Source: Verrucomicrobiota bacterium (GTDB lineage Bacteria > Verrucomicrobiota > Verrucomicrobiia > Verrucomicrobiales > Akkermansiaceae). From it: a DNA stretch of 64,000 nucleotides. Shown here piece after piece: positions 1-64,000 of this stretch. Both the position numbers and the translations under genes were made by a program. The notes under the pieces were generated by a model that saw nothing but the letters and a program-made list of their open reading frames with translations, was not told where the DNA came from and did not search any database. Numbering within the stretch: the first letter of the stretch is position 1; every line of letters begins with the position of its first letter. The stretch is taken from assembly GCA_004293445.1 (NCBI GenBank), contig RDYP01000002.1:62001-126000 (forward strand). The letters run 5' to 3'.

Positions 1-936
1 GCACTTCCGATCCTCCTCTCAGCTGTGATCTTTTCAGGCATCGGCTATCTCATCGGCGTCACCCGCCCCAAAACAGGTCCCAGCGCGCCCGCCACGATAT
101 CAGACCCGACATCGATTCACTCACAAAAGTCGGGTCAGCAAAGCCCTGCTCTTCCCGAAATCAAACCTGCACCGACCGAGACTAAGCCAGCACCGACCGA
201 GACCACGCCAGCACCGACCGAGACTAAGCCAGCACCAACCGAGACCACGCCAGCACCAACCGAGACCACGCCAGCACCGGCCGAGACCACGCCCGTCGGC
301 GACCACGAATCGGCATTGCGAGCATTCCTCGCTGCCCCCACTTGGCAAAGTCGCGGCAAGCACGTGATCAACCCCGCCAGCGTGCTCCCCTTAATGGAAA
401 AACACGCTGCCACCCATGGTGAGGGGCCGATCGATACGATCTCGATTCAATTGCTCGAGGTCGCCGGGGCCAGCCACATCTTCAAGGTCTGCACGCCGAA
501 CATTCCCACCGGCTTCCCCGTAGCCGTGATTCTCACCGATACCGGCCCGCAGATCGACTGGGAGTCCTTTCTCGGGTTTCACGACGATCACTTCCGCACT
601 TTCCTCGAAGGGCCCGACAAAGCCGAAGGCACTTTCGATCTTCTTGTCAAACCCGAGCCCGAGACCCCGGAAGATGCCACGTCCCACTTCCTCCGCTACC
701 GACTGAGCGTTCCCATGCCGGACCGCGATGTGGTCGCTTGGGTCCGCAAGGACTCGGATACCCTCGCAAAATTGCGGGCCATCTTTAGCGGAAGCGGCGG
801 GCTCGATGCCGCAACCGTGAACCGACTTGGAGAAACCGGGGTCCCCCTCGCCCTGCGTTTGGCCAAACGCGAAACCAACGACGGACGCAGCTTCGTCGAA
901 GTCGATGGGATCGTCAGCCTCGGTTGGGCGCCATAA
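1..936 (+). CDS. Membrane-anchored protein with Pro/Thr repeat linker, 5' end outside window
   Basis: The reading frame is open from the first base, so the gene probably starts upstream; the first usable codon inside the window is GTG at 25. The first 20 or so residues are hydrophobic (ALPILLSAVIFSGIGYLIGV) and look like a transmembrane anchor. Next comes a linker of six KPAPTET/TPAPTET heptads, encoded by a 21-bp tandem repeat at 163-288. The remaining ~205 residues form a mixed alpha/beta domain starting near AFLAAPTWQSR that I do not recognise. The gene converges on the aldehyde dehydrogenase, six bases away. By analogy with other Pro/Thr linkers, the globular part probably sits outside the membrane. 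Function unknown. Confidence 0.7.
   Translation, partial: ALPILLSAVIFSGIGYLIGVTRPKTGPSAPATISDPTSIHSQKSGQQSPALPEIKPAPTETKPAPTETTPAPTETKPAPTETTPAPTETTPAPAETTPVGDHESALRAFLAAPTWQSRGKHVINPASVLPLMEKHAATHGEGPIDTISIQLLEVAGASHIFKVCTPNIPTGFPVAVILTDTGPQIDWESFLGFHDDHFRTFLEGPDKAEGTFDLLVKPEPETPEDATSHFLRYRLSVPMPDRDVVAWVRKDSDTLAKLRAIFSGSGGLDAATVNRLGETGVPLALRLAKRETNDGRSFVEVDGIVSLGWAP
163..288 (+). repeat. 21-bp tandem repeat, six copies, in frame
   Basis: Six consecutive 21-bp units each encode KPAPTET, TPAPTET or TPAPAET, with only a few substitutions between copies. The unit length is a multiple of three, so gain or loss of copies would lengthen or shorten the linker without a frameshift. This makes it a possible VNTR. 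Confidence 0.9.
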
Positions 937-942
937 GCCCGC

Positions 943-2334
943 TTACCCGCCCCGCAGAAAGCGCGGCAGCTTCTTCATCTGAGCCAGACTCAGCTTCGCC
1001 GGAGGATAGCGAAAAGAGGGATCGGGCGACAGTCCCCGACGCAGCACGACCCGCTCTCGGGTAAAGGTGTCGAAACCCGCCTTACCCCGATACCGCCCCA
1101 TCCCGCTCTCGCCCACACCGCCAAAGGGCAATTCCATCCCGATGATCTGGACCACGGTGTCGTTCACGCAAACACCGCCCGAACGAGTCGCGGCGGCCAC
1201 TCGATCCGCCACCGCCGCGTCCTCGGTGAATACATAAACCGCCAATGGATCCGGCGCGGCACGCACCGCAGCGAGCGCGGCAGATAAACCAGCACAGGAT
1301 ACAACCGGCAGGATCGGCCCGAAAATCTCCTCCTGCATGACCGCCGTACCGGGCGATACATCCCTCAACACCGTGGGCTCCATCCACAGACGCGATGGGT
1401 CCAAGCCTCCACCACTGGCGATTTGCCCGTCGCCAAGAAAGGCAGCGAGCCGATCAAAATGTCGCCGATTCACGATGCTGCCGTATTCCCCACCTTGGAA
1501 TTCACGAAACGCCCTGCCCAGCGCCTCGAGCAGCGACTCATACAAACGATCGTCGACCCATACATGATCCGGTGCCACACAGGTCTGCCCGGCATTGAGA
1601 AATTTCCCCCATGCGATCCGCCGCGCCACCACGTCGATCCGCGCCCTCAGCCGCTCCGTCCCCGCCTCGCTGCCACCGAAGACCAGTACCGGACACTTCC
1701 CCCCGAGCTCCAAAGTCACGGGAGTCAAATGATGGGCCGCTGCCGCAGCGACCTTCCGTCCAGTTCCCGTACTGCCCGTGAAAAAAATATGATCAAAGTG
1801 CTCTGCCAACAAAGCCTCTGCCACTTCCGGTCCTCCCTCCATCACCGCCAACTCCTCACGACCGAAACACTCACCCAGCATTCGCGCCACAACCGCCGCA
1901 GTGTCCGGAGCCAGCTCCGAAGGCTTTAATATTGCGCAATTCCCCCCAGCCAAAGCTGCGACCACCGGCGTCAACAGCAACTGCAAGGGATAGTTCCAAG
2001 GCCCCAAAATCAAGGCGACCCCGCAAGGCTCGCGCCAAACTCGCGCCCGCCCCGGCCAGGCCAGCAAAGGAACCCCACGCCGCTGCGGCCTCATCCACGA
2101 CCCCAGATGCTTCAGCGCATAACGACACTCGGCCGCCGTCATCTGCAATTCCGAGGTAAAAGCCTCCACCTCACCCTTGCCAAGATCCCCCCGCAAGGCG
2201 TCCAGCAATTCCCGCTCATGCTTTTCCAGGCACCCGAGCAAGCGCCGCAAGGCGTCCCGACGCGCCGGCTGGGGCACCGTCGCGCCGCTGGCGAAGTGAT
2301 TTCTCTGCTGCTGAACGAGGCTCGAAAATGGCAT
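943..2334 (-). CDS. aldH: Aldehyde dehydrogenase, class 3 type; candidate carotenoid aldehyde dehydrogenase
   Basis: NAD(P)-dependent aldehyde dehydrogenase of 463 residues. The class 3 hallmark LILGPWNYPLQLLL, the glutamate motif ELGGK and the catalytic cysteine in GQTC are all visible, and the length fits the compact class 3 enzymes. The start is ATG at 2334; a 109-bp spacer separates it from the divergent crtP. In Staphylococcus aureus a class 3-like AldH converts 4,4'-diaponeurosporenal to the acid between the CrtP and CrtQ steps. Here the gene lies beside crtP-crtQ-crtO, so the same role is likely (inference from context). A general aldehyde detoxification role is the alternative. Confidence 0.85.
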   Translation of the reverse strand: MPFSSLVQQQRNHFASGATVPQPARRDALRRLLGCLEKHERELLDALRGDLGKGEVEAFTSELQMTAAECRYALKHLGSWMRPQRRGVPLLAWPGRARVWREPCGVALILGPWNYPLQLLLTPVVAALAGGNCAILKPSELAPDTAAVVARMLGECFGREELAVMEGGPEVAEALLAEHFDHIFFTGSTGTGRKVAAAAAHHLTPVTLELGGKCPVLVFGGSEAGTERLRARIDVVARRIAWGKFLNAGQTCVAPDHVWVDDRLYESLLEALGRAFREFQGGEYGSIVNRRHFDRLAAFLGDGQIASGGGLDPSRLWMEPTVLRDVSPGTAVMQEEIFGPILPVVSCAGLSAALAAVRAAPDPLAVYVFTEDAAVADRVAAATRSGGVCVNDTVVQIIGMELPFGGVGESGMGRYRGKAGFDTFTRERVVLRRGLSPDPSFRYPPAKLSLAQMKKLPRFLRGG

Positions 2335-2443
2335 GACGCGCGAAGATCAGCTTCCTGACGAAGATCGCTAGCGAATTTCCCGACCCGGGCCATAATCGCG
2401 CGCCGATGCGACTCAAACAGCATCGCCCCCAGCGCCGATCCCC

Positions 2444-3922
2444 ATGAAAAAGCACGTCATCGTCCTCGGAGCCGGCCTCGGCGGACTCTCCGCAGCCATT
2501 TCCCTCGCCCAAGAAGGCTACCGCGTCACGATCCACGAAAAAAACGACAAGATCGGGGGCAAGCTCAACGTGCTGAATCTCGACGGATACACTTTCGACC
2601 TCGGACCTTCGATTCTCACCCTGCCCCATCTTTTCGAGAGGCTGTTCGAGAAGTCGGGGCGCAAGATGAGCGACTACATTCCCATCCGCCCGCTTCGCCC
2701 CCACTGGCGGAATTTCTTTGAAGACGGCCGCCACGTCGACCTCGACCCGGATCCCGCAGTCATGGCCCGCGAAGCTGCAAAGGTCGGCGAAGACCCCGCC
2801 AACGTGGAACGCTTCCTCAAATATTCCTACGATCTCTACGACCTCGTCAACGCCGGCTACTTCGAGCAGGGGCTCGATACTTCGGACGATTTCGCACGTT
2901 TTTACGGACTGACCAAGTTCCCGAAATTCGACCTCTTCCGCACCATGCACGGAGGCGTTTCGCGCTTCCTGAAAACCCCGGAAATGCGCGATGTCTTCGA
3001 CTACTTCATCAAATACGTCGGCTCCTCCGCCTACCACTCCCCGGCCTTCATGAACTGCCTGCCGGCCATCCAGTTCCGCTACGATCTCTGGTATGTCGAC
3101 GGCGGACTCTACGGCATCGCCCTCGGTCTTGGACGCCTCATGGCAGAGCTCGGCATCGAAGTGAAACTCAACAGCAAGGTGACCGAAATTCGCCGCGACG
3201 GCGACGATGTCACCGGCATCGTCACCGAGGACGGAACCTACCACCCGGCCGATATCCTCGTCTCCAACGTCGAAGTCATTCCCGCCTATCAGCAACTGCT
3301 CGGTGAGGACGATGATTTCATGAAGAGCTTGTCCAAGTTCGAACCCGCCTGCTCCGGACTCATCCTCGACCTCGGGCTCGACCGCAGCTACCCGCAACTC
3401 GCCCATCACAATTTCTTCTTCTCAAAAAATCAGAAGAAGCACTTCAAGACCGTCTTCCGCAAACACGAGCTGCCGGAAGACCCCACCATCTACCTCGTCG
3501 CCGCTTCCCGCACCGATCCAACCGTCGCCCCTGCCGGATGCGATTGTTTGAAAATCCTGCCGCACATTCCTTACATCGATGACGAGCATCCCCTGACCCG
3601 CGAGGACTACCTCGTCTTCAAGGACCGCATCATCGACAAGCTCGAGCGCATGGGTCTGACCGATCTCCGCAAACACATCGTGGTCGAACACGTGTGGACC
3701 CCGCTCGATATCCGAGAAAACTACAATTCCAACAAAGGTTCCATCTACGGCGTCGTTTCCGATCGCTTCAAGAATCTCGCCTTCAAAGCGCCGAAGCAGA
3801 GCACGAAGTATCCGAATCTCTTCTTTGTCGGCGGCTCGGTAAACCCCGGCGGCGGGATGCCGATGGTCATCCTGTGCGGACAAAACGTCGCCAAGAAGAT
3901 CGTCGCATGGGACCAGAACTGA
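2444..3922 (+). CDS. crtP: CrtP-type C30 carotenoid terminal oxidase
   Basis: FAD-dependent enzyme of the CrtI/CrtN/CrtP family, 492 residues. The dinucleotide-binding motif GAGLGGL is at residues 9-15 and the family C-terminal signature GGSVNPGGGMPMV is near the end. As I recall S. aureus CrtP (4,4'-diaponeurosporene oxidase), this protein matches it closely in several blocks: GPSILT-P, QLAHHNFFF, DDPTIYLV-like, LPHIPYI and RMGLTDLRKHI. I therefore call it the oxidase rather than the desaturase CrtN. It would oxidise a terminal methyl group of a C30 carotene to an aldehyde in the cytoplasmic membrane. Its stop lies inside the next gene (16-bp overlap), indicating translational coupling with crtQ. 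Confidence 0.87.
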   Translation: MKKHVIVLGAGLGGLSAAISLAQEGYRVTIHEKNDKIGGKLNVLNLDGYTFDLGPSILTLPHLFERLFEKSGRKMSDYIPIRPLRPHWRNFFEDGRHVDLDPDPAVMAREAAKVGEDPANVERFLKYSYDLYDLVNAGYFEQGLDTSDDFARFYGLTKFPKFDLFRTMHGGVSRFLKTPEMRDVFDYFIKYVGSSAYHSPAFMNCLPAIQFRYDLWYVDGGLYGIALGLGRLMAELGIEVKLNSKVTEIRRDGDDVTGIVTEDGTYHPADILVSNVEVIPAYQQLLGEDDDFMKSLSKFEPACSGLILDLGLDRSYPQLAHHNFFFSKNQKKHFKTVFRKHELPEDPTIYLVAASRTDPTVAPAGCDCLKILPHIPYIDDEHPLTREDYLVFKDRIIDKLERMGLTDLRKHIVVEHVWTPLDIRENYNSNKGSIYGVVSDRFKNLAFKAPKQSTKYPNLFFVGGSVNPGGGMPMVILCGQNVAKKIVAWDQN

Positions 3923-5013
3923 TCCTCAACGCCATCGGCGGCACCCTCTGGCTCGCCTCCTTCGGCCTCCTCCATCGCCTAGCCACCACCACCTCCCAAG
4001 AAGAGAGGGACAACCAAGAGGGGAACGGGCTGCCCGCCCGTAGCACCAACCAAGAAAGACACAGGCCTCACCCATCTCCCCCCCACCTCCACTCCAGCCT
4101 CTCCCTCATCATTCCCGCCCGCAACGAGGCCCACAATCTCCCCCGCCTCCTCGATTCCATCCGCACCCAAGCCAAGCAGCCCCTCGAAGTCCTCGTCATC
4201 GACGACGCTTCCACCGATGCCACTGCGGAAATCGCCAGCGCCCACGGAGCCACCGTCATCACATCCCAGCCCCTGCCCGATGGCTGGCGCGGCAAACCTT
4301 GGGCCTGCCACCAAGGTGCCCTCGCGGCAAAAGGCAGCCACCTCCTCTTCCTCGACGCCGACTGCTGGTTTGAGCCCGGCGGACTCGATCGCCTCCTCCA
4401 CCACTACCACGGCGGAGCCTTCTCCGTCGCCCCCTACCATCGGGTCCAAAAGCCCTACGAGGAGCTCTCCGCCTTCTTCAACCTCATCATGGTCGCCAGC
4501 ACCACCGGCCACGGCCTCTTCGGCCAGACCCTGCTGATCGACCGCGCCAGCTACGACGCCACCGGCGGCCACCTCGAAGTCAAAGGCCGCGTCCTCGAAA
4601 ACCTACGCCTCGCCGCCTTCCACCGCGCCGGGGGAGTCCCTGTGACCAGCCTCCCCGGGCGAGGCATGATCTCGTTCCGCATGTATCCCGAAGGCCTCGC
4701 CACCCTCATCGAAGGCTGGACGAAGGGCTTCGCCTCCGGTGCCGCGGAAACCCCACGCAGCAGCATCTTTCTCGTCGCGCTCTGGATCAGCGGACTCATG
4801 GTCGCACTTTTCGCCCTACCCTGGGCCCCACTGCTCTACCCCGCATTCGCCCTGCAATTCGCCGTCATGCTGCGGAAGGTCGGTTCTTTTTCCCTACTCA
4901 CCGCTTCGATCTATCCGCTGCCGCTTCTCTTCTACTTCACCGTATTCGCCCGCTCGCTGCTCCGGTCGGGAAAAACCGTCACCTGGAAAGGACGCGAATT
5001 CCGTGCCGATTGA
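3907..5013 (+). CDS. crtQ: CrtQ-type carotenoic acid glycosyltransferase
   Basis: Family 2 glycosyltransferase, 368 residues from ATG 3907, which overlaps crtP by 16 bp. A hydrophobic segment spans about residues 5-25. The GT-A fold begins at SLIIPARNEA (residue 65), followed by VLVIDDASTDAT and the DxD motif LFLDADCWF (D150, D152). Hydrophobic segments follow after ~285. The stretch ISFRMYPEGLATLIEGWTKG and the end VTWKGREF correspond to S. aureus CrtQ, which esterifies the C30 carotenoic acid with a sugar. Oddity: residues ~27-62 (SQEERDNQ...) form a polar insert between the first membrane segment and the GT domain, longer than in the staphylococcal protein, and it contains a GC-rich palindrome (4025-4041). 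Confidence 0.87.
   Translation: MGPELILNAIGGTLWLASFGLLHRLATTTSQEERDNQEGNGLPARSTNQERHRPHPSPPHLHSSLSLIIPARNEAHNLPRLLDSIRTQAKQPLEVLVIDDASTDATAEIASAHGATVITSQPLPDGWRGKPWACHQGALAAKGSHLLFLDADCWFEPGGLDRLLHHYHGGAFSVAPYHRVQKPYEELSAFFNLIMVASTTGHGLFGQTLLIDRASYDATGGHLEVKGRVLENLRLAAFHRAGGVPVTSLPGRGMISFRMYPEGLATLIEGWTKGFASGAAETPRSSIFLVALWISGLMVALFALPWAPLLYPAFALQFAVMLRKVGSFSLLTASIYPLPLLFYFTVFARSLLRSGKTVTWKGREFRAD
4025..4041. repeat. GC-rich palindrome inserted in crtQ
   Basis: ACGGGC, a 5-nt centre and GCCCGT form an inverted repeat read in frame as NGLPAR. It sits in a polar insert with no counterpart in the staphylococcal homologue. Similar GC-rich in-frame palindromes occur in purL at 56967-56991 and 57667-57685, which suggests a dispersed intragenic element. 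Confidence 0.55.
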
Positions 5014-5491
5014 ACTCCCCATCGCGTGGACGATCGCTCTGAACGCCATCGGCCTGCCCCTCCTGCAAATCACCTGCGCCTGGGGCTTTACCCGCATGCC
5101 CGCCACCTGGTTCAGACCACCACGACCCAGCAAGGGCAGCACGGCGATTTACGAAAAATTTCTCGCCATCAAATCCTGGAAAGATCTCCTCCCCGACGGA
5201 GCCACCTGGTTCAAAGGCGGCTTCCCCAAGGCCTCGCTCCAACGCCGCGACCGCCTGCACCTCGAACGCTTCCTCCGCGAAACCTGGCGCGGCGAACTCT
5301 GCCACTGGGTCGCACTGCTGCTCATCCCCCTATTCTTTCTCTGGAATCCCTGGTGGGGCGATCTCGTCATCGCCCTCTACGCCCTCGCAGCCAATCTCCC
5401 CTGCATCCTCGTCCAACGCTACAACCGCATCCGGCTCGAACGCACCTTGGCTCAATTCCAAACGACCAGCTCCCACGCTGACCGTCCTTGA
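5003..5491 (+). CDS. crtO: CrtO-type glycosyl-carotenoate acyltransferase
   Basis: Membrane protein of 162 residues, close to the ~165 of S. aureus CrtO. The best start is GTG 5003, which overlaps crtQ by 11 bp and has a purine-rich AAAGGAC about nine bases upstream. There are hydrophobic segments near residues 5-22 and in the C-terminal half, where HWVALLLIPLFFLWN is followed by ALAANLPCILVQRYNR. The last block matches the ANVPIIIVQRYNRPR region of CrtO, and WKDLLPDG matches the central WKHKILDG-like region. CrtO adds a fatty acyl chain to the sugar of the glycosyl C30 carotenoate, the last step of staphyloxanthin synthesis. Gene order crtP-crtQ-crtO with overlaps supports one operon. Confidence 0.83.
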   Translation: MPIELPIAWTIALNAIGLPLLQITCAWGFTRMPATWFRPPRPSKGSTAIYEKFLAIKSWKDLLPDGATWFKGGFPKASLQRRDRLHLERFLRETWRGELCHWVALLLIPLFFLWNPWWGDLVIALYALAANLPCILVQRYNRIRLERTLAQFQTTSSHADRP

Positions 5492-5606
5492 ATTCCTAGG
5501 CGTCGGCGCATCGATTCCTTATCGCCGCTTGGGACACTCGGGCGCGAATAGTCCGCCCCGCCCTTATCCCCTTGCCAGCCGCCTCGGATCAGGGAAAGTC
5601 GCGCCC

Positions 5607-6020
5607 ATGTTCCGCGAAATCTTCGCCACCCTGCTGCTCAGCCCCCTCCTTGCCCAAGCCGGCGAACTCACGATCCAAGTCGAGGGTGTGACCGACGCCA
5701 CCGGAAAAATCGCTGCCCTGATTTTCGCCAATGCCGATGGTTTCCCCAACGAAAGCACGAAAGCAGCGCGGAAAATCCAGGTCGATGCACGCCCCGGCAT
5801 CACCGAGGTCAAACTCCCTGACTTCAAGCCCGGCCGCTACGCCGTTTGCGTGATCCACGACAGCAACCAAAACGCCACCCTCGATCGCAACTTCTTCGGC
5901 ATTCCCAAAGAAGGGGTTGGCATCAGCAACGGCATTCGCCGGGAGATGCCAAGCTTCGACAAAGCAGTCATCGACATCAAAGACGACGACGTCGTGGTGC
6001 TGCCTCTCAAATACTGGTAG
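5607..6020 (+). CDS. Exported DUF2141 family protein
   Basis: 137 residues from ATG 5607, beginning with a signal peptide (MFREIFATLLLSPLLAQA, cleavage before GELT). The mature protein shows the DUF2141 pattern: a beta-rich start (LTIQVEGVTDATGKI), then YAVCVIHDSNQNATLD, then GIPKEGVGISN. No biochemical role is established for this family. It lies 115 bp downstream of crtO on the same strand and could be co-transcribed with the carotenoid genes, but no functional link is visible. A frame extension back to 5529 exists but would mask the signal peptide. Confidence 0.8.
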   Translation: MFREIFATLLLSPLLAQAGELTIQVEGVTDATGKIAALIFANADGFPNESTKAARKIQVDARPGITEVKLPDFKPGRYAVCVIHDSNQNATLDRNFFGIPKEGVGISNGIRREMPSFDKAVIDIKDDDVVVLPLKYW

Positions 6021-6066
6021 GCCATCTCTCCACGGAGCCCTGGATCCGGCTCCGCTAAACGCCGAA

Positions 6067-6091
6067 AACCAAGGCCACGACGACCTTGGTT
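6067..6091. terminator. Possible terminator hairpin between convergent genes
   Basis: AACCAAGG, a 9-nt loop and CCTTGGTT form a perfect 8-bp stem between the stop of the DUF2141 gene (6020) and the stop of purF (6117). There is no T-tract, so intrinsic termination would be weak; the position between convergent genes is the main support. Confidence 0.4.
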
Positions 6092-6116
6092 CCCGGTTCA
6101 ACGCCGAGGACCGAAC

Positions 6117-8042
6117 TCAGAGTTGGAGTCCGTAGCTGCGGCCACCCACCCCTTCGTACCAGCGCACGTAGGCCGAGTTCGCCATCGAATAGCCACCGGC
6201 GGTCGGGTAGTTTCCGGTGAAATACCAGTCACCACAGGGGCCCTTGATCGATGCCCGCAGATTTTCGATGGTCTGGAAGATGACGTTGACCTCGCCATCC
6301 CATTCCATGTCCTCCGGCGTCACCATCCGACTGATCTCCGCGGAAATCTCGTCGTCGCTGAAAGCCTCGTAAACCGCCTTCACCCGGTTGCCCATCTGTG
6401 CGGCCGGCTTGGCCAATTCGGCACGACACTCCTCGTAAATCCGGTCGAGCAAGCCCTGACGACCCGCGCGACGATGCAGCGCGACGGCCGCTTGGAAAGC
6501 GATGAACTTCCCGAGTTCCGACATGTCGATCCCGTAGCAATCCGGATAACGAATCTGCGGCGCTGTGGAACAGACCACGATCTTCCGCGGCGAGGTGCGT
6601 GCGAGGATCTTGAGAATCGACTTCTTCAGGGTAGTCCCCCGCACGATCGAATCGTCCAGCGCCACCAAGGCGTCATCCGGACGAACCACTCCATAGGTGA
6701 TGTCGTAAACGTGTGAGACCAACTGATCCCGCCCCTTTTCCTGGGCGATGAAGGTCCGCATCTTGATGTCCTTGTGCGCGATCTTCTCGCCCCGCGGCCA
6801 GTTTCGCAGAATCAAGTCATCCAGCAACTCGGGGCTGAGCTCGCCCTTTGCCTGAGCCTCCAAAATCGCAGACCGCACCTGCTGTCGACGATACAGGCGA
6901 AGCCCGTCCATCAAGCCATAGTAGGCGGTCTCGGCAGTGTTCGGAATGAAGGAAAACACCGCCTTGTCAAAGCTCTCGCCAATCGCCTCGACGACCTGCG
7001 TCACCAATGCCGCTCCCATCGCCTTTCGCTCACGATAGATCTGCGGGTCGTTGCCGCGGGAAAAGTAGATCTTCTCGAAAGAACAGGGCGTGTAACGCTG
7101 AGGTGGAGAAAACGGCAAATCACTGAAACTGCCATCCGCCTTGATCGTGATGATACTTCCCGGATCCACCGCTTTCACCTGCGAGGCATCGGCCTCGAAA
7201 ACGGTCATCAAGGGCACCCGCTCGGACGCGAACGCGATCACGTCTTCGGTCACCAGCATGTGACAGGGCCGGATTCCCCGTGGATCCCTCATCACAAACA
7301 TGTCCCCGTTGCCCACAACCCCGCAGATCGAATAGCCACCATCCCAGGCCTGCGCCGATTCACCGACGATTCTAGCGAGATCGAGCTGGGCGGAGATCCG
7401 ATCGGGCATGTCCCGGCCATCGACCCCTTCATCCCGCAACCTGCGGTAAAGATCGGTGTGAGCTTCATCGAGATGGAACCCGATCTCTTCCAACACCGTC
7501 TGGGTGTCCGTACCGAAAACCGGATGCTGCCCTCTCTCAATCAAAACCTGATTCAGCTCGGCCGCGTTGGTCATGTTGAAATTGCCCATGACCATGAGCG
7601 TCCGAGTAGGCCAATTGCTGCGGCGCAGATAAGGATGGCAGGAACCTTCGTCGAATTCGCCGGAAGTCCCGTAGCGCAGGTGACCGATCAACACCTCACC
7701 GCCGAAATCGTAGTGCTCCTTGATCGAATCGGGGCGGTCCGGACTGATCTGGCCCTTGCGAACCATCTTGTGGAAAGACTTCATCTCCTTCCGAAAGACG
7801 TTCGCCAATCCATCGCGCTCGCTGTCGCGCCGCCGGAAGACATAGGGTTGACCGAGCGGCATATCGAGCTTGGTGCAGCCAATCCCGATTCCGTCCTGCC
7901 CGCGGTTGTGCTGCTTTTCCATCAGTAGGAAAAGCTTCTGGAACCCCCACAGCGCGGTGCCGTAGCGGTCGTGGTAATAGGCCAACGGTTTGCGGAGCCG
8001 GACAGCGGCGATTCCGCATTCGTGGGTGAGGAAATCGCTCAT
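6117..8042 (-). CDS. purF: Amidophosphoribosyltransferase (long form)
   Basis: First committed step of purine synthesis: PRPP + glutamine -> phosphoribosylamine. The N-terminal Ntn glutaminase domain starts after a short propeptide (MSDFLTHE), leaving Cys9 (CGIAA) as the nucleophile. The phosphoribosyltransferase domain carries the PRPP-binding loop ALDDSIVRGTTL. At 641 residues it is well above the ~470-505 of the common PurF. Extra sequence includes ~125 residues after the PRPP loop, ending in GPCGDWYFTGNYPTAGGY and YVRWYEG. The gene follows purM after 13 bp on the minus strand, so the two are probably one transcript. No Fe-S ligand pattern was assigned. Confidence 0.92.
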   Translation of the reverse strand: MSDFLTHECGIAAVRLRKPLAYYHDRYGTALWGFQKLFLLMEKQHNRGQDGIGIGCTKLDMPLGQPYVFRRRDSERDGLANVFRKEMKSFHKMVRKGQISPDRPDSIKEHYDFGGEVLIGHLRYGTSGEFDEGSCHPYLRRSNWPTRTLMVMGNFNMTNAAELNQVLIERGQHPVFGTDTQTVLEEIGFHLDEAHTDLYRRLRDEGVDGRDMPDRISAQLDLARIVGESAQAWDGGYSICGVVGNGDMFVMRDPRGIRPCHMLVTEDVIAFASERVPLMTVFEADASQVKAVDPGSIITIKADGSFSDLPFSPPQRYTPCSFEKIYFSRGNDPQIYRERKAMGAALVTQVVEAIGESFDKAVFSFIPNTAETAYYGLMDGLRLYRRQQVRSAILEAQAKGELSPELLDDLILRNWPRGEKIAHKDIKMRTFIAQEKGRDQLVSHVYDITYGVVRPDDALVALDDSIVRGTTLKKSILKILARTSPRKIVVCSTAPQIRYPDCYGIDMSELGKFIAFQAAVALHRRAGRQGLLDRIYEECRAELAKPAAQMGNRVKAVYEAFSDDEISAEISRMVTPEDMEWDGEVNVIFQTIENLRASIKGPCGDWYFTGNYPTAGGYSMANSAYVRWYEGVGGRSYGLQL

Positions 8043-8055
8043 TGGTGGGAGGAGA

Positions 8056-9051
8056 TCACTCGCCGCTTACTTTCACCCGGACACCCTCGGTGTCCACCAG
8101 ACGACCCAGGACCGTGCCACCAGGACCAGCCGCCAGAATGGCCTCGGCGTCGGATGGGGAAACGATGGCCACCCAGCCGATGCCCATGTTGAAGGTATGG
8201 AAACGATCTTCGGAATCGACATGGGCCAGCAGCTTATCGATGCCGGGAAGCTCCCATCGCGGAATCTCCAAATCGGCACCAAAGCCGCGGAACAAACGCT
8301 CGAGATTCTCTGGCAAACCACCGCCCGTGATGTGAGCGAAAGCCTTCGGCCTCACACCCGCCGCTTTGATGTCGCGGACCACGTCGTGATACAAACGAGT
8401 CGGCTTGAGGAAACCGAGCAACTCCTCCTCGCTCACACAGCCGGGATGCTCGTTGAGAACCCGCCGGACCAAGCTCCAGCCATTCGCATGGATACTGTCG
8501 GAGGCATAGCCGATCAGCACGTCGCCAACCGCCAAAGTGGACGGATCCACCAAGTCAGGCTTCTCGGCGCAGCCAATGCAGAAGCCGGAAAGCTCGATCA
8601 CATCCGGCGGGACGATTCCCGGCATTTCGGCCGTCTCGCCACCTGCCAGGATGCAATCGCAGTCCGCAAGGTAATCGCACATCCCACCGATCAGGCGGGT
8701 GATCTTCTCCTCGTCGAGCGCCGCAATGCCGATGTAGTCGAGGAAAAGCAAGGGATCGCCACCCGTGGTGAGGATGTCGTTCACGCTCATCGCGACCAAA
8801 TCCTTCCCCGCGGTCTCGAGCAGATCATGCTCCAAGAGCAATTCCAGCTTGGTTCCCACGCCATCGCATCCGGTCACCATCACAGGCTCCCGATACGAAC
8901 TCAAATCGTAGCAGGCCGCGAACAAACCGAAGGCTCCAAGAAGCTTACGATTCTGCTGCGTGCGTGCCACGTGCCCTTTGATATCACCCACCAAGGCGGC
9001 CGCTCTTCGCGTGTCCACCCCGGCCTGCCGGTAAGTCAGCTTTCCTCCCAT
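8056..9051 (-). CDS. purM: Phosphoribosylformylglycinamidine cyclo-ligase (AIR synthetase)
   Basis: ATP-dependent ring closure of FGAM to AIR, fifth step of purine synthesis. From ATG 9051 the protein has 331 residues and starts MGGKLTYRQAGVD, as PurM proteins typically do (LTY-x-x-AGVD). Family blocks include VTGCDGVGTKL, MSVNDILTTGGDPL, ILAGGETAEMPG and AHITGGGLPENL. An in-frame GTG at 9096 would add 15 basic residues and is less likely. It is the first gene of a purM-purF pair and is divergent from the arabinose operon at 9214. Confidence 0.93.
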   Translation of the reverse strand: MGGKLTYRQAGVDTRRAAALVGDIKGHVARTQQNRKLLGAFGLFAACYDLSSYREPVMVTGCDGVGTKLELLLEHDLLETAGKDLVAMSVNDILTTGGDPLLFLDYIGIAALDEEKITRLIGGMCDYLADCDCILAGGETAEMPGIVPPDVIELSGFCIGCAEKPDLVDPSTLAVGDVLIGYASDSIHANGWSLVRRVLNEHPGCVSEEELLGFLKPTRLYHDVVRDIKAAGVRPKAFAHITGGGLPENLERLFRGFGADLEIPRWELPGIDKLLAHVDSEDRFHTFNMGIGWVAIVSPSDAEAILAAGPGGTVLGRLVDTEGVRVKVSGE

Positions 9052-9213
9052 GCTTCGCTTGTTGCCGCGTTGTAACACCCGACCCCGCACCGTCACGCGG
9101 AAAATCGGGAATCGTCCGAATCCTCGCGAAAGCCTTCATAAATGCCTGATATTTTGGATTTCCTTACTTTCACATTCATGCAAATTCCACCGCAAGTTAG
9201 GTAGTTTCACACC

Positions 9214-10647
9214 ATGAATGCGCCGGAAGCAGTCCCCCTCTGCGTCGATCTCGACGGGACTTTCGCCCAAGCGACGCTTTCGCACGAATCGCTCCCGCGA
9301 CTGACCCGGCAAAGACCGCTGCGCCTGATTCTTCTCCCCTTTTGGTGGATCGGCGGCCTTGCCCGGTCGCTAAAACGCCTTGCCCAAAGCAACCCCGCAC
9401 CCGCCCGACCGCCCGCCGCGGACGAACCTCTCGAAGCTTTCCTGCAAGCCGCACGAAAGCTCCGTCAGCCGCTCCATCGATTGGGCCATGAGTCTCGGAA
9501 TCCGCCCTCCGCGATCGACCGCCTCTTCGCATCGCACGAAATCATTCACTGCACTCCCAATCTCACCGGTGAAGCAAAGGCAGCACTGCTGGTCGCCCGA
9601 TTCGGAGAAAAGGCCTTCGATTACGCAGGGGACCCGGAACATGCCAAGGCGCTCGAAAAGCACGCACGACGCGTGTTCGTGATCCATCCCACGACCCGGA
9701 GTATCCAGCCCATCGGGCAGGATACCAACGACACGCAAATCCCTCGTCACCATGCCAGCACCTGGCAGGACTGGATCAAAGCCCTGCGAATTCATCAGTG
9801 GGCCAAGAACCTCCTGATCGCCATCCCCTTCCTCGTTGGACATCACTACCACGCCGCTTGGCAACTCGCCGGCCTGCTCGCTGCCTTCCTCTCGATGAGC
9901 CTCTGCGCGTCGGGAACCTATCTGTGGAACGACCTGCTCGATCTCGACCACGACCGCGCCCACCCCCGCAAAAAGCAACGCCTCGCCGCATCCGGAAAAA
10001 CATCCATACCCCGCATCGCCCTGGCCGCACTGAGCCTCGTCACGATCGGCCTCGGCAGCGGCTTCCTCCTCGCCCCCTCTTTTGGATTCCTCCTGATCGC
10101 CTACATCGCCGCCACCCTCACCTACTCGCTTTATCTCAAGAGAATCGCCCTCGCCGATATCTTCCTCCTCGCCTTCCTCTACCTGTCCCGCTTGGTCGCC
10201 GGCATCCTGATCTCGGAAGCCGTGATCTCCTTCTGGCTCTTTGCCTTCACCTTCCTCCTCTTCTTGTCGCTCGCCGCTGCCAAACGCTTCGTCGAACTCA
10301 ACGCCCACTCCGGCACGGGCGAAACCAAGCTCCATGGACGCGGCTATCAAACCCGCGACCTCCCCCTTCTCTCCCAGCTCGGAATTGCCAGCGGCATCGC
10401 ATCCTGCATCGTCCTCGGCCTCTATTCCAACAGCCCTCAAGTGACCGCGCTCTACCGCCACCCCGAGTGGTTCTGGGGCATCTGCATCGCTTCCCTCCAA
10501 TGGATTACCCGCATCTGGCTGCTCAGCCATCGAGGCGAGATGCACGATGATCCCGTGGTTTTCGCTCTCAAAGATCCCATCACCTGGCTGACCGGAGCCG
10601 CAGGCATCGCCTGCCTTCTGCTCGCCGCACCGATTCCCCCGCCATGA
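9214..10647 (+). CDS. HAD-UbiA fusion: polyprenyl-phosphate phosphoribosyltransferase
   Basis: 477 residues in two parts. Residues 1-~170 form a HAD-like domain with motif I VDLDGT (D12, D14), GEAKAALLVARFG for the conserved lysine region and DYAGDPEHAK in the motif IV position. Residues ~185-477 are a UbiA-type membrane domain with NDLLDLDHD (N239, D240, D243, D247) followed by RAHPRKKQRLAASG, as in mycobacterial Rv3806c, which transfers phosphoribose from PRPP to decaprenyl phosphate. The HAD part could remove the 5-phosphate, a step done by a separate protein in mycobacteria (inference). Motif IV lacks the usual second acidic residue and motif II is unclear, so this domain may be weak or inactive. 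The stop overlaps the next start (ATGA). Confidence 0.82.
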   Translation: MNAPEAVPLCVDLDGTFAQATLSHESLPRLTRQRPLRLILLPFWWIGGLARSLKRLAQSNPAPARPPAADEPLEAFLQAARKLRQPLHRLGHESRNPPSAIDRLFASHEIIHCTPNLTGEAKAALLVARFGEKAFDYAGDPEHAKALEKHARRVFVIHPTTRSIQPIGQDTNDTQIPRHHASTWQDWIKALRIHQWAKNLLIAIPFLVGHHYHAAWQLAGLLAAFLSMSLCASGTYLWNDLLDLDHDRAHPRKKQRLAASGKTSIPRIALAALSLVTIGLGSGFLLAPSFGFLLIAYIAATLTYSLYLKRIALADIFLLAFLYLSRLVAGILISEAVISFWLFAFTFLLFLSLAAAKRFVELNAHSGTGETKLHGRGYQTRDLPLLSQLGIASGIASCIVLGLYSNSPQVTALYRHPEWFWGICIASLQWITRIWLLSHRGEMHDDPVVFALKDPITWLTGAAGIACLLLAAPIPPP

Positions 10648-11957
10648 AACCCTCAGCCTTTCATTCTTGGGGCAGGCTGCGGCCAGCGATCGCACAAAGG
10701 GAGACTCCAGCGTGGCGGCACGAAGCACAGGCCAATCCCGGCCCCCGCCTCGCCATCGGACTGGGCCGATCCTACGGCGATTCCGGCCTGCTCGATGGCG
10801 GGACGATGGTCGACACCCGCTTCCTCGATCGCTTGATCTCCTTCGCCCCCGAATCCGGCATTCTCCGCGCCGAAGCAGGCATCAGTCTCGACGCCGTCCT
10901 CCGCTTCGCCGTCCCCCGCGGTTGGTTCCTGCCGACCACCCCGGGCACCCGCCAGGTCAGCCTTGGCGGGGCCATCGCCAACGACATCCACGGCAAAAAC
11001 CACCAGCTCGTCGGCTGCTTCGGCAACCATGTGCCCCGCCTCGCTTTGCTGCGATCCGATGCCCCCCAGCAAGAATGCCGTGCTGGCGATCCCCTTCACG
11101 CCGCCACCATCGGAGGACTCGGCCTGACGGGGATCATCACTTGGGCCGAACTGCAGTTGCGCCCCATCCGTTCCGCTTGGCTCGATGTCGAATGGATCCG
11201 CTTTCACGGACTCTCCGAATTCCTTGCCCTCTCCCAAGAGTCCACGACGTGGGAGCACAGCGTGGCTTGGATCGATTGCCTCAGCACCGGGAAACAAGGT
11301 ACCCGCGGCATCTTCATCCGGGGCCGCTGGAGCGACCACGCCGAGCTCGATCTCCATCGCGACGCCAAACTCCGCATCCCTTTCGACCTTCCCGGATTCA
11401 CCCTGAATCCCTTATCAATCCGGGCCTTCAACGCCCTTTATTACCGACGCTTTCGGGGGCCAACCAAACATCTCCGCCAGCACTACGCGCCCTTTTTCCA
11501 CCCCCTCGACTCGGTGCACGACTGGAACCGGATCTACGGCAAAAAAGGCTTTTACCAGTATCAGTGCGTCACACCGACCACCGCAGGCACGAGCCCCATG
11601 GAGGAAATCCTCCGCCTCATCCGAAACGCAAACCAAGGCTCCTTCCTCGCCGTGCTCAAGACCTTCGGCAGCCTCCCATCGCCCGGCATGCTATCCTTCC
11701 CCACCCCAGGAATCACGCTCGCGCTCGACTTCCCCAACCGCGGTGCCGCGACGCTGCAACTGTTCAAGCAGCTCGACACCATCGTCCGCGATTGCGGCGG
11801 GCGACTCTACCCCGCCAAGGACTCACGAATGAGCGCGGACGATTTTCAACGCGGCTACCAACGACTCGGCGAGTTCGAACGCCACCTTGACCCGGCCTTC
11901 AGCTCGGATTTCTGGCGTCGCATGAGCCGCCCTACCCCTCAGCCCCGGCACCCATGA
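10644..11957 (+). CDS. dprE1: DprE1-like polyprenyl-phosphoribose 2-oxidase
   Basis: FAD-binding oxidase of the vanillyl-alcohol oxidase fold, 437 residues. GLGRSYGDSGL (residues ~39-49) and TPGTRQVSLGGAIANDIHG followed by KN and GCFGNHV match the FAD-binding core of mycobacterial DprE1, and the end GGRLYPAKDSRM also matches. DprE1 oxidises C2 of decaprenyl-phospho-ribose to the 2-keto form. The segment matching the ..NVFK-FG.. region near the benzothiazinone-reactive cysteine of DprE1 reads GSFLAVLKTFG, so that cysteine appears to be absent (inference from memory of the family). It overlaps both neighbours by 4 bp (ATGA), so translation is coupled. Confidence 0.85.
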   Translation: MKPSAFHSWGRLRPAIAQRETPAWRHEAQANPGPRLAIGLGRSYGDSGLLDGGTMVDTRFLDRLISFAPESGILRAEAGISLDAVLRFAVPRGWFLPTTPGTRQVSLGGAIANDIHGKNHQLVGCFGNHVPRLALLRSDAPQQECRAGDPLHAATIGGLGLTGIITWAELQLRPIRSAWLDVEWIRFHGLSEFLALSQESTTWEHSVAWIDCLSTGKQGTRGIFIRGRWSDHAELDLHRDAKLRIPFDLPGFTLNPLSIRAFNALYYRRFRGPTKHLRQHYAPFFHPLDSVHDWNRIYGKKGFYQYQCVTPTTAGTSPMEEILRLIRNANQGSFLAVLKTFGSLPSPGMLSFPTPGITLALDFPNRGAATLQLFKQLDTIVRDCGGRLYPAKDSRMSADDFQRGYQRLGEFERHLDPAFSSDFWRRMSRPTPQPRHP

Positions 11958-12700
11958 CCAAGCCACCGTATCGCGCCATCGTCTTCGGAGCGACCTCAGC
12001 CATCGCCTCGGCCATCCTCCGGGAAATCACCCGGTCTCACAGCGCCGAGTTCCTCCTCGTAGGGCGAAATGCCACCAAGCTCGGCAACCTCGCCGACGAC
12101 CTCCGCGCCTACGGCGCAAACTGCTCGATCCACACCATCGACTTTCTCGACCCGACCACCGACTGGTCGGCAATCATCGAGAAACAGACCGGCCACTGGG
12201 ACCTCTTTCTCATCGCCCATGGCTCGCTCTGCGAGCAAGAGCAGGCCCTCACCCGCAGCATCGATGTCGCCCACGAAATCGCCGTCAATTTCACCAGCCA
12301 CGCGACCATCGCCGCCACCTGCTCCGCCGCCCTGCGCCGCCAAGGCCGCGGGACTTTAGCCGCCATCGGCTCGGTCGCTGGCGATCGCGGACGGCAGTCC
12401 AATTTCCTCTACGGCTCTGCCAAGGCCGGCCTCGCCACCTTCATGGACGGACTCCGCCACCGCCACGCCCGAGAAAAGGACATCCACATCGTGCTCCTCA
12501 AGCCCGGCATGACCAACTCCCCCATGACCGCGGACATCCCCAAAAGCCCTCTCTTTTCTAGCACAGCAAAGGTCGGAGCCCTCGGCTGGGAAGCCATCCG
12601 CCGCGCCACCCCCGTCGCCTATCTCCCCGGATGGTGGCGCTGGATCATGTTCGCAATCCGCGCCACCCCCGCTGCCCTTTTCCATCGCACCAAACTCTGA
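11954..12700 (+). CDS. dprE2: DprE2-like short-chain reductase (keto-ribose to arabinose)
   Basis: Short-chain dehydrogenase/reductase, 248 residues. The N-terminal nucleotide-binding segment is IVFGATSAIASAIL; the catalytic set is S in IGSVAGDRG with the Y..K pair in FLYGSAKAG. The C-terminal tail carries a hydrophobic stretch (RWIMFAIRATPAALF). It starts inside the stop of the DprE1-like gene. In mycobacteria DprE2 reduces the 2-keto intermediate to decaprenyl-phospho-arabinose with NADH. Conserved gene order with UbiA and DprE1 supports this assignment over a generic SDR. Confidence 0.82.
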   Translation: MTKPPYRAIVFGATSAIASAILREITRSHSAEFLLVGRNATKLGNLADDLRAYGANCSIHTIDFLDPTTDWSAIIEKQTGHWDLFLIAHGSLCEQEQALTRSIDVAHEIAVNFTSHATIAATCSAALRRQGRGTLAAIGSVAGDRGRQSNFLYGSAKAGLATFMDGLRHRHAREKDIHIVLLKPGMTNSPMTADIPKSPLFSSTAKVGALGWEAIRRATPVAYLPGWWRWIMFAIRATPAALFHRTKL

Positions 12701-12725
12701 TCCCGCAGCGAGCACCTGCCACCCG

Positions 12726-14492
12726 ATGACCGCGACCCCAGCACCCACCGCCCCATGGAACCGGAGCGAAGTCATCCTTCTTGGCTGCCTGCTCGCCCTG
12801 ATCTGGCTGCTCGCCCGCCCGGGCATGACCGCTCCACTGCTGCTCGATGACCACGAAACCCTCTCCCACGTCAGCAGCTTCCAGTCATGGCGCGATGCCC
12901 TGAAGCCCGATTGCTTCGGCGTCTTCCGCCCCGTGAAAGGCCTGCTCTTTTACCACTTTCACCTCCACGGCATCCCGCCGCTTCCCACAATCCACTCGCT
13001 CGTCCTTGGCGCCTACTTGCTCGCCACCATCAGCATCCACTGCCTCTTCCGACACCTCCTCGGCTGCTGGCGCTGGGGCCTCTTGGCCAGCTTCCTCTGG
13101 GCCACCAGCGCGACCCAGACCTCCACCGCCGTCTGGCTGAGCTGTATCAATATCAGCGTTGCCATCCTATTCGCCTGCCCCGCCATTCTCTTCCACCAAC
13201 GCTCCTGGCACCGCCAAACCAGCCGATCCCTCAGTCTCGCCTGCGTGTTCCTACTGCTCTCGCTCGCAAGCTACGAGACCGCCCTCTGCATCGCACCGGC
13301 CTGTCTGCTTATCGATCGATTCCGCGGCCGCAACCTCTTGTCCAAGCCCGCACTCGCCCGCTACCTCGCACTTGGCACCACCACCCTCGCCTACCTCGCC
13401 CTCCGCGCATCTTCGGGCGCCCATCACGACGCCCATGCCACCAATGTCGGCTTCGACCCCGACATGCCCGCCTGGCAATTGGTCGCCTCCGCCCCATGGC
13501 TGCTCTGGCGACACTTCTCCATGTGGCTCATGCCCTTCGGCAGGATCGAATTCGTCAGCACCTACATCTGGGGACTTTCCGCGCCCCTCCACGAACTCGC
13601 CGCCGCATGGGGCTTCCTCATCATCCTGATCACCACCGTCTTCCTGACTCACAAAAAAGCCCCCCTCGTTTCACTAGGCATCGCCCTCTTCCTCGTTGCC
13701 AGCTTTCCCACCTCGAACCTCATCCCACTCTGGGTCGGCCCCGTGGAGGATTACTATCTCGTCTTCCCCTCCATCGGCCTCGCCGTCGCACTCGTCGGCA
13801 TCGCACGGAAAATCATCACCCTCCGAAAAGCCCATCGCACTTCTTCCGCCGCCCTCACCTTCAGCACCTCGCTGCTCGGCAGCCTCCTGCTCTGGAGGAT
13901 GGCGACGATGCTTCTCTTCTGGCCGCAGGCGAAACTCTGGACCGATCCCATCCAACTCTTCGTCCGGACCATGGACTCCCGACCGGCCCAGTTTAACTGC
14001 AAAACCCTCATCGCCCGCGAACTCCTCCTAGGCGGCGAATACCAACTCTCCAAGGAATTGGCGCTCGAATCGATCCGCGAAGCCCCATGGCAACCCTCCA
14101 CTCACTCCGTACTGGGCGAACTCGCAATCCAAGACGGCGACGACGCGCTCGCGCTCACCCATTTTGAAGAATGCCTTCGCCGAGTCGAGACCGGCAATCT
14201 GCATGACTTCGCCAAGCTCCGACGGGCGGCGATCCTTATGAAAAATCCCCTACAACGAGACAATGCCCGCACCGACCTACTCGAAATTCTCAGCCGCCCT
14301 GCATCCGACTTCCACTACGACGCAACCCGCGTCCTCACATCGCTCTACCTCGCCGATACCAAACCCGAGAAGGCCCTCCGCACGCTGGAACGATCGCTCA
14401 CCCTCCACCCCGAAAAGGCTGCCGACCTTCACCCGGTGATCCTCAACCTCAAAACGACCATGCGATCGACAAACCCAACCCAAGACCCATGA
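12726..14492 (+). CDS. GT-C-like membrane glycosyltransferase with C-terminal TPR region
   Basis: 588 residues. The first ~410 carry about ten hydrophobic segments; after the first one comes a LLLDDHETL motif (D41, D42) in the position of the catalytic acidic motif of GT-C enzymes, which use polyprenyl-phosphate sugars on the outer face of the membrane. The last ~170 residues are helical and repeat-like (LLGGEYQLSKELALES, SVLGELAIQDGDDALALTHFEECL), consistent with TPR units. This layout recalls TMTC/GT105 O-glycosyltransferases. It follows the DprE2-like gene by 25 bp, so transfer of arabinofuranose from the lipid donor is a sensible guess. Neither donor nor acceptor can be read from sequence. 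Confidence 0.7.
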   Translation: MTATPAPTAPWNRSEVILLGCLLALIWLLARPGMTAPLLLDDHETLSHVSSFQSWRDALKPDCFGVFRPVKGLLFYHFHLHGIPPLPTIHSLVLGAYLLATISIHCLFRHLLGCWRWGLLASFLWATSATQTSTAVWLSCINISVAILFACPAILFHQRSWHRQTSRSLSLACVFLLLSLASYETALCIAPACLLIDRFRGRNLLSKPALARYLALGTTTLAYLALRASSGAHHDAHATNVGFDPDMPAWQLVASAPWLLWRHFSMWLMPFGRIEFVSTYIWGLSAPLHELAAAWGFLIILITTVFLTHKKAPLVSLGIALFLVASFPTSNLIPLWVGPVEDYYLVFPSIGLAVALVGIARKIITLRKAHRTSSAALTFSTSLLGSLLLWRMATMLLFWPQAKLWTDPIQLFVRTMDSRPAQFNCKTLIARELLLGGEYQLSKELALESIREAPWQPSTHSVLGELAIQDGDDALALTHFEECLRRVETGNLHDFAKLRRAAILMKNPLQRDNARTDLLEILSRPASDFHYDATRVLTSLYLADTKPEKALRTLERSLTLHPEKAADLHPVILNLKTTMRSTNPTQDP

Positions 14493-14645
14493 TTCATTGA
14501 TTTTCAACGTTTTCCGAACCTATTTAAAAATTTATTGCCAAATTTTAAAAATAATCCTAAGACCCTGAAGCACAGGAAGAGCTAATATTTAATTAATCTT
14601 GAGTATCCGTCTCCCAACGCTAGAAACAGCGACGAAAAGCGCGCA
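14493..14645 (+). promoter_or_regulatory. AT-rich spacer, probable promoter of the 14646 run
   Basis: This 153-bp spacer is far richer in A+T than its surroundings. A possible sigma-70 pair is TTGCCA (14535-14540) and TAAGAC (14558-14563) with a 17-bp spacer; the -35 fits well and the -10 poorly. It separates the arabinose operon from the ABC/pilus run, so the two are probably not one transcript. Confidence 0.4.
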
Positions 14646-15302
14646 ATGAGCATGAAAACGCAGTTACCACAGATCAAGCTGCAAGCAGGCTTGGCCATCG
14701 GTTACCGCCAAGCCATCGCTTCTCTTCCGGAAGATATCTTTCTCCCAGGCGGCACGCATTTCCTCATCGCTCGCAATGGTCGCGGCAAGACCACCCTGCT
14801 CCGTACTTTGGCCAAAACGCTCAAACAGGTCGCAGGGAGCTTCGTGACGGAAGGAAAGACTCAGTATCTGTCGGAAGATTTGCGCTTCGATCCCCACATG
14901 AGCGTCGACGGCATCTTCAGGGCGATCGTTCCCGCCGCTCGTCAAGAGGCCGCCCGCCAACTTGCGAAGACCACCGAACTCGACCTCCGGAAAAGTTACG
15001 GGCAACTCTCCACCGGCAATCGCCGAAAAACACATCTCATCGTAGCAGAGCAAGCGATCGCTCCTGACCGAGCAAACATCCTCCTGCTAGACGAGCCATT
15101 CAGCGGACTTGATGCCTACTCGCGAGAGGTTTTCGAACAACTCTGGCACAACAGCCCCGATCAGGTGCTCCGCCTCGTCAGTTGCCACCCCGATTACGAT
15201 TCCATGGGCATGCCGAGCACACTCGTCATCCAAGGCAACGAAATCCGCCACAGCACCGGACCGCAACAGATCTGGAGCCAACTGAAGGGTCAGCTCAATT
15301 GA
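14646..15302 (+). CDS. ABC transporter ATP-binding protein
   Basis: 218-residue ATPase. Walker A reads ARNGRGKTT (residues ~42-50, first glycine replaced by alanine), the signature is LSTGNRRK instead of LSGGQ, and Walker B is ILLLDEPFSGLD with a following histidine in VSCHPD. The unusual signature resembles ATPases of small export or biogenesis systems such as the CcmA type. The permease gene starts 8 bp after its stop, so they form a two-gene ABC-2-like system. Substrate unknown. Being first in the run that leads into the pilus genes suggests, but does not prove, an envelope role. Confidence 0.8.
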   Translation: MSMKTQLPQIKLQAGLAIGYRQAIASLPEDIFLPGGTHFLIARNGRGKTTLLRTLAKTLKQVAGSFVTEGKTQYLSEDLRFDPHMSVDGIFRAIVPAARQEAARQLAKTTELDLRKSYGQLSTGNRRKTHLIVAEQAIAPDRANILLLDEPFSGLDAYSREVFEQLWHNSPDQVLRLVSCHPDYDSMGMPSTLVIQGNEIRHSTGPQQIWSQLKGQLN

Positions 15303-15310
15303 ACCGCGCC

Positions 15311-16078
15311 ATGAGCCTCTACCGTTTGACCATCGCCACGCTCTTCCGCAGGAAGTCGTGGGTGATCTGCGTCTTTGCGGTCGGCGTGCTCCCCTTCTGC
15401 CTCCAACACCTCTCCAGCGGGACCGAAAATCCCGCGCTCCTCAAGCCGGCGATCGCCCAAGCGACTTGGGCGATGGCGTTGCTCTCGACGATCTTCTGGG
15501 GCTTTTTCACCGCCGCGATACAGGGCGAAAGCAACGCCCGCTCCGGCCTTGGCGAGTATTTCCTGAGCTCCGGCGTCTCCGCCGGTCGCCAATTGCTCGA
15601 GATGTGGCTGGCAGTGCTCACCTACCTCATACCACTTCCATTCCTCGCGGCCGCCATCTGTATCCTCCGCACTAGCCCCGCCCTCACCGAGGAGAAGACG
15701 ATGTGGATGGTGACCAATTTCCAATACGCCCTTCTCTTCCTCCTCGTCATGACTCCATTGGTCGCCTTGGCCACCGCAGTCGCATCGCGCTTCGGCAGCC
15801 TCACCGGCTTCCTGACATCCGGTTTTCTCGCCATTTACGGACTTTACGGCGTCGGTTATCTCAAGCTGCTCGGCAATCTCGAGGAAAACGCGGTCCTCAA
15901 ATGGATCTGGACCGGCTCGCCGCACTACCACTTCGCCGATCCTACCGAACGCCTGCGCTACAAACTCGGCGCCATCGACTGGGACAAGTTCCCCCTGCTG
16001 CTCGCCTACTTCGGCGGCATCATGCTCGTTCACGCCACTCTCTCACGCCTCATTTTTCGCGTACGCGCCACGGCCTGA
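15311..16078 (+). CDS. ABC transporter permease
   Basis: 255-residue membrane protein from ATG 15311 with about six hydrophobic segments (for example VICVFAVGVLPFCL, MALLSTIFWGFFTAAI, YALLFLLVMTPLVALATAVA, LLLAYFGGIMLVHATLS). It lies immediately after the ATPase and forms the membrane half of the exporter. No known substrate family was recognised. A longer frame reaching back to 15182 overlaps the ATPase and is not credible as a start. Confidence 0.75.
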   Translation: MSLYRLTIATLFRRKSWVICVFAVGVLPFCLQHLSSGTENPALLKPAIAQATWAMALLSTIFWGFFTAAIQGESNARSGLGEYFLSSGVSAGRQLLEMWLAVLTYLIPLPFLAAAICILRTSPALTEEKTMWMVTNFQYALLFLLVMTPLVALATAVASRFGSLTGFLTSGFLAIYGLYGVGYLKLLGNLEENAVLKWIWTGSPHYHFADPTERLRYKLGAIDWDKFPLLLAYFGGIMLVHATLSRLIFRVRATA

Positions 16079-16102
16079 GAATCACGCAAGCATCTACCAC
16101 CC

Positions 16103-16933
16103 ATGAACTCTCGCCGCCTCACACTCCACTCGATCCTCGCCCTCTCCGGCGTGGCTCTGTGGACCTACGGCGCGCGGCATCTGGCATCGGATGGGGCTTT
16201 CGATTACGATCCGAACCCTCTCGGACTGAAGACCAGCCCATACGGCCAGGTGATTGCCCTCGCCGTCCAAGGCGGGATCGACTCCGATTGGCACCGCGTC
16301 GAAGTCGGCTCCAGCAATGGCAGCCAGAACCACAGGCAACTCGAAGTCACCACCAAACCATCCGGGCTGCTGGCACGACTCGAAGACGCAGCCACCGAGC
16401 GGACCAATCCCTTACCAGCCACCCACGGTCATAAATTCTACCTTCGCCGCGAAGTCGAAGACCGCCTCCGCTTCGCCTACGAGCTCGATCCCTCGAACTA
16501 CGCGAACTACAACGCCTACCATCTCTTCCTCACCGAGCCATCCGTCGGGACCCGACGCATCCTCAGCCAGCGTGCAGTGCGTCTCGCCCGCACCACGATC
16601 GATTACTCACTCCGCGAAAGCTCCGACCCCCGCCCCGCCCTCACCGCGGCGGCAGCTGCAGGCAATATCCTCGAACTGATGCTCCTCAGTCCTGACGAGT
16701 ATGATCTCGATACCGTCCAGCGTCAGTTTACCGAGCTCGACCGCGCTCTCGCCCGCCATCGAGACCTCGCTTCCAGGTGGCTCGATTCCGGCGAGTTTCA
16801 ACGACTCTCTCCAGCCCGCCAGCAGGAGATGCTCGAACGTTTTCACTTCGTCACCAAGGTCCGCGATGCCGCAGCAGGGACCATTTCGCGCCTGATCTCC
16901 GCCACTTCCGAGCAGGCCTCCAATTCGCACTGA
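16103..16933 (+). CDS. Unknown membrane-anchored protein upstream of PilT-like ATPase
   Basis: 276 residues with one N-terminal hydrophobic segment (LTLHSILALSGVALWTYGA), so probably anchored with the rest outside the cytoplasm. The remainder is mostly helical and charged, with a central block KFYLRREVEDRLRFAYELDP. No family was recognised. The gene ends 3 bp before the PilT-like ATPase and starts 24 bp after the permease, so it bridges the ABC genes and the pilus genes within one likely transcript. Confidence 0.65.
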   Translation: MNSRRLTLHSILALSGVALWTYGARHLASDGAFDYDPNPLGLKTSPYGQVIALAVQGGIDSDWHRVEVGSSNGSQNHRQLEVTTKPSGLLARLEDAATERTNPLPATHGHKFYLRREVEDRLRFAYELDPSNYANYNAYHLFLTEPSVGTRRILSQRAVRLARTTIDYSLRESSDPRPALTAAAAAGNILELMLLSPDEYDLDTVQRQFTELDRALARHRDLASRWLDSGEFQRLSPARQQEMLERFHFVTKVRDAAAGTISRLISATSEQASNSH

Positions 16934-16936
16934 TTC

Positions 16937-18214
16937 ATGTTCACCGCCGTCCAAGAACCGCCACCGCTCCCCGCAGGCAATGATGCCTCCGGGACGAGCG
17001 CACGCTTTGCACCCGGCATGGACGGAGCAACCTTGCTGGCGATCATCTTCCGCGTCTGCAAGGAGATCCGCGTCTCGGACATCCAAATGCGCGCCGAGCG
17101 CCCCGTTTACATCCATACCAACAAAGGCGTGGAGAAACTCGACATGCTCGGGATTCTCAGCGACCGGCACATGGACTCGATCCTCAAAGAGCTCATCAGC
17201 CATCGCGAAAGCGCCAGCTGCAGCTTCGGCGACAACGAAAACCTTCCCCTCACGCTCGAGGAAAAGATCGCCAACGCCATCCGTGAATTCGTCGAACGTA
17301 AGGTGGCCGATTTCTCATGCGACGGCGTTCCGATGGGCAACGATGGCGAACGCTCCGGTCGCCTCCGTATCCAAGCACACCTCAGCTCGTCCGGCCTCGG
17401 GATCACCTGCCGCATTCTCAACGATTTCATCCCGGAACTCGAAAGCCTCGGCATCGATCCCGATACCAATGCCACACTGCGCCAAGCCGTCCAGAAACGC
17501 GCCGGCCTTTGTCTGGTGACCGGCCCCACGGGCTCCGGCAAATCCACCACCCTCGCCGCCCTCATCGATTGGCTGCGCCGCAATCACGGCAAGCACATCG
17601 TTACCGTGGAAGATCCGATCGAATACCAGTATCCGGACGACATGGAAGACCCGGAATACCCGGGCCGTCGGGTCGCTTGCCCCAGCGTGGTCACCCAGCA
17701 GGAAGTCGGCCGCGACCTCCATTCCTACCGTCAGGGATTGAAGGACGTCTTACGCAAGGCCCCGCATGTGATTCTGCTCGGTGAGATTCGCGACCGTGAG
17801 GCGATGGAAACTTGCATGGAGGCCGCCCAAACCGGCCACCTCGTGCTCTCCACCCTGCACACCACCGGTGCCGTCAAAACCATCGGCCGCATCCTCGAGC
17901 TCTACCCCAAGGAAAGCCACGGCTCCATCCTCTCACGACTCTCTGAAATCCTTATTTTCATCCACTCGCAAGGCCTGCTCAACGGCGTCCAACGCCGCGT
18001 GCTCACTTACGAATTCCTGCAAAACAACGACGACTCCGTCGCCTCAGCGATTGCCAATTACGAGGCAGGCGCACGATCCCTAGAAGACGTGATCCGCCGT
18101 GCCGGCAATATCGAATGGGACGCCAACCTCCGCCGCCTGCTACGCCAAGGGCTGATTACCGAACACACTTTCGAGAACGCACGAATGAACCGGGACGATT
18201 CAGAAATCCTCTAG
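16937..18214 (+). CDS. PilT-like twitching/retraction ATPase
   Basis: Secretion/pilus ATPase of 425 residues. Walker A GPTGSGKST is at residues 196-204, the Asp box is VTVEDPIEYQY, Walker B is VILLGEIRD and the His box is TGHLVLSTLHT, in the order expected for PilT/PilB ATPases. It lacks the C-terminal zinc CxxC pairs of GspE/PilB and the long N-terminal domain, so a PilT/PilU-like (retraction) role is more likely than extension. It carries extra residues compared with PilT around 125-145 (CDGVPMGNDGERSG). It is followed 59 bp later by the first prepilin. Confidence 0.83.
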   Translation: MFTAVQEPPPLPAGNDASGTSARFAPGMDGATLLAIIFRVCKEIRVSDIQMRAERPVYIHTNKGVEKLDMLGILSDRHMDSILKELISHRESASCSFGDNENLPLTLEEKIANAIREFVERKVADFSCDGVPMGNDGERSGRLRIQAHLSSSGLGITCRILNDFIPELESLGIDPDTNATLRQAVQKRAGLCLVTGPTGSGKSTTLAALIDWLRRNHGKHIVTVEDPIEYQYPDDMEDPEYPGRRVACPSVVTQQEVGRDLHSYRQGLKDVLRKAPHVILLGEIRDREAMETCMEAAQTGHLVLSTLHTTGAVKTIGRILELYPKESHGSILSRLSEILIFIHSQGLLNGVQRRVLTYEFLQNNDDSVASAIANYEAGARSLEDVIRRAGNIEWDANLRRLLRQGLITEHTFENARMNRDDSEIL

Positions 18215-18273
18215 GTTCACCCATGCGGCCTCCCTCCCAGGACAAGAAACACACCCCTAACGAATAGACACAC

Positions 18274-18693
18274 ATGAAACTGACACACATCAACAAGCGC
18301 GCGAAAGGCATGACGCTCCTCGAGCTGACGGTCGTCATCCTCGTTCTGCTTTCCCTCATCTCCATCCTCTTCATCGGCGCCCGCGCCTGGAAGAAGGGCT
18401 CCGACCGCGCCGCCAACATCATGGTGGTCCGCAACGTCCAACAGGCCGTTCGCTCCTACCAAAACATGAACAACATCTCCGTCGGTGCCGCCGTCGATGC
18501 CACCGTTGCCGGCCCCATCTTCGGACCCGGAGACTTCATCGAGAACCTTCCCACCCACCCCGTGGCAGGACTCTCCTACACCTACACCGGAACCGTTCCC
18601 GCCATTGGAACGCTGTTCACCTCGAGCACCGGCACCCCGACCAATGGGGGAGCTCTCAGTGACTACGCTCCAACCAACTACCAAGACTGGTAA
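18274..18693 (+). CDS. Type IV prepilin, tandem copy 1
   Basis: 139 residues. A 12-residue basic leader ends in AKG, then the mature N-terminus MTLLE carries Glu at +5 and a ~22-residue hydrophobic helix (LTVVILVLLSLISILFIGA). This is the classic prepilin-peptidase processing site, though +1 is Met rather than Phe. The head domain is short, rich in Thr/Ser/Gly, lacks cysteines and ends YQDW. It differs from copy 3 (19443) at roughly 11 of 139 positions. It may be a major pilin or a GspG-like pseudopilin. It is followed by a hairpin 17 bases after the stop. Confidence 0.88.
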   Translation: MKLTHINKRAKGMTLLELTVVILVLLSLISILFIGARAWKKGSDRAANIMVVRNVQQAVRSYQNMNNISVGAAVDATVAGPIFGPGDFIENLPTHPVAGLSYTYTGTVPAIGTLFTSSTGTPTNGGALSDYAPTNYQDW

Positions 18694-18709
18694 TTCAGCA
18701 AGACCGCCG

Positions 18710-18740
18710 TTTTTCCATCAGCCCGAGGAGGCTGGAAAAA
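18710..18740 (+). other. Hairpin after prepilin 1
   Basis: TTTTTC plus CAGCC pair with GGCTG plus GAAAAA around a 6-nt loop, leaving a 3-nt bulge on the left arm. The stem has 11 pairs and starts 17 bases past the prepilin 1 stop. It is followed by an A-rich stretch rather than T, so an mRNA-end or processing role is more likely than strong termination. Confidence 0.5.
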
Positions 18741-18760
18741 CAAACAAAGCATCCACATGA

Positions 18761-18815
18761 GGCGGCTTGGCGGGTGATTCCGTCAACCAAAGCACGAGAT
18801 GACTCCCAAGCCGCC
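18761..18815 (+). repeat. Inverted repeat in spacer between prepilins 1 and 2
   Basis: Perfect 10-bp arms GGCGGCTTGG (18761-18770) and CCAAGCCGCC (18806-18815) are separated by 35 bases, ending 42 bases before the prepilin 2 start. The second spacer has a structurally similar but sequence-unrelated element at 19335-19383. Confidence 0.6.
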
Positions 18816-18857
18816 CTTGCCCACTTTTCAAATCTCTCCCCAAACGTCGTAACAACC

Positions 18858-19277
18858 ATGAAATGCACTCGCATCACCCGGCCCGCGAAAGGCATGACGC
18901 TTCTCGAACTGACCGTCGTCATCCTCGTTCTGCTGTCCCTCATGTCCATCCTCTTCATCGGCGCCCGCGCTTGGAAGAAGGGCTCCGACCGCGCCGCCAA
19001 CATCATGGTGATCCGCAACGTCCAACAGGCCGTTCGCTCCTATCAAAACATGAACAATGTCGCGGTCGGCGCCACCGTTGGAGTCACCACCGCAGGCCCG
19101 ATCTTCGGTGCCGGGAACTTCATCCAGAATCTTCCAACCCACCCTGTGGCAGGACTCTCCTACACCTACACGGGAACCGTCCCTGCCATTGGAACGCTGT
19201 TCGCATCGAGCACCGGAACCCCAACCAACGGCGGAGCCCTCAGCGACTACGCTCCGAGCAACTACCAAGACTGGTGA
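18858..19277 (+). CDS. Type IV prepilin, tandem copy 2
   Basis: 139 residues from ATG 18858, same design as copy 1: leader ending AKG, MTLLE at the cleavage site, hydrophobic helix, identical core AWKKGSDRAANIM and NVQQAVRSYQNMNN, same C-terminal YQDW. Differences from the other two copies cluster in the head (NVAVGATVGVTTAGPIFGAGNFIQN and FASS). It has Cys3, but in the leader, which is removed. An in-frame extension to 18774 has no prepilin leader features and is rejected. It is the middle of three tandem paralogues. Confidence 0.88.
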   Translation: MKCTRITRPAKGMTLLELTVVILVLLSLMSILFIGARAWKKGSDRAANIMVIRNVQQAVRSYQNMNNVAVGATVGVTTAGPIFGAGNFIQNLPTHPVAGLSYTYTGTVPAIGTLFASSTGTPTNGGALSDYAPSNYQDW

Positions 19278-19285
19278 TCGCTGTT

Positions 19286-19319
19286 CGGCTTCCTTTCCCC
19301 AAGCGGAAACAGGAAGCCG
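19286..19319 (+). other. Hairpin after prepilin 2
   Basis: CGGCTTCCT (19286-19294) pairs perfectly with AGGAAGCCG (19311-19319); the loop has a further internal TTCC/GGAA pairing. It begins eight bases past the stop and has no T-tract, matching the placement of the hairpins behind prepilins 1 and 3. Confidence 0.55.
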
Positions 19320-19334
19320 TCGCGACCACCCTCC

Positions 19335-19383
19335 GCCCGGGAGAGCACCTCAGTCCAACAAGGCTAGGTTCACTCTCCCGGGC
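19335..19383 (+). repeat. Inverted repeat in spacer between prepilins 2 and 3
   Basis: Perfect 11-bp arms GCCCGGGAGAG (19335-19345) and CTCTCCCGGGC (19373-19383) are separated by 27 bases and lie 59 bases before the prepilin 3 start. It is the counterpart of 18761-18815 in position but not in sequence. Confidence 0.6.
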
Positions 19384-19442
19384 CAGCCGCCGGAACCCCG
19401 GCCACACTCCCCGATAATAACACACAACACACCCACACCCGC

Positions 19443-19862
19443 ATGAAACTGACCCGCATCACCCGTCCCGCAAAAGGCATGACGCTCCTCGAGCTGACCG
19501 TCGTCATCCTCGTCCTGCTCTCCCTCATGTCCATCCTCTTCATCGGCGCCCGCGCTTGGAAGAAGGGCTCCGACCGTGCCGCCAACATCATGGTGATCCG
19601 CAACGTCCAACAGGCCGTTCGCTCCTATCAAAACATGAACAACATCGCCGTCGGTGCCGCCGTCGATGCCACCGTCGCCGGCCCCATCTTCGGACCTGGA
19701 GACTTCATCGAGAACCTCCCCACCCACCCTGTGGCAGGACTCTCCTACACCTACACCGGAACCGTTCCCGCCATTGGAACGCTGTTCACATCGAGCACCG
19801 GCACCCCGACCAACGGCGGCACCCTTGCAGACTACGCACCGTCGAATTTCCAAGACTGGTAA
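19443..19862 (+). CDS. Type IV prepilin, tandem copy 3
   Basis: 139 residues with the same leader/cleavage site (AKG|MTLLE) and helix as copies 1 and 2. Its head (GAAVDATVAGPIFGPGDFIEN) matches copy 1 while its leader (TRITRPAKG) and LMS/MVI residues match copy 2. This mosaic suggests recombination or gene conversion among the copies. The C-terminus differs slightly (GGTLADYAPSNFQDW). The Thr/Ser-rich head would offer O-glycosylation sites. It precedes the assembly genes, separated by a strong hairpin. Confidence 0.88.
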   Translation: MKLTRITRPAKGMTLLELTVVILVLLSLMSILFIGARAWKKGSDRAANIMVIRNVQQAVRSYQNMNNIAVGAAVDATVAGPIFGPGDFIENLPTHPVAGLSYTYTGTVPAIGTLFTSSTGTPTNGGTLADYAPSNFQDW

Positions 19863-19873
19863 AGTTCGCTCAT

Positions 19874-19906
19874 CGATGCGGCCGGGTGACAGACCCGGCC
19901 GCATCG
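19874..19906 (+). other. Strong stem-loop between prepilins and assembly genes
   Basis: A perfect 14-bp stem, CGATGCGGCCGGGT and ACCCGGCCGCATCG, encloses a 5-nt loop (GACAG). It starts 11 bases past the prepilin 3 stop. No T-tract follows. It may stabilise the abundant pilin mRNA or attenuate transcription into the assembly genes (inference). Confidence 0.7.
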
Positions 19907-20015
19907 GACTCGATCCCGATCACCCTGCCAATTTCCGTGGCGGGCAATCGGTCGCTCATCCTCTCCCCCAAAAGCTCCCCCCGGCCGATGCTCGCACACT
20001 CAAGCAATTCGTCTC

Positions 20016-21806
20016 TTGGTCGCCTACCAACATCCAGCGGGTCTCAACCCTCTCCAACGCTTCCGCCAAGCGGGCGCCATCCTCAAAGGCACCAGCCGCG
20101 CGGTTAACGAAGCCTGGTACCGCAGCGCTCTCGACCTCGATCTCCAGCTCCATCTGCGGGTCGATGGCATCCGCATCGACTCGCATATCTACGACCGCCG
20201 CTCCCGCGAATGGACCAAGGGCCCACTCCTCGACGAAGCCCTCGCCCGCGATCCCGCAGCCATCCCCTCTTTCGCCGAGGAAGTCATCGATCTCGCCCGC
20301 AAAGCCGGTGCCGATGCGATGGGCGTGATTCTCCACATCGCCGACGAATTCGCGACGTCGGAACTCAAGCCGGAACTCGACAATCCGGCCTCGCTCCCCG
20401 AGCTCCGCAACACGATCGAAAACGATCCCAAATCCGTTCTCGACGACTCCTCGGTTTCAGCCACCGAAAGCAGCTGGCGACTCATCCCCTACCCGGCCGC
20501 GGGAGGCGAAGCCATCGCCACGACCGTCTGCATCAGCAGAAATTGGGCGAACCTACTCTCTTCGATCCGCAAATTCGGCGAAGCTCGGAATTTCCCGCTC
20601 ATTACCCGCGCCACCAGCGCACCGCTGATCAGCCTGCTCGCCCTCCCCGCACTGAAAACAGACGAGCTCAGCCGACCCCTGATCGCCATACTCCCTTATC
20701 CACGCTTTACGCTGCTCGCATTCTTCAACGAGCACGGTGATCTCCGTCTGCTACGCACCCTTCAACACCGCGGCCAACGACGCCCAACCCAGCTCCGTCA
20801 GGCCGTCGCCACCACCGCGGCTGCCCTCGAGCTGGCAGACCCAGAAGTCTTCCTCATGCCATCCACCAGCGAGCCAGGGGATGTGCATTTGTTGGCCGAT
20901 CTCCAAACGGCCTTCCCTACCACCTCACTCCGGGAGCTCGATGCCTCGAACTCCGAACCCCACGAGTCCACTCCACTCACGGGCTGCCCCGAACTCCGTA
21001 TCGCCGCAAGCCTCGCCGAGACAACGGAAAGCCCCCTCGCCACGTCACACACTTTCTCCATCCTCCGCGGCGAAGGATGGGCAACGCAAGATTTCCTGCC
21101 CGTCGCCACCGAAGACGCCGAAACCTTCCCCACCCGCAGCGAAATGAAGTTGCTGCGCTCGGCTCGATACGCGCAGATCGTCTTCGCTCTCGTCGCCCTC
21201 GTCGCCCTCACTTGGACCATGCTCCAAATGTACGAGATGATGCGTCAACCGGCGTGGAAGTTCGACCCCAATAGCGCCGAATCCCAGCGCCAACGCCTCG
21301 CCAATCTCACCGCTGAACGTTCCAAGATCGATCACTGGGACAACCTTCTCGAAGACCGCTCGAAAGCCTGGACCACCATGGAGTTGCTCGCCGAGCTGTT
21401 CCCGGAAAAAAGCGGCTTCCTCGTAAAAACCTTCAACCACAGCGTCCGCTCCGAACCCAGCCCGGGCCAGGCGAAATCCGGCTTCGTCCGCGAATGGAAA
21501 ATCACCGGCCTCTCCCGCGACGAAGCGCTGGAAAGACTCGCAGTGCTCAATACCCGCGACGGGATCTCATCCATCTTCAACCTAGTCGCAAAAAACACCG
21601 ACAACCCATCCTTCCGCACCGACTTCCCCAGCCGCAGCCTCGTGGTGAATGTCCGGACCCTCGAAAATGGGATCTATCGCCCAGGCCCCGTCGACGAACT
21701 CTCCACCCTCGATGAGGCCACCTACCCCTTCTCTTTCGATCTCACGATCACCCAGCGCTTCGAATCCTCCGATCCGATGGCCGTCACCGCAGCCGCCGCT
21801 CCCTGA
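20016..21806 (+). CDS. Fused PilM/PilN-like (GspL-like) inner-membrane assembly protein
   Basis: 596 residues with a single transmembrane segment around 385-405 (IVFALVALVALTWTML). About 380 residues precede it, with a possible actin-like PilM/GspL fold (LHLRVDGIRIDSHIYD, later LIAILPYPRFTLLAFFNEHG). About 185 residues follow it, as in PilN/GspL. This layout equals a PilM-PilN fusion or GspL. The only plausible start in this frame near the hairpin is TTG 20016; no ATG or GTG lies between the upstream stop and there, so the true N-terminus is uncertain. It is followed 24 bp later by the PilO-like gene. Assignment rests on topology and position rather than a clear motif. Confidence 0.6.
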   Translation: MVAYQHPAGLNPLQRFRQAGAILKGTSRAVNEAWYRSALDLDLQLHLRVDGIRIDSHIYDRRSREWTKGPLLDEALARDPAAIPSFAEEVIDLARKAGADAMGVILHIADEFATSELKPELDNPASLPELRNTIENDPKSVLDDSSVSATESSWRLIPYPAAGGEAIATTVCISRNWANLLSSIRKFGEARNFPLITRATSAPLISLLALPALKTDELSRPLIAILPYPRFTLLAFFNEHGDLRLLRTLQHRGQRRPTQLRQAVATTAAALELADPEVFLMPSTSEPGDVHLLADLQTAFPTTSLRELDASNSEPHESTPLTGCPELRIAASLAETTESPLATSHTFSILRGEGWATQDFLPVATEDAETFPTRSEMKLLRSARYAQIVFALVALVALTWTMLQMYEMMRQPAWKFDPNSAESQRQRLANLTAERSKIDHWDNLLEDRSKAWTTMELLAELFPEKSGFLVKTFNHSVRSEPSPGQAKSGFVREWKITGLSRDEALERLAVLNTRDGISSIFNLVAKNTDNPSFRTDFPSRSLVVNVRTLENGIYRPGPVDELSTLDEATYPFSFDLTITQRFESSDPMAVTAAAAP

Positions 21807-21830
21807 CTGCGTTCCCTCTCGCACCGCGAC

Positions 21831-22364
21831 ATGTTTTACCGCCAATCCATCCTCATTTTCGGCTTCATCCTGCCCCTCCTCGCTTGCGTGGGAGTGTTCG
21901 CCGGAGGCCTCGCCATCAAATCAAACGCGACCGCTTCTTTCGAAAACAAGCAGACCTTGTTCAAAGCTACCGAGATGAATCGCTTCGGCTCGATCGGCCT
22001 CGAAACCCAAGTCGGAAAACGCCGTGAGCACTTCGAACGCTGGAACGAGCAAATGAAAAACGAATCGTCGAATTCGATCACCTCCCACCTCAAGGAGATC
22101 GGTGACATGCTCCCAGCTAAGGAATTCCAACAAACCGCGGCGGAATACCCACCCGGCAAGGCGGGATTTGCCACCAGCTCGGCCCAGAAATCCTCGCAAG
22201 TCAGACTCGCTTTCCGCGGCACCTTCCGCTCGATGCAGCGGGCCTTCCTCGAATTGGAAACCCGCATGCCGCAACTCCAACTCCAGGAGCTCAAAATTGA
22301 TCCCAGTTCCTCTTCCTCGTCCGGCCTGAACTTCCAGGTCACCTACACCGCTTGGGAAAAATGA
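21831..22364 (+). CDS. PilO/GspM-position membrane protein
   Basis: 177 residues with an N-terminal membrane segment (ILIFGFILPLLACVGVFAGGLAI), then a coiled-coil-like stretch (LETQVGKRREHFERWNEQMKN) and a compact C-terminal domain (QVRLAFRGTFRSMQRAFLELE). This is the PilO/GspM architecture, and the gene lies between the PilM/N-like and secretin genes where pilO is expected. It is shorter than Akkermansia Amuc_1100, the pilus-associated protein encoded at a similar place. It would link the inner-membrane platform to the periplasm. Its stop overlaps the next start (ATGA). Confidence 0.6.
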   Translation: MFYRQSILIFGFILPLLACVGVFAGGLAIKSNATASFENKQTLFKATEMNRFGSIGLETQVGKRREHFERWNEQMKNESSNSITSHLKEIGDMLPAKEFQQTAAEYPPGKAGFATSSAQKSSQVRLAFRGTFRSMQRAFLELETRMPQLQLQELKIDPSSSSSSGLNFQVTYTAWEK

Positions 22365-22993
22365 CGATCGCCTGCAAAGTCCCATCCCACCCAAGGACCA
22401 CCATCCGGGTCTTCCTCCTGTTTGGCACCTTCGTCACGGCTCTCCACGCAGTCGATACCGTCAATCCCGGCACGACTCCGGATTCCGACCTCGGCCCCTC
22501 GCGCTACGCCGGCGCGAAGATCTCCGATTACGTGAAGGATCTCTCCGCCCGCTTCGCCATCCGCACCCGGGTCACCGACCCCTTCGCCCGGCATCAGGAT
22601 CCAGAGTTCAAGCCCGCACAACCCAAACTCATCACGAAAACCGCAATCCAACGCTACCGACCCGAGCCCCCGATAGCCTTCTCCGATGTGATCCGGTCGA
22701 TCAAGGTCAACATGGTCACCCCGGACAAACAGCAATTCCTCATCGCCGGCCGCAGTTTCCGACGCGGCGAAGTGTTCCCGCTCCAACTCCCAAACGGCAA
22801 GCAACTCAAAGTCCAAGTGACTTCGGTGAGCTCCACCCGCATCGATTTCCGCAATATCGAAACCGGCGAAACCGCACCGCTCAAACTCGACATCTTCCCT
22901 CCCGGCATGCGCAAGGGCAGCGGAAAAATCTCTGCACCCGGCCTCCAAACACCCGGTTCCAACACGCCACTTCAAGTCCAGCCTTCCCCATGA
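22361..22993 (+). CDS. Exported protein in the PilP position
   Basis: 210 residues from ATG 22361 with a signal-like N-terminus (TTIRVFLLFGTFVTALHA). The mature part has a predicted beta-rich stretch (QQFLIAGRSFRRGEVFPL, LKVQVTSVSSTRIDFRNIETGE) resembling the small beta domain of PilP/GspC linker proteins. No lipobox is visible, unlike classical PilP. The sequence NPGTTPDSDLGPS near its mature start is echoed by IPGTTPDSEEPAG in the secretin encoded next. It probably bridges the platform and secretin, by position. Confidence 0.5.
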   Translation: MTIACKVPSHPRTTIRVFLLFGTFVTALHAVDTVNPGTTPDSDLGPSRYAGAKISDYVKDLSARFAIRTRVTDPFARHQDPEFKPAQPKLITKTAIQRYRPEPPIAFSDVIRSIKVNMVTPDKQQFLIAGRSFRRGEVFPLQLPNGKQLKVQVTSVSSTRIDFRNIETGETAPLKLDIFPPGMRKGSGKISAPGLQTPGSNTPLQVQPSP

Positions 22994-23051
22994 CCCCCGC
23001 CACCACCACGGCACTCATCGTCGCACGATAGCATCGCACACCTCACTCGTC

Positions 23052-24770
23052 ATGAAGCACGCACTCACCTTCTCCACACTGCTGGCCCTCTCGCTGGCAT
23101 CCGCTTTCGCCCAAGAACCGCCCGCCCTCGATCCCGCCATTCCGGCACTCCCGGAACCGGCCCCGCCATCTGCACCATCCACTCCCGCGGACGAGCCCCC
23201 CCCTGCCACCGAGACGGCACCGCTGCCGGTCGATCCCACGATCCCCGGGACGACTCCAGATTCAGAGGAACCCGCAGGTAGCAACGAGATCCAAGAGTCC
23301 GATGAGGGCTATCTGATCAAAGATGCTCCCCTCAACGACATGTTCCAGTTCCTCGCGAAACAGGCGGGCCGCCAATACTTTCACAACGCCAAACTGCTGA
23401 CTCCAGAGTTCAAAGTCACCGGCCACCTGAACGACGGCGACCCACTCCAACAAATGGAGGAGCTTGCCTTCATGTATGGCCTGACCCTCTACACCAAAGG
23501 CAGCACCATCTACGCCCTCAGCTCGGCCCAGCTCAGCCAACTTCCAAGCTCGGAGTTCCACTACCAACTCCGCTATCTCCGCTCCGCCGATATCGAGCAA
23601 ATCAAGGCCCTGGTCCAGCCCATGCTCACCCCGGGCACCGGCATCGTGAACTTCGAACCAAAGACGAATACCATCGTTATCATCGACACCGCACACCGCA
23701 TCGAACAGGCCAAAGGCCTTCTCAGCCGCATCGACCAGGCGAAGGGCCAAATCGTCGTCGAAACCAAAATCCTGCGCATCAACAGCAGCGCTGCCGAACG
23801 GGTCGGCATCAACTGGTCCGACTCACTCGGCGAATCCGGCGCCTCAATCGAAATCGCCCGCAGCCTCAACAGCATCTTCGGCATCGATACCAATTTCTCT
23901 GCACAGGCGGGCACGACAGGCGAATCCCTCGCTGCTACCGAGAGCGCAGCCGCGAGCAATTTGGTGCTTTCACCGATGCAGCTCAACGGTGTCCTCCGCG
24001 CTCTCGCGGAAGGAAATTTCGCCACCCAGGTTTCCAGCCCGACCCTCATCACCGAAGACAACGAGCAAGGCTCGATCTCGATCATCGATCGCATCCCCAT
24101 CATCACCAAAACCCAAAGCGGATCAGGTGACACTGCCATCGCCACGGAAGAAGTCCGCTACAAAATCGACAGCGCCGACAAGGCCATCACCGAAGATGCT
24201 AACAACCATCGCGAAGTCGGCATCTCGGTGGTCGTCACCCCCACTCTGCTGCCCGATGGAACCATCCGAATGAAGCTCCGCCCACGCTCCGCCCAGATCT
24301 CCGGCACCGTTCAGGGAGCGGAAAATTCCTATCCTCGGGTCACGGAATCCATGGTCGAGTCCCTCTCGCGAATCCCCGATGGTCACTCGCTGGTTGTCGG
24401 CGGCTTCTACGGCGAACTCGAAAACAAGGACCGCTCCAAAATCCCCCTCCTCGGCGACTTGCCGATGATCAACTTTTTCTTCAAGAGCAAGGAGACCATC
24501 AAGGAAAACGCCAGCCTCGTCTTCATCGTCACCCCCACCGCCTACGACCCCGCCAGCACCGGAGCCAACCAATTCCAGTCTGACCGTATCCAACGGAACG
24601 TCGCACTGCCTCTGAGCCACGACTGGGTGGACCCGGAACAGAATCCCGGTCCCGCCCACGAACCCGACCTCCAGCGCACTCTCCGAGGCTTCCGACCGCA
24701 ACAAACGCCGAACTTCCCGGAACCCGCAAGCAAGCAGCCCAAGGAGCGCTTCAGCAGAGTACGCAAGTGA
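23052..24770 (+). CDS. Secretin (PilQ/GspD family) outer-membrane channel
   Basis: 572 residues. A signal peptide (MKHALTFSTLLALSLASAFA) is followed by a Pro-rich linker to ~residue 75. An STN/N0-like domain (YLIKDAPLNDMFQFLAKQAG) and an N1 domain (FHYQLRYLRSADIEQIKALV ... NTIVIIDTAHRIEQAKGLL) lead to the secretin beta-domain (QIVVETKILRINSSAAERVG through VVVTPTLLPDG and IPDGHSLVVGGFYGE, IPLLGDLPMINFFFKSK, LVFIVTPTAYD). The pattern is that of a type II secretion/type IV pilus secretin. A ~65-residue polar tail follows. It forms the outer-membrane pore through which the fibre or substrate passes. Confidence 0.88.
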   Translation: MKHALTFSTLLALSLASAFAQEPPALDPAIPALPEPAPPSAPSTPADEPPPATETAPLPVDPTIPGTTPDSEEPAGSNEIQESDEGYLIKDAPLNDMFQFLAKQAGRQYFHNAKLLTPEFKVTGHLNDGDPLQQMEELAFMYGLTLYTKGSTIYALSSAQLSQLPSSEFHYQLRYLRSADIEQIKALVQPMLTPGTGIVNFEPKTNTIVIIDTAHRIEQAKGLLSRIDQAKGQIVVETKILRINSSAAERVGINWSDSLGESGASIEIARSLNSIFGIDTNFSAQAGTTGESLAATESAAASNLVLSPMQLNGVLRALAEGNFATQVSSPTLITEDNEQGSISIIDRIPIITKTQSGSGDTAIATEEVRYKIDSADKAITEDANNHREVGISVVVTPTLLPDGTIRMKLRPRSAQISGTVQGAENSYPRVTESMVESLSRIPDGHSLVVGGFYGELENKDRSKIPLLGDLPMINFFFKSKETIKENASLVFIVTPTAYDPASTGANQFQSDRIQRNVALPLSHDWVDPEQNPGPAHEPDLQRTLRGFRPQQTPNFPEPASKQPKERFSRVRK

Positions 24771-24812
24771 GCTCCGACACGCGCCCGTCAAAGCCAAGCC
24801 CATGTGATTCCG

Positions 24813-25376
24813 ATGCCACCCACCCTTCGCAGTAATTCATCCTCCGCGAGAAAGCCAGCAGTGCTCGCCACCGCGTGCTTGGAGCAGAGCATCGACGCCA
24901 TCGAGGCCGCAGGTATCGCAGACGCAACTGAGATCGCCCGGACCCGTTTGCACTACGAGCGCGCCATCTCGGAAGAACGACCGCTCGATATCCTCGAAAT
25001 CCTCGCCCGGGTCCAAGGTGCCGAGGAAGAACACATTGGCAGCGAAACCGCACGCATCGCGCACGCGATTTCCGGCGTCATCCACCCGACGCCTCCGATG
25101 ATTCCCTTCGCCGGCAAACTCATCGCCCCGACCGCCTTTTACGAGTCCTTTCCATTCCTGCTCGCGACCGCGAAGCTCCTACTTTCACCGGTAATCTACG
25201 CCGAAGACACCGACGCCGTTGGCACCGGCTCGCTCAACCCCATCGCCGCACGCCTCATGGCGGAGGAAATCGTCGCCGTCACCCATGACCGCTTCGGCAT
25301 CAAGCCCTTCGTTACCGCCGTGCGCATGGATTACGAAAGCTGGTCATTTCTCACCCGCAAACACTTCGGATCGTGA
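24813..25376 (+). CDS. Unknown cytoplasmic protein between secretin and GspE/PilB
   Basis: 187 residues from ATG 24813 (an in-frame GTG at 24804 adds three). There is no signal peptide and no clear membrane anchor; the sequence is helical and acidic (LEQSIDAIEAAGIADATEIA, RPLDILEILARVQGAEEEHIG), followed by a compact half ending WSFLTRKHFGS. It overlaps the downstream ATPase start by 4 bp, so it is tightly coupled to it. It could be an ATPase partner, comparable in position to a detached N-terminal domain of PilB/GspE. This is inference; no family was recognised. Confidence 0.6.
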   Translation: MPPTLRSNSSSARKPAVLATACLEQSIDAIEAAGIADATEIARTRLHYERAISEERPLDILEILARVQGAEEEHIGSETARIAHAISGVIHPTPPMIPFAGKLIAPTAFYESFPFLLATAKLLLSPVIYAEDTDAVGTGSLNPIAARLMAEEIVAVTHDRFGIKPFVTAVRMDYESWSFLTRKHFGS

Positions 25377-27067
25377 TCGACTACGACTCCATGTCATTCA
25401 ACGAGCTGATCAGCGGGCAGATCATGCGCGCGCTGACGGATCACGATCCGCAATTCGGCGAACTCTCACACGACCAAGTCGCCAACCGGGTCACCCGCTA
25501 CTGCTTCATGGGAGCCCTCGCCAAGATCAACGGCCTGTCGTTCTTCCCGAAAGTCGCCGAGTTCTGCGATGGCTCCCTCCACGCCTGCTGCGATCCCACC
25601 GTCCTCACCCGCGGACTCTTCAGCCCGCTCTCCATCACCGGTGACAAGCTCATCGTCGCCGTCGCCAACCCCTGGAGCCCGCTCCCCGAAGAATACCTCG
25701 CGCCGCGCTTCCCTGAACTGGAGCTCGTCAAGGTCGTTACCCTCGCCTCGGAAATTTCCCGCGCGATCGAGTCCGTCGCGACCAACTCCGGACCCAGCCG
25801 TTCCGAGCTGGAAGCCATCGATGTCGAGGACAGCGACGACGGCATTCGCGACTTCGACGTCACCACCGAACACAGCGAACCGATGGCGCAACTCGTCGCC
25901 ACGGTCATGGCGGAAGCGGTGAAATCGCGCGCTTCCGACATCCACTTCAAGGTCGAAAAGGAATCTTTCTACTACGCCTATCGGGTCGACGGCGACATCG
26001 GCCACAAAGTGGAGATCCCCATGAAACTGAAGGACCGGCTCGATGCCTTCCTTCTCAATCTCATGAAACTCCCCACCGAGATCCGCGCCACCGCACCCGG
26101 CATCTCAGGACGTTTCACGATCTCCTATTTTCACCGCCCGATCGACATCCGCTACGAGCGCCACCGGACCTATCGAGGCTACCACATCACCATGCGATTG
26201 CTCGATAAGAGCAACATCAACGTGACCCTCGGCAAAGGCACGCTCGCCTTCGACGAGGAGACCCTTTTCGAACTCAACAAAGTCATGAAGGTGCCGGCCG
26301 GCATCATCGTCATGTCAGGCCCCACCGGGTCGGGAAAATCGACGACGCTCAATGCGATCCTCCGCGAGCTGAACCGCCCCGATGTGAACATCCTTACCTT
26401 GGAAAATCCGGTCGAAGATGAGGTTCCCGGCATCACCCACTGCGACCTGAAATCGCCCAAGGAGTTCAAGCCGATGATCGCCTCCTTCATGCGGTCTGAC
26501 CCGGACATCATCCTGATGGGAGAAGTCCGCGATATCGAGTCGGCCGAGCTCGCGATCGAAGCGGCGGTCACAGGGCACAAAGTGCTCACCACCATCCACA
26601 CCCCGCGCGCTTCCCAAATCATCGAGCGCTTCGAACAGCTCGGTGTCGAACGGTGGAAAATCGCACAAACCCTCAAAGCGGCCTGCGCGCAACGCCTGGT
26701 CAAACTACTCTGCCCTTACTGCAAGGAGGCGGCCCCGGGGATCTCCGAACACGATCGCCGAACCTTCAATCTCGACGATTCCTGGGCCAGCATCCCCGTG
26801 TTTTCGGCCAAGTCCGGAGGCTGCGCCGAATGCCGCAACTCCGGCTACAGCGGACGTACCGCCATCCTCGAGATCATTCCCATCACCCCGAAAACCTCCG
26901 ACATGCTGTCGAAAGGCGAGATCTCCCCCTACGATCTGGAAATCAAAATCCAACAGGAAGGCAAGCTCCCGAATCTCCGCCGCAGCGGCCTCCGCCTGCT
27001 GAGAGAAGGAAAGACCGACATCGACGCCATCGCCAAGGTCATCGACATGACATACACCGATGAATAA
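25373..27067 (+). CDS. GspE/PilB-type assembly ATPase
   Basis: 564 residues from GTG 25373, overlapping the upstream gene. A ~170-residue N-terminal domain is followed by the ATPase core: SRASDIHF, Walker A GPTGSGKST (~residue 315), Asp box LTLENPVEDEV, Walker B IILMGEVRD, and His box TGHKVLTTIHT. Two cysteine pairs in the C-terminal region (LLCPYCKEA and GGCAECRNSGY) give the zinc-binding element typical of GspE/PilB. It powers fibre extension or secretion together with the GspF/PilC-like platform protein encoded next (8-bp overlap). Confidence 0.9.
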   Translation: MIDYDSMSFNELISGQIMRALTDHDPQFGELSHDQVANRVTRYCFMGALAKINGLSFFPKVAEFCDGSLHACCDPTVLTRGLFSPLSITGDKLIVAVANPWSPLPEEYLAPRFPELELVKVVTLASEISRAIESVATNSGPSRSELEAIDVEDSDDGIRDFDVTTEHSEPMAQLVATVMAEAVKSRASDIHFKVEKESFYYAYRVDGDIGHKVEIPMKLKDRLDAFLLNLMKLPTEIRATAPGISGRFTISYFHRPIDIRYERHRTYRGYHITMRLLDKSNINVTLGKGTLAFDEETLFELNKVMKVPAGIIVMSGPTGSGKSTTLNAILRELNRPDVNILTLENPVEDEVPGITHCDLKSPKEFKPMIASFMRSDPDIILMGEVRDIESAELAIEAAVTGHKVLTTIHTPRASQIIERFEQLGVERWKIAQTLKAACAQRLVKLLCPYCKEAAPGISEHDRRTFNLDDSWASIPVFSAKSGGCAECRNSGYSGRTAILEIIPITPKTSDMLSKGEISPYDLEIKIQQEGKLPNLRRSGLRLLREGKTDIDAIAKVIDMTYTDE

Positions 27068-28199
27068 CGCGCCCCCCAATCCCAACGCTAAATCTCCTGC
27101 CGCTTCGCCGGCGGCGACTCCAGCCTCCTTCAGCTTTTTGAAGAGCTCCAAACCCAAGGAGTTCAACAAAAAGACCCTCATCGCTCTATTCCGCGGCATC
27201 AGCTCGATGCTCCGAGCCCAGATCAACACCGCCGATGCCCTGAAATACTACGGCCAAGGACTCTCCGATAAGGTCATGGCCGATACCCTCGTCAAAATCC
27301 GCGAGGAGATCAACGCAGGCGTCAGCGTGCACGAGGCCTTCAAGCGAACGGGACGCTTCAGCGACATGGTCGTCGGCCTCATCCAGGCAGGGAGCGATGC
27401 CGGGCAACTCCATCAAGCATTCCAATCACTGTCCGCCCGCTTCACCAGCGAACTTCACTTCGCAAAGGCGATCAAAAAAGCCACCCTAATGCCGGCGGTG
27501 ATCATTTCCGTCCTGCTCGGCGCCTTCGTGGTGTCGCAGGTTCAGATCGTCCCCCAAGTGCAACAAATGCTCGCAGGGGTTGGAGCCAAGCCCGATGGCA
27601 TGACCGCCATCTCTTTCAAAGTCGCGGAAATCACCCGCTCCGTCTGGCCGATCGTCTTCCTCTCCATCGCCGGCACGGCCATCACCATTTGGCGATCGGA
27701 AAAAGTCCGGAACCTGCTCCTCGGCCTCGCCATGTCGAAGTGGCGCATGCTCCGCCTGCTGATCCTCAGCCTGCGCCAAATGACTTTCCTCTCGACCATC
27801 AAGCTCCTTCACGGCAACGGCATCAACCTCGCGAAGTCGATCCGCGTCTCCGCCAACAGCCTCAAAGGCACGCCCTTCTATCAGGAACTTCGCAGTGCCG
27901 CGGACAAATACGAACATTCCGGCGTACCGCTCTCCACCGCCTTCGCGAAGTACACTTCGGTCGATGCCCAGGTCGTCCACATGCTGTCCATCGGAGAAAA
28001 ATCCGCATCGCTGGACAGCCAACTCGAAATGCTTTCCCAAATGTATGAAGAGGACGCGGAAAATTACATGGCGGCTTTCACCGCCGCCGTCAGCTTTCTC
28101 GTTCTCATCATGGCAGTGTTCCTCATCGCCGCCGTGTTCATCGGCACCTTCCTCCCGATCTTCCTAATGGGACCGAAAATGATGAACAGCGGCGTCTGA
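27060..28199 (+). CDS. GspF/PilC-type inner-membrane platform protein
   Basis: 379 residues with the duplicated GspF domain. The first half contains LFRGISSMLRAQINTADAL and EAFKRTGRFSDMVVGLIQAGSDAGQL, then a membrane segment (PAVIISVLLGAFVVSQVQI). The second half contains FLSTIKLLHGNGINLAKSI and HMLSIGEKSASLDSQLEML with a C-terminal membrane segment (FLVLIMAVFLIAAVFIGTFL). About 45 Ala/Pro/Ser-rich residues precede the first domain. It is the platform that the assembly ATPase turns or pushes. The gene starts inside the end of the gspE-like gene. Confidence 0.9.
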   Translation: MNNAPPNPNAKSPAASPAATPASFSFLKSSKPKEFNKKTLIALFRGISSMLRAQINTADALKYYGQGLSDKVMADTLVKIREEINAGVSVHEAFKRTGRFSDMVVGLIQAGSDAGQLHQAFQSLSARFTSELHFAKAIKKATLMPAVIISVLLGAFVVSQVQIVPQVQQMLAGVGAKPDGMTAISFKVAEITRSVWPIVFLSIAGTAITIWRSEKVRNLLLGLAMSKWRMLRLLILSLRQMTFLSTIKLLHGNGINLAKSIRVSANSLKGTPFYQELRSAADKYEHSGVPLSTAFAKYTSVDAQVVHMLSIGEKSASLDSQLEMLSQMYEEDAENYMAAFTAAVSFLVLIMAVFLIAAVFIGTFLPIFLMGPKMMNSGV

Positions 28200-28221
28200 A
28201 AGTTCCTACCCCATCCACGGC

Positions 28222-28635
28222 ATGCAACTCACACGACTCGATCGCTGGCTGCGCGAACGCTACGTTTACGAGACCCACATCTACACGCTCCGCATGCCCG
28301 ATCATATCCCCGTCGGAACGATCGCCGAGGAGCTCCCGGAAGCACCCGGCCGACGCTTCCGCCACCGATTCATTCTCCGCAGCGAAAGCGCGGTGAACGA
28401 GCTGGTCGCCCATTTGCGGGATGCCAACCAAATGTTCACCACCCGCGTGGTCGACCGCGAGGAATGGTATGTGCCCTTCATCGCCCCCCAAGGAAAGTCC
28501 GTCACTTGGTGGTTCGTCTGGTTCGCGATCAGCCTGGTCGGAGCTTACGGGCTCCTCCAATTGGCTCGCATGGCGTGGGCAAATCCCAATCTTCAGAAAA
28601 ATCTCAGCGAGGCCCTCGAAATCCTCAAAGGATGA
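28222..28635 (+). CDS. Unknown single-membrane-span pilus-locus protein
   Basis: 137 residues. An N-terminal ~95-residue basic cytoplasmic-like part (LDRWLRERYVYETHIYTLRM) is followed by one membrane span (WWFVWFAISLVGAYGLLQLA) and a short amphipathic tail. No family was recognised. It follows the GspF-like gene by 22 bp and precedes the fourth prepilin, so it is probably a locus-specific assembly or minor-pilin accessory factor. Confidence 0.6.
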   Translation: MQLTRLDRWLRERYVYETHIYTLRMPDHIPVGTIAEELPEAPGRRFRHRFILRSESAVNELVAHLRDANQMFTTRVVDREEWYVPFIAPQGKSVTWWFVWFAISLVGAYGLLQLARMAWANPNLQKNLSEALEILKG

Positions 28636-28656
28636 CAAAAGCGCCCCGGAATCCTC

Positions 28657-28692
28657 AAGATTTCCTTCTTTTCAAGAAATACGAGGAATCTT
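28657..28692 (+). other. Imperfect stem-loop upstream of the fourth prepilin
   Basis: AAGATT-CCT pairs with AGGAATCTT (one bulged T), and the loop contains a further TTCTT/AAGAA pairing. It lies in the 74-bp spacer between 28635 and the start of the prepilin-like gene at 28710. It may mark a processing site or weak attenuator. Confidence 0.35.
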
Positions 28693-28709
28693 AGCGTCCT
28701 CCCCATCTC

Positions 28710-29132
28710 ATGGAGGTTTACCCAGCCCATCACCCCGCCCAACGCGGCTTCACGCTCGTTGAAATGACGGTCGTGATTCTCGTGCTGATATCCATGATCA
28801 CCGCCGGCTTTTACGGTACCAATGCCTACCGAAGCTGGTCGCTTGCCCGCGAAGCATCCGAGAACTTGCGAACCGCCTACGTTGCCCAGCGCACCTACCT
28901 CGCCGACAATCCGACCACTCCGGTTTCGACGCTCACCCAGCAACTGCTCCTGCCCTACGTCCCGGGGAACCCCGGCAGTTTTCCCAGCGGCAAGTCTCTG
29001 AACGGAGCAGCCCTGACGGTTAGAGTCAACGTGTCCCCGCCCTTCATGACCACCAGCGCTGGCGGAACTACGGGAGACCGCTACGATCCCTCTGCCAATA
29101 CCTCGGACGCCTTATGGGACGTCGGCGAATGA
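28710..29132 (+). CDS. Prepilin-like protein (minor pilin/pseudopilin)
   Basis: 140 residues. The leader ends QRG, then FTLVEMTVVILVLISMI: a standard prepilin cleavage site with Phe+1 and Glu+5. The head domain (WSLAREASENLRTAYVAQRTYLADNP) is unrelated to the three tandem prepilins, whose +1 residue is Met. It probably is a minor pilin, possibly tip or priming subunit. Its stop overlaps the next start (ATGA). Confidence 0.82.
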   Translation: MEVYPAHHPAQRGFTLVEMTVVILVLISMITAGFYGTNAYRSWSLAREASENLRTAYVAQRTYLADNPTTPVSTLTQQLLLPYVPGNPGSFPSGKSLNGAALTVRVNVSPPFMTTSAGGTTGDRYDPSANTSDALWDVGE

Positions 29133-29614
29133 AAACCGCCTACGGGTCGGCCCTCGCAGCCACCTTGCTGGCCAGCCTCACGCTGGCATCAGCAAACGAT
29201 TTCAACTTTTTCGGCGACTATCTGATCCTGCGGCAAACGAAGGTCACCGGCAACGGCAAGGTGATCGATGTCCCGATCAAGCCGCTCAAACTTTCGGTCT
29301 CGACCGATGGAGTGAACGTCCGCATCCACAGCGACCCGCAGGGCAATCACGCTTCGCTCTTCGCAATCTACCGGTCGGACGGAATCGGTCGTCAAACTCA
29401 AGCCGGCGGCCCGCTCGAGGTGGTCCCCGGCATTCAGGCCACCAGCATTCACGGAGGCGTCCACAAGCACCTCCGCCTAACCCGCGACGCCCTGATCCTC
29501 ACGGTCTTCCCCGGAGTTTCGGACCAGACCCTCATTACCCATGCCTCTCTCGTCCCGCCTAGCGGCACATCCCGCTCCGAAAAAGCGACCCCCAAGGCAT
29601 CAACCGCCCCTTGA
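29129..29614 (+). CDS. Exported protein of unknown function, pilus locus
   Basis: 161 residues from ATG 29129, beginning with a signal peptide (MKTAYGSALAATLLASLTLASA). The mature part is beta-rich (DYLILRQTKVTGNGKVIDVP, LKLSVSTDGVNVRIHSDP) and ends in a Ser/Pro tail. No cysteines. Coupled by overlap to the minor prepilin gene, so a periplasmic or surface role with that pilin is plausible. No family recognised. Confidence 0.6.
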   Translation: MKTAYGSALAATLLASLTLASANDFNFFGDYLILRQTKVTGNGKVIDVPIKPLKLSVSTDGVNVRIHSDPQGNHASLFAIYRSDGIGRQTQAGGPLEVVPGIQATSIHGGVHKHLRLTRDALILTVFPGVSDQTLITHASLVPPSGTSRSEKATPKASTAP

Positions 29615-29618
29615 GACC

Positions 29619-30326
29619 ATGCGACCCTTGCCGACCCATCAACCCGCGGACGCGTCAGCCAAGACAGCCGGCCAAGCAGCCGCAGCTCCACCCTCACTCG
29701 CCGCCAAAAGCCAGCCCTTGCTACTCGCCATTAGCACCTGCCTCGCTGCCATCTTCTGCATCCTCTATCTCCAGAAGCCTGTCATCGTCCGTCAGGCCTC
29801 GCAAAACGAGCAAGCCGCAAGCCTCCCGCCTTCCCCAACAAACCCGCAGCCCCTCGCAGAGGCCCCGCTCCTGCCCGGCGGCACGACCCTACCCGGCGAC
29901 TCCGCGAGACCGCTCGCAGCCGATCCCCGCCACCTCTCCCCGGCGATTGATGCAGAAGCATCCCCCTACGAAGAAACCAATCTTCGCATTCAACATGCCC
30001 TCACCGCTCAAGGTCCCGCAGGCGAAGACCTCGGCAAAATCATACTGGAAGTCCCCGTCCTCTACCAAAGCCGCTCACTGCGCTGGACGCCCGAACAAGT
30101 CGCCCGCGCCCGCGATCTGATGATCCGCATCGGTGGCTTTCAGGAAAAATCACGCAGCCTTCGCGAGGAAGGACAGCTCCTGATGGAAGAATGGAACGCA
30201 CTCGTTGCCGACTCCATCCCCTCGACCATGCTCCGAGCCGACAGCCCGACACTGCCAGGCCACCCCCGTCATGCCGAGTCGAGCGGCCTCGACAGCAGCA
30301 AAGCGATCGAACTTCAAAGCCGATGA
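29619..30326 (+). CDS. Membrane-anchored protein with Pro-rich linker, pilus locus
   Basis: 235 residues from ATG 29619. One membrane segment (LLLAISTCLAAIFCILYLQ, ~33-51) is preceded by an Ala/Pro-rich cytoplasmic tail. It is followed by a Pro-rich linker and a helical region (WTPEQVARARDLMIRIGGFQ, SRSLREEGQLLMEEWNAL). Its topology resembles GspC/PilN-like bitopic proteins but no motif confirms this. The stop overlaps the following start. Confidence 0.55.
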   Translation: MRPLPTHQPADASAKTAGQAAAAPPSLAAKSQPLLLAISTCLAAIFCILYLQKPVIVRQASQNEQAASLPPSPTNPQPLAEAPLLPGGTTLPGDSARPLAADPRHLSPAIDAEASPYEETNLRIQHALTAQGPAGEDLGKIILEVPVLYQSRSLRWTPEQVARARDLMIRIGGFQEKSRSLREEGQLLMEEWNALVADSIPSTMLRADSPTLPGHPRHAESSGLDSSKAIELQSR

Positions 30327-30991
30327 ACACCTCCCACACCCTCATCGCCAGCCTCGCGCTCCTGTCGGCAGCCACCCACGCCGCTACCCCGCACGACGGA
30401 ACGGCCGATCGAGACCCGCTCCTGTCCGCTCTTCACCAGGGTTTCGGCTCGGCCCAACCAGCTCCAGGGGAAGAGGAAATCCCCAGCGTCGTGCCGAGTC
30501 TCGTCCCAGATACCGCGGGTCACCGCCCCAGCCCGAAAGGAATTCGAGTGAGCATCGAACCCGGCAAAAACGACGGCGTCAAAGTGGATCCCTCCGCGGT
30601 GAAATTGCTCGCACCCTTCCCCGCCAAGCCCCTCACTCAGGCCCCTGCAGGATGGAAGATCCAGCAACCGGAAACCGTTCCCGCCTTCGCACGCCAAATC
30701 CGTCTCGAGAACGGGACCGAAATCACCCTCTCGATCCGCCCTCACCTGCTGGTCCCCGCTGCCGATGGCCGGCAGTCGTTCGCCATCCAAGAACCCGGCT
30801 ACAATCCCACGCTGGGCTACGCTCAAACCCGCACCCTCGGCGCGATCCTCGGCGACTCACTCGAGCGTATGGATGAGGACTCCCGCAGGCTCGGCGAAAG
30901 CCTCGACCAACTCGAGCAGTTGCTGTCCTCGCTCCCTCCGACCCCGACCTCCACCTCCTCAAAACCCTCTCCCAAGGGCAAATCGCGATGA
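30323..30991 (+). CDS. Exported protein of unknown function, pilus locus
   Basis: 222 residues from ATG 30323. Signal peptide MNTSHTLIASLALLSAATHA, then a low-complexity stretch, a beta-like middle (FARQIRLENGTEITLSIRPH) and a C-terminal helical/coiled segment (DSLERMDEDSRRLGESLDQL) with a Ser/Pro/Lys tail. Coupled by overlap on both sides (ATGA at each end). No family recognised. Confidence 0.58.
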   Translation: MNTSHTLIASLALLSAATHAATPHDGTADRDPLLSALHQGFGSAQPAPGEEEIPSVVPSLVPDTAGHRPSPKGIRVSIEPGKNDGVKVDPSAVKLLAPFPAKPLTQAPAGWKIQQPETVPAFARQIRLENGTEITLSIRPHLLVPAADGRQSFAIQEPGYNPTLGYAQTRTLGAILGDSLERMDEDSRRLGESLDQLEQLLSSLPPTPTSTSSKPSPKGKSR

Positions 30992-31437
30992 ACACCCAAC
31001 TCATCCCCGCCATCTGCCGCAGCGCTCTGACGCTGATGGTCGGTGCCGCCGCAGGACACTGGATGGGCGTCCGTGCCCTGACAGCATCGGCCACCCATTC
31101 CAGCGATACACCAGTAGCGGCACCGCTCGTCCCGCAAGCAGCCCCGGAATCGATCGCAGCGAACCCGCCCCGTCCGCCCCAAGAACCCACCACTGCTCCC
31201 GCCAGCGATGAGGATCAGCAAAACCGCATCGAGAAATTGCTCACCTTGCTGGAAAGCAGCATGGAACAGAACAAGGAACTTCGCGACCGGATCGGCGAAA
31301 CCAATCGCGACCTGATGGAGCTGCGTTTCCAGGTCGATAGCTACGATGGCCAATTCCGACCACTACAAGTGGAAGAGGAACCCAGCGACTACGATCGCAG
31401 CGGAAGCGGAGTGCTGCCGCCACGCGAGACGCCGTAA
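30988..31437 (+). CDS. Short anchored coiled-coil protein, last gene of pilus run
   Basis: 149 residues. A weak N-terminal membrane segment (AICRSALTLMVGAAAGHWMG), a Pro-rich linker, then a coiled coil (NRIEKLLTLLESSMEQNKEL, ETNRDLMELRFQVDSY) and an acidic tail. It overlaps the upstream gene by 4 bp and is closed by a strong terminator directly after its stop, marking the end of the long operon. Function unknown. Confidence 0.6.
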   Translation: MNTQLIPAICRSALTLMVGAAAGHWMGVRALTASATHSSDTPVAAPLVPQAAPESIAANPPRPPQEPTTAPASDEDQQNRIEKLLTLLESSMEQNKELRDRIGETNRDLMELRFQVDSYDGQFRPLQVEEEPSDYDRSGSGVLPPRETP

Positions 31438-31467
31438 AAAAGAGGCGGCACCCTTGCCGCCTCTTTT
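31438..31467. terminator. Bidirectional intrinsic terminator
   Basis: Perfect 13-bp stem AAAAGAGGCGGCA / TGCCGCCTCTTTT around a 4-nt loop, directly after the stop at 31437. T-runs on both strands allow it to end both the pilus run and the convergent rpiB-glyA gene. Confidence 0.92.
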
Positions 31468-31502
31468 GAAATTCTAAACTTCGCGCCCGGGACCAGGTCC
31501 TC

Positions 31503-33176
31503 CTACCAAGGCATCGGGAAGGCGCGATTGAATGCGAAGACTCGCTCACGGACCGCGTGCAGCTTCGCCTCATCACCGATCGACCCAAGGGCCTCGGCGA
31601 TGAAGTCGGCGACTTGCTCGACGTCCTTTTCCTTCATCCCACGCGTCGTCACCGCGGGCGTTCCGATCCGGATACCACTCGGCTTCATCGGGGTGCCGGT
31701 GTCGAAAGGAATCGAGTTCTTGTTCACCGTGATCCCCGCCTCATCGAGCGCGTGCGATGCGTCGGAGCCATTCAGACCCTTCGGCCGCAGGTCCACCATC
31801 ATCACGTGATTGTCCGAACCACCAGAGACGATCCGGAAACCATGACTGGAGAGTCGGGCGGCAAGCGCCTGGGAGTTCCGCACCACCTGTTCCTGGTATT
31901 CACGGAAAGTCGGCTTGAGCGCCTCGCCGAAGCAAATCGCTTTGGCAGCGATCACGTGCATCAGCGGTCCACCTTGAATCCCCGGGAACACTTGGGCATC
32001 GATCTTCTTAGCGAATTCCTCCTTGCACAGGATGATCCCTCCGCGCGGTCCACGCAGCGACTTGTGGGTCGTCGAGGTCACAAAATCCGCGAAAGGCACT
32101 GGGCTCGGATGCACCCCGGCAGCCACGAGGCCAGCGATGTGCGCCATATCCACGAAAAGGTAGGCACCCACCTCGCGGGCGATCTTCGACATCCGCTCGA
32201 AGTCGATCACCCGCGAATAGGCACTGGCCCCGCAAGTGATCAGCGCCGGCTTGCACTCGCGGGCAAGTTGGGCGAGGGCATCGTAATCGATCTGCTCATC
32301 GTCCGGGCTGACCCCGTAGTGGACCACATCGTAAAACTTCCCGGAGAAGTTCGCCTTGTGCCCGTGGGTCAGGTGACCACCGTGAGCCAGATCCATCGTC
32401 AAAATCCGATCACCCGGCTTGAGCACCGAGAAGTAAACCGCCGTGTTCGCTTGCGAACCGGAGTGCGGCTGGACGTTTGCATGCTCCGCCCCGAAAAGCT
32501 CCTTGGCGCGGTCGATCGCCAACTGCTCGATCACATCGACATTCTCGCAACCACCATACCAACGACGGCCGGGATAACCCTCGGCATACTTGTTGGTCAG
32601 CACCGAGCCCTGAGCCTCCATCACCGCTGGCGAAGCGAAATTCTCCGAAGCGATCAGCTCGATGTTGTTCCGCTGGCGCCGCTCCTCGGCGACGATCGCG
32701 GCGTGGATCGCCGGGTCGGTCTCGGCAATACGGGAGCCCGATGACTTGCAGACCCGTTGCTCGTGACGACCACCCTCGAAAGCGGTCGCAAGAAATGCGT
32801 CGGCCATCGCGACCGCCGTAGCCGCGTTGAGCGACTTTCCGCCCAAGCAGAGCACATTCGCATCGTTGTGAAGGCGAGTTGCCACCGCCTCATCCACGGT
32901 GCGGACATTGGCCGCCCGCACGTGGCGGTGACGATTGGCGGCGATGCAGACACCGACACCGGAAGTGCAGCAAAGAATGCCGAAATCGCGAGTGCCGTCG
33001 GAAATGGAACGACCGACCAGATTCGCAAAATCCGCATAGTCGACCGATTCACTGCCGTGGGTTCCGAAGTCCGTGACCTCGTGACCGGCGGCCAGGAGAT
33101 GGGCGACGATGGCTTCCTTCAGTTCAACTCCGCCATGATCGGCGCCGAGGGCAATACGCAGGGAGATTTGGCTCAT
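31503..33176 (-). CDS. glyA: Fusion of ribose-5-phosphate isomerase B and serine hydroxymethyltransferase
   Basis: 557 residues from ATG 33176. Residues 1-~145 are Rpi[11 protein letters not shown] near the start and [14 protein letters not shown] (~69-82) with the CxSGxG-like active-site cysteine. Residues ~150-557 are [32 protein letters not shown], and the PLP lysine in [14 protein letters not shown] (K372). SHMT makes glycine and methylene-THF from serine; RpiB interconverts ribulose- and ribose-5-phosphate. Both feed purine synthesis. I recall the same fusion from other Verrucomicrobia and related phyla. A longer frame to 33296 adds a non-homologous leader and is unlikely. Confidence 0.92.
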
Positions 33177-33310
33177 GATGATCGCAGGGGCGGGACGGAA
33201 ATTGGCGCGGAGGCGGAAAGTGCCAAGTAAGAATTTCCGCTGGCCCGAAAAGGCTCGAAAAATCTCCTCACAAGGGACGGCGCACGATGCCCCCAAGGCC
33301 GAAATTCACC

Positions 33311-33802
33311 TCACTTGGAGCTCCCGCCCTGCCACGTTTGATCAATGAAGGCGATCAAGCTGGGAATCGCCACATCCAGCGTCTTTCCGACCTCCGCGTA
33401 GGCCTTCTTACCCATCCCGATCGGATCGGGCACGTCCGCAGCCACCCCTCGGCCAGGAATCTCGACGAATTCACAGACCAGGAAAAACTTGTCGGCAAAG
33501 TCAGGGAACAAATTCTCCAACGCGTCCAAATGGCCCGCGGTCATTGCAAAGACATGGGTCGCGCGCTCAAGCAATTCGGCCGATACCGGCTGACTCTCGA
33601 AATCGTTCAATTCAACGCCCCGTGAAGCAAGGAACCGCAGCGTTTCAGGATTCGCTCCGTCACCCGGGTAGGCCGCCACTCCGGCGGATGCGACCTCGAA
33701 GTCACCGCGCTCCTCGACCGCTTTTCGGAACAAAGCCTCAGCCATGGGGCTGCGGCAGGTGTTTCCGGTGCAGACGAAAAGAACCGATTTGCTCGCTGAC
33801 AT
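33311..33802 (-). CDS. Low-molecular-weight protein tyrosine phosphatase family
   Basis: 163 residues from ATG 33802. The P-loop CX5R motif FVCTGNTCRSPMAEAL is near the N-terminus and the general acid loop is DVPDPIG, as in LMW-PTP/arginine phosphatases. The family dephosphorylates phosphotyrosine or phosphoarginine, sometimes regulating exopolysaccharide kinases; which applies here cannot be told. In-frame sequence up to 33877 adds residues before the core beta strand and is probably untranslated. It lies 134 bp upstream of rpiB-glyA on the same strand. Confidence 0.85.
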   Translation of the reverse strand: MSASKSVLFVCTGNTCRSPMAEALFRKAVEERGDFEVASAGVAAYPGDGANPETLRFLASRGVELNDFESQPVSAELLERATHVFAMTAGHLDALENLFPDFADKFFLVCEFVEIPGRGVAADVPDPIGMGKKAYAEVGKTLDVAIPSLIAFIDQTWQGGSSK

Positions 33803-33899
33803 CGCCGCCACACTGCCTTTTCCCCGACCACCGGTCAAGACAGTGCCCGCCCCAACGAGCCGCAAGATTGCTGCCACGCCCCCTCAAGCTCCCCACCCA

Positions 33900-36017
33900 T
33901 CATGAACCCCGACGCCACTCCTTGAGCACCTCCAGGAAGGCCGGCAGGTAGCGCTGCGCCTTGGCCTCGCCGATCCCCGGCACGGCCAAACCCTCCGCCA
34001 CCGTCGACGGTCGATAACGCGCCAGCCCCTCCAGCGTCTTGTTGCTGAAAATCACGTAAGGCGGCACCTCGTCCCGCTTCGCCAAACGGGCTCTCAAGTC
34101 CCGCAACATCGAATACAGCTCCCCATCGAAACCCTGGTCCGCCAGCGATCCCACCACCTCTCCACCACTCCGGTCCGGCCAAGCCAGACGATAGGACGCC
34201 TCACCACGCATCACCCGCTCGCCCAGCGGAGTCAGGGTCAAAAGCGGATACTCCCCCGCATCCACACGCACCAAACCCACATCCCCCATCGCCCGCATCA
34301 AGGCGTTCAGATAACCCGTCCCCTGCTCCTTCAGCAGCCCATAAGTGCTGAGCCGATCCAGCCCACCCGCCAAAATTTCTTGGGAACGACTGCCACAGAG
34401 CATTTGCACGATCTTTCCCCGCCCGAATTTCCCCTCCCAGCCGACATCCGTCTTGCGCGACATCCGTGCCACCCCGCTCAAGGCCTTCCGCACCAGCAAT
34501 TCCTCCTCCGCCGAAGGCGCCCGCAATTCCCGACTCTCCTCACTCCGGCAAACGTCGCAATTCCCGCAAACATCCGCATCTTCTTCCCCGAAATATCCGA
34601 GAATCCACTGCTGCCGACAGCTCCGCGCATAGCAAAGCTCGACCATCGACTTCAGCTTCTCCCGATCGCGCCGCTCCTTTTCCTCCAGTGCCGCCTCGTC
34701 GAGTTCCAAGGCCCGTGCGAACACGTCCGGCCGCTTGAGCCGGGTCCCGCGCATCCGCTTGCCCGGGATATCGAATCGCTCGATGTAGCCCGCCCGCCCC
34801 AGCGCGACCAAAGCACTGCTCACGGCCATCGAATTCTTCACCCCGGATGCCTCGGTGATGTCCTCGATGCTACGATGAATCTCGTAATCCTTGTCCGCGG
34901 CGTTCAGCAGATACTGATAGACCTCGCGAATCGAATGAGCCCCGGGATTCGCCCCCTCGATGAAAAACTCCTGCGTCCGCGTATCGGCGTAATTGAACAG
35001 CAACTCGCAGGTCGCGGCCTCGCCATCCCGGCCCGCCCGCCCGGCTTCCTGATAGTAGGACTCGACGCTTCCGGGCACCTCGAAATGAATCACAAACCGG
35101 ACGTCGGAGCGATCGATCCCCATCCCGAAGGCATTCGTCGCCACCGCCACATCCGCCTTGCGCTGCAGGAAAATGTTCTGAGCTTCCTCCCTTTCCACAT
35201 CGCTCATCCCACCGTGGTAGGCGATCGCCTTGACCCTCCAAGCCGCCAGCGTCTCCGCGACCTCCTCGACCTTCTTCCGGGTCGCACAGTAGACGATGCC
35301 CGTCTTGTTCGCGGTTATGATCTCGCGGATCCGGTCATACTTCTGCTGCTTCTTTTCGACCGCAGTGATCCCCAGCGAAAGATTCGGACGAGCGAATCCA
35401 CTGACCACCTCGAAAGGTTCGCGCAGCTTCAGCACCTCAAGGATATCCGCCCTCACCACCGGCGTCGCCGTCGCCGTCAGGGCCACGCACTGCGGCCGCC
35501 CGATCTTATCCAGCGCCTTGCCGAGCCGCATGTAGTCCGGCCGGAAATCGTGGCCCCACTGGCTCAGGCAGTGCGCCTCATCGACCGCAAAAAGCGAGAC
35601 CTCCACACCCTTGAGCGCATTCAGGAATGACTCCGCCCGAAAGCGCTCCGGAGCGACATAGACCAGCTTATAGCGCCCGGTCCGCATCCCGTCCAAACGC
35701 TCCTTCTGATCCTCCCACGCCACCGTCGAATTGATCAAGGTCGCCGGAATTCCCTTCGAAATCAGGGCATCTACCTGATCCTTCATCAGTGCGATCAGCG
35801 GAGAAACCACCAACGTCACGCCCTCGAAACACAGCGCGGGCAACTGATAGCACAGCGACTTTCCTCCACCCGTCGGCATCACCACCAAGCCGTCGCGGCC
35901 ACTGGTGATCTGCTCGATCACCCGATCCTGTCCATCGAGAAAGCCCCCATGCCCGAAATGCTTCTTCAAGGCTTCGAGCGGAGTCTGAGTCAGAACTTTT
36001 GGCGCGGCAGGCAGCAT
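33900..36017 (-). CDS. recQ: ATP-dependent DNA helicase RecQ
   Basis: 705 residues from ATG 36017 (in-frame starts at 36095 or 36146 would add an atypical leader). Helicase motifs: Walker A MPTGGGKSLCYQLPAL, DEAH box FAVDEAHCLSQWGHDFRPDY, TATATP, and motif VI YYQEAGRAGRDG. The RQC zinc cysteines are in CYARSC and CGNCDVC, and a C-terminal HRDC domain ends the protein (NKTLEGLARYRPST, VPGIGEAKAQRY). RecQ unwinds recombination and replication intermediates. Single gene with no operon partner other than the phosphatase gene 97 bp downstream. Confidence 0.93.
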   Translation of the reverse strand: MLPAAPKVLTQTPLEALKKHFGHGGFLDGQDRVIEQITSGRDGLVVMPTGGGKSLCYQLPALCFEGVTLVVSPLIALMKDQVDALISKGIPATLINSTVAWEDQKERLDGMRTGRYKLVYVAPERFRAESFLNALKGVEVSLFAVDEAHCLSQWGHDFRPDYMRLGKALDKIGRPQCVALTATATPVVRADILEVLKLREPFEVVSGFARPNLSLGITAVEKKQQKYDRIREIITANKTGIVYCATRKKVEEVAETLAAWRVKAIAYHGGMSDVEREEAQNIFLQRKADVAVATNAFGMGIDRSDVRFVIHFEVPGSVESYYQEAGRAGRDGEAATCELLFNYADTRTQEFFIEGANPGAHSIREVYQYLLNAADKDYEIHRSIEDITEASGVKNSMAVSSALVALGRAGYIERFDIPGKRMRGTRLKRPDVFARALELDEAALEEKERRDREKLKSMVELCYARSCRQQWILGYFGEEDADVCGNCDVCRSEESRELRAPSAEEELLVRKALSGVARMSRKTDVGWEGKFGRGKIVQMLCGSRSQEILAGGLDRLSTYGLLKEQGTGYLNALMRAMGDVGLVRVDAGEYPLLTLTPLGERVMRGEASYRLAWPDRSGGEVVGSLADQGFDGELYSMLRDLRARLAKRDEVPPYVIFSNKTLEGLARYRPSTVAEGLAVPGIGEAKAQRYLPAFLEVLKEWRRGS

Positions 36018-36175
36018 GAACTTGTTCAGATGAACGGACCAAGCCCCAACGGTCAAGCCGGGCTTCAACCTCACTCGAGATAAGGCGACTTCCATCTTTT
36101 CCTTTTCGAAATCTTCCGACTGCGGTCCGATCCTCCAACCGATCACGCCGTAAATCGCCTGGCCGGCATCGAGCC

Positions 36176-36700
36176 ATGAAAAACCTCATACCACTCGTTT
36201 GGACGACAGCCCTCGGGCTCGCCTGCGCCGAACCCTCGCCCCGGGAATCTGCCCAAAAGCACGAGTCGGCCCGGATCATCGGCTTGGACACGATGGTCAA
36301 CCAAATGGTCGGCCTCCACCTACGCGGCCTGAAATCAGAACAAGCCTCAGAACGAGCCTTTTGGCGGAGCTCTCTGCGCGAGAACCTTTTCTACTTCTGG
36401 TATCTGACCGAAGGTCCCACTCCTCCACTGCCCAAAAGCGAAGAAGTTCGGAGCTTCATCGCCCGCAATCTCATGGTCGCGGCCTATGGCGATAGCCGCA
36501 ACTGGGAGCCCTTCTTCGCCGACCACGAACCCTTCCTGAAGCTGGGCCCAGGCGAAAAATGGAAACACGATGGAAGCACTTTCTTCACGAGCGAGGCTGA
36601 TTTCACGAATCGCGAGAAGCTCTTCCAACGCTTCGCTCAGTGGCTTTCGCAAATTCGCAAAGCCGAAGCGCATCGAACCCCATCGCCCACCCGCGATTGA
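36176..36700 (+). CDS. Exported protein of unknown function
   Basis: 174 residues. The N-terminus MKNLIPLVWTTALGLACA is a short signal peptide; a cysteine at its end does not make a good lipobox. The mature protein is helical (RAFWRSSLRENLFYFWYLTE, SEEVRSFIARNLMVAAYGDS) with no recognised domain. It is divergent from recQ and convergent with dgt. Function unknown. Confidence 0.65.
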   Translation: MKNLIPLVWTTALGLACAEPSPRESAQKHESARIIGLDTMVNQMVGLHLRGLKSEQASERAFWRSSLRENLFYFWYLTEGPTPPLPKSEEVRSFIARNLMVAAYGDSRNWEPFFADHEPFLKLGPGEKWKHDGSTFFTSEADFTNREKLFQRFAQWLSQIRKAEAHRTPSPTRD

Positions 36701-36766
36701 GATTCCGAAATTTCCTACCCTACCGACTCCCCAAAGAACCCCGTTCCCCCAAATCGTCCCCCACCC

Positions 36767-38053
36767 TCACCCGATCAAGTCGCCGATCGACCCGAAATCC
36801 GGCGTGAACAGGCGCTTGTACATCCGAGCTGCATAACCGTCGGTCATGCCGGCCAGGAAGTCGCAGACCAAACGAGCCTTCGCCTGCTCGCCCTCAGCTT
36901 GACCGATCTCCGACGCGGCGTCCTCAGGCAGCAGTTGGAAGTCCTGACCATCGATCCGCTCGCCAATGACATAGCGCTTGGCAAGCACCTCCCACAAGCG
37001 GTGCAGCAGATGATTGCCCTTGTGCTCAAGCTGCTTGAGCTGGGGAGAAAGGAAGACAACCTCGAAGGCCAGCTTCTTGAAAACCTTTGAATCCGCCTTG
37101 AACGCAGGATCGATCTCCAAGCGGAAACGATAGCGATTGGTCGCGCCGCTCAGATGGTTGACGTCGTGGACCAGCCTCGTCGCGCGGACATACTTGCCAA
37201 TCCGCGACCCGACGAAGGGATCGACCCGCCGCTTGCGAATCGCCGCAATCAGCTCCCCCAACGGAGTGCCTTCCCCCAGCGGCTCACCGCGCTTTTCCGC
37301 CCAGGCTTCGATGCGCTCGATCCTCAGAAAACCGGCTCGCACGCTATCGGCGAGATCGTTCAAAGAATACGCGGTGTCGTCCGCCCAATCCATCACCTGA
37401 CACTCGATCGACTTGAACGAGTCGCGCGAATCGCCCGGCGGCAGCTCTGCCGGAAAATCATGACCGGCCATCGCCCAGTCGAGCCACTCATGCTGAAAGT
37501 CGTAAATAAAATGATGCTCCGGCAGCTCGCCGCCCGCCTTGAGCTCGCTCCACAGCGTCTTGTATTTCAGCACCGCATCGAGAAAGGCCCGCGACGGATC
37601 CATCCCCGTCCGTTTGGCCGAAAAAATCCGCTCCGTCAGCAAGCGCAGCGTCTGCGCGTTGCCCTCGAATCCGCCATACGGAGCCATCAAGTGATTCAGC
37701 GTCCGCTCGCCCGCATGCCCGAAAGGTGGGTGCCCGAGGTCGTGCGACAGGCAGGCAGCCTCGACCAGATCGGGATCGATGAAGAAGTCATCCTCCAGCA
37801 AACCGCCAGGCGCTTTGAGCCAGTGGCAAATGGATCGCCCGATCTGCGCGACTTCGAGCGAATGAGTCAGCCGGGTACGGTAAAAGTCGTACTCCCCACT
37901 CCAGAAGACCTGCGTCTTGTTCTGCAAACGACGAAAGGCAGGCGTGTGCAGCACACGGTCGCGGTCGATCTGAAACGCCGTCCGAAAATCGCCGACGTCG
38001 GATTTCCCGGACATCCGTTCCGTGTCAAAAGCACCGTAAAAGCGGTTGGGCAT
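36767..38053 (-). CDS. dgt: dGTP triphosphohydrolase-like HD protein
   Basis: 428 residues from ATG 38053. HD-superfamily motifs: RLTHSLEVAQ, CLSHDLGHPPFGHAGE (HD pair) and MDWADDTAYS (distal Asp), with the N-terminal FRTAFQIDRDRVLHTPAFRR typical of Dgt proteins. The family hydrolyses dGTP or other dNTPs to nucleoside and triphosphate. Frame extension upstream to 38224 is not conserved-looking. Convergent with the exported protein at 36176. Confidence 0.9.
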   Translation of the reverse strand: MPNRFYGAFDTERMSGKSDVGDFRTAFQIDRDRVLHTPAFRRLQNKTQVFWSGEYDFYRTRLTHSLEVAQIGRSICHWLKAPGGLLEDDFFIDPDLVEAACLSHDLGHPPFGHAGERTLNHLMAPYGGFEGNAQTLRLLTERIFSAKRTGMDPSRAFLDAVLKYKTLWSELKAGGELPEHHFIYDFQHEWLDWAMAGHDFPAELPPGDSRDSFKSIECQVMDWADDTAYSLNDLADSVRAGFLRIERIEAWAEKRGEPLGEGTPLGELIAAIRKRRVDPFVGSRIGKYVRATRLVHDVNHLSGATNRYRFRLEIDPAFKADSKVFKKLAFEVVFLSPQLKQLEHKGNHLLHRLWEVLAKRYVIGERIDGQDFQLLPEDAASEIGQAEGEQAKARLVCDFLAGMTDGYAARMYKRLFTPDFGSIGDLIG

Positions 38054-38252
38054 CACCACCGTCCCTACCCGGCGCGACGCGGCATGGCGAGCGCCAAGGT
38101 GAGCTGGGAAAGAACCGCCGTGGTGCGGAGCAGGCGGAGGAAATCCAGTCGACCGAATCCCCGAAATAAATTTCGACCGCTGAGAGATCCCGCCCTTCCC
38201 ATGCGTTACCCCTTGGATCGCCAACGCGTTCCTGCTTTCATCCTAAAAAACC

Positions 38253-39941
38253 ATGAACCGCTCCAATCCCATCAAACGCCTCTTCTTCTGGCTCTCCGGT
38301 GCGGGTACCGAAACCCTCGAGCAGTGCCCGACCTGGGAGCAGCGCAAGTATGTCGCCTTCGGTGCCACCGTACTCGTGCCCTGTGCCTTCGCCTTCATCG
38401 CCTGCGCCTACGCCCTGTCCACCCTCACCGACAAGCCGGGCGTGATCTACGGCGTCGCCGCCGTCTGGGCCTTCATCATCCTCACCATCGACCGCGCCCT
38501 CCTCGCCGGCTACCGCCCCTTCCTCCCCTGGTGGCGCAAGCTTTCGCAGTTCTCGCTCCGCCTCGTGGTCGCCGTCCTCATGGGACTGACCATCGCCCAC
38601 CCGCTCGTGCTCCTGCTCTTCCGCGATACCATCAACACGGTGATTGAAGAAGAACGCGCCACCGAAATCGTCGCCGAACGCGGGAAGTTCAGCGCCGCCA
38701 AGGATGCGGTCCGCAACGAAATCACCAAGCTGGAGGAGGCCATCGCCGCCCAGCGCGAGAAATGGAACGAAAGCTTCCAAGCCAAGTTCATCCTCCAAGA
38801 CAAAGAGGACGCCAGCGAGGCCATCCCCGGCCTCAGCGCCGCCCAGCAGATCGAACTGAAGGCCGCCACGGACGAGGCAACCCTGCCCTTCCGCGAACGA
38901 CTGAAAATCATCGAACAGCAGTCCACCGAACTCTCCCCGCAATACGCCAAGCTCCAGACCGAACTGGGATTCTGGCAGGCGGAATTCGAGCGCGAACTCA
39001 ACGGCCAGCGCTCCGGACTCCGCGGCGAAGGCCCCCGCGCACGCTCGATCCGCGCCGACCAACTCGAACCCAGACGGGAGGAATCCAAGCGTCTCGGCTC
39101 CTTGCTCGAGCACCTGAGCGCCGAAAAAGCCACCCTCCAAACCCAATCGCGCGAGGCAGAGAAAAGCGCTATCGCCGCCTTCGAGACCCGCCTCGCCGAA
39201 ATCGAGGCTGCCAACAAAGCCGAGTCCGAACGCGTCGCCGCCCTGAAACGCCAGGTCGAAGAAAACCAAGCCACTACCTTCGTCACCCAACAGAATTTCC
39301 TGCGCGACACCATCAAACAGCAGATCGACACCCGACTCGCCGAACTCCAGCGCGCCCAGGACGAACTGGCCGCAGTCGCCCGTGAGGAGCGCGTCCGCAT
39401 CGATGCCATGACGGCAGAACCTCGCCGCGACATCCTCACCCAGACCCTCTCGCTCCACTCGCTTTTCGAGACAGGCAACGAAGGCGGACGCTTCGCTTTC
39501 GCCACCTACATCGTGCTCACCCTCCTCTTCATGCTCGTCGATACCATCCCGCTGATCGTCAAGTTCTTCACCAAACCCGGCCCCTACGACACCCTGCTCG
39601 ACCGCGACGAAATCATCTTCCACGGAGAGCACCACGCCTTCCGCAGCAGCCACGGCCGCTACATGGAGGGACTCGCCGCTGGCAACCTGATGGGCGTCAC
39701 CCGCAACAAGCAGCTTGAGAACGCGCTGCTCGATGGCGTGGAGCACAGTCGCGCCGCCCGCGAATTCCTCGACTCCCTCATCGCCATGGAGAAGTCCTTC
39801 GCCGAAAAAATCCGCCTCGAACAAGAAGAAGCCCGCCACGGCGGCCCGGAAAAACTCGCCGCGCTCGAAGCCATCAAGCAGCGCTTCTACCAAGACATCC
39901 AGCACCGCATGGAGGTCTTCTTCGCCGGACAAAGGGCCTGA
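38253..39941 (+). CDS. DUF4407 membrane protein with long coiled coil
   Basis: 562 residues. Four membrane segments are predicted: three in the first ~125 residues (FGATVLVPCAFAFIACAYAL, YGVAAVWAFIILTIDRALLA, LRLVVAVLMGLTIAHPLVLL) and one near residue 425 (FATYIVLTLLFMLVDTIPLI). Between them lies ~270 residues of charged coiled coil (EEERATEIVAERGKFSAAKD and onward). This is the DUF4407 layout. Such proteins are of unknown function. The final ~120 residues are cytoplasmic and helical. No operon partner on this strand. Confidence 0.82.
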   Translation: MNRSNPIKRLFFWLSGAGTETLEQCPTWEQRKYVAFGATVLVPCAFAFIACAYALSTLTDKPGVIYGVAAVWAFIILTIDRALLAGYRPFLPWWRKLSQFSLRLVVAVLMGLTIAHPLVLLLFRDTINTVIEEERATEIVAERGKFSAAKDAVRNEITKLEEAIAAQREKWNESFQAKFILQDKEDASEAIPGLSAAQQIELKAATDEATLPFRERLKIIEQQSTELSPQYAKLQTELGFWQAEFERELNGQRSGLRGEGPRARSIRADQLEPRREESKRLGSLLEHLSAEKATLQTQSREAEKSAIAAFETRLAEIEAANKAESERVAALKRQVEENQATTFVTQQNFLRDTIKQQIDTRLAELQRAQDELAAVAREERVRIDAMTAEPRRDILTQTLSLHSLFETGNEGGRFAFATYIVLTLLFMLVDTIPLIVKFFTKPGPYDTLLDRDEIIFHGEHHAFRSSHGRYMEGLAAGNLMGVTRNKQLENALLDGVEHSRAAREFLDSLIAMEKSFAEKIRLEQEEARHGGPEKLAALEAIKQRFYQDIQHRMEVFFAGQRA

Positions 39942-39946
39942 GAAAA

Positions 39947-40942
39947 CTAGCCCCAAGTCTCCGGAAATCGCGCAGCAGGAAACACCCCGCGCGCCTCATC
40001 CAGCAGCCCGGCCCACTCCTCCCGCGTGTAGCGGGCCGAGACGTGGATCAGAACCAGTTCATTCGCCCGAACCCGCTCCGCCAGCGCCGCCCCCTGCAGC
40101 GAGGTCATGTGGTAATTCCGCTGCGCGAGTTCCAGATCCGCCGCCCGATACTGCGACTCACAAATCAACGTCCCACAGCCTGCCAGCCAATCCGCCAGAC
40201 GCTCCATCGCCTCTTCATTCATCAGGAAGTCGGTGAGGTAAGCCACCGAATCGCCCGGGGTCGGCACCAGCAAACGCTCGCGCAACTCCCCCGCCCGCCA
40301 ACCTTCGACCCAGGCCTCGTCCGGTGTTTCCGCAGGGTCCTTCAAAGCCTTGAGCCAAGCACCCGGCCGCAGCCCCAAGGCCGCAAGCCCGGCGGGATCG
40401 ATGTTCCACCGCGTTTTCTCAGTCACCCGATATGCCAAGCAAGGCGTCCGATGATCCATCGTCAGGGCCTCCACCGTGAACTCGTCTTCGTCCAAAACCA
40501 GTGCCCCCTCCCTCATCACCGCCGCCTCCTCGTGGGCCCGCTCAAAGGCCTCCCGCAACTCGTAACGCCAGGTCCGCACTTCCTGAACGTCGATGTCCGA
40601 CACCTTCCACGTCGCACTCAGATCTTCGTGCAGGTTCCACAGGTAACTCTGGAAACGATGCTGCAAAATCCGACCGCTACCCGGCGGGCCCCAAATCCGA
40701 TTGGGTCGGGCCTCTCGATCAAAGTTCGTCCGGAAATACCCATCGAAACCCGACACATGGTCCATGTGGAAATGGGAGAAAAACAGGTGATCGATCGCCT
40801 GCACTTCGGCCTGCGCCAAGCCCGACAAGCAGCCATCGCCGCAGTCAAAAAGCAGGCGACGAATCGCATGCCCGCTATCCACCTCGACGTGGAGCGCGTT
40901 GTCCCGCCCCGCTCCACCCAGAACCCGGAACCGAATCGCCAT
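39947..40942 (-). CDS. RNase Z-like metallo-beta-lactamase-fold hydrolase
   Basis: 331 residues. The metal-binding HxHxDH motif is HFHMDHVSGFDGY near residue 57; the later ligands fit AYLTDFLMNEEAM and VLIHVSARYTREEW, the latter recalling the H-x-SxRY end of RNase Z. An insert of ~60 residues (GRILQHRFQSYLWNLHEDLS onwards) is longer than in short-form RNase Z. tRNA 3' processing is possible, but many such paralogues act on other phosphodiesters. It converges on the DUF4407 gene, five bases away. Confidence 0.75.
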   Translation of the reverse strand: MAIRFRVLGGAGRDNALHVEVDSGHAIRRLLFDCGDGCLSGLAQAEVQAIDHLFFSHFHMDHVSGFDGYFRTNFDREARPNRIWGPPGSGRILQHRFQSYLWNLHEDLSATWKVSDIDVQEVRTWRYELREAFERAHEEAAVMREGALVLDEDEFTVEALTMDHRTPCLAYRVTEKTRWNIDPAGLAALGLRPGAWLKALKDPAETPDEAWVEGWRAGELRERLLVPTPGDSVAYLTDFLMNEEAMERLADWLAGCGTLICESQYRAADLELAQRNYHMTSLQGAALAERVRANELVLIHVSARYTREEWAGLLDEARGVFPAARFPETWG

Positions 40943-41042
40943 GCCTCAAGCAACGAGCGCGCACCCGATACTGTCAAGCCCACCTGCGACCCGCCCTCAA
41001 TTGAGGATTGGAAGATCGGCGGATGATGGTTTTCTCCACCCC

Positions 41043-41801
41043 ATGAGCACCTACACCTCACTCGAAGCCCTGCTGCACGATGCCTTCTGGGCCGAGGAGG
41101 GCGAACCCGCCGAACTCGCCTTGCTGGATGAACTCCTCCGCGAGCACCCGGGCCCCGCCCTCGAGATCGGCTCGGGCTCCGGCCGACTGCTCTTGCCGTT
41201 GCTTCAAAAAGGCCACCACGTCGAAGGCCTCGAAATCTCACCCGACATGCTGGCGCTCTGCCGCACCGCCGCCAGCGACCTCGCCCTCGATCCAATCCTC
41301 TACGAAGGCGATATGAGTTCCTTCGACCCCGGGAAAACCTACGCCTCGCTGCTCCTGCCCGCCTTCACCCTCCAGCTCGCAGAGAATCCAGAGACCACCC
41401 TCTCCCACTTCAAAAACCTCCTCCGGCCCGGCGGCTTGCTCTACCTCAGCGTCTTCATCCCCCTTGCCGAGCTCAACCGGGAACTGCCCGAAGGCCAGTG
41501 GTACGATGACCACCGCGCCACGCTGCCCGACGGTCGCACCGCCGCAGTCGAAACCCGTCACCAGCTCGACCGCAAATCACGCATTCTCGCACGCGAGCAC
41601 CGCTACCGTTTGCTAGGGGCCGATGGCAGCCTTGAAGCCGAGCACACCAGTGCCCAAACCCTGCGCTGGTTCACCGCCCGCCAACTCCGAGGACTACTCG
41701 CAAAAGCCGGATTCGAACCCCTCCACGCCGTCGCCGACTTCGACGCCGAAATCCCTGTCGACGACGAAGCCCAGATCATCACCGTGGTCGCCCGACGCTA
41801 G
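41043..41801 (+). CDS. Class I SAM-dependent methyltransferase
   Basis: 252 residues from ATG 41043. Motif I is ALEIGSGSGRLLLPLL (residues ~38-53), the acidic residue after strand 2 is in VEGLEISPDML and the post-motif block is LLRPGGLLYLSVF. This is a small-molecule type Rossmann methyltransferase; substrate unknown. It lies 132 bp upstream of the eboE-like gene, so a shared pathway is possible but not shown. Upstream frame to 40899 overlaps the divergent hydrolase and is rejected. Confidence 0.82.
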   Translation: MSTYTSLEALLHDAFWAEEGEPAELALLDELLREHPGPALEIGSGSGRLLLPLLQKGHHVEGLEISPDMLALCRTAASDLALDPILYEGDMSSFDPGKTYASLLLPAFTLQLAENPETTLSHFKNLLRPGGLLYLSVFIPLAELNRELPEGQWYDDHRATLPDGRTAAVETRHQLDRKSRILAREHRYRLLGADGSLEAEHTSAQTLRWFTARQLRGLLAKAGFEPLHAVADFDAEIPVDDEAQIITVVARR

Positions 41802-41933
41802 GCAGCCCCCAAAGTGCGGAATGAACCCCACGCGGTTTTCCCGACACTTGATCCGAGCAAACCGAGCTAGGAGCAAACGAACATCGCTCACAAACTGCTT
41901 CAAACTTTCCACCTCGAACCTCACCTTTACCCC

Positions 41934-43070
41934 ATGCGCTTTCCCCACGGCCACCTCGCCTACTGCACCAACATCCATCCCGCCGAGGATTGGGAAAGCA
42001 CCTTCCGGGCTTTGTCGACCCATGCCATGCGGGTCCGCGACCTCGTTTCACCCGATCAGGCATTCGCCATCGGCCTCCGCCTCTCCGCCAAGGCCGCCGC
42101 CGAGCTGCTACGCGGCGAATCCCTGAACGAATTCAAGACCTGGCTCGGCGAGGAAAATGCCTACGTTTTCACCATCAACGGCTTTCCCTACGGAGACTTC
42201 CACGGCACCCGCGTGAAACGCAACGTGTTCCGCCCCGACTGGACCGACCCAGCCCGCTTGGAATACACCAAGGAACTTTTCACCATCATCTCGGAACTCG
42301 TCCCGGAAGGCATCGACGGCTCCGTCTCGACCCTCCCCGGATCCTTCAAGGAATTCGCTGCCGACGAATCACAGATCCACCACCATCTCATCGAACTCGC
42401 AGCCTTCCTCGATGCCCTCAGCGAGGTCTCCGGCCGCGACCTCCACCTCGGCATGGAACCGGAACCGCGCGGCCATTTCGAAAACACGAGCGAAACCCTG
42501 CGCTTCTTCGACCGCCTTCTGGACACCGCCCCCGACCAGGAACAGATCAAGCGCCGGATCGGCATCAACTACGACTGCTGCCACTTCGCGCTCCAGTACG
42601 AGGAAGCTCGTAGTTCCCTCACCGCCCTCCGAAACGAAGGCCTGCGAATTTCGAAAATCCACCTCTCCTCCGCTCTCGCGCTCGATCCACGAATCCCCGC
42701 CGCAGTCGAAGCCGTCGGCGCCTTCGACGAACCGACCTACCTTCACCAAGTCCTCGCCCGCCACCCCGATGGCCGGATCGAGCGCTTCACCGACCTGCCC
42801 GACGGCATCGCTTCGCTGGCCACGGCCGACGGCCGGGAGGCCGAGCAATGGCGTGTTCACTTTCATATCCCGCTCGATGCTGCGCCGGCCGAACCGCTCC
42901 GCAGCACCCGCCAACACGCCCGCGATGCGCTCGCCCTCGCCAACGAGATTCCCGATCTCTGCTCGCATTGGGAAATCGAAACCTACACCTGGGGCGTCCT
43001 CCCCGGCGCCATGCAACGCCCCGTCGAACAGCAAATCGCCGCAGAATACCGCTGGGTGCTCGGCGACTGA
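41934..43070 (+). CDS. eboE: EboE-like metabolite traffic protein (TIM-barrel)
   Basis: 378 residues. The opening HGHLAYCTNIHPAEDWE, the phrase FAIGLRLSAKAAAELL and YVFTINGFPYGDFHG are features I recall from EboE, a TIM-barrel sugar-isomerase-like member of the ebo operon (eboA-F) implicated in exporting precursors such as scytonemin monomers and in various secondary pathways. A possible metal site includes GINYDCCHFALQYEE and the histidines of SKIHLSSAL. An EboC-like UbiA gene follows after 28 bp, supporting the assignment. Other ebo genes are not in the window. Biochemical role unknown. Confidence 0.75.
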   Translation: MRFPHGHLAYCTNIHPAEDWESTFRALSTHAMRVRDLVSPDQAFAIGLRLSAKAAAELLRGESLNEFKTWLGEENAYVFTINGFPYGDFHGTRVKRNVFRPDWTDPARLEYTKELFTIISELVPEGIDGSVSTLPGSFKEFAADESQIHHHLIELAAFLDALSEVSGRDLHLGMEPEPRGHFENTSETLRFFDRLLDTAPDQEQIKRRIGINYDCCHFALQYEEARSSLTALRNEGLRISKIHLSSALALDPRIPAAVEAVGAFDEPTYLHQVLARHPDGRIERFTDLPDGIASLATADGREAEQWRVHFHIPLDAAPAEPLRSTRQHARDALALANEIPDLCSHWEIETYTWGVLPGAMQRPVEQQIAAEYRWVLGD

Positions 43071-43098
43071 AATCCACCCGCTCTCCGCTTCCCAGGAC

Positions 43099-44070
43099 AT
43101 GCCTCGCCTCCGCGCCATCCTCGCCACCCTCCGCATCGCAAACGCGCCCAGTGTGGTGAGCAACGTCTGGCTGGGCTTCATGCTCGGCCGTATCCTTTGG
43201 GGCAAGGGCTGGGATGCAATCGAAGACGGGAACACCCCAGCTCTCCTCGTCACCTCCGGGTTACTCATCTACTTCGCCGGCAATCTTGCAAACGACTGGT
43301 TCGATCGTCACTGGGATGCGACCAAGCGCCCCGAACGCGCACTTCCGTCCGGGCTCTTCAGCCCCCATAGCTACCTCGTCGCGGCTCTCTCCATCGCCAC
43401 CATCGGCCTACTCCTCGCCGCAGCCGTCCGACTCGAATGCGCACTGTGCGCGGCGGCCATCCTCACACTCGTCGCCCTTTACACCCGCATTCACAAACAA
43501 ACGCAGTGGTCCATCATTCCCATGGGACTCTGCCGTTCCGGCCTCTACTTCCTCGGCTTCCTCGCCTCGTGGCCAGCCTGGGATCATGTCTCATCCAGCC
43601 CCGAAACCTTCCGCACGATCGCCGTCGTCACGACCCTCGCCCTCGGGCTCTTTTGCTACATCGCCGGACTCTCCCTCTCCGCGCGCTACGAAGGCATGAC
43701 CCAGCCGCCCCGCGGACCACTCGTGATCTCCAAAGCGCTGCTCGCCATGCCCCTCCTCGCGATGCCCTGCTGGTTCATGCCGCGCTACCCCCTGTTCGGC
43801 ATCGTCGGCCTCGCCCCTTTCCTCATTTGGCTGCTCCTCTCACTCACCTGCTTTCGTCGCCCCATCCCCCGCTACGTCTCCGCCCTGCTGGCAGGCATCC
43901 CACTCGTCGACTTCATCGCCGCCGCCCCGCTCGCACTCGCCTTGCCATCGATGCTTTGGGGGGAGTACCGCCAAGTCACCACGTTCCCCCACCTCACAAG
44001 CCTCCTCATCGTTCCCCTCGCCGCCTTCGTCTTCGGCCGACTGCTCCAAAAAGTCGCCCCCGCTACCTAA
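43099..44070 (+). CDS. UbiA-family prenyltransferase, EboC-like
   Basis: 323-residue membrane protein from ATG 43099 with eight to nine hydrophobic segments. The first Asp-rich motif is GNLANDWFDRHWDATKRPERALPSG (NDxxDxxxD type), and the second catalytic loop is less clear (GLSLSARYEGMTQ). UbiA enzymes join a prenyl chain to an acceptor. Next to the eboE-like gene, the likeliest equivalent is EboC; substrate unknown. A frame extension inside eboE is rejected. Confidence 0.75.
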   Translation: MPRLRAILATLRIANAPSVVSNVWLGFMLGRILWGKGWDAIEDGNTPALLVTSGLLIYFAGNLANDWFDRHWDATKRPERALPSGLFSPHSYLVAALSIATIGLLLAAAVRLECALCAAAILTLVALYTRIHKQTQWSIIPMGLCRSGLYFLGFLASWPAWDHVSSSPETFRTIAVVTTLALGLFCYIAGLSLSARYEGMTQPPRGPLVISKALLAMPLLAMPCWFMPRYPLFGIVGLAPFLIWLLLSLTCFRRPIPRYVSALLAGIPLVDFIAAAPLALALPSMLWGEYRQVTTFPHLTSLLIVPLAAFVFGRLLQKVAPAT

Positions 44071-44088
44071 AACCAAGCCTGCTCGCGC

Positions 44089-45822
44089 ATGAAAAAATCC
44101 ACCCGCCGCGAACGCGCCGCTGCAAAACGCAAGACCAGCGACGAAGCCCACGCCCCCCGTCCATCGGGCAACGGTCCGCTGATCCGCAATCTCCTCATCA
44201 TCGCCCTGCTCATTGTCAGCATCGCCATCGTCTGGAAAGAACGCGAACGCCGACTCGCCGCCCGCGCCATCCAACAACAGCGCCAAAACACACCGCCCCC
44301 CATCGTCGCTGACCCACGCCCAAAACCCGAAGCCCAGCCGAAACCCGAAGCGGAGGCCATCGCGGAAGCCCCCGAAAAACCGCCCGAGCCAGCTCCTAGG
44401 CCAAAACCAATCCCAGAGGCGACCAAACCCGAATCCGCTGGTCCAACCCCCGCCCAGTCCTTACTCGCCCTTCGCGAGAAACTCGCCGCCGGCAAGCGGG
44501 AAAGCATGCCCCTCGGCACCATGCGGCATGGCGATTCCTTTTACTTCTTAGTCACCACACCGATGACCTGGGTTCAGGCCCAGGGCTTTGCCGGTGCTTA
44601 CGGCGGACACCTGCCGATTGCCTCTGGCGCCGATCGGATCGACTGGTTGAAGCAACAATTCCCCGCCGAGACCTCGAACGATCCCGCCCGCTCGTCCCTG
44701 TGGCTGGGAGCCCGCAACCACAAGGGCAAATGGCACCACGTCGACGGATCACCCATGACCGAAATCCCCCGCGGCGAGGGCCTCTTCGCCGCACTCCAGG
44801 CCGACGGCTCCCTCCGCGCCCGCAGCGAGACCGACCTCCACCCCTTCTTCATCCAATGGCAGGCCGATGGCTCCAATCCCGCCAGCCTGCGCGCCCTTCT
44901 CGCCCGCACCAAAAAAGAACTCTCAAAAGGAAACCCCGACAGCCACCCGCCCGGAACTGTGACCCTCGGCAACCGGCACCTCCTCATTCTCGCACAGGCC
45001 ACCAATGCTCTCGAGGCTCGTGAACTCGCCTCGATTGCTGGGGGTCGACTCATGACAAGCGCCAGCTACGAAGAGGCCGATTGGCTCGAGCAAACTCTCG
45101 CCGCCGCCGACTTCCCCGAAGGCATCTGGCTCGGAGCCAGCCAACGCGACGGCGAGTGGACCTGGGACAGCGGGGAAGCGTGGACCTTTGCCCGCTGGGA
45201 CCCTGCCACACCTCCGGGCGATGAAGACTCCGCCCTGCGCTACCTGCCCCGCCACGGCTGGCAAGCCGCAGCACCCTCCGCCAACGCTTCCGGGCTCGTC
45301 ATCGAATGGAGCAACGAGAGCCGGCCGGCACCCATCGCTACCCAGGACGAGCACGACGACTTTCTCACCACCGTGCGGAGTCGGCTCGCCGTCTTGGAAA
45401 AACAGCGCGATGCCGCCCTCCTCGCCAATGCCAAAACCCTCGTCTGGAACCTAGACACCTGGCTCCGCACCAACAACAAAAGCGAATTCAAACGCTGGCA
45501 ACCACGCGTCGCCGACCTCAAAGCAAGGATCCAGCGAGGCCGCGTCCCCATCGGCCTCCCGCCGGCACCAAACGCCGCCTTCTCTCCCCGCATGCTCAAG
45601 TCAGCGAAAGACGCCGCTGCCAAACAGCATGCGATCCAAGTCGATTTCATCGCCAAGGCCACCCGCATTCGCGACGCCCACCTTGTCCGAATTCGCCAAA
45701 ACGCAAAGGATGAGGAGAAACGGGGACAAATCGCCCTCGCCAGACGCCAAAACCGGACCGCCGACCAGGCCTCCGACCTGAAAGCGTGGCTGCAAACCCT
45801 AGGCGTGGATCCGAACCGCTAA
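44089..45822 (+). CDS. Membrane-anchored protein with two C-type-lectin-like domains
   Basis: 577 residues. A basic N-terminus, one membrane span (LIRNLLIIALLIVSIAIVW, ~31-49), a Pro/Glu/Lys linker to ~120, then two C-type-lectin-like repeats. The first (~145-260) has YFLVTTPMTWVQAQGFAGAY, GGHLPIASGADRIDWL and SLWLGARNHKGKWHHVDGSP. The second (~295-405) has LEARELASIAGGRLMTSASY, GIWLGASQRDGEWTWDSGEA and WDPATPPGD. The W-x-x-x-D-G and GGxL patterns are typical; cysteines are absent. A helical C-terminal part follows (~405-577). It could bind carbohydrate or protein at the cell surface (inference). Follows the EboC-like gene by 18 bp. Confidence 0.75.
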   Translation: MKKSTRRERAAAKRKTSDEAHAPRPSGNGPLIRNLLIIALLIVSIAIVWKERERRLAARAIQQQRQNTPPPIVADPRPKPEAQPKPEAEAIAEAPEKPPEPAPRPKPIPEATKPESAGPTPAQSLLALREKLAAGKRESMPLGTMRHGDSFYFLVTTPMTWVQAQGFAGAYGGHLPIASGADRIDWLKQQFPAETSNDPARSSLWLGARNHKGKWHHVDGSPMTEIPRGEGLFAALQADGSLRARSETDLHPFFIQWQADGSNPASLRALLARTKKELSKGNPDSHPPGTVTLGNRHLLILAQATNALEARELASIAGGRLMTSASYEEADWLEQTLAAADFPEGIWLGASQRDGEWTWDSGEAWTFARWDPATPPGDEDSALRYLPRHGWQAAAPSANASGLVIEWSNESRPAPIATQDEHDDFLTTVRSRLAVLEKQRDAALLANAKTLVWNLDTWLRTNNKSEFKRWQPRVADLKARIQRGRVPIGLPPAPNAAFSPRMLKSAKDAAAKQHAIQVDFIAKATRIRDAHLVRIRQNAKDEEKRGQIALARRQNRTADQASDLKAWLQTLGVDPNR

Positions 45823-45842
45823 GTCGCCCTCCGCCGACCCGC

Positions 45843-46700
45843 TTACTCCGCCTTCTCCACCTCCACCGTCACGCTCATGCGGCAGTGACCACTGCCGTGA
45901 TAGGTGCCACGCACCGGAGCGACGTCATCATAGTCACGCCCGACGGCGATTTTGATGTAACGTTCATCCGCCAAAGTCTGGTTGGTGGGATCGAACCCGA
46001 TCCACCCGATCCCCGGGAAGAAAACCTCCGGCCAAGCGTGCGACGCCTGAGCCCCCACGAGACAATCGCGGGGACCATTGTAGAGATAGCCCGATGCATA
46101 GCGGGCCGGAATCCCCACCGCCCGACATAGCCCGAGCATCACGTGAGTGAAATCTTGGCAGACCCCACGACGGAGTGCGAAGGCTTCTTCCAAATGCGTG
46201 TTCACGTGAGTCGACCCCGTATCGTAGCGGAATTCACCATGGACCCAGTGCATGATTGCCACCGCCTGCTCGAATACGGGTTCGATGCCGCGGGTGATGT
46301 CCAGAGCCTGCCGCCAGATCTGCGGATGACGCGATACAAAGCGGCTCTCCTGCAAGTAAGCCCAAGTCCGCTCCGGAATGTCGTCGCCCCGATAATCGCC
46401 AAGCAAGGCCTGCTGCGACGAATCAGGAATCGCCAGCGGCAAATTCTGAATGCGGATGCGACTCTCGATCTCCAAGCGCCGATGCTCCCCCGGAACTTCA
46501 AAATGATGCGTCACGTTCTCGAACAAGTCGCGGAATCTCCTGACCCGCGTCGCTGGCAGGACCTTAACCAAGGCCGAAAGCGTTCGCTGAAATGGAAAGG
46601 TCCGTGGCTCGAGGTGCAGCGTATTCAAACTGTCCCGCACCGGCGCGTCATACTCGAAAACCGTCCGATGCAAGACACGGAAAATCGGCCCCGAGGGCAT
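45843..46700 (-). CDS. Transglutaminase-like cysteine peptidase-fold protein
   Basis: 285 residues from ATG 46700 (a TTG at 46769 would add 23). The N-terminal beta domain (FRVLHRTVFEYDAPVRDSLN) is followed by the catalytic triad: Cys in RRGVCQDFTHVMLG, His in ASHAWPEVFF and Asp in GFDPTNQ. It is the third gene of the ATP-grasp/alpha-E/transglutaminase set on the minus strand, a combination linked to peptide tagging or cleavage in the literature on amidoligases. Substrate unknown. Convergent with the lectin-like gene. Confidence 0.87.
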   Translation of the reverse strand: MPSGPIFRVLHRTVFEYDAPVRDSLNTLHLEPRTFPFQRTLSALVKVLPATRVRRFRDLFENVTHHFEVPGEHRRLEIESRIRIQNLPLAIPDSSQQALLGDYRGDDIPERTWAYLQESRFVSRHPQIWRQALDITRGIEPVFEQAVAIMHWVHGEFRYDTGSTHVNTHLEEAFALRRGVCQDFTHVMLGLCRAVGIPARYASGYLYNGPRDCLVGAQASHAWPEVFFPGIGWIGFDPTNQTLADERYIKIAVGRDYDDVAPVRGTYHGSGHCRMSVTVEVEKAE

Positions 46701-46793
46701 TTCCGCAGGTATGGGAAGCTCAGGGCCCGCCGCTGTCGGCAAACCAGCTTGAGTGGGTTCGGAATTCAAAAAATCGAAATGGGGTTCAGGATC

Positions 46794-47834
46794 TCACTGC
46801 TGCTGCTGAGACATCTGCCAAGCGACCACCGCGGACATGTTCGCCGCAGGAATCGGCGGCCGTTCATCGCCCGTCTCGCGCACCTGGACGTAGGTACGAA
46901 ACACCCCACCGCCAATCGAGTTGAAACGCTCCTGCATGCCGTCGAGATAGGAATGCAAACCCACCGCCAGCACCTCGTCGGTCGAGCCATAAGAGAGCTC
47001 CGACAAGAGACGACCCGTGACTCGCTCCGCCTCATTGCTGTAGGTCCCGCGCGGCGCACCGGAAATGCGATGAAGATTCCGATCCATTCGGTCCACGCAA
47101 TACCGCACCGAGCGCGGAAACTCGCGCGAGAACATCAGGAAGTCCACAACGCTTTCCTCACTCGGCTCGCCTCGATGCTCCGCCCGAAACGCTCCAAGGG
47201 CACCGCATGAGCGGAGGATGGCGGTCCAATGAAAAGTCGCAGCCCCACTTGCCGCCTCTTCGTCCACGGGCAGGAAACTGGTGATGTCGAGAAACCGCGT
47301 CGTCTTGTCAGCCCGCTCGAGATGACGCCCGAGGTCCATGAATTCCCACGACTCACTCCGGGAGATCGACGCCGCGGCGATACCGTGAAAGGTGAACGTC
47401 GCACGACGAATCGTTTCGTAAAAACGCGTCGGATCGTTGGCCAACAATGCCTCGCCATCGCGGGAATTGATAAATAGATACAGTGAGTTCAGCTCTTCCC
47501 AAAGCTCTTCGGAAAGCTGATCACGCACCATTCGTGCATTCTCGCGGGCTTGACCGATGGACGACACGATGCTGTTCGGATTCCGTCGGTCGTCGGTGAG
47601 GAAACGGATCACCGCCGCGCTGCCCTCCTCCCACGCGCCGTAGAGGTCGCCGAACAGCTCCTCGTCCCCGGTACTGAGAATGATCGGCTTCCAAAACGCA
47701 CGCAGTCGCTCGGAATCCAAACGCTCGTGATCGAGCAACAACTGACCGTTCACCTCGATCAGACGCGACAGATTGTCAGCCCGCTCGATGTAGCGGACCA
47801 TCCAGTAAAGACTGTTAGCAACTCGGGAAAGCAT
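46794..47834 (-). CDS. Alpha-E domain protein (DUF403)
   Basis: 346 residues, almost wholly helical. The opening MLSRVANSLYWMVRYIERAD is the hallmark of alpha-E proteins; DLGRHLERADKTTRFLDITS is another conserved block. The protein is a partner of circularly permuted ATP-grasp enzymes, possibly a scaffold. It lies 9 bp downstream of the ATP-grasp gene and 24-93 bp upstream of the transglutaminase gene, forming one operon. No enzymatic motif is visible. Confidence 0.9.
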   Translation of the reverse strand: MLSRVANSLYWMVRYIERADNLSRLIEVNGQLLLDHERLDSERLRAFWKPIILSTGDEELFGDLYGAWEEGSAAVIRFLTDDRRNPNSIVSSIGQARENARMVRDQLSEELWEELNSLYLFINSRDGEALLANDPTRFYETIRRATFTFHGIAAASISRSESWEFMDLGRHLERADKTTRFLDITSFLPVDEEAASGAATFHWTAILRSCGALGAFRAEHRGEPSEESVVDFLMFSREFPRSVRYCVDRMDRNLHRISGAPRGTYSNEAERVTGRLLSELSYGSTDEVLAVGLHSYLDGMQERFNSIGGGVFRTYVQVRETGDERPPIPAANMSAVVAWQMSQQQQ

Positions 47835-47843
47835 GACGAAAAA

Positions 47844-49271
47844 TTATTTCAAAACCCAGGTGTCCTTGCTGCCGCCCCCCTGCGAGGAATTGACGACAAG
47901 CGAACCCTTCTTCAGGGCGACCCGCGTCAAGCCGCCTGGCACGATCTTCACGTCGTCGCCGTAGATGATGTAGGGCCGCAAATCAATGTGCCGCCCTTCC
48001 ATGATCCCGTCGCAGTAAGTCGGCGACCGCGACAAGGAAACCACCGGTTGCGCGATGAAATTCCGCGGGTCCTCGATGATCTTATCATGGAATAAGCCGA
48101 TCTCTTCCTTGCTCGCCGACGGCCCCATCAACATCCCGTAGCCACCGGACTCATTCGCAGCCTTTACTACCAACTCCGGAAGGTGCTCGAGGATGTACTT
48201 ACGGTCGCTCTCCTCAGAGGCCAAGTAGGTAGGCACATTCGGCAGGATCGGATCCTGCCCGAGATAGTATTCGATGATCTTCGGCACGAAATAGTAGATC
48301 ACTTTGTCATCCGCGACACCCGTCCCCACCGCATTGGCCAGCGCCACATTGCCGGCTTGGTAAGCGCGCATGATGCCCGGCACCCCGAGCACCGAGTCCT
48401 TTCGAAAGACCGTAGGATCGAGAAAATCGTCGTCGATCCGGCGGTAGATCACATCCACCCTTACCAGCCCCTTGGTCGTGCGCATGTAGACGAAGTCGTC
48501 CATCACCACCAAATCCCGCCCTTCCACGATTTCGATGCCCATTTCCCGGGCCAGATAGCAATGCTCGAAGTACGCGCTGTTGTAACAGCCCGGCGTCAGC
48601 AAGACACAGACCGGCTCCCCCTCGCGATGCGGCGAGACGTGATGGAGCATCTCCAGCAATTCACGCGGATAACTGTCCACCGGACGAACTCCCAATGACT
48701 CGAACAGGTTCGGGAAAGCACGCTTCAGCGCATTGCGATTTTCCAACAGATAGGATGCGCCGGACGGACAACGACCATTGTCTTCCAGCACGTAGTAAGT
48801 GCCATCCGCCCCGCGGATGAGATCGCTGCCGCAAATGTGAATGTAAATGTCCTTGGGCACGTTCATCCCACGGAACTCGGGACGGTAGTGCTTCGCCTCC
48901 TCGATGTAGAAGCGAGGAATCACCCCGTCGCGCAAGATATGCTGATCATGATAAATGTCGTGGAGGAACAGATTCAGCGCGATGATCCGCTGGGTGAGGC
49001 CCGCCTCCAGGTGCTCCCACTCCGCGCCGGGAATGACCCGAGGGACCGGATCGAAAGGAAAGATTCGCTCGGTTCCGCGATCGTCGTGATAGACATTGAA
49101 GGTCACTCCCTGCCGCAGGAAATGCTGGTCGCAGGCCGCACGACGGGCATTGAAGTCATCGGGAGGAAAACTGCTGAAACGTTCGAGAAGGGCCCGGTAA
49201 TGCGGCCTCACTTCGCCTCCGGCGGCGAACATCTCGTCAAAAAATCCATTTGCCTCGTAGGCCTCAAACAT
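47844..49271 (-). CDS. Circularly permuted ATP-grasp type 2 protein
   Basis: 475 residues from ATG 49271. Conserved blocks include [78 protein letters not shown] and [10 protein letters not shown], ending with [13 protein letters not shown]. This is the DUF404/407 family, predicted to form peptide or amide bonds using ATP. It is first in the minus-strand operon with the alpha-E and transglutaminase genes, and its promoter should lie in the 147-bp spacer to 49419. Confidence 0.9.
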
Positions 49272-49418
49272 GCGCGTTCTTGGGGTGGCAATCCTCTAAG
49301 CAGGGCACGGGCCAAGTCGTCATTCTTTCCCGAGAGGTCATCCTCGACCCTCCAGCGCCGTGGGTAAAGCAGGCATTTTTTCCGTGCCGGTCGGACCCTG
49401 CCGTGCTTTGAAAAAGCC

Positions 49419-50219
49419 GTGGCCTACCTCGAAATCCGCGATCTTCAGACGCACTTCCGCAAGCGGACCGGATCGATCTTCGCACCGATCACCGAAACCA
49501 TCCGCGCGGTCGATGGGGTCGATCTCTCGCTGGAGAAGGGCGAAATCCTCGGCCTCGTGGGGGAATCCGGCTGCGGCAAATCCACCCTTTCACGCACCGT
49601 GATGCAGTTGGTCCGCCCGACCGCGGGCTCGATCGTGCTCGATGGCGAGGATCTCGCAAAGCTGCCACCCGCTCTCGTCCGCAAGCGGCGGCTCGATTTT
49701 CAGATGATCTTTCAGGATCCCTACGCCTCGCTCAATCCGCGGATGACCGTCTTCGCCACCCTCGCTGAAGCCATCCGCCAGCGCCACCCCGAAATCAAGG
49801 GCGTCGCGATGAACGAAGGCGTCGCCCGCCTGATGGAAACGGTCGGGCTCGACCCGCGATTCCGCAAAAAATACCCCCACGAGTTCTCCGGCGGCCAACG
49901 CCAGAGAATCGCGATCGCCCGCGCCCTCGCCCCGGAGCCAAAACTGGTCATCGCGGACGAACCCGTCTCCGCCCTCGATGTCTCGATCCAGTCGCAGATT
50001 CTGAATCTGCTTAAAAAACTCCGCGCCGACCTGGGCCTGACCATGATTTTCATCACCCACGATCTCGGCGTGGTTCGCTACATCGCCGACCGCATCGTGG
50101 TCATGCACCGCGGGAAAATCGTCGAACAAGGTGAGGCCGAAGCGCTCTTCAGCGCACCCCGGCACGACTACACCAAGAAACTTCTGGCCGCCATTCCCCG
50201 CCTCGCCGCAAGCGGGTGA
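49419..50219 (+). CDS. Oligopeptide-type ABC ATPase (OppF/DppF-like)
   Basis: 266 residues from GTG 49419. Walker A LVGESGCGKST, Q-loop MIFQDPYASLNPRM, signature FSGGQRQRIAIARAL, Walker B LVIADEPVSALD and switch THDLGVVRYI are intact; the end HDYTKKLLAAIP is typical of OppF/DppF. It powers peptide or nickel importers. No permease, binding protein or partner OppD gene is adjacent, so it is an orphan subunit here. It is divergent from the ATP-grasp operon. Confidence 0.88.
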   Translation: MAYLEIRDLQTHFRKRTGSIFAPITETIRAVDGVDLSLEKGEILGLVGESGCGKSTLSRTVMQLVRPTAGSIVLDGEDLAKLPPALVRKRRLDFQMIFQDPYASLNPRMTVFATLAEAIRQRHPEIKGVAMNEGVARLMETVGLDPRFRKKYPHEFSGGQRQRIAIARALAPEPKLVIADEPVSALDVSIQSQILNLLKKLRADLGLTMIFITHDLGVVRYIADRIVVMHRGKIVEQGEAEALFSAPRHDYTKKLLAAIPRLAASG

Positions 50220-50273
50220 GTTCGCTCGATTCTTTCCCTTGCCCAGTTCCACACCCTGAAGAGACTCCCCGCG

Positions 50274-50618
50274 ATGAATCCTCTCGTCCTCAAGACCCTC
50301 CACCTCGCCGCGGCGCTCGGCGTGTTCACCGCCATGGGCGCGATCGTCACCGCGGCCAACGGCCAGCAGAAGAAGGCAGCCTCCATCCTTCACGGCATTT
50401 CCCTGCTGTTCCTCCTTCTCATGGGCTTCGCCCTGCTCAAGAAGCCGCCGATGGACCAATACTGGTGGATGGTGAAGGTGGTGATCTGGCTGTTCCTCGG
50501 CGTCGCACCCGTTCTTGCCAAGCGCAAGGTCCTACCCGCTCCAGCCCTGCTCGCCCTCTGCCTGATTGGCGGAGCCGTCGCTGCCTGGCTTGGCATGAGC
50601 CTTCCAAAGCCGTTCTAA
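50274..50618 (+). CDS. Small four-span membrane protein
   Basis: 114 residues with four predicted membrane segments (LHLAAALGVFTAMGAIVTAA, ILHGISLLFLLLMGFALL, MVKVVIWLFLGVAPVL, ALLALCLIGGAVAAWLGMS). No charged motif of a known enzyme. It lies 112 bp upstream of sdhC on the same strand and may share its transcription. Function unknown. Confidence 0.65.
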   Translation: MNPLVLKTLHLAAALGVFTAMGAIVTAANGQQKKAASILHGISLLFLLLMGFALLKKPPMDQYWWMVKVVIWLFLGVAPVLAKRKVLPAPALLALCLIGGAVAAWLGMSLPKPF

Positions 50619-50730
50619 TCTTTCCGATTCGTTTTTTTCACACCAGATCCACCGCCGGGGGGACTCTCCCCTTGCATGGCCTGAGACCCGGTTCTAATTC
50701 TGCCCCGCGTCGATCCACCTCCGTCGCCCC

Positions 50731-51453
50731 ATGACCTCCTCCGCCTGCTCCTGTTCCATCGTCCGCCGCGTCTGGAAATCCTCCATTGGCCGGAAATACA
50801 TCGTCGCCATCACCGGCCTCCTCCTCGTTCTATTCCTCGCCGGCCATCTCGCCGGGAACCTCGTGGTCTTCCTCGGACGAGAAGCCTTCAACGACTACGC
50901 GCAACTCCTCCACGAAGCCCTACACGGTGCCGGGGTTTGGATCGCACGGATCGGCCTGCTCACCGCCACCGTCCTCCACGTCGCAGCCACCATTTCGCTG
51001 ACCCGCGAAAATCGAGCCGCCCGCGAACCCTACGCCCATCAAGCCACCATTCAGGCAAGCAAATCCTCCCGCATGATGATCTGGAGCGGCCTGACCATCC
51101 TCGCCTTCATCGTCTTCCACCTCCTCCACTTCACGGTGCAGGCTGGCAGCGACTTCAGTAGCTACGTCGATCCCGACTACGTCGTACAGGCCAAGGAAGA
51201 GCGTCACGACGCCTGGAGGATGGTGATCGTCGGCTTCTCCAATCCCCTCGTGGTCGCTTTTTACGTCATCGCGATGACCCTGCTCTGCTCGCACCTCAGC
51301 CACGGCGTCGGCTCCATGTTCCAGACCCTCGGCCTCCGGTCCAAAAAGTCCGCTCCGTTGATCGCCGCGATCTCCAAAGGCTACGCCCTCCTCATCTGGC
51401 TTGGGTTCATTTCGATCCCCCTCGCCATCCTCGTCTTCAAGTTCGGCCGCTGA
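50731..51453 (+). CDS. sdhC: Succinate dehydrogenase cytochrome b558 subunit
   Basis: 240-residue membrane subunit with five predicted spans, the single-subunit diheme anchor of Bacillus/Bacteroidetes-type SQR. Histidines in [30 protein letters not shown] and LCSHLSHGV are candidates for heme ligation. It transfers electrons from succinate to menaquinone. sdhA starts 22 bp downstream and sdhB 21 bp after that, forming one operon. No SdhD is needed in this type. Confidence 0.9.
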
Positions 51454-51475
51454 TCCCACTCACCCCTTCACCGCC

Positions 51476-53446
51476 ATGTCACTAGACAGCAAAATCCCCG
51501 CCGGCCCGATCGAGCAAAAGTGGTCCAAGCACAAGATGGACTCCAAGCTGATCAATCCCGCCAACAAGCGGAAATTCAGCATCATCGTCGTCGGCTCCGG
51601 CCTCGCGGGCGGTGCCGCCGCAGCGACCCTCGCCGAGCTCGGCTATCAGGTGAAATGCTTCTGCTATCAGGACAGCCCGCGCCGCGCTCACTCGATCGCC
51701 GCCCAAGGGGGCATCAACGCGGCGAAGAATTATCAGAACGATGGCGACTCGGTCCACCGTCTCTTCTACGACACCATCAAGGGCGGTGACTTCCGCGCAC
51801 GCGAAGCCAACGTCCACCGCCTCGCCGAGGTCTCGGTCAACATCATCGACCAATGCGTCGCGCAAGGCGTCCCCTTTGCTCGCGAATACGGCGGCTTGCT
51901 TGACAACCGCTCTTTCGGCGGTGCCCAGGTTTCTCGAACCTTCTACGCCCGCGGCCAAACCGGACAACAACTCCTGATCGGCTGCTATCAGGCTCTCGAG
52001 AAAGAAATCCACAAGGGCGGCGTGAAAATGTTCCCGCGCACCGAGATGCTCGATGTCGTCCTCGTCGACGGCCACGCGAAGGGGATCGTCGTCCGCAATA
52101 TGGTCAGCGGTCAGATTGAATCCCACGCTGCCGATGCCGTCATCCTCGCCACCGGGGGCTATGGCAACGTCTTCTTCCTATCGACCAATGCGATGGGATG
52201 CAACGTCACCGCGACCTGGCGTGCAGCGCGTCGTGGTGCCTATTTCGCCAACCCCTGCTACACCCAGATCCACCCGACCTGCATCCCGGTAAGCGGCGAC
52301 TACCAGTCAAAGCTCACTCTGATGTCCGAGTCCCTCCGCAACGACGGCCGCATCTGGGTTCCGAAATCCCAAGAGATCGCCGCGAAAATTCGCGCGGGCC
52401 AGTTGAAGGCCTCCGATGTCCGCGAGGAAGACCGCGACTATTATCTCGAACGGAAATATCCATCCTTTGGCAACTTGTCCCCGCGCGACATCTCCTCCCG
52501 TGCCGCCAAGGAAGTGTGCGACGCGGGACTCGGTGTTGCCAAGACCGGCCTCGGTGTCTTCCTCGACTTCCGGGATGCCACCAATCGCCTCGGCGAGGCC
52601 ACCATCCGCGCCCGCTACGGCAACTTGTTCCAAATGTACGACAAGATCGCTGGCGAGGATCCTTACCAGCAACCGATGAAGATTTATCCCGCCGTTCACT
52701 ACACCATGGGCGGCCTCTGGGTGGACTACAATCTGATGTCCAACATCCCGGGCCTCCACGTGCTGGGCGAAGCGAACTTCTCCGATCACGGCGCGAACCG
52801 TCTCGGTGCCTCGGCCCTGATGCAGGGCTTGGCCGATGGCTATTTCGTCATTCCCACGACCATCGCCAACTACCTCGCCACCCAGAAGCCCGGCAGCGTG
52901 AAGAGCGACCACCCGGAATTCAAGAAGGTCGAGGAAGAGGTCACCGCTCGCACCAATCGACTGCTCACTATCAACGGAACCCGCACGGTTGATAGCTTCC
53001 ACAAGCAACTCGGCGAAATCATGTGGAACCAATGCGGCATGGCCCGTTCCCGCGAGGGCCTTACCGAGGCCATCGCCGAAATCCCGAAGCTGCGCGAAGA
53101 GTTCTGGAACAACGTCCGAGTCCCCGGTTCCGGATCGAATGCCAACATGGAACTCGAAAAGGCGGGCCGCGTCGCCGACTTCCTCGAGTTCGGAGAAATG
53201 ATGTGCTACGACGCCCGTGACCGAGAAGAGTCCTGCGGCGGCCACTTCCGCGTGGAGCACCAATTCACCGAAGCCGACCCCGAGGTCCAAGCCGGTAAAA
53301 CCCAGTCCGGCGAAGCAAAACGCCACGACGATCAATTCTGCCACGTCTCCGCCTGGGAATACAAAGGCGAAGGCGCCGAGCCTGTCCTTCACAAGGAGAA
53401 GCTCGAATTCGAAGCCGTCCACCTCTCGATCCGCAGCTACGCCTGA
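51476..53446 (+). CDS. sdhA: Succinate dehydrogenase flavoprotein subunit
   Basis: 656 residues from ATG 51476. FAD-binding [20 protein letters not shown], covalent-flavin histidine region [20 protein letters not shown], and active-site blocks [14 protein letters not shown] and [20 protein letters not shown] are present. The long C-terminus with [12 protein letters not shown] fits the type B enzymes. It oxidises succinate to fumarate in the TCA cycle on the inner face of the membrane. The frame extends upstream to 51401 inside sdhC but ATG 51476 gives the expected N-terminus. Confidence 0.94.
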
Positions 53447-53467
53447 GCCCCAAACCACTCCACGATC

Positions 53468-54220
53468 ATGAACCTCACCCTCAAGGTCTGGCGCCAAAAC
53501 AGCCCGAAAGATGCCGGCCGCATCGAAACCTACCCGGCCGCGAACATTCCCGAGGAAGCCTCCTTCCTCGAGATGCTCGACATCGTGAACGAAAAAATCA
53601 TCAAGGACGGCGGCGAGCCGATTCACTTCGACCACGACTGCCGCGAAGGCATCTGCGGCTCCTGCTCACTCACCATCAACGGTGTTCCCCACGGTAAGGA
53701 AGGCGGCATCACCACCTGCCAGGTCCACATGCGGAAATTCCGCGACGGCGACACCATTTGGATCGAGCCCTTCCGCGCCAAGGCCTTCCCCATCATCCGC
53801 GACCTGATCGTCGACCGCTCCGCCTTCGACCGCGTCATCGCCGCCGGCGGTTACATCAGCGTCCGAACCGGATCCGCGGTCGAGGCCAACTGCATCCCCG
53901 TTCCCAAGCCCGACGCCGATGCCGCATTCGACGCCGCCGCCTGCATTGGCTGCGGGGCCTGCGTCGCCGCCTGCAAAAACGCCAGCGCCATGCTCTTCGT
54001 CTCCGCCAAGGTCTCGCACCTCGGCCACCTGCCCCAAGGTCAGCCGGAGCGCGAAAAACGCGTGCTCGCCATGGTTGCCCAAATGGATGCCGAGGGCTTC
54101 GGCAACTGCACCAACCAGTACGAGTGCGAAGCCGCCTGTCCGAAGGAAATCAGCGTCGATCACATCGCCCGCATGAACCGCGACTACGGCAAGGCGATCC
54201 TTGCCGAGCAGTTCGTGTGA
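53468..54220 (+). CDS. sdhB: Succinate dehydrogenase iron-sulfur subunit
   Basis: 250 residues. The [2Fe-2S] site is [15 protein letters not shown] in the N-terminal half, with a further Cys in [10 protein letters not shown]. The C-terminal half has [15 protein letters not shown] and [10 protein letters not shown] for the [4Fe-4S] and [3Fe-4S] clusters. It passes electrons from SdhA to the heme anchor. Last gene of sdhCAB; a 128-bp spacer with only a weak CGGAG/CTCCG hairpin separates it from purL. Confidence 0.94.
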
Positions 54221-54348
54221 TGCCACGCGTCATTCACCCGGAGATTGCTCCGAGCGGCGGTCAACACTGCGACGATTCCTGAATCACCCGGCTTGCCCTC
54301 TCGGGGCCGACGCCTAGGATGGCGCGCTTCCGCAGGTCCAAACCGCCC

Positions 54349-57300
54349 ATGAATCGCATTTTCGTCGAAAAGAAGCCCGAGTTTAACGGAGAAGCCCGCC
54401 ACCTCCTTCACGACCTGCGCGAATCGCTCGGGCTTCAACACCTCGCTTCCGTCCGCATTGTCCAGCGCTACGACATCGACGGACTCGGCGATTCCGAGTT
54501 CGAGCAGGCCGTTCGCCTGATTCTCTCCGAACCCCAGGTCGACCAGACCAGCACCACCCTCTCCCTCGGCGAAAGCGAAAATGCCTTCGCCGTCGAGTAT
54601 CTGCCCGGCCAGTTCGATCAACGCGCCGATTCCGCCGCACAGTGCGTCCAGATTCTCACCGGCAAGGAACGCCCCTTCGTGTCCTCCGCCAAAGTCGTCA
54701 TCCTCGGCGGCCCTCTCTCCCCCGAAGAAATCACCCGCGTCAAAAGCTACGTCATCAATGCGGTCGACTCGCACGAAGTCGCAGTCACCGCAATCCAAGC
54801 GACGCGGGCTCACTCCACCCCGGCCGACGTCGCCATTCTCTCTGGCTTCACCACCCGCGAACCCGCAGGACTCCGGACCGAATTCGGCCTCGCAATGTCC
54901 GCCGAGGACGTCGCGTTCTGCCAAAATTACTTCCGCGACGAAGAAAAACGCGACCCGAGCATCACCGAAATCCGGATGCTCGACACCTACTGGTCCGACC
55001 ACTGCCGCCACACGACCTTCCTCACGAAGATCGATGAAGTCAGCTTCGCCGAAGACGCCGGCCCGGTCGAACGAGCTTGGCACACCTACCTCGCCACCCG
55101 GGAAAAACTCGGCCGTCAGGAAAAGCCCGTCACCCTGATGGACATCGCCCTCATCGGCATGCGCGAGCTCAAGGCCAGCGGCGAACTCGACAACCTCGAG
55201 GTCTCCGAGGAAGTCAATGCCGCCTCTATCGTCGTCCCCGTCACGCTCAGCAATCAGGAATCGGAGGAGTGGCTCGTGATGTTCAAAAACGAGACTCACA
55301 ATCACCCGACCGAAATCGAGCCCTTCGGCGGCGCGGCGACCTGCCTCGGCGGCTGCATCCGCGATCCCCTTTCCGGCCGCTCTTACGTCTATCAGGCGAT
55401 GCGCGTTACCGGAGCCGGCAACCCGCTCACGCCCTTCTCCGAGACTCTCCCCGGCAAGCTCCCGCAAAAGAAAATCTGCCAAATCGCCGCCGCTGGCTAC
55501 TCGTCCTACGGCAACCAGATCGGCCTCGCCACCGGCCAGGTCGCGGAAATCTATCACCCCGGCTACGTCGCGAAGCGTCTCGAAATCGGTGCCGTGGTCG
55601 CCGCCGCCCCGCGCTCGCAGGTTTTCCGCGGCTCGCCTTCGCCGGGCGATGTGATCCTTCTCATCGGGGGCCGCACCGGCCGCGACGGAGTCGGCGGCGC
55701 AACCGGATCCTCGAAGGAACACACCGACACCGCCCTCGAAAACTCCGCCGAAGTCCAAAAAGGCGACGCCCCGACCGAGCGGAAAATCCAGCGCCTGTTC
55801 CGCAATCCGGAACTCACGCGGAAGATCAAAATCTGCAACGACTTCGGTGCCGGCGGCGTGTCCGTCGCAATCGGAGAAATCGCCCCCTCGCTCGATATCG
55901 ACCTCGATGCCGTACCGAAGAAATACGACGGCCTCGACGGCACCGAGCTCGCCATTTCCGAATCGCAGGAGCGCATGGCGGTCTGCATCGACCCCGCCGA
56001 TTCCGCCTACTTCATCGCCGAGTCCGACAAGGAGAACCTCGAGTGCGTTCACGTCGCCAATGTCACCGACAGCGGTCGCCTGCGGATGACCTGGCGCGGC
56101 AAAACCATCGTCGACCTCTCCCGCGCCTTCCTCGACACCAACGGCGTCCAACAAAGCGCAAAGGTCCACGTCGCCGCACCCACCGGCACCTTCGAGTCCG
56201 CCATCTGCCAGCCTTCCTCCCCGGTCGCTCTGCTCAGCGACCTCAATCACTGCTCGCAAAAAGGCCTCGGCCACCGCTTCGACGGCTCGGTCGGCGCAGG
56301 CACCGTGCTCTGGCCCTTCGGCGGCATACACCAGCTCACCCCGCCCGATGCGATGGTCGCCAAGCTCCCGTTGCTTGAGGGCGACACCGACGTCTGCACC
56401 TACATGAGCTGGGGTTTCAATCCCCGCATCTCCTCCTGGTCGCCCTTCCACGGTGCGGCCTATGCAGTCACCGAGTCCGTTTGCAAGGCGGTCGCCGCCG
56501 GAGCACGCCTTTCCGACATCCGGCTGACCCTCCAGGAATACTTCCCGAAACTCGGCAACGACCCCGCCCGATGGGGCCTACCCTTCGCCGCACTGCTCGG
56601 CGCTTTCCACGTCCAGCACGAGCTCCGCCTCGCGGCCATCGGCGGCAAGGACTCGATGTCCGGCTCCTTCAACGAGCTCGACGTCCCACCGACCCTCGTC
56701 TCCTTCGCCCTCGCCCCCGGCCAGGCGAGCCTCGCCCTCAGCCCGGAGTTCAAGAAAGTCGGCAGCAAGGTCTCGCTCGTCACTGTCCCGCGCGATGCGG
56801 ACCATTTGCCCGACTTCGCCAAACTGAAGGAAATCGCCGCCGCCCTCAACGACCTCAACGTCGTAGGCCATGTTCTTTCCATGAAAGCCCTCGGCTCGGG
56901 CGGCCTCCTCCACGCCATCGCCACCTCCGCCTTCGGCAACGCCATCGGCTTCACCACCTCCCAGAGGGACGCGGGCGGCCCGCCCGCATCCGAATGGTCC
57001 ACCGAGCGTTACTTCAGCTTCCTCCTCGAACACGAAACCGATCTCCCCTCATCCCTCAACGCCACCCTCCTCGGCCACACCACCGGCGAACCCACCCTCA
57101 CCTTTGCCGGTGAATCCCACTCCCTCGCCGACCTCCAAGCCGCTTGGGAGCGTGCCCTCGAACCGGTGTATCCGACGAAAGTCGGGCTCGTCGATCATCG
57201 ATCGCAGATGGTCGATCTCGAACCACCCAGCGCGGCGCGCCAGTCATCCACCATCCACCATTCGACATCCACCCTCGCAAAACCGAGGGTCTTGATCCCG

Positions 57301-58101
57301 GCCTTCCCCGGCACCAACAGCGAATACGACTCCGCCAAGGCCTTCCGCGAAGCCGGGGCCGATGCCGAGATCCTGGTCTTCCGCAATCTAACAGCGCGCC
57401 ACATCGAGGAGTCGCTCGATGCCTTCGCGCGGCAAATCCGCCAATCCCAGATCCTCATGTTCCCCGGTGGTTTCAGCGCCGGGGACGAGCCCGACGGCTC
57501 CGCGAAATTCATCGCGACCATCATCCGCAACCCGCGGGTAGCCGATGCCATCATGGACCTGCTGAAAAACCGCGACGGCCTCGTGCTCGGCATCTGCAAC
57601 GGCTTCCAGGCCCTCATCAAGACCGGCCTCGTGCCCTACGGCGAGATCCTCGAAGACCAAGACGGGCACGGGCGCCCCGCCCGTGAACACACCCCGACCC
57701 TCGTCCATAACGATATCGGGCGCCACATCTCCTGCTACGCCACCACCAAAGTGGTCAGCAATGCATCGCCTTGGCTTTCCCTCTGCCAGCCGGGTGACCT
57801 CCACGCGATCCCACTGTCGCATGGCGAAGGCAAGTTCCACGCCAGCCCGGAAGTCATCGCCGAACTTGCCCGAAACGGCCAGATTGCCACGCAGTATGTC
57901 GATGCCAGCGGCTCGCCGTCGATGCACATCGACTTCAACCCGAACGGATCGCTGTGCGCCATTGAAGGCATCACCAGCCCCTGCGGACGGGTCTTCGGCA
58001 AGATGGGCCACACCGAACGCAGCGGCACCCGCGTCGCCAAAAACATCCCCGGCGAAAAGCATCAGCCGATCTTCGCCGCGGGCGTGAAGTGGTTCGCATG
58101 A
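54349..58101 (+). CDS. purL: Phosphoribosylformylglycinamidine synthase, large single-chain form
   Basis: 1250 residues from ATG 54349 (ATG 54319 would add ten). The linker domain (TYWSDHCRHTTF), two AIRS-like halves (NETHNHPTEIEPFGGAATC; GGRTGRDGVGGATGSS; AIGGKDSMSGSFNE) and a C-terminal glutaminase with VLIPAFPGTNSEYDSAKAF and LGICNGFQALIKTG (nucleophile Cys) are all present, so this is the fused PurL+PurQ enzyme. It makes FGAM from FGAR with ATP and glutamine. Three insertions stand out: GC-rich palindromes at 56967-56991 and 57667-57685, and a low-complexity interdomain stretch at ~57181-57289. All are in frame and the enzyme looks intact. Confidence 0.93.
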   Translation: MNRIFVEKKPEFNGEARHLLHDLRESLGLQHLASVRIVQRYDIDGLGDSEFEQAVRLILSEPQVDQTSTTLSLGESENAFAVEYLPGQFDQRADSAAQCVQILTGKERPFVSSAKVVILGGPLSPEEITRVKSYVINAVDSHEVAVTAIQATRAHSTPADVAILSGFTTREPAGLRTEFGLAMSAEDVAFCQNYFRDEEKRDPSITEIRMLDTYWSDHCRHTTFLTKIDEVSFAEDAGPVERAWHTYLATREKLGRQEKPVTLMDIALIGMRELKASGELDNLEVSEEVNAASIVVPVTLSNQESEEWLVMFKNETHNHPTEIEPFGGAATCLGGCIRDPLSGRSYVYQAMRVTGAGNPLTPFSETLPGKLPQKKICQIAAAGYSSYGNQIGLATGQVAEIYHPGYVAKRLEIGAVVAAAPRSQVFRGSPSPGDVILLIGGRTGRDGVGGATGSSKEHTDTALENSAEVQKGDAPTERKIQRLFRNPELTRKIKICNDFGAGGVSVAIGEIAPSLDIDLDAVPKKYDGLDGTELAISESQERMAVCIDPADSAYFIAESDKENLECVHVANVTDSGRLRMTWRGKTIVDLSRAFLDTNGVQQSAKVHVAAPTGTFESAICQPSSPVALLSDLNHCSQKGLGHRFDGSVGAGTVLWPFGGIHQLTPPDAMVAKLPLLEGDTDVCTYMSWGFNPRISSWSPFHGAAYAVTESVCKAVAAGARLSDIRLTLQEYFPKLGNDPARWGLPFAALLGAFHVQHELRLAAIGGKDSMSGSFNELDVPPTLVSFALAPGQASLALSPEFKKVGSKVSLVTVPRDADHLPDFAKLKEIAAALNDLNVVGHVLSMKALGSGGLLHAIATSAFGNAIGFTTSQRDAGGPPASEWSTERYFSFLLEHETDLPSSLNATLLGHTTGEPTLTFAGESHSLADLQAAWERALEPVYPTKVGLVDHRSQMVDLEPPSAARQSSTIHHSTSTLAKPRVLIPAFPGTNSEYDSAKAFREAGADAEILVFRNLTARHIEESLDAFARQIRQSQILMFPGGFSAGDEPDGSAKFIATIIRNPRVADAIMDLLKNRDGLVLGICNGFQALIKTGLVPYGEILEDQDGHGRPAREHTPTLVHNDIGRHISCYATTKVVSNASPWLSLCQPGDLHAIPLSHGEGKFHASPEVIAELARNGQIATQYVDASGSPSMHIDFNPNGSLCAIEGITSPCGRVFGKMGHTERSGTRVAKNIPGEKHQPIFAAGVKWFA
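56967..56991. repeat. GC-rich 25-bp palindrome inserted in purL (AIRS region)
   Basis: GGACGCGGGCGG, a single central C, and CCGCCCGCATCC form a 12-bp stem with one mismatch. It is read in frame as part of RDAGGPPAS, between conserved segments, probably in a surface loop. Compare 57667-57685 and 4025-4041. Confidence 0.6.
57181..57289. repeat. Low-complexity in-frame insertion between purL domains
   Basis: The ~36 codons between the synthetase half (AWERALEPVYPTKVG) and the glutaminase start (KPRVLIPAFPG) are rich in gatcgatc- and atccacc-like words and encode DHRSQMVDLEPPS and SSTIHHSTSTL. It looks like an inserted simple-sequence element rather than conserved protein. Confidence 0.45.
57667..57685. 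repeat. GC-rich palindrome inserted in purL (glutaminase region)
   Basis: CACGGGCG, a 3-nt loop and CGCCCGTG form a perfect 8-bp stem, read in frame as DGHGRPAREH inside the glutaminase domain, where the related sequence normally continues directly from the EILE to the TLVHNDIGRHIS block. Confidence 0.6.
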
Positions 58102-58105
58102 AGCC

Positions 58106-59257
58106 ATGAGAAAACTCTTCCCGCTGCTGATGCTTCTGCTGTGCGGAGCGCCATCCGCCCGCGGGAAAGTCGACTTCGAGAAGCTTCACAACGACTACGA
58201 ACACAATCTCCGCCTCGCCTCACGATATCCCTTCCGGGACTTCGAGAAAGCGGTCGATGCCAACGACCCGTCCGCCGTCCGGCGCTTCCTCGATCAAGGC
58301 TTCCCGGTATCGCTGCAGATCCCGACCCCGCAGGATGAATGGGAGGGCATCCCGCCGTCCGAGCAGGCCATCCACCTCGCCGCGCGCCGCAGCCACCTCG
58401 CCATGGTCAGGCTACTGCTCGACCGCGGTGCTAGCCCCGATGCCCGCAATTCCGAAGGCTCGACCCCGCTCTTCCTGACCTCGGATCCCGCCATCGCACA
58501 CCTCTTGATCGCCCGCGGTGCGAACATCTCCGCGCGCGACCGCGATCGCAGCCAGCCGATCCACCGGGCCGCGACGTGTCGCCTCGAACTCGTCAAACTC
58601 CTGGTCCGCCACGGAGCCGACCCGCTGGCCCGCGACCATCGCGGCGGCCGCCCGCTTCACGACGCAGCCTGCGACGGGACCTTGGAAATCGCAAGCTACC
58701 TCCTCGGCCGCGGCTCTCCTGTCGCTGCCGCGATCTCCGACCCGGAGGGCTACTATCGCAACGGCTGGCAGGCCCTGCACTTCGCCGCCGCGCGGGAAGA
58801 TTCGCCCGACGCCCTAAGCATCGCCGCCCTGCTGCTGCGGAAAGGAGCCTCAGTCACCGCGACCACCCTCGAAGGAGAGACAGCACTCCACCTCGCCAAA
58901 GGCGAGTCGATGACCCGTCTTCTGCTCCAGAACGGCGCCCAGGTCGGAGCCACCGCCGCCAAAGGCCAGACACCCCTCCACGCCGCCGCCCTCGACGGCA
59001 ACACCGCCCGCATCCAACTCCTGCTCGACCACGGTGCGGACCCGAACGCCACCCGCAACGACCGCTCCACACCCTTGGACATCGCGGTCTTTTTCGGCAG
59101 GACGGAAGCCGTCAAACTCCTGCTGGCCCGCGGCGCGAAGACAACTGCTCACACTCTGGACCAAGCACGCTGCCAAGGAGATCTTTCCATGGTCCGCAAA
59201 ATCCGCTCCGCCCTTCAAGGCAAGCACCCCGTCCGCCCGCCCGCCCACCGGCGGTGA
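58106..59257 (+). CDS. Exported ankyrin-repeat protein
   Basis: 383 residues. Signal peptide MRKLFPLLMLLLCGAPSARG, then about eight ankyrin repeats from ~residue 45: for example QAIHLAARRSHLAMVRLLLD, QPIHRAATCRLELVKLLVRH, QALHFAAAREDSPDALSIAA, TPLHAAALDGNTARIQLLLD and TPLDIAVFFGRTEAVKLLLA. Such proteins mediate protein contacts; export suggests a periplasmic role. It starts 4 bp after purL, probably only through compact spacing. Binding partner unknown. Confidence 0.85.
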   Translation: MRKLFPLLMLLLCGAPSARGKVDFEKLHNDYEHNLRLASRYPFRDFEKAVDANDPSAVRRFLDQGFPVSLQIPTPQDEWEGIPPSEQAIHLAARRSHLAMVRLLLDRGASPDARNSEGSTPLFLTSDPAIAHLLIARGANISARDRDRSQPIHRAATCRLELVKLLVRHGADPLARDHRGGRPLHDAACDGTLEIASYLLGRGSPVAAAISDPEGYYRNGWQALHFAAAREDSPDALSIAALLLRKGASVTATTLEGETALHLAKGESMTRLLLQNGAQVGATAAKGQTPLHAAALDGNTARIQLLLDHGADPNATRNDRSTPLDIAVFFGRTEAVKLLLARGAKTTAHTLDQARCQGDLSMVRKIRSALQGKHPVRPPAHRR

Positions 59258-59349
59258 CGACCTCTCTCACTGGATCAAGAGCGGCTTGATGGGGATCGAA
59301 CGACTGCGTCTCGAAAGCCCGATAAGCAGGCTCTCCCCGCAGGACGGGA

Positions 59350-59700
59350 TCAAAGCTCGTTGTATTTCAAATTGTTCCCGCGCGACTTTTCCGCCGGGTA
59401 GCGCACTTCATTGCGCGCGATCTTCGCCTCCATCACCTCACCCAGCTTGAGGCCGAGCAGATCGGCCATCTCGAACAACAGAATCCCAACGTCCGCGATT
59501 TCCGACGCGATCTCGTCACGTTTTTCCGCTGCCCGCGTTTCGATCTGATCCGGCTGCTGCCAGACGAAGTGCTGCATCAGTTCCCCCGCCTCGGCAGCGA
59601 TCGCCACCGCCATGTCCTTGGGATTGTGGAACTGCTCCCAGTCGCGGGCAGCCACGAAGGCACGGATTCGGGACGTAAGATCGGCGATCGAGTCGGACAT
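59350..59700 (-). CDS. MazG-like nucleotide pyrophosphohydrolase
   Basis: 116 residues from ATG 59700. The all-alpha NTP pyrophosphatase motif is split between IAAEAGELMQHFVWQQ (ExxE-like acidic pair) and EIASEIADVGILLFEMADLL (E-x-x-D). The small size fits dCTPase/RS21-C6-type house-cleaning enzymes that hydrolyse non-canonical or excess dNTPs. Upstream frame to 59910 overlaps the msrB leader and is rejected. Convergent with the ankyrin gene. Confidence 0.85.
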   Translation of the reverse strand: MSDSIADLTSRIRAFVAARDWEQFHNPKDMAVAIAAEAGELMQHFVWQQPDQIETRAAEKRDEIASEIADVGILLFEMADLLGLKLGEVMEAKIARNEVRYPAEKSRGNNLKYNEL

Positions 59701-59801
59701 GGCGTGATCCAATACCGCCCGGTTCCCGCCGGAAACCCAAAAACCCATCGGATTCTCACGCCCCCTTGCATCGCGCATGGCCCATGCGTAAATCTCCATC
59801 C

Positions 59802-60353
59802 ATGAAAAACGCGCTCTCGCTCGCCGCCGCCCTGACCTTGGGAGCATGCACTGCCGAGGAAACGTCAAAGACCACCATGGAAACCGTGCCAACCCCACCA
59901 CCCCAACCAACCAGCAAAGTCGAGAAATCCGACGATGAGTGGCAAAAACTTCTCACGCCCGAACAGTATCGGATCCTCCGCCAAGCCGGCACCGAACGCC
60001 CCAATGGTGACGTTTACAAGCAGTTCAAGGCCCAAGGAGACGGCACTTACTACTGCGGCGGGTGCAATGCGGAACTCTTCACTTCAAAAGAGAAATTCGA
60101 TAGCCACTGCGGCTGGCCTTCATTCTACGACCCCTCGAAGGCAAAGAATGTTGTAACCCGCGACGATTTCTCCGGCGGCATGGTGCGAACCGAAGTTCTC
60201 TGCGCGAAATGCGACGGCCATCTCGGCCACGTCTTCAAGGGCGAAGGCTTCGACACCCCGACCGACCAGCGCTACTGCATTAACGGCATTGCCCTCAAGT
60301 TCGTCCCTACTTCCGCATCGGCCAAAGGAGAGCCGCAAAAGGACGCGAAGTGA
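59802..60353 (+). CDS. msrB: Peptide methionine sulfoxide reductase B, lipoprotein form
   Basis: 183 residues from ATG 59802. A signal peptide with lipobox LGAC (cleavage before Cys18, ALTLGACTAEE) precedes a Pro/Thr linker and the MsrB domain. The zinc cysteines are in YYCGGCNAEL and VLCAKCDGHLGH, and the catalytic cysteine is in RYCINGIALKF. It reduces methionine-R-sulfoxide. The lipobox predicts attachment to the envelope, so it protects periplasmic or outer-membrane proteins; electron supply would need a membrane partner not present here. Confidence 0.88.
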   Translation: MKNALSLAAALTLGACTAEETSKTTMETVPTPPPQPTSKVEKSDDEWQKLLTPEQYRILRQAGTERPNGDVYKQFKAQGDGTYYCGGCNAELFTSKEKFDSHCGWPSFYDPSKAKNVVTRDDFSGGMVRTEVLCAKCDGHLGHVFKGEGFDTPTDQRYCINGIALKFVPTSASAKGEPQKDAK

Positions 60354-60438
60354 TGGGACGGCGCGAACTTGCAGCTTGAACCTGGATACGGGATCGAGGG
60401 TTGTAGATCACAGGCGATCGCAGTCTTGCAAGCACGGG

Positions 60439-61242
60439 TCACTCCGACGCCGCAACCGCCGCCTGAAGCCGCTCGGCGGCCCGGCGGGCGTCTTGGTCTT
60501 GCGGGATGCACTCAGCTCCCAAAGGCAGCGGTAGGGCGAGTTCGCGGATTTTGCGGAAGATCTCGCTGAATCGAATTTCCCCGGTACCCGGCTCATGGCG
60601 CGCGGGAGAATCGGCGAACTGGATGTAGCCGATCCATTCGCGGTGCCGCTCGAGGTGATCGATCAGGTTGCCTTCAAACCGTTGCATGTGGAAGAGATCC
60701 CAGTTCAAGCGGACCCACGGCGAATCCACCGCCCTGCAGATCTCGATCCCGTCCGCACTGCCGTAGAGGCAGTGATTCGGATGGTTGTATGGATTCATCG
60801 GCTCCAAGATGATCATCTTGCGATGCGCCTCGAGCACCGGCACGGCGGCTCGCAGCTTTGCGACAACCGAAGCATGCATCTGCTCCTTGGTCAGACCCTC
60901 GATATTGTCTCCGGCAACCACGCAAAAGCGCTCACAGCCAGGCAGCAGCGCTGCCGCGGCACAGGCGGCGGCGATCTCTTCAACGAAATCTTCCGCTGGA
61001 AAGGCCGGATCATTGATCTGCTTGCCAAAGCCCCAGGCAGTGAACTGGGTGGCAATCATCCCATGCCGCCTCAAGGCCGCAGCACCGGCGGCTAGATCCT
61101 TGTCGCGCCAGGTCCACAACTCGATCGCAGGAAAGCCCAACGCCGCGGCCTGCTCAATCCTTTCCTCGAAGCCCCCCTCGAACCACATCTCGATATTGAC
61201 CGCAATCGGCGTGTTCGGCGTGCATCCAGGTAAATTCGACAT
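60439..61242 (-). CDS. TIM-barrel sugar isomerase, hydroxypyruvate isomerase-like
   Basis: 267 residues from ATG 61242. Xylose isomerase-like fold: NIEMWFEGGFEERIEQAAAL, FPAIELWTWRDKD, the metal-binding Glu in ILEPMNPYNHPNHCLYGSAD, LNWDLFHMQRFEGNLIDHLE and GYIQFADSPARHEPGTGEI, then GAECIPQ. The pattern matches hydroxypyruvate isomerase (Hyi) and its relatives, but substrate assignment within this family is unreliable. It stands alone, divergent from the MBOAT genes across a 263-bp spacer in which I see no gene. Confidence 0.8.
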   Translation of the reverse strand: MSNLPGCTPNTPIAVNIEMWFEGGFEERIEQAAALGFPAIELWTWRDKDLAAGAAALRRHGMIATQFTAWGFGKQINDPAFPAEDFVEEIAAACAAAALLPGCERFCVVAGDNIEGLTKEQMHASVVAKLRAAVPVLEAHRKMIILEPMNPYNHPNHCLYGSADGIEICRAVDSPWVRLNWDLFHMQRFEGNLIDHLERHREWIGYIQFADSPARHEPGTGEIRFSEIFRKIRELALPLPLGAECIPQDQDARRAAERLQAAVAASE

Positions 61243-61505
61243 GCCGAAGGAAAAGCGAAAGCCCCCTCCAATGGCACGCGGGATCTGCACAGTATGCCAA
61301 AATTCACCAACCCGGCCGCAGTTCCCATAGTCTCGGTGACTACTCGGCACACCACCACCGTGATTTATCAGCGTCCAGCGCGGTTGGCAGCAGCCACTGC
61401 CCGGAGCAGGCCTAAACCACGGCAACCGCAAGGCTTACGCCCGTCCACCCTTTCACTCTCGACAAACTATCGACCCGAAAGGAAAAAGCAGCCCCGGTTC
61501 GCGGC

Positions 61506-63023
61506 ATGCTCTTCAATTCCTACACCTACCTCCTGCTATTTCTGCCGCTGGTGGCCTTGGGATTCCAGCTGCTCCGCAAAGGCGGACCTCGACTTCCGAC
61601 TCTCTGGTTAGTCCTCGTCTCTCTGGCTTTTTACGGTGTCTGGAATCCAGATCCCACGAATACTTGGAGTTCGCGATACCTTCTCCTGATTCTTGGCTCT
61701 TGTGGTTTCAACTACTTCGTCGGATGTCGGCTTTCCCAACTCAAGCAGACAGCTCCCGGAAAATCCCTGCTGGCCATTGGTATCGCGGTAAATCTCGGAT
61801 TACTCGGCTACTTCAAATACGCAGGTTTTTTCGCGGGCTTGCTGACCAGCCTCACAGGCTGGCCGGGAGCCATACCCACCATCATCCTTCCTCTCGCCAT
61901 CTCCTTCTTTACCTTCCTGCAGGTAGCCTACTTGGTTGATGCTTGGCAGGGCAAAACCGCGGGATACCGCTTCACGGATTACCTCCTATTCGTAACGTTT
62001 TTCCCCCACTTGATCGCCGGCCCGCTGATCCACCATCGGGAAATGATGCCGCAATTCGCCCGGAACCGAAATCGAGGCATTCGAGCCAATGATTTTTCAG
62101 TCGGTATTACCCTCCTAGCGCTCGGGCTTTTCAAGAAAGTCGTGCTGGCCGACTACCTCGCCCGCAGCGCAAGCCCCATCTTCGACCTCGCAGCTGCCGA
62201 CGGCCGACCTCCTACTTCAGGCGAAGCATGGGCCGGTGCCCTGGCTTACACCTTGCAGCTCTATTTCGACTTTTCCGGCTACTCCGATATGGCTCTCGGC
62301 TCGGCTCGAATCTTTGGCATCCGCTTTCCCCTCAATTTTCACTCTCCTTACAAAGCAGCCTCTGTCATTGAATTCTGGCGACGTTGGCACATCACCCTTT
62401 CACGCTTTCTCCGCGACTACCTTTATATTCCCCTGGGCGGTAATCGCAAAGGAAGCTCCCGCCGCTACGTCAATCTTTTCCTCACCATGTTACTGGGCGG
62501 CATCTGGCACGGGGCCGGCTGGACTTTCATCCTATGGGGCGCGCTCCACGGAGGATTGCTGTGCATGAATCATGCTTGGTTGGAGATCCGCAAGCGCTTG
62601 CGACTACCGCCCTTGGCAAAACCGATTGCCATCGGCTTGACGTTCCTTGCCGTGCTCTGTGGGTGGGTGCTTTTCCGCTCCGAGTCCTTCCCCGCCGCGG
62701 CACGAATTTTTGCCGCAATGGCGGGACTCGATGGTTTTACTGGCTGGCCTCCCGATTCGGTTCAAGTCGTGAGGGATACACGAGCCATCCGCCCCATCAT
62801 CATCGGACTTGGCATCTGCTGGTTCTTGCCAAATACCCAGCAACTCATGAAGCGCTATCTGCCCGCCCTCGGAATACGCGAATTCCCGGAGCTCCGACCC
62901 GGACCATATCGCTGGTGGCACTGGCGACCAACTCTCCCCTGGGCTTTTTTCACGCTGGCAGTCCTCTACGGCGTCGGACGGGAATTCGACAAGGTCAGCG
63001 AATTCATCTACTTCCAGTTCTAA
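61506..63023 (+). CDS. MBOAT-family O-acyltransferase (AlgI-like)
   Basis: 505 residues with about ten to eleven hydrophobic segments. Family blocks: FFPHLIAGPLIHHREMMPQF, LYFDFSGYSDMALGSARIFG, FWRRWHITLSRFLRDYLYIP and the catalytic histidine in LLGGIWHGAGWTF. AlgI-type enzymes move acyl groups, usually acetyl, to extracytoplasmic polysaccharides or peptidoglycan together with an SGNH-type partner. A second copy starts 22 bp downstream. Acceptor unknown; the partner gene may lie beyond the window. Confidence 0.9.
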   Translation: MLFNSYTYLLLFLPLVALGFQLLRKGGPRLPTLWLVLVSLAFYGVWNPDPTNTWSSRYLLLILGSCGFNYFVGCRLSQLKQTAPGKSLLAIGIAVNLGLLGYFKYAGFFAGLLTSLTGWPGAIPTIILPLAISFFTFLQVAYLVDAWQGKTAGYRFTDYLLFVTFFPHLIAGPLIHHREMMPQFARNRNRGIRANDFSVGITLLALGLFKKVVLADYLARSASPIFDLAAADGRPPTSGEAWAGALAYTLQLYFDFSGYSDMALGSARIFGIRFPLNFHSPYKAASVIEFWRRWHITLSRFLRDYLYIPLGGNRKGSSRRYVNLFLTMLLGGIWHGAGWTFILWGALHGGLLCMNHAWLEIRKRLRLPPLAKPIAIGLTFLAVLCGWVLFRSESFPAAARIFAAMAGLDGFTGWPPDSVQVVRDTRAIRPIIIGLGICWFLPNTQQLMKRYLPALGIREFPELRPGPYRWWHWRPTLPWAFFTLAVLYGVGREFDKVSEFIYFQF

Positions 63024-63044
63024 CCGAAACCGTCAGGTCAAAAA

Positions 63045-64000
63045 ATGCTCTTTAATAGCTATACCTTCCTAATTGTTTTCTTACCCTTGACGCTTCTCGT
63101 ATTTCAGCTGCTCCGTCGAGGCAGCCAGCGCGTCGCCATGGGATGGTTGGTTTTGTCCAGCCTCATCTATTACGGAGTGTGGAATCCGGACCCGGAGCGT
63201 CCCTGGACTCCTTTTTACTTGTTACTGATCTGCGGCTCCTGCCTCGCAAACTTTTTTATCGGCCGTCTTCTTGCCGCCAGAGCCGGAAGCTCCGAAGGAC
63301 GGAAAATCCTCGCCGTCGGCCTGATAGGAAATCTTTCCATTCTTTTCTATTTCAAATACATCGGCCTTTTCGAAAAAACGATGGCCGCCCTAACTGGAGG
63401 CCAATTCTTTTTACCCGAAGTCATCCTGCCACTTGGTCTTTCCTTTTTCACCTTTCAAAAGATCGCATTTCTGGTCGATGCCTACCGCGGCGAGACAAAG
63501 TCCTACAACTTTTTGGATTTCCTGCTTTTTGTCACCTTCTTCCCCCAGCTCATCGCCGGGCCTATCGTCCATCACAAGGAGATCATGCCGCAAATCCAGC
63601 GGAGGGTATCCCCATCTCGGCGATCGATCGATCTCTCGATTGGTCTGAGTTTGTTCGCCATGGGACTCTTTAAAAAGGTCGTCATCGCAGACAACCTCGC
63701 GCCGATCGCAACACGACTCTTCACCCTGGCGGCCCACGGGGACCGAGATCTCACCATGGCAGAAGCATGGGTCGCGGGCGTTACCTATGCATTACAACTT
63801 TACTTCGATTTCTCCGGCTACTCGGACATGGCAATCGGCGGCTCCAGGCTCTTTGGAATTCGATTACCGATCAACTTCCACTCTCCCTACAAAGCGACCT
63901 CGATCGTGGATTTCTGGAGACGCTGGCACATCACACTCTCGAGATTTCTTCGGGATTACCTCTACTTCTCACTCGGAGGCAATCGCAAAGGCCCCATCCG
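63045..64000 (+). CDS. Second MBOAT O-acyltransferase, cut by window end
   Basis: The frame opens at ATG 63045 and stays open to the last base, so only about the first 318 residues are visible. It begins MLFNSYTFLIVFLPLTLLVF and parallels the upstream gene throughout: YYGVWNPDPERP, FYFKYIGLF, FFPQLIAGPIVHHKEIMPQI, LYFDFSGYSDMAIGGSRLFG, FWRRWHITLSRFLRDYLYFS. The catalytic histidine lies beyond the edge. It is a tandem paralogue of 61506-63023, diverged enough (clearly less than 70% identical by eye) to be an older duplication with possibly different acceptor or acyl donor. Confidence 0.9.
   Translation, partial: MLFNSYTFLIVFLPLTLLVFQLLRRGSQRVAMGWLVLSSLIYYGVWNPDPERPWTPFYLLLICGSCLANFFIGRLLAARAGSSEGRKILAVGLIGNLSILFYFKYIGLFEKTMAALTGGQFFLPEVILPLGLSFFTFQKIAFLVDAYRGETKSYNFLDFLLFVTFFPQLIAGPIVHHKEIMPQIQRRVSPSRRSIDLSIGLSLFAMGLFKKVVIADNLAPIATRLFTLAAHGDRDLTMAEAWVAGVTYALQLYFDFSGYSDMAIGGSRLFGIRLPINFHSPYKATSIVDFWRRWHITLSRFLRDYLYFSLGGNRKGPI

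Follow-up and report, generated by a model that had tools for sequence, protein, structure and literature searches.

The window, a 64,000-nucleotide stretch of the genome of a member of the Verrucomicrobiota near Haloferula (named relatives include Haloferula rosea) and, as predicted, of a Gram-negative lineage, carries a locus which we read, on balance, as a lineage-specific pentofuranose glycosylation cassette whose acceptors are most likely pilus proteins. Judged by homology, three of its genes encode the known polyprenyl-phosphate pentofuranose route (a HAD-UbiA fusion, a DprE1-like oxidase and a DprE2-like reductase; the trio). Very probably, a lipid-linked pentofuranose is made in this lineage by trio-type enzymes and used by the fourth gene product, a GT-C/TPR protein. 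It is this putative transferase that appears to be new: it has a TMTC-like layout and matches, by Pfam, no named arabinosyltransferase family. The features of the cassette are:

9214-10647, + strand, 477 aa: HAD-UbiA fusion, PPPRS/Rv3806c-like (ORF list, profiles, PDB sequence match)
9226-9693, + strand, residues about 5-160 of the fusion: HAD (5′-phosphatase) part, frame open
10644-11957, + strand, 437 aa: DprE1-like FAD oxidase, homologue of decaprenylphosphoryl-ribose 2′-oxidase (profile, PDB match, tree)
11954-12700, + strand, 248 aa: DprE2-like SDR reductase (profile, SDR motif)
12726-14492, + strand, 588 aa: putative GT-C/TPR membrane glycosyltransferase (alignment, predicted fold)

All four reading frames are open. 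The genes were originally predicted to overlap, which holds for two 4-base ATGA junctions (10644-10647 and 11954-11957) but not for the GT-C/TPR gene, which follows the DprE2-like gene after a gap of 25 bases. The trio recurs together with a fourth gene like the one here in eight genomes of the genus, this one included, so the cassette is not a chance assembly. The consecutive order in Haloferula rosea (L045) is GT-C/TPR, HAD-UbiA, DprE1, GtrA and DprE2, with 4-base overlaps at GT-C/UbiA, DprE1/GtrA and GtrA/DprE2. A scan of the window for promoters and terminators returned no more than shuffled sequences did.

The identities proposed for the trio are borne out by homology to Rv3806c, DprE1 and DprE2 among profiles and PDB sequences. 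The HAD-UbiA protein matches the UbiA Pfam profile (1.5e-17) and scores 461 bits against NCBIfam PRK08238, above the cut-off of 351, and 126 bits against the decaprenyl-phosphate phosphoribosyltransferase model NF008977, under its curated cut-off of 234. Over residues 186-389 it matches (2.2e-21) the decaprenyl-phosphate phosphoribosyltransferase 8j8j, given as the Rv3806c structure in the available text of PMC11127046. The UbiA part (about residues 180-477) has an intact NDxxDxxxD motif, NDLLDLDHD. The oxidase matches the PDB DprE1 chain 4aut, which we take to be from M. smegmatis, at 5.1e-70 over residues 29-427. Equivalents of the DprE1 active-site residues H132, K134, W230, Q334, Q336, K367 and K418 (presumably in M. 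tuberculosis numbering, matched by motif) are kept in all 42 DprE1-like rows, in the window protein as H116, K118, W209, Q305, Q307, K339 and K392; of the nine FAD-oxidase outgroup rows, eight retain K418 alone and the ninth (L014) has just the His. This same long-branched row is the exception in the DprE1 tree, where the other eight split off at 100/100. Tree and active-site residues thus group the oxidase with DprE1, though it scores 341 bits against the NCBIfam equivalog NF053785, under a curated cut-off of 500 that none of the 387 phylum genomes reaches; hence the name DprE1-like. The reductase, which has the SDR-motif residues Ser, Tyr and Lys, is called DprE2-like because its 148 bits against NF053786 fall under the curated cut-off of 250.

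The fourth product had been described as a membrane protein with an early DD motif and a TPR-like tail, and both features stand. A GT-C fold is predicted at about residues 10-414 and a TPR-like tail at about residues 416-586; motifs in the GT-C part are DD at 41-42 (invariant in 12 aligned rows, the window row among them), FRPVK at 67-71 and SYET at 182-185. In the window protein the profile signal for the tail is weak; homologues and the predicted model show it more clearly. TPR_7 is the only Pfam match at E<=0.001, a threshold at which neither the Emb/Aft families nor DUF1736 (TMTC, GT105) matched; DUF1736 also found none of three homologues at E<=0.1. The protein does have the DD in the first loop and the C-terminal TPRs that characterise TMTC (GT105). 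Searched against PDB sequences, the GT-C/TPR profile matched in the TPR part in the best 60 of 175 rows, and this part matches many unrelated TPR proteins. Because TPR proteins topped the Foldseek results for the full model, the transmembrane part (residues 1-432) was folded alone. All 11 Foldseek rows at E<=0.001 for this predicted part were oligosaccharyltransferase or translocon-OST entries, and 46 of the 50 rows listed by VIA were GT-C glycosyltransferases, the other four being GPI-transamidase chains. The VIA matches include AglB (3waj; Z 17.6, 330 aligned, 6.2 A), Pmt4 (9e61; Z 16.3, 336 aligned, 5.0 A) and AftA (8if8; Z 14.8, 310 aligned, 5.5 A), for predicted models of middling confidence (pLDDT 72 and 68). 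This predicted fold, together with the genetic tie to the trio described below, upholds the claim that the donor pathway has its own transferase.

Downstream of the cassette lies a type IV pilus cluster:

14646-15302, + strand: ABC transporter ATPase (Pfam), the presumed first gene of the cluster
within 14646-16078, + strand: probable permease, a membrane protein without Pfam match adjoining the ABC ATPase
16937-18214, + strand: PilT-like ATPase (profiles)
18274-18693, 18774-19277 and 19443-19862, + strand: three tandem type IV pilin genes, candidate acceptors
23052-24770, + strand: secretin, PilQ-like (profile)
25373-27067, + strand: PilB-like ATPase, homologous to the pilus operon of a second genus (g19)
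27060-28199, + strand: PilC/T2SSF protein, homologous to the same operon
28710-29132, + strand: second type of pilin, candidate acceptor

A search for PDB relatives of window products 20016 and 21831 and of the pilin gave no informative match. In six of the eight genus carriers the cassette lies at most about 7 kb from the first pilus-cluster gene (the ABC ATPase); PilT and pilin are seen in four of these six, the stretches of G006 and G008 ending after the first genes. The other two carriers (G013, G017) have trio and pilus cluster on different contigs, and no pilus gene matched within 10 kb either side of the cassette in G518. The second genus has the GT-C/TPR gene (three genomes) or the trio (one genome) at the 3′ end of a homologous pilus operon, the PilB of which is 82-86% identical. 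In two genera, then, though not in every genome, trio or transferase flanks one homologous operon for type IV pili at one end or the other. We rate a pilus protein as acceptor at a little under an even prospect.

The donor pathway might instead work on a surface polysaccharide or LPS, the nearness to pilus genes being inherited from a purMF-pilus neighbourhood, and we give this a sizeable minority chance. It could be inherited, since in each of the seven stretches compared, of which five come from genomes lacking the trio, purF-purM adjoin the pilus cluster. Upstream, at 4.2 kb and past purF-purM, there is a gene for a family-2 glycosyltransferase, and a second type of trio occurs in G025 and G523 among what read from sequence as glycosyltransferase-like and other polysaccharide-type genes (L040, L152). 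The characterised HAD-UbiA prototype, moreover, modifies O-polysaccharide according to the available text of PMC11127046. The placement of trio or GT-C/TPR at the other end of the operon in the second genus argues against a polysaccharide, as do the best fold matches, which are mostly protein glycosyltransferases, though the fold itself shows no acceptor. The same text also has a HAD-bearing relative in P. syringae predicted to arabinosylate pilin (PMC11127046). The Ser/Thr fraction of pilins beyond the first 40 residues is 0.15-0.21 in carriers (six first-kind pilins) and 0.13-0.16 in non-carriers (three pilins), a small difference from too few rows, some loci giving no pilin, that is not used as evidence.

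The pathway was originally predicted to be complete, and for this genome that did not hold up. Homology shows the HAD part of the predicted fusion to be there, but it has lost the greater part of its catalytic motifs: from motifs I-IV of a HAD phosphoribose phosphatase (PRP) only motif I (DLDGT) is retained, motif II being gone, motif III lacking its Lys (NLKG to NLTG) and motif IV its second Asp (GDSxxD to GDPEHA), whereas 12 other HAD-UbiA sequences keep II, III and IV. The window HAD is 37-44% identical to those of six genus relatives, which share 59-90% among themselves, while in the UbiA part the window reaches 68-72%; a distant row (L040) is 24% identical to the window in HAD and 39% in UbiA. 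Third codon positions have a GC fraction of 0.66 in HAD and 0.79 in UbiA, and a relative-rate test of HAD against UbiA pointed in the same direction in nine of nine comparisons, which are not independent (p 0.001 to 0.16). A frameshift was ruled out as the cause, tblastn of an intact HAD domain following one single frame over 169 residues. A GtrA-like gene is present in six of the eight trio carriers of the genus; the query that finds these six relatives has no match in this genome, and the cassette contains no dedicated flippase gene, nor any further gene between 9214 and 14492. The search for a replacement phosphatase took in homologous HAD and PAP2. It found no HAD of the same kind in this genome (E<=1, three genomes searched) and no PAP2 match; the PAP2 search did pick up 11 of the 14 genomes used as controls, as well as both relatives.

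Taken from sequence, the HAD decay and the absence of GtrA and PAP2 matches speak against a working pathway here. There is a sizeable minority chance that it is decaying, with the HAD dead, the flippase gene lost, one GT-C left and no arabinose made, in a genome of 3.3 Mb that is the smallest of 18 in the genus (others 4.2-7.8 Mb). Against this, the four frames are open and the UbiA, DprE1 and DprE2 motifs intact, GtrA is also missing between DprE1 and DprE2 in G518, G523 and G017, and the genome is 97% complete, so the absences are not final. A C. youngae HAD-site mutant, in the portion of PMC11127046 available, still formed some dephosphorylated product. The products in that work, with PRPP and farnesyl phosphate as substrates, appear at m/z 435 when dephosphorylated and at m/z 513 when they keep the phosphate.

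The sugar itself is probably D-Araf. Araf-containing glycans go with DprE1/E2 homologues, as set out in the accessible text of PMC11127046, and the catalytic residues of DprE1 are conserved. Another pentofuranose might be made if non-actinobacterial DprE1/E2-like pairs differed in stereochemistry or partner enzymes, which we think unlikely; it would accord with the scores under the equivalog cut-offs and with the DprE1 positions matching 385 and 387, which differ from actinobacterial rows, and sequence cannot fix the sugar.

Among the 18 genomes of the genus a strong DprE1 (E<=4.4e-192) occurs in eight and a full-length GT-C/TPR (E<=1e-140) in exactly those eight, that is, in 8/8 trio carriers and 0/10 others. 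Across the family (260 genomes) DprE1 is found in 13, GT-C/TPR in 13 and both in nine (Fisher p 4e-11, kinship ignored), in a survey that scored the best five or six candidates per genome and could miss a weak copy. That the GT-C/TPR gene is an unrelated neighbour is highly improbable, for although four family genomes have the trio without it and four the reverse, it adjoins the trio in all nine genomes with both, with a 4-base overlap with UbiA in L033 and L037/L045. The four reverse cases are second-genus genomes without a DprE1 match (three of them also without a UbiA match), so pentofuranose need not be the sugar for every member of the transferase family; their GT-C/TPRs form a separate clade. 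Trio carriers number 26 of 387 genomes in the phylum. Among 24 loci read, namely L040 and the 23 that lie outside the genus, DprE2 is next to DprE1 in all 24, with a UbiA match within the stretch in five and a GT-C/TPR match in none.

In a glycosylation cassette of this kind UbiA would join 5-phosphoribose from PRPP to polyprenyl phosphate, after which the 5-phosphate would come off; the fused HAD domain would see to this in relatives, whereas here the phosphate would have to leave in some other way or would scarcely leave. C2 inversion by DprE1 and DprE2 would give polyprenyl-P-arabinofuranose. This lipid would be flipped, a step for which the GtrA-like protein is the probable agent in relatives, and the GT-C/TPR would then use the lipid-linked sugar in the periplasm, its TPR tail holding a protein acceptor, most likely from the adjacent type IV pilus system. 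More tentatively, the GT-C/TPR may represent a new TMTC-like glycosyltransferase family O-arabinosylating type IV pilus proteins of Verrucomicrobiota. The boldest version, in which the window lineage, having no working HAD or PAP2, hands on a sugar that still bears the 5-phosphate, is very improbable. If true, these proposals would carry pilin arabinosylation, which is reported to shield Pseudomonas against pilus phages (available text of PMC11841053 and PMC12369383), into a further phylum where a different transferase does the work, and would illustrate how a lineage can lose the dephosphorylation step. TPR-tailed GT-C proteins occur in many prokaryotes and are not well characterised (PMC7801869, in the part available); here the genetics links one such subfamily to a specific lipid-linked donor. 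Donor, acceptor and family are open to direct tests in a named strain whose genes are intact, Haloferula rosea KCTC 22201.

In mycobacteria the trio makes lipid-carried arabinose (decaprenyl-P-arabinose). The mycobacterial DPA pathway (Rv3806c, Rv3807c, DprE1, DprE2, Emb/Aft) shares three homologous enzymes with the cassette but differs in that here UbiA is fused to HAD and there is neither a PAP2 match (Rv3807c being, we assume, a PAP2 family member) nor a Pfam Emb/Aft match. Occurrence outside Actinobacteria, put forward as the novelty, has precedents: judging from the accessible text, HAD-UbiA systems with DprE1/E2 are published for Gram-negatives (PMC11127046) and pilin arabinosylation for Pseudomonas (PMC11841053, PMC12369383), and UbiA-GtrA-DprE1-DprE2 runs occur on proteobacterial plasmids. 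For Verrucomicrobiota, no description was found among the listed titles and abstract starts of open-licence PMC papers. The plasmid runs, in Salipiger and Agrobacterium, share the donor genes and a GtrA gene, but their gene order is different and the stretches shown carry no GT-C/TPR annotation.

The three-component pentofuranose system of Citrobacter youngae comprises a HAD-UbiA PPPRS (ORF15), a MATE flippase (ORF14) and a GT136 (ORF12), and Araf versions carry DprE1/E2, as given in the available sections of PMC11127046. Shared with the window are the HAD-UbiA fusion, the UbiA motif, the DprE1/E2 pair and, by predicted fold, a GT-C transferase in the cassette. The window cassette differs in having no MATE gene (a GtrA-like gene in relatives, none here), a TPR tail in place of a CBM, a degenerate HAD and, in part of the genomes, pilus-operon linkage. 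Group IV pilin arabinosylation in Pseudomonas aeruginosa/paraeruginosa, by TfpW with PSPA7_6245-6251, likewise combines genes for lipid-linked D-Araf with a GT-C transferase that is tied to pilus genes; in the text available (PMC11841053, PMC12369383) its donor genes are located away from tfpW, and the P. aeruginosa UbiA is described in that of PMC11127046 as having no HAD domain. Unlike the O-mannosyltransferases TMTC1-4, the window GT-C/TPR has no DUF1736 profile match and a different donor, and in the alignment as read the Lys of KE(T/Q) and the Arg of ERxxY are not at matching places. What it has in common with these GT-C proteins, of which uncharacterised prokaryotic homologues are mentioned, is the order DD, (Y/F)RP and E(T/Q), followed by the TPRs (PMC7801869, available text).

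The cassette at 9214-14492 comprises four ORFs, all on the + strand. The first three are joined by ATGA overlaps, and a gap of 25 bases precedes the fourth.

9214-10647, + strand, HAD-UbiA fusion
10644-11957, + strand, DprE1-like oxidase
11954-12700, + strand, DprE2-like reductase
12726-14492, + strand, membrane glycosyltransferase with GT-C fold and TPR-like tail (GT-C/TPR)

Family scans identified the first product as a PRK08238-type UbiA prenyltransferase and the next two as homologues of DprE1 and DprE2; the fourth is a membrane protein in which the TPR signal is weak. The best PDB sequence match of the oxidase is a solved DprE1 (5.1e-70), and that of the UbiA protein is the Rv3806c structure 8j8j (2.2e-21). 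The enzyme set described in the original prediction is real. The host genome (G000; the window is C21:62001-126000) measures 3.35 Mb at 97% completeness, and its lineage is Verrucomicrobiota near Haloferula. Relatives of the fourth protein were fetched from Haloferula rosea, Verrucomicrobiaceae bacterium E54, the Akkermansiaceae MAG LJ_bin-2047 and two Verrucomicrobiia MAGs. Divergent genes resembling purF and purM (6117-9096), with Pfam assignments to glutamine amidotransferase and AIRS, adjoin the cassette, and the pair is present at the locus in genomes without the first three genes (the trio) as well. PRPP is a substrate of both PurF and the UbiA enzyme.

Because both window proteins fall below the NCBIfam equivalog cut-offs (that for DprE1 is reached by 0 of 387 genomes of the phylum), we call them DprE1-like and DprE2-like. 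A 51-row tree puts the oxidase in a group with genus members and with DprE1-like rows from actinobacteria, proteobacteria and acidobacteria. Eight of the nine FAD-oxidase outgroup rows separate at 100/100, which places it with DprE1 as had been proposed; the ninth, L014, is long-branched. Seven active-site positions are retained in 42/42 DprE1-like rows, and L014 keeps one of them. The DprE2-like protein retains Ser, Tyr and Lys, and the NDLLDLDHD motif of the window UbiA is intact. Of the 40 non-actinobacterial DprE1-like rows, 38 have Ala at the equivalent of position 387, the cysteine to which benzothiazinone binds; Cys stands there in L113, L115 and the two actinobacterial rows. In the window this is residue 360 (11721-11723), an Ala, which would predict natural insensitivity to benzothiazinone.

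All eight aligned HAD-UbiA proteins have HAD motif I; the window protein alone has lost motif II (TAS), the motif III Lys and the second motif IV Asp. Five more sequences carry these motifs (L042, L113, L115, L146 and L152), with Asn replacing the first Asp of motif IV in L115. The motif II-IV residues are thus retained in 12 other sequences versus lost in one, a count that excludes L158 and the partial L039. The HAD part of the window protein has diverged far more than its UbiA part. Six genus members have a GtrA-like gene (PF04138, 40 bits against a cut-off of 26) separating DprE1 from DprE2; none was found in G000 or G017. A PAP2 search found none in G000 and was positive in two relatives. 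These gene absences are not final, since the genome is 97% complete. A locus without GtrA encodes a predicted flippase-like membrane protein 3′ of DprE2 on the opposite strand (L042:15276-16217).

A search of 38 related genomes gave strong DprE1 matches in eight of the 18 genus members and in G025 of another family. Full-length GT-C/TPR matches occur in exactly the same eight genus genomes, partial matches in 11 more genomes, mostly to the TPR part, being left out of the count. Completeness is only 61% and 72% in two of the ten trio-negative genomes of the genus. Across the 260 family genomes, with scoring limited to the top five or six candidates of each, DprE1 was found in 13, GT-C/TPR in 13 and both in nine. 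G493, G495, G509 and G537 have GT-C/TPR without the trio, and G523, G271, G552 and G553 have DprE1 without GT-C/TPR. A UbiA profile search of ten chosen genomes matched seven (G509 at 3.8e-93) and gave no match in G493, G495 and G537. The transferases of the four trio-less genomes form a separate clade, with the second G537 copy outside it; those of the genus are of two subtypes, positioned before UbiA or after DprE2. In G006, G008, G011 and G013, further copies (L046, L047, L048 and L049) are found apart from the trio, and partner genes are not evident there. A second, distinct trio type lies amid polysaccharide-type genes in L040 and L152, whose DprE1 proteins are sisters across families, and plasmid-borne UbiA-GtrA-DprE1-DprE2 runs occur in Salipiger and Agrobacterium pusense (L162:3942-8078 and L166:2407-6045).

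The region 3′ of the cassette (14646-30991) encodes an ABC transporter, a PilT-like ATPase, pilins, a secretin, PilB and PilC. This pilus cluster adjoins purM-purF in 7/7 genus stretches compared, of which five lack the trio. G000, G006, G008 and G011 carry the trio between purM and the pilus cluster, G001 and G014 carry it immediately past purF, and in G013 and G017 it is on a separate contig from the cluster. PilT and pilin genes adjoin it in G000, G011, G001 and G014; the stretches of G006 and G008 cover only the first genes of the cluster. In g19, a second genus of the family, the homologous operon has GT-C/TPR at its 3′ end in G537 (overlapping the preceding ORF by four bases), G495 and G509; in G523 the trio occupies this place. 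Pilus genes were not matched within 10 kb in G518, the G493 contig starts 804 bases upstream of the GT-C/TPR gene, and second copies in G537 and G523 have no pilus linkage. Cassette parts at both ends of one pilus operon argue, from gene order, for function and are not proof of it. The window also holds three tandem pilin genes (18274-19862; DNA identity 87-91%, spacing 584-585 bases); at this position, those related loci that yielded a pilin showed a single one.

Alignment of 12 GT-C/TPR rows reveals invariant DD41-42, D62, RP68-69, K71, H90, Y183-E184-T185, N240, H263, R273, E275 and D342-Y343-Y344. The early DD motif noted originally is common to all 12; the TPR-like tail gives a weak signal in the family scan. 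AlphaFold2 modelled the whole protein from six rows at pLDDT 72 and pTM 0.63, and residues 1-432 at pLDDT 68 and pTM 0.75. With the latter model, Foldseek gave 11 rows at E<=0.001, all oligosaccharyltransferase or translocon-OST entries, and among the 50 matches listed by VIA, 46 are GT-C glycosyltransferases (including AftA, AftD, AftB, EmbB and ArnT) and four are GPI-transamidase chains. A second GT-C-like protein lies near the trio or GT-C/TPR at L035:12949-14535, L033:3776-5368, L034:10602-12140, L037:5068-6666 and L149:10204-11901; one copy matches PMT_2 weakly and another gives no match. Those of L035 and L033 contain DDPYIH, reminiscent of AftB.

According to PMC11127046, HAD-UbiA makes polyprenyl-P-ribofuranose, a mutant in the HAD site retained some activity, Araf systems have DprE1/E2 homologues, and family GT136 is founded. 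With such systems published, the headline claim of an arabinofuranose donor pathway outside Actinobacteria is not new. A search of titles and abstract starts found no published description of the cassette system in Verrucomicrobiota. PMC4960237 predicts that Verrucomicrobia have type IV pili and describes the PilQ of Akkermansia. The window transferase is similar in layout to the TMTC O-mannosyltransferases, judged by the motifs given in PMC7801869, but is not classed with them because the DUF1736 profile does not match. TfpW, according to PMC11841053 and PMC12369383, puts D-Araf on Pseudomonas pilins. What is gained is a transferase family dedicated to the cassette and the link of this family to pilus genes, along with the unexpected loss of the HAD phosphatase motifs and of the flippase gene in the window's genome.
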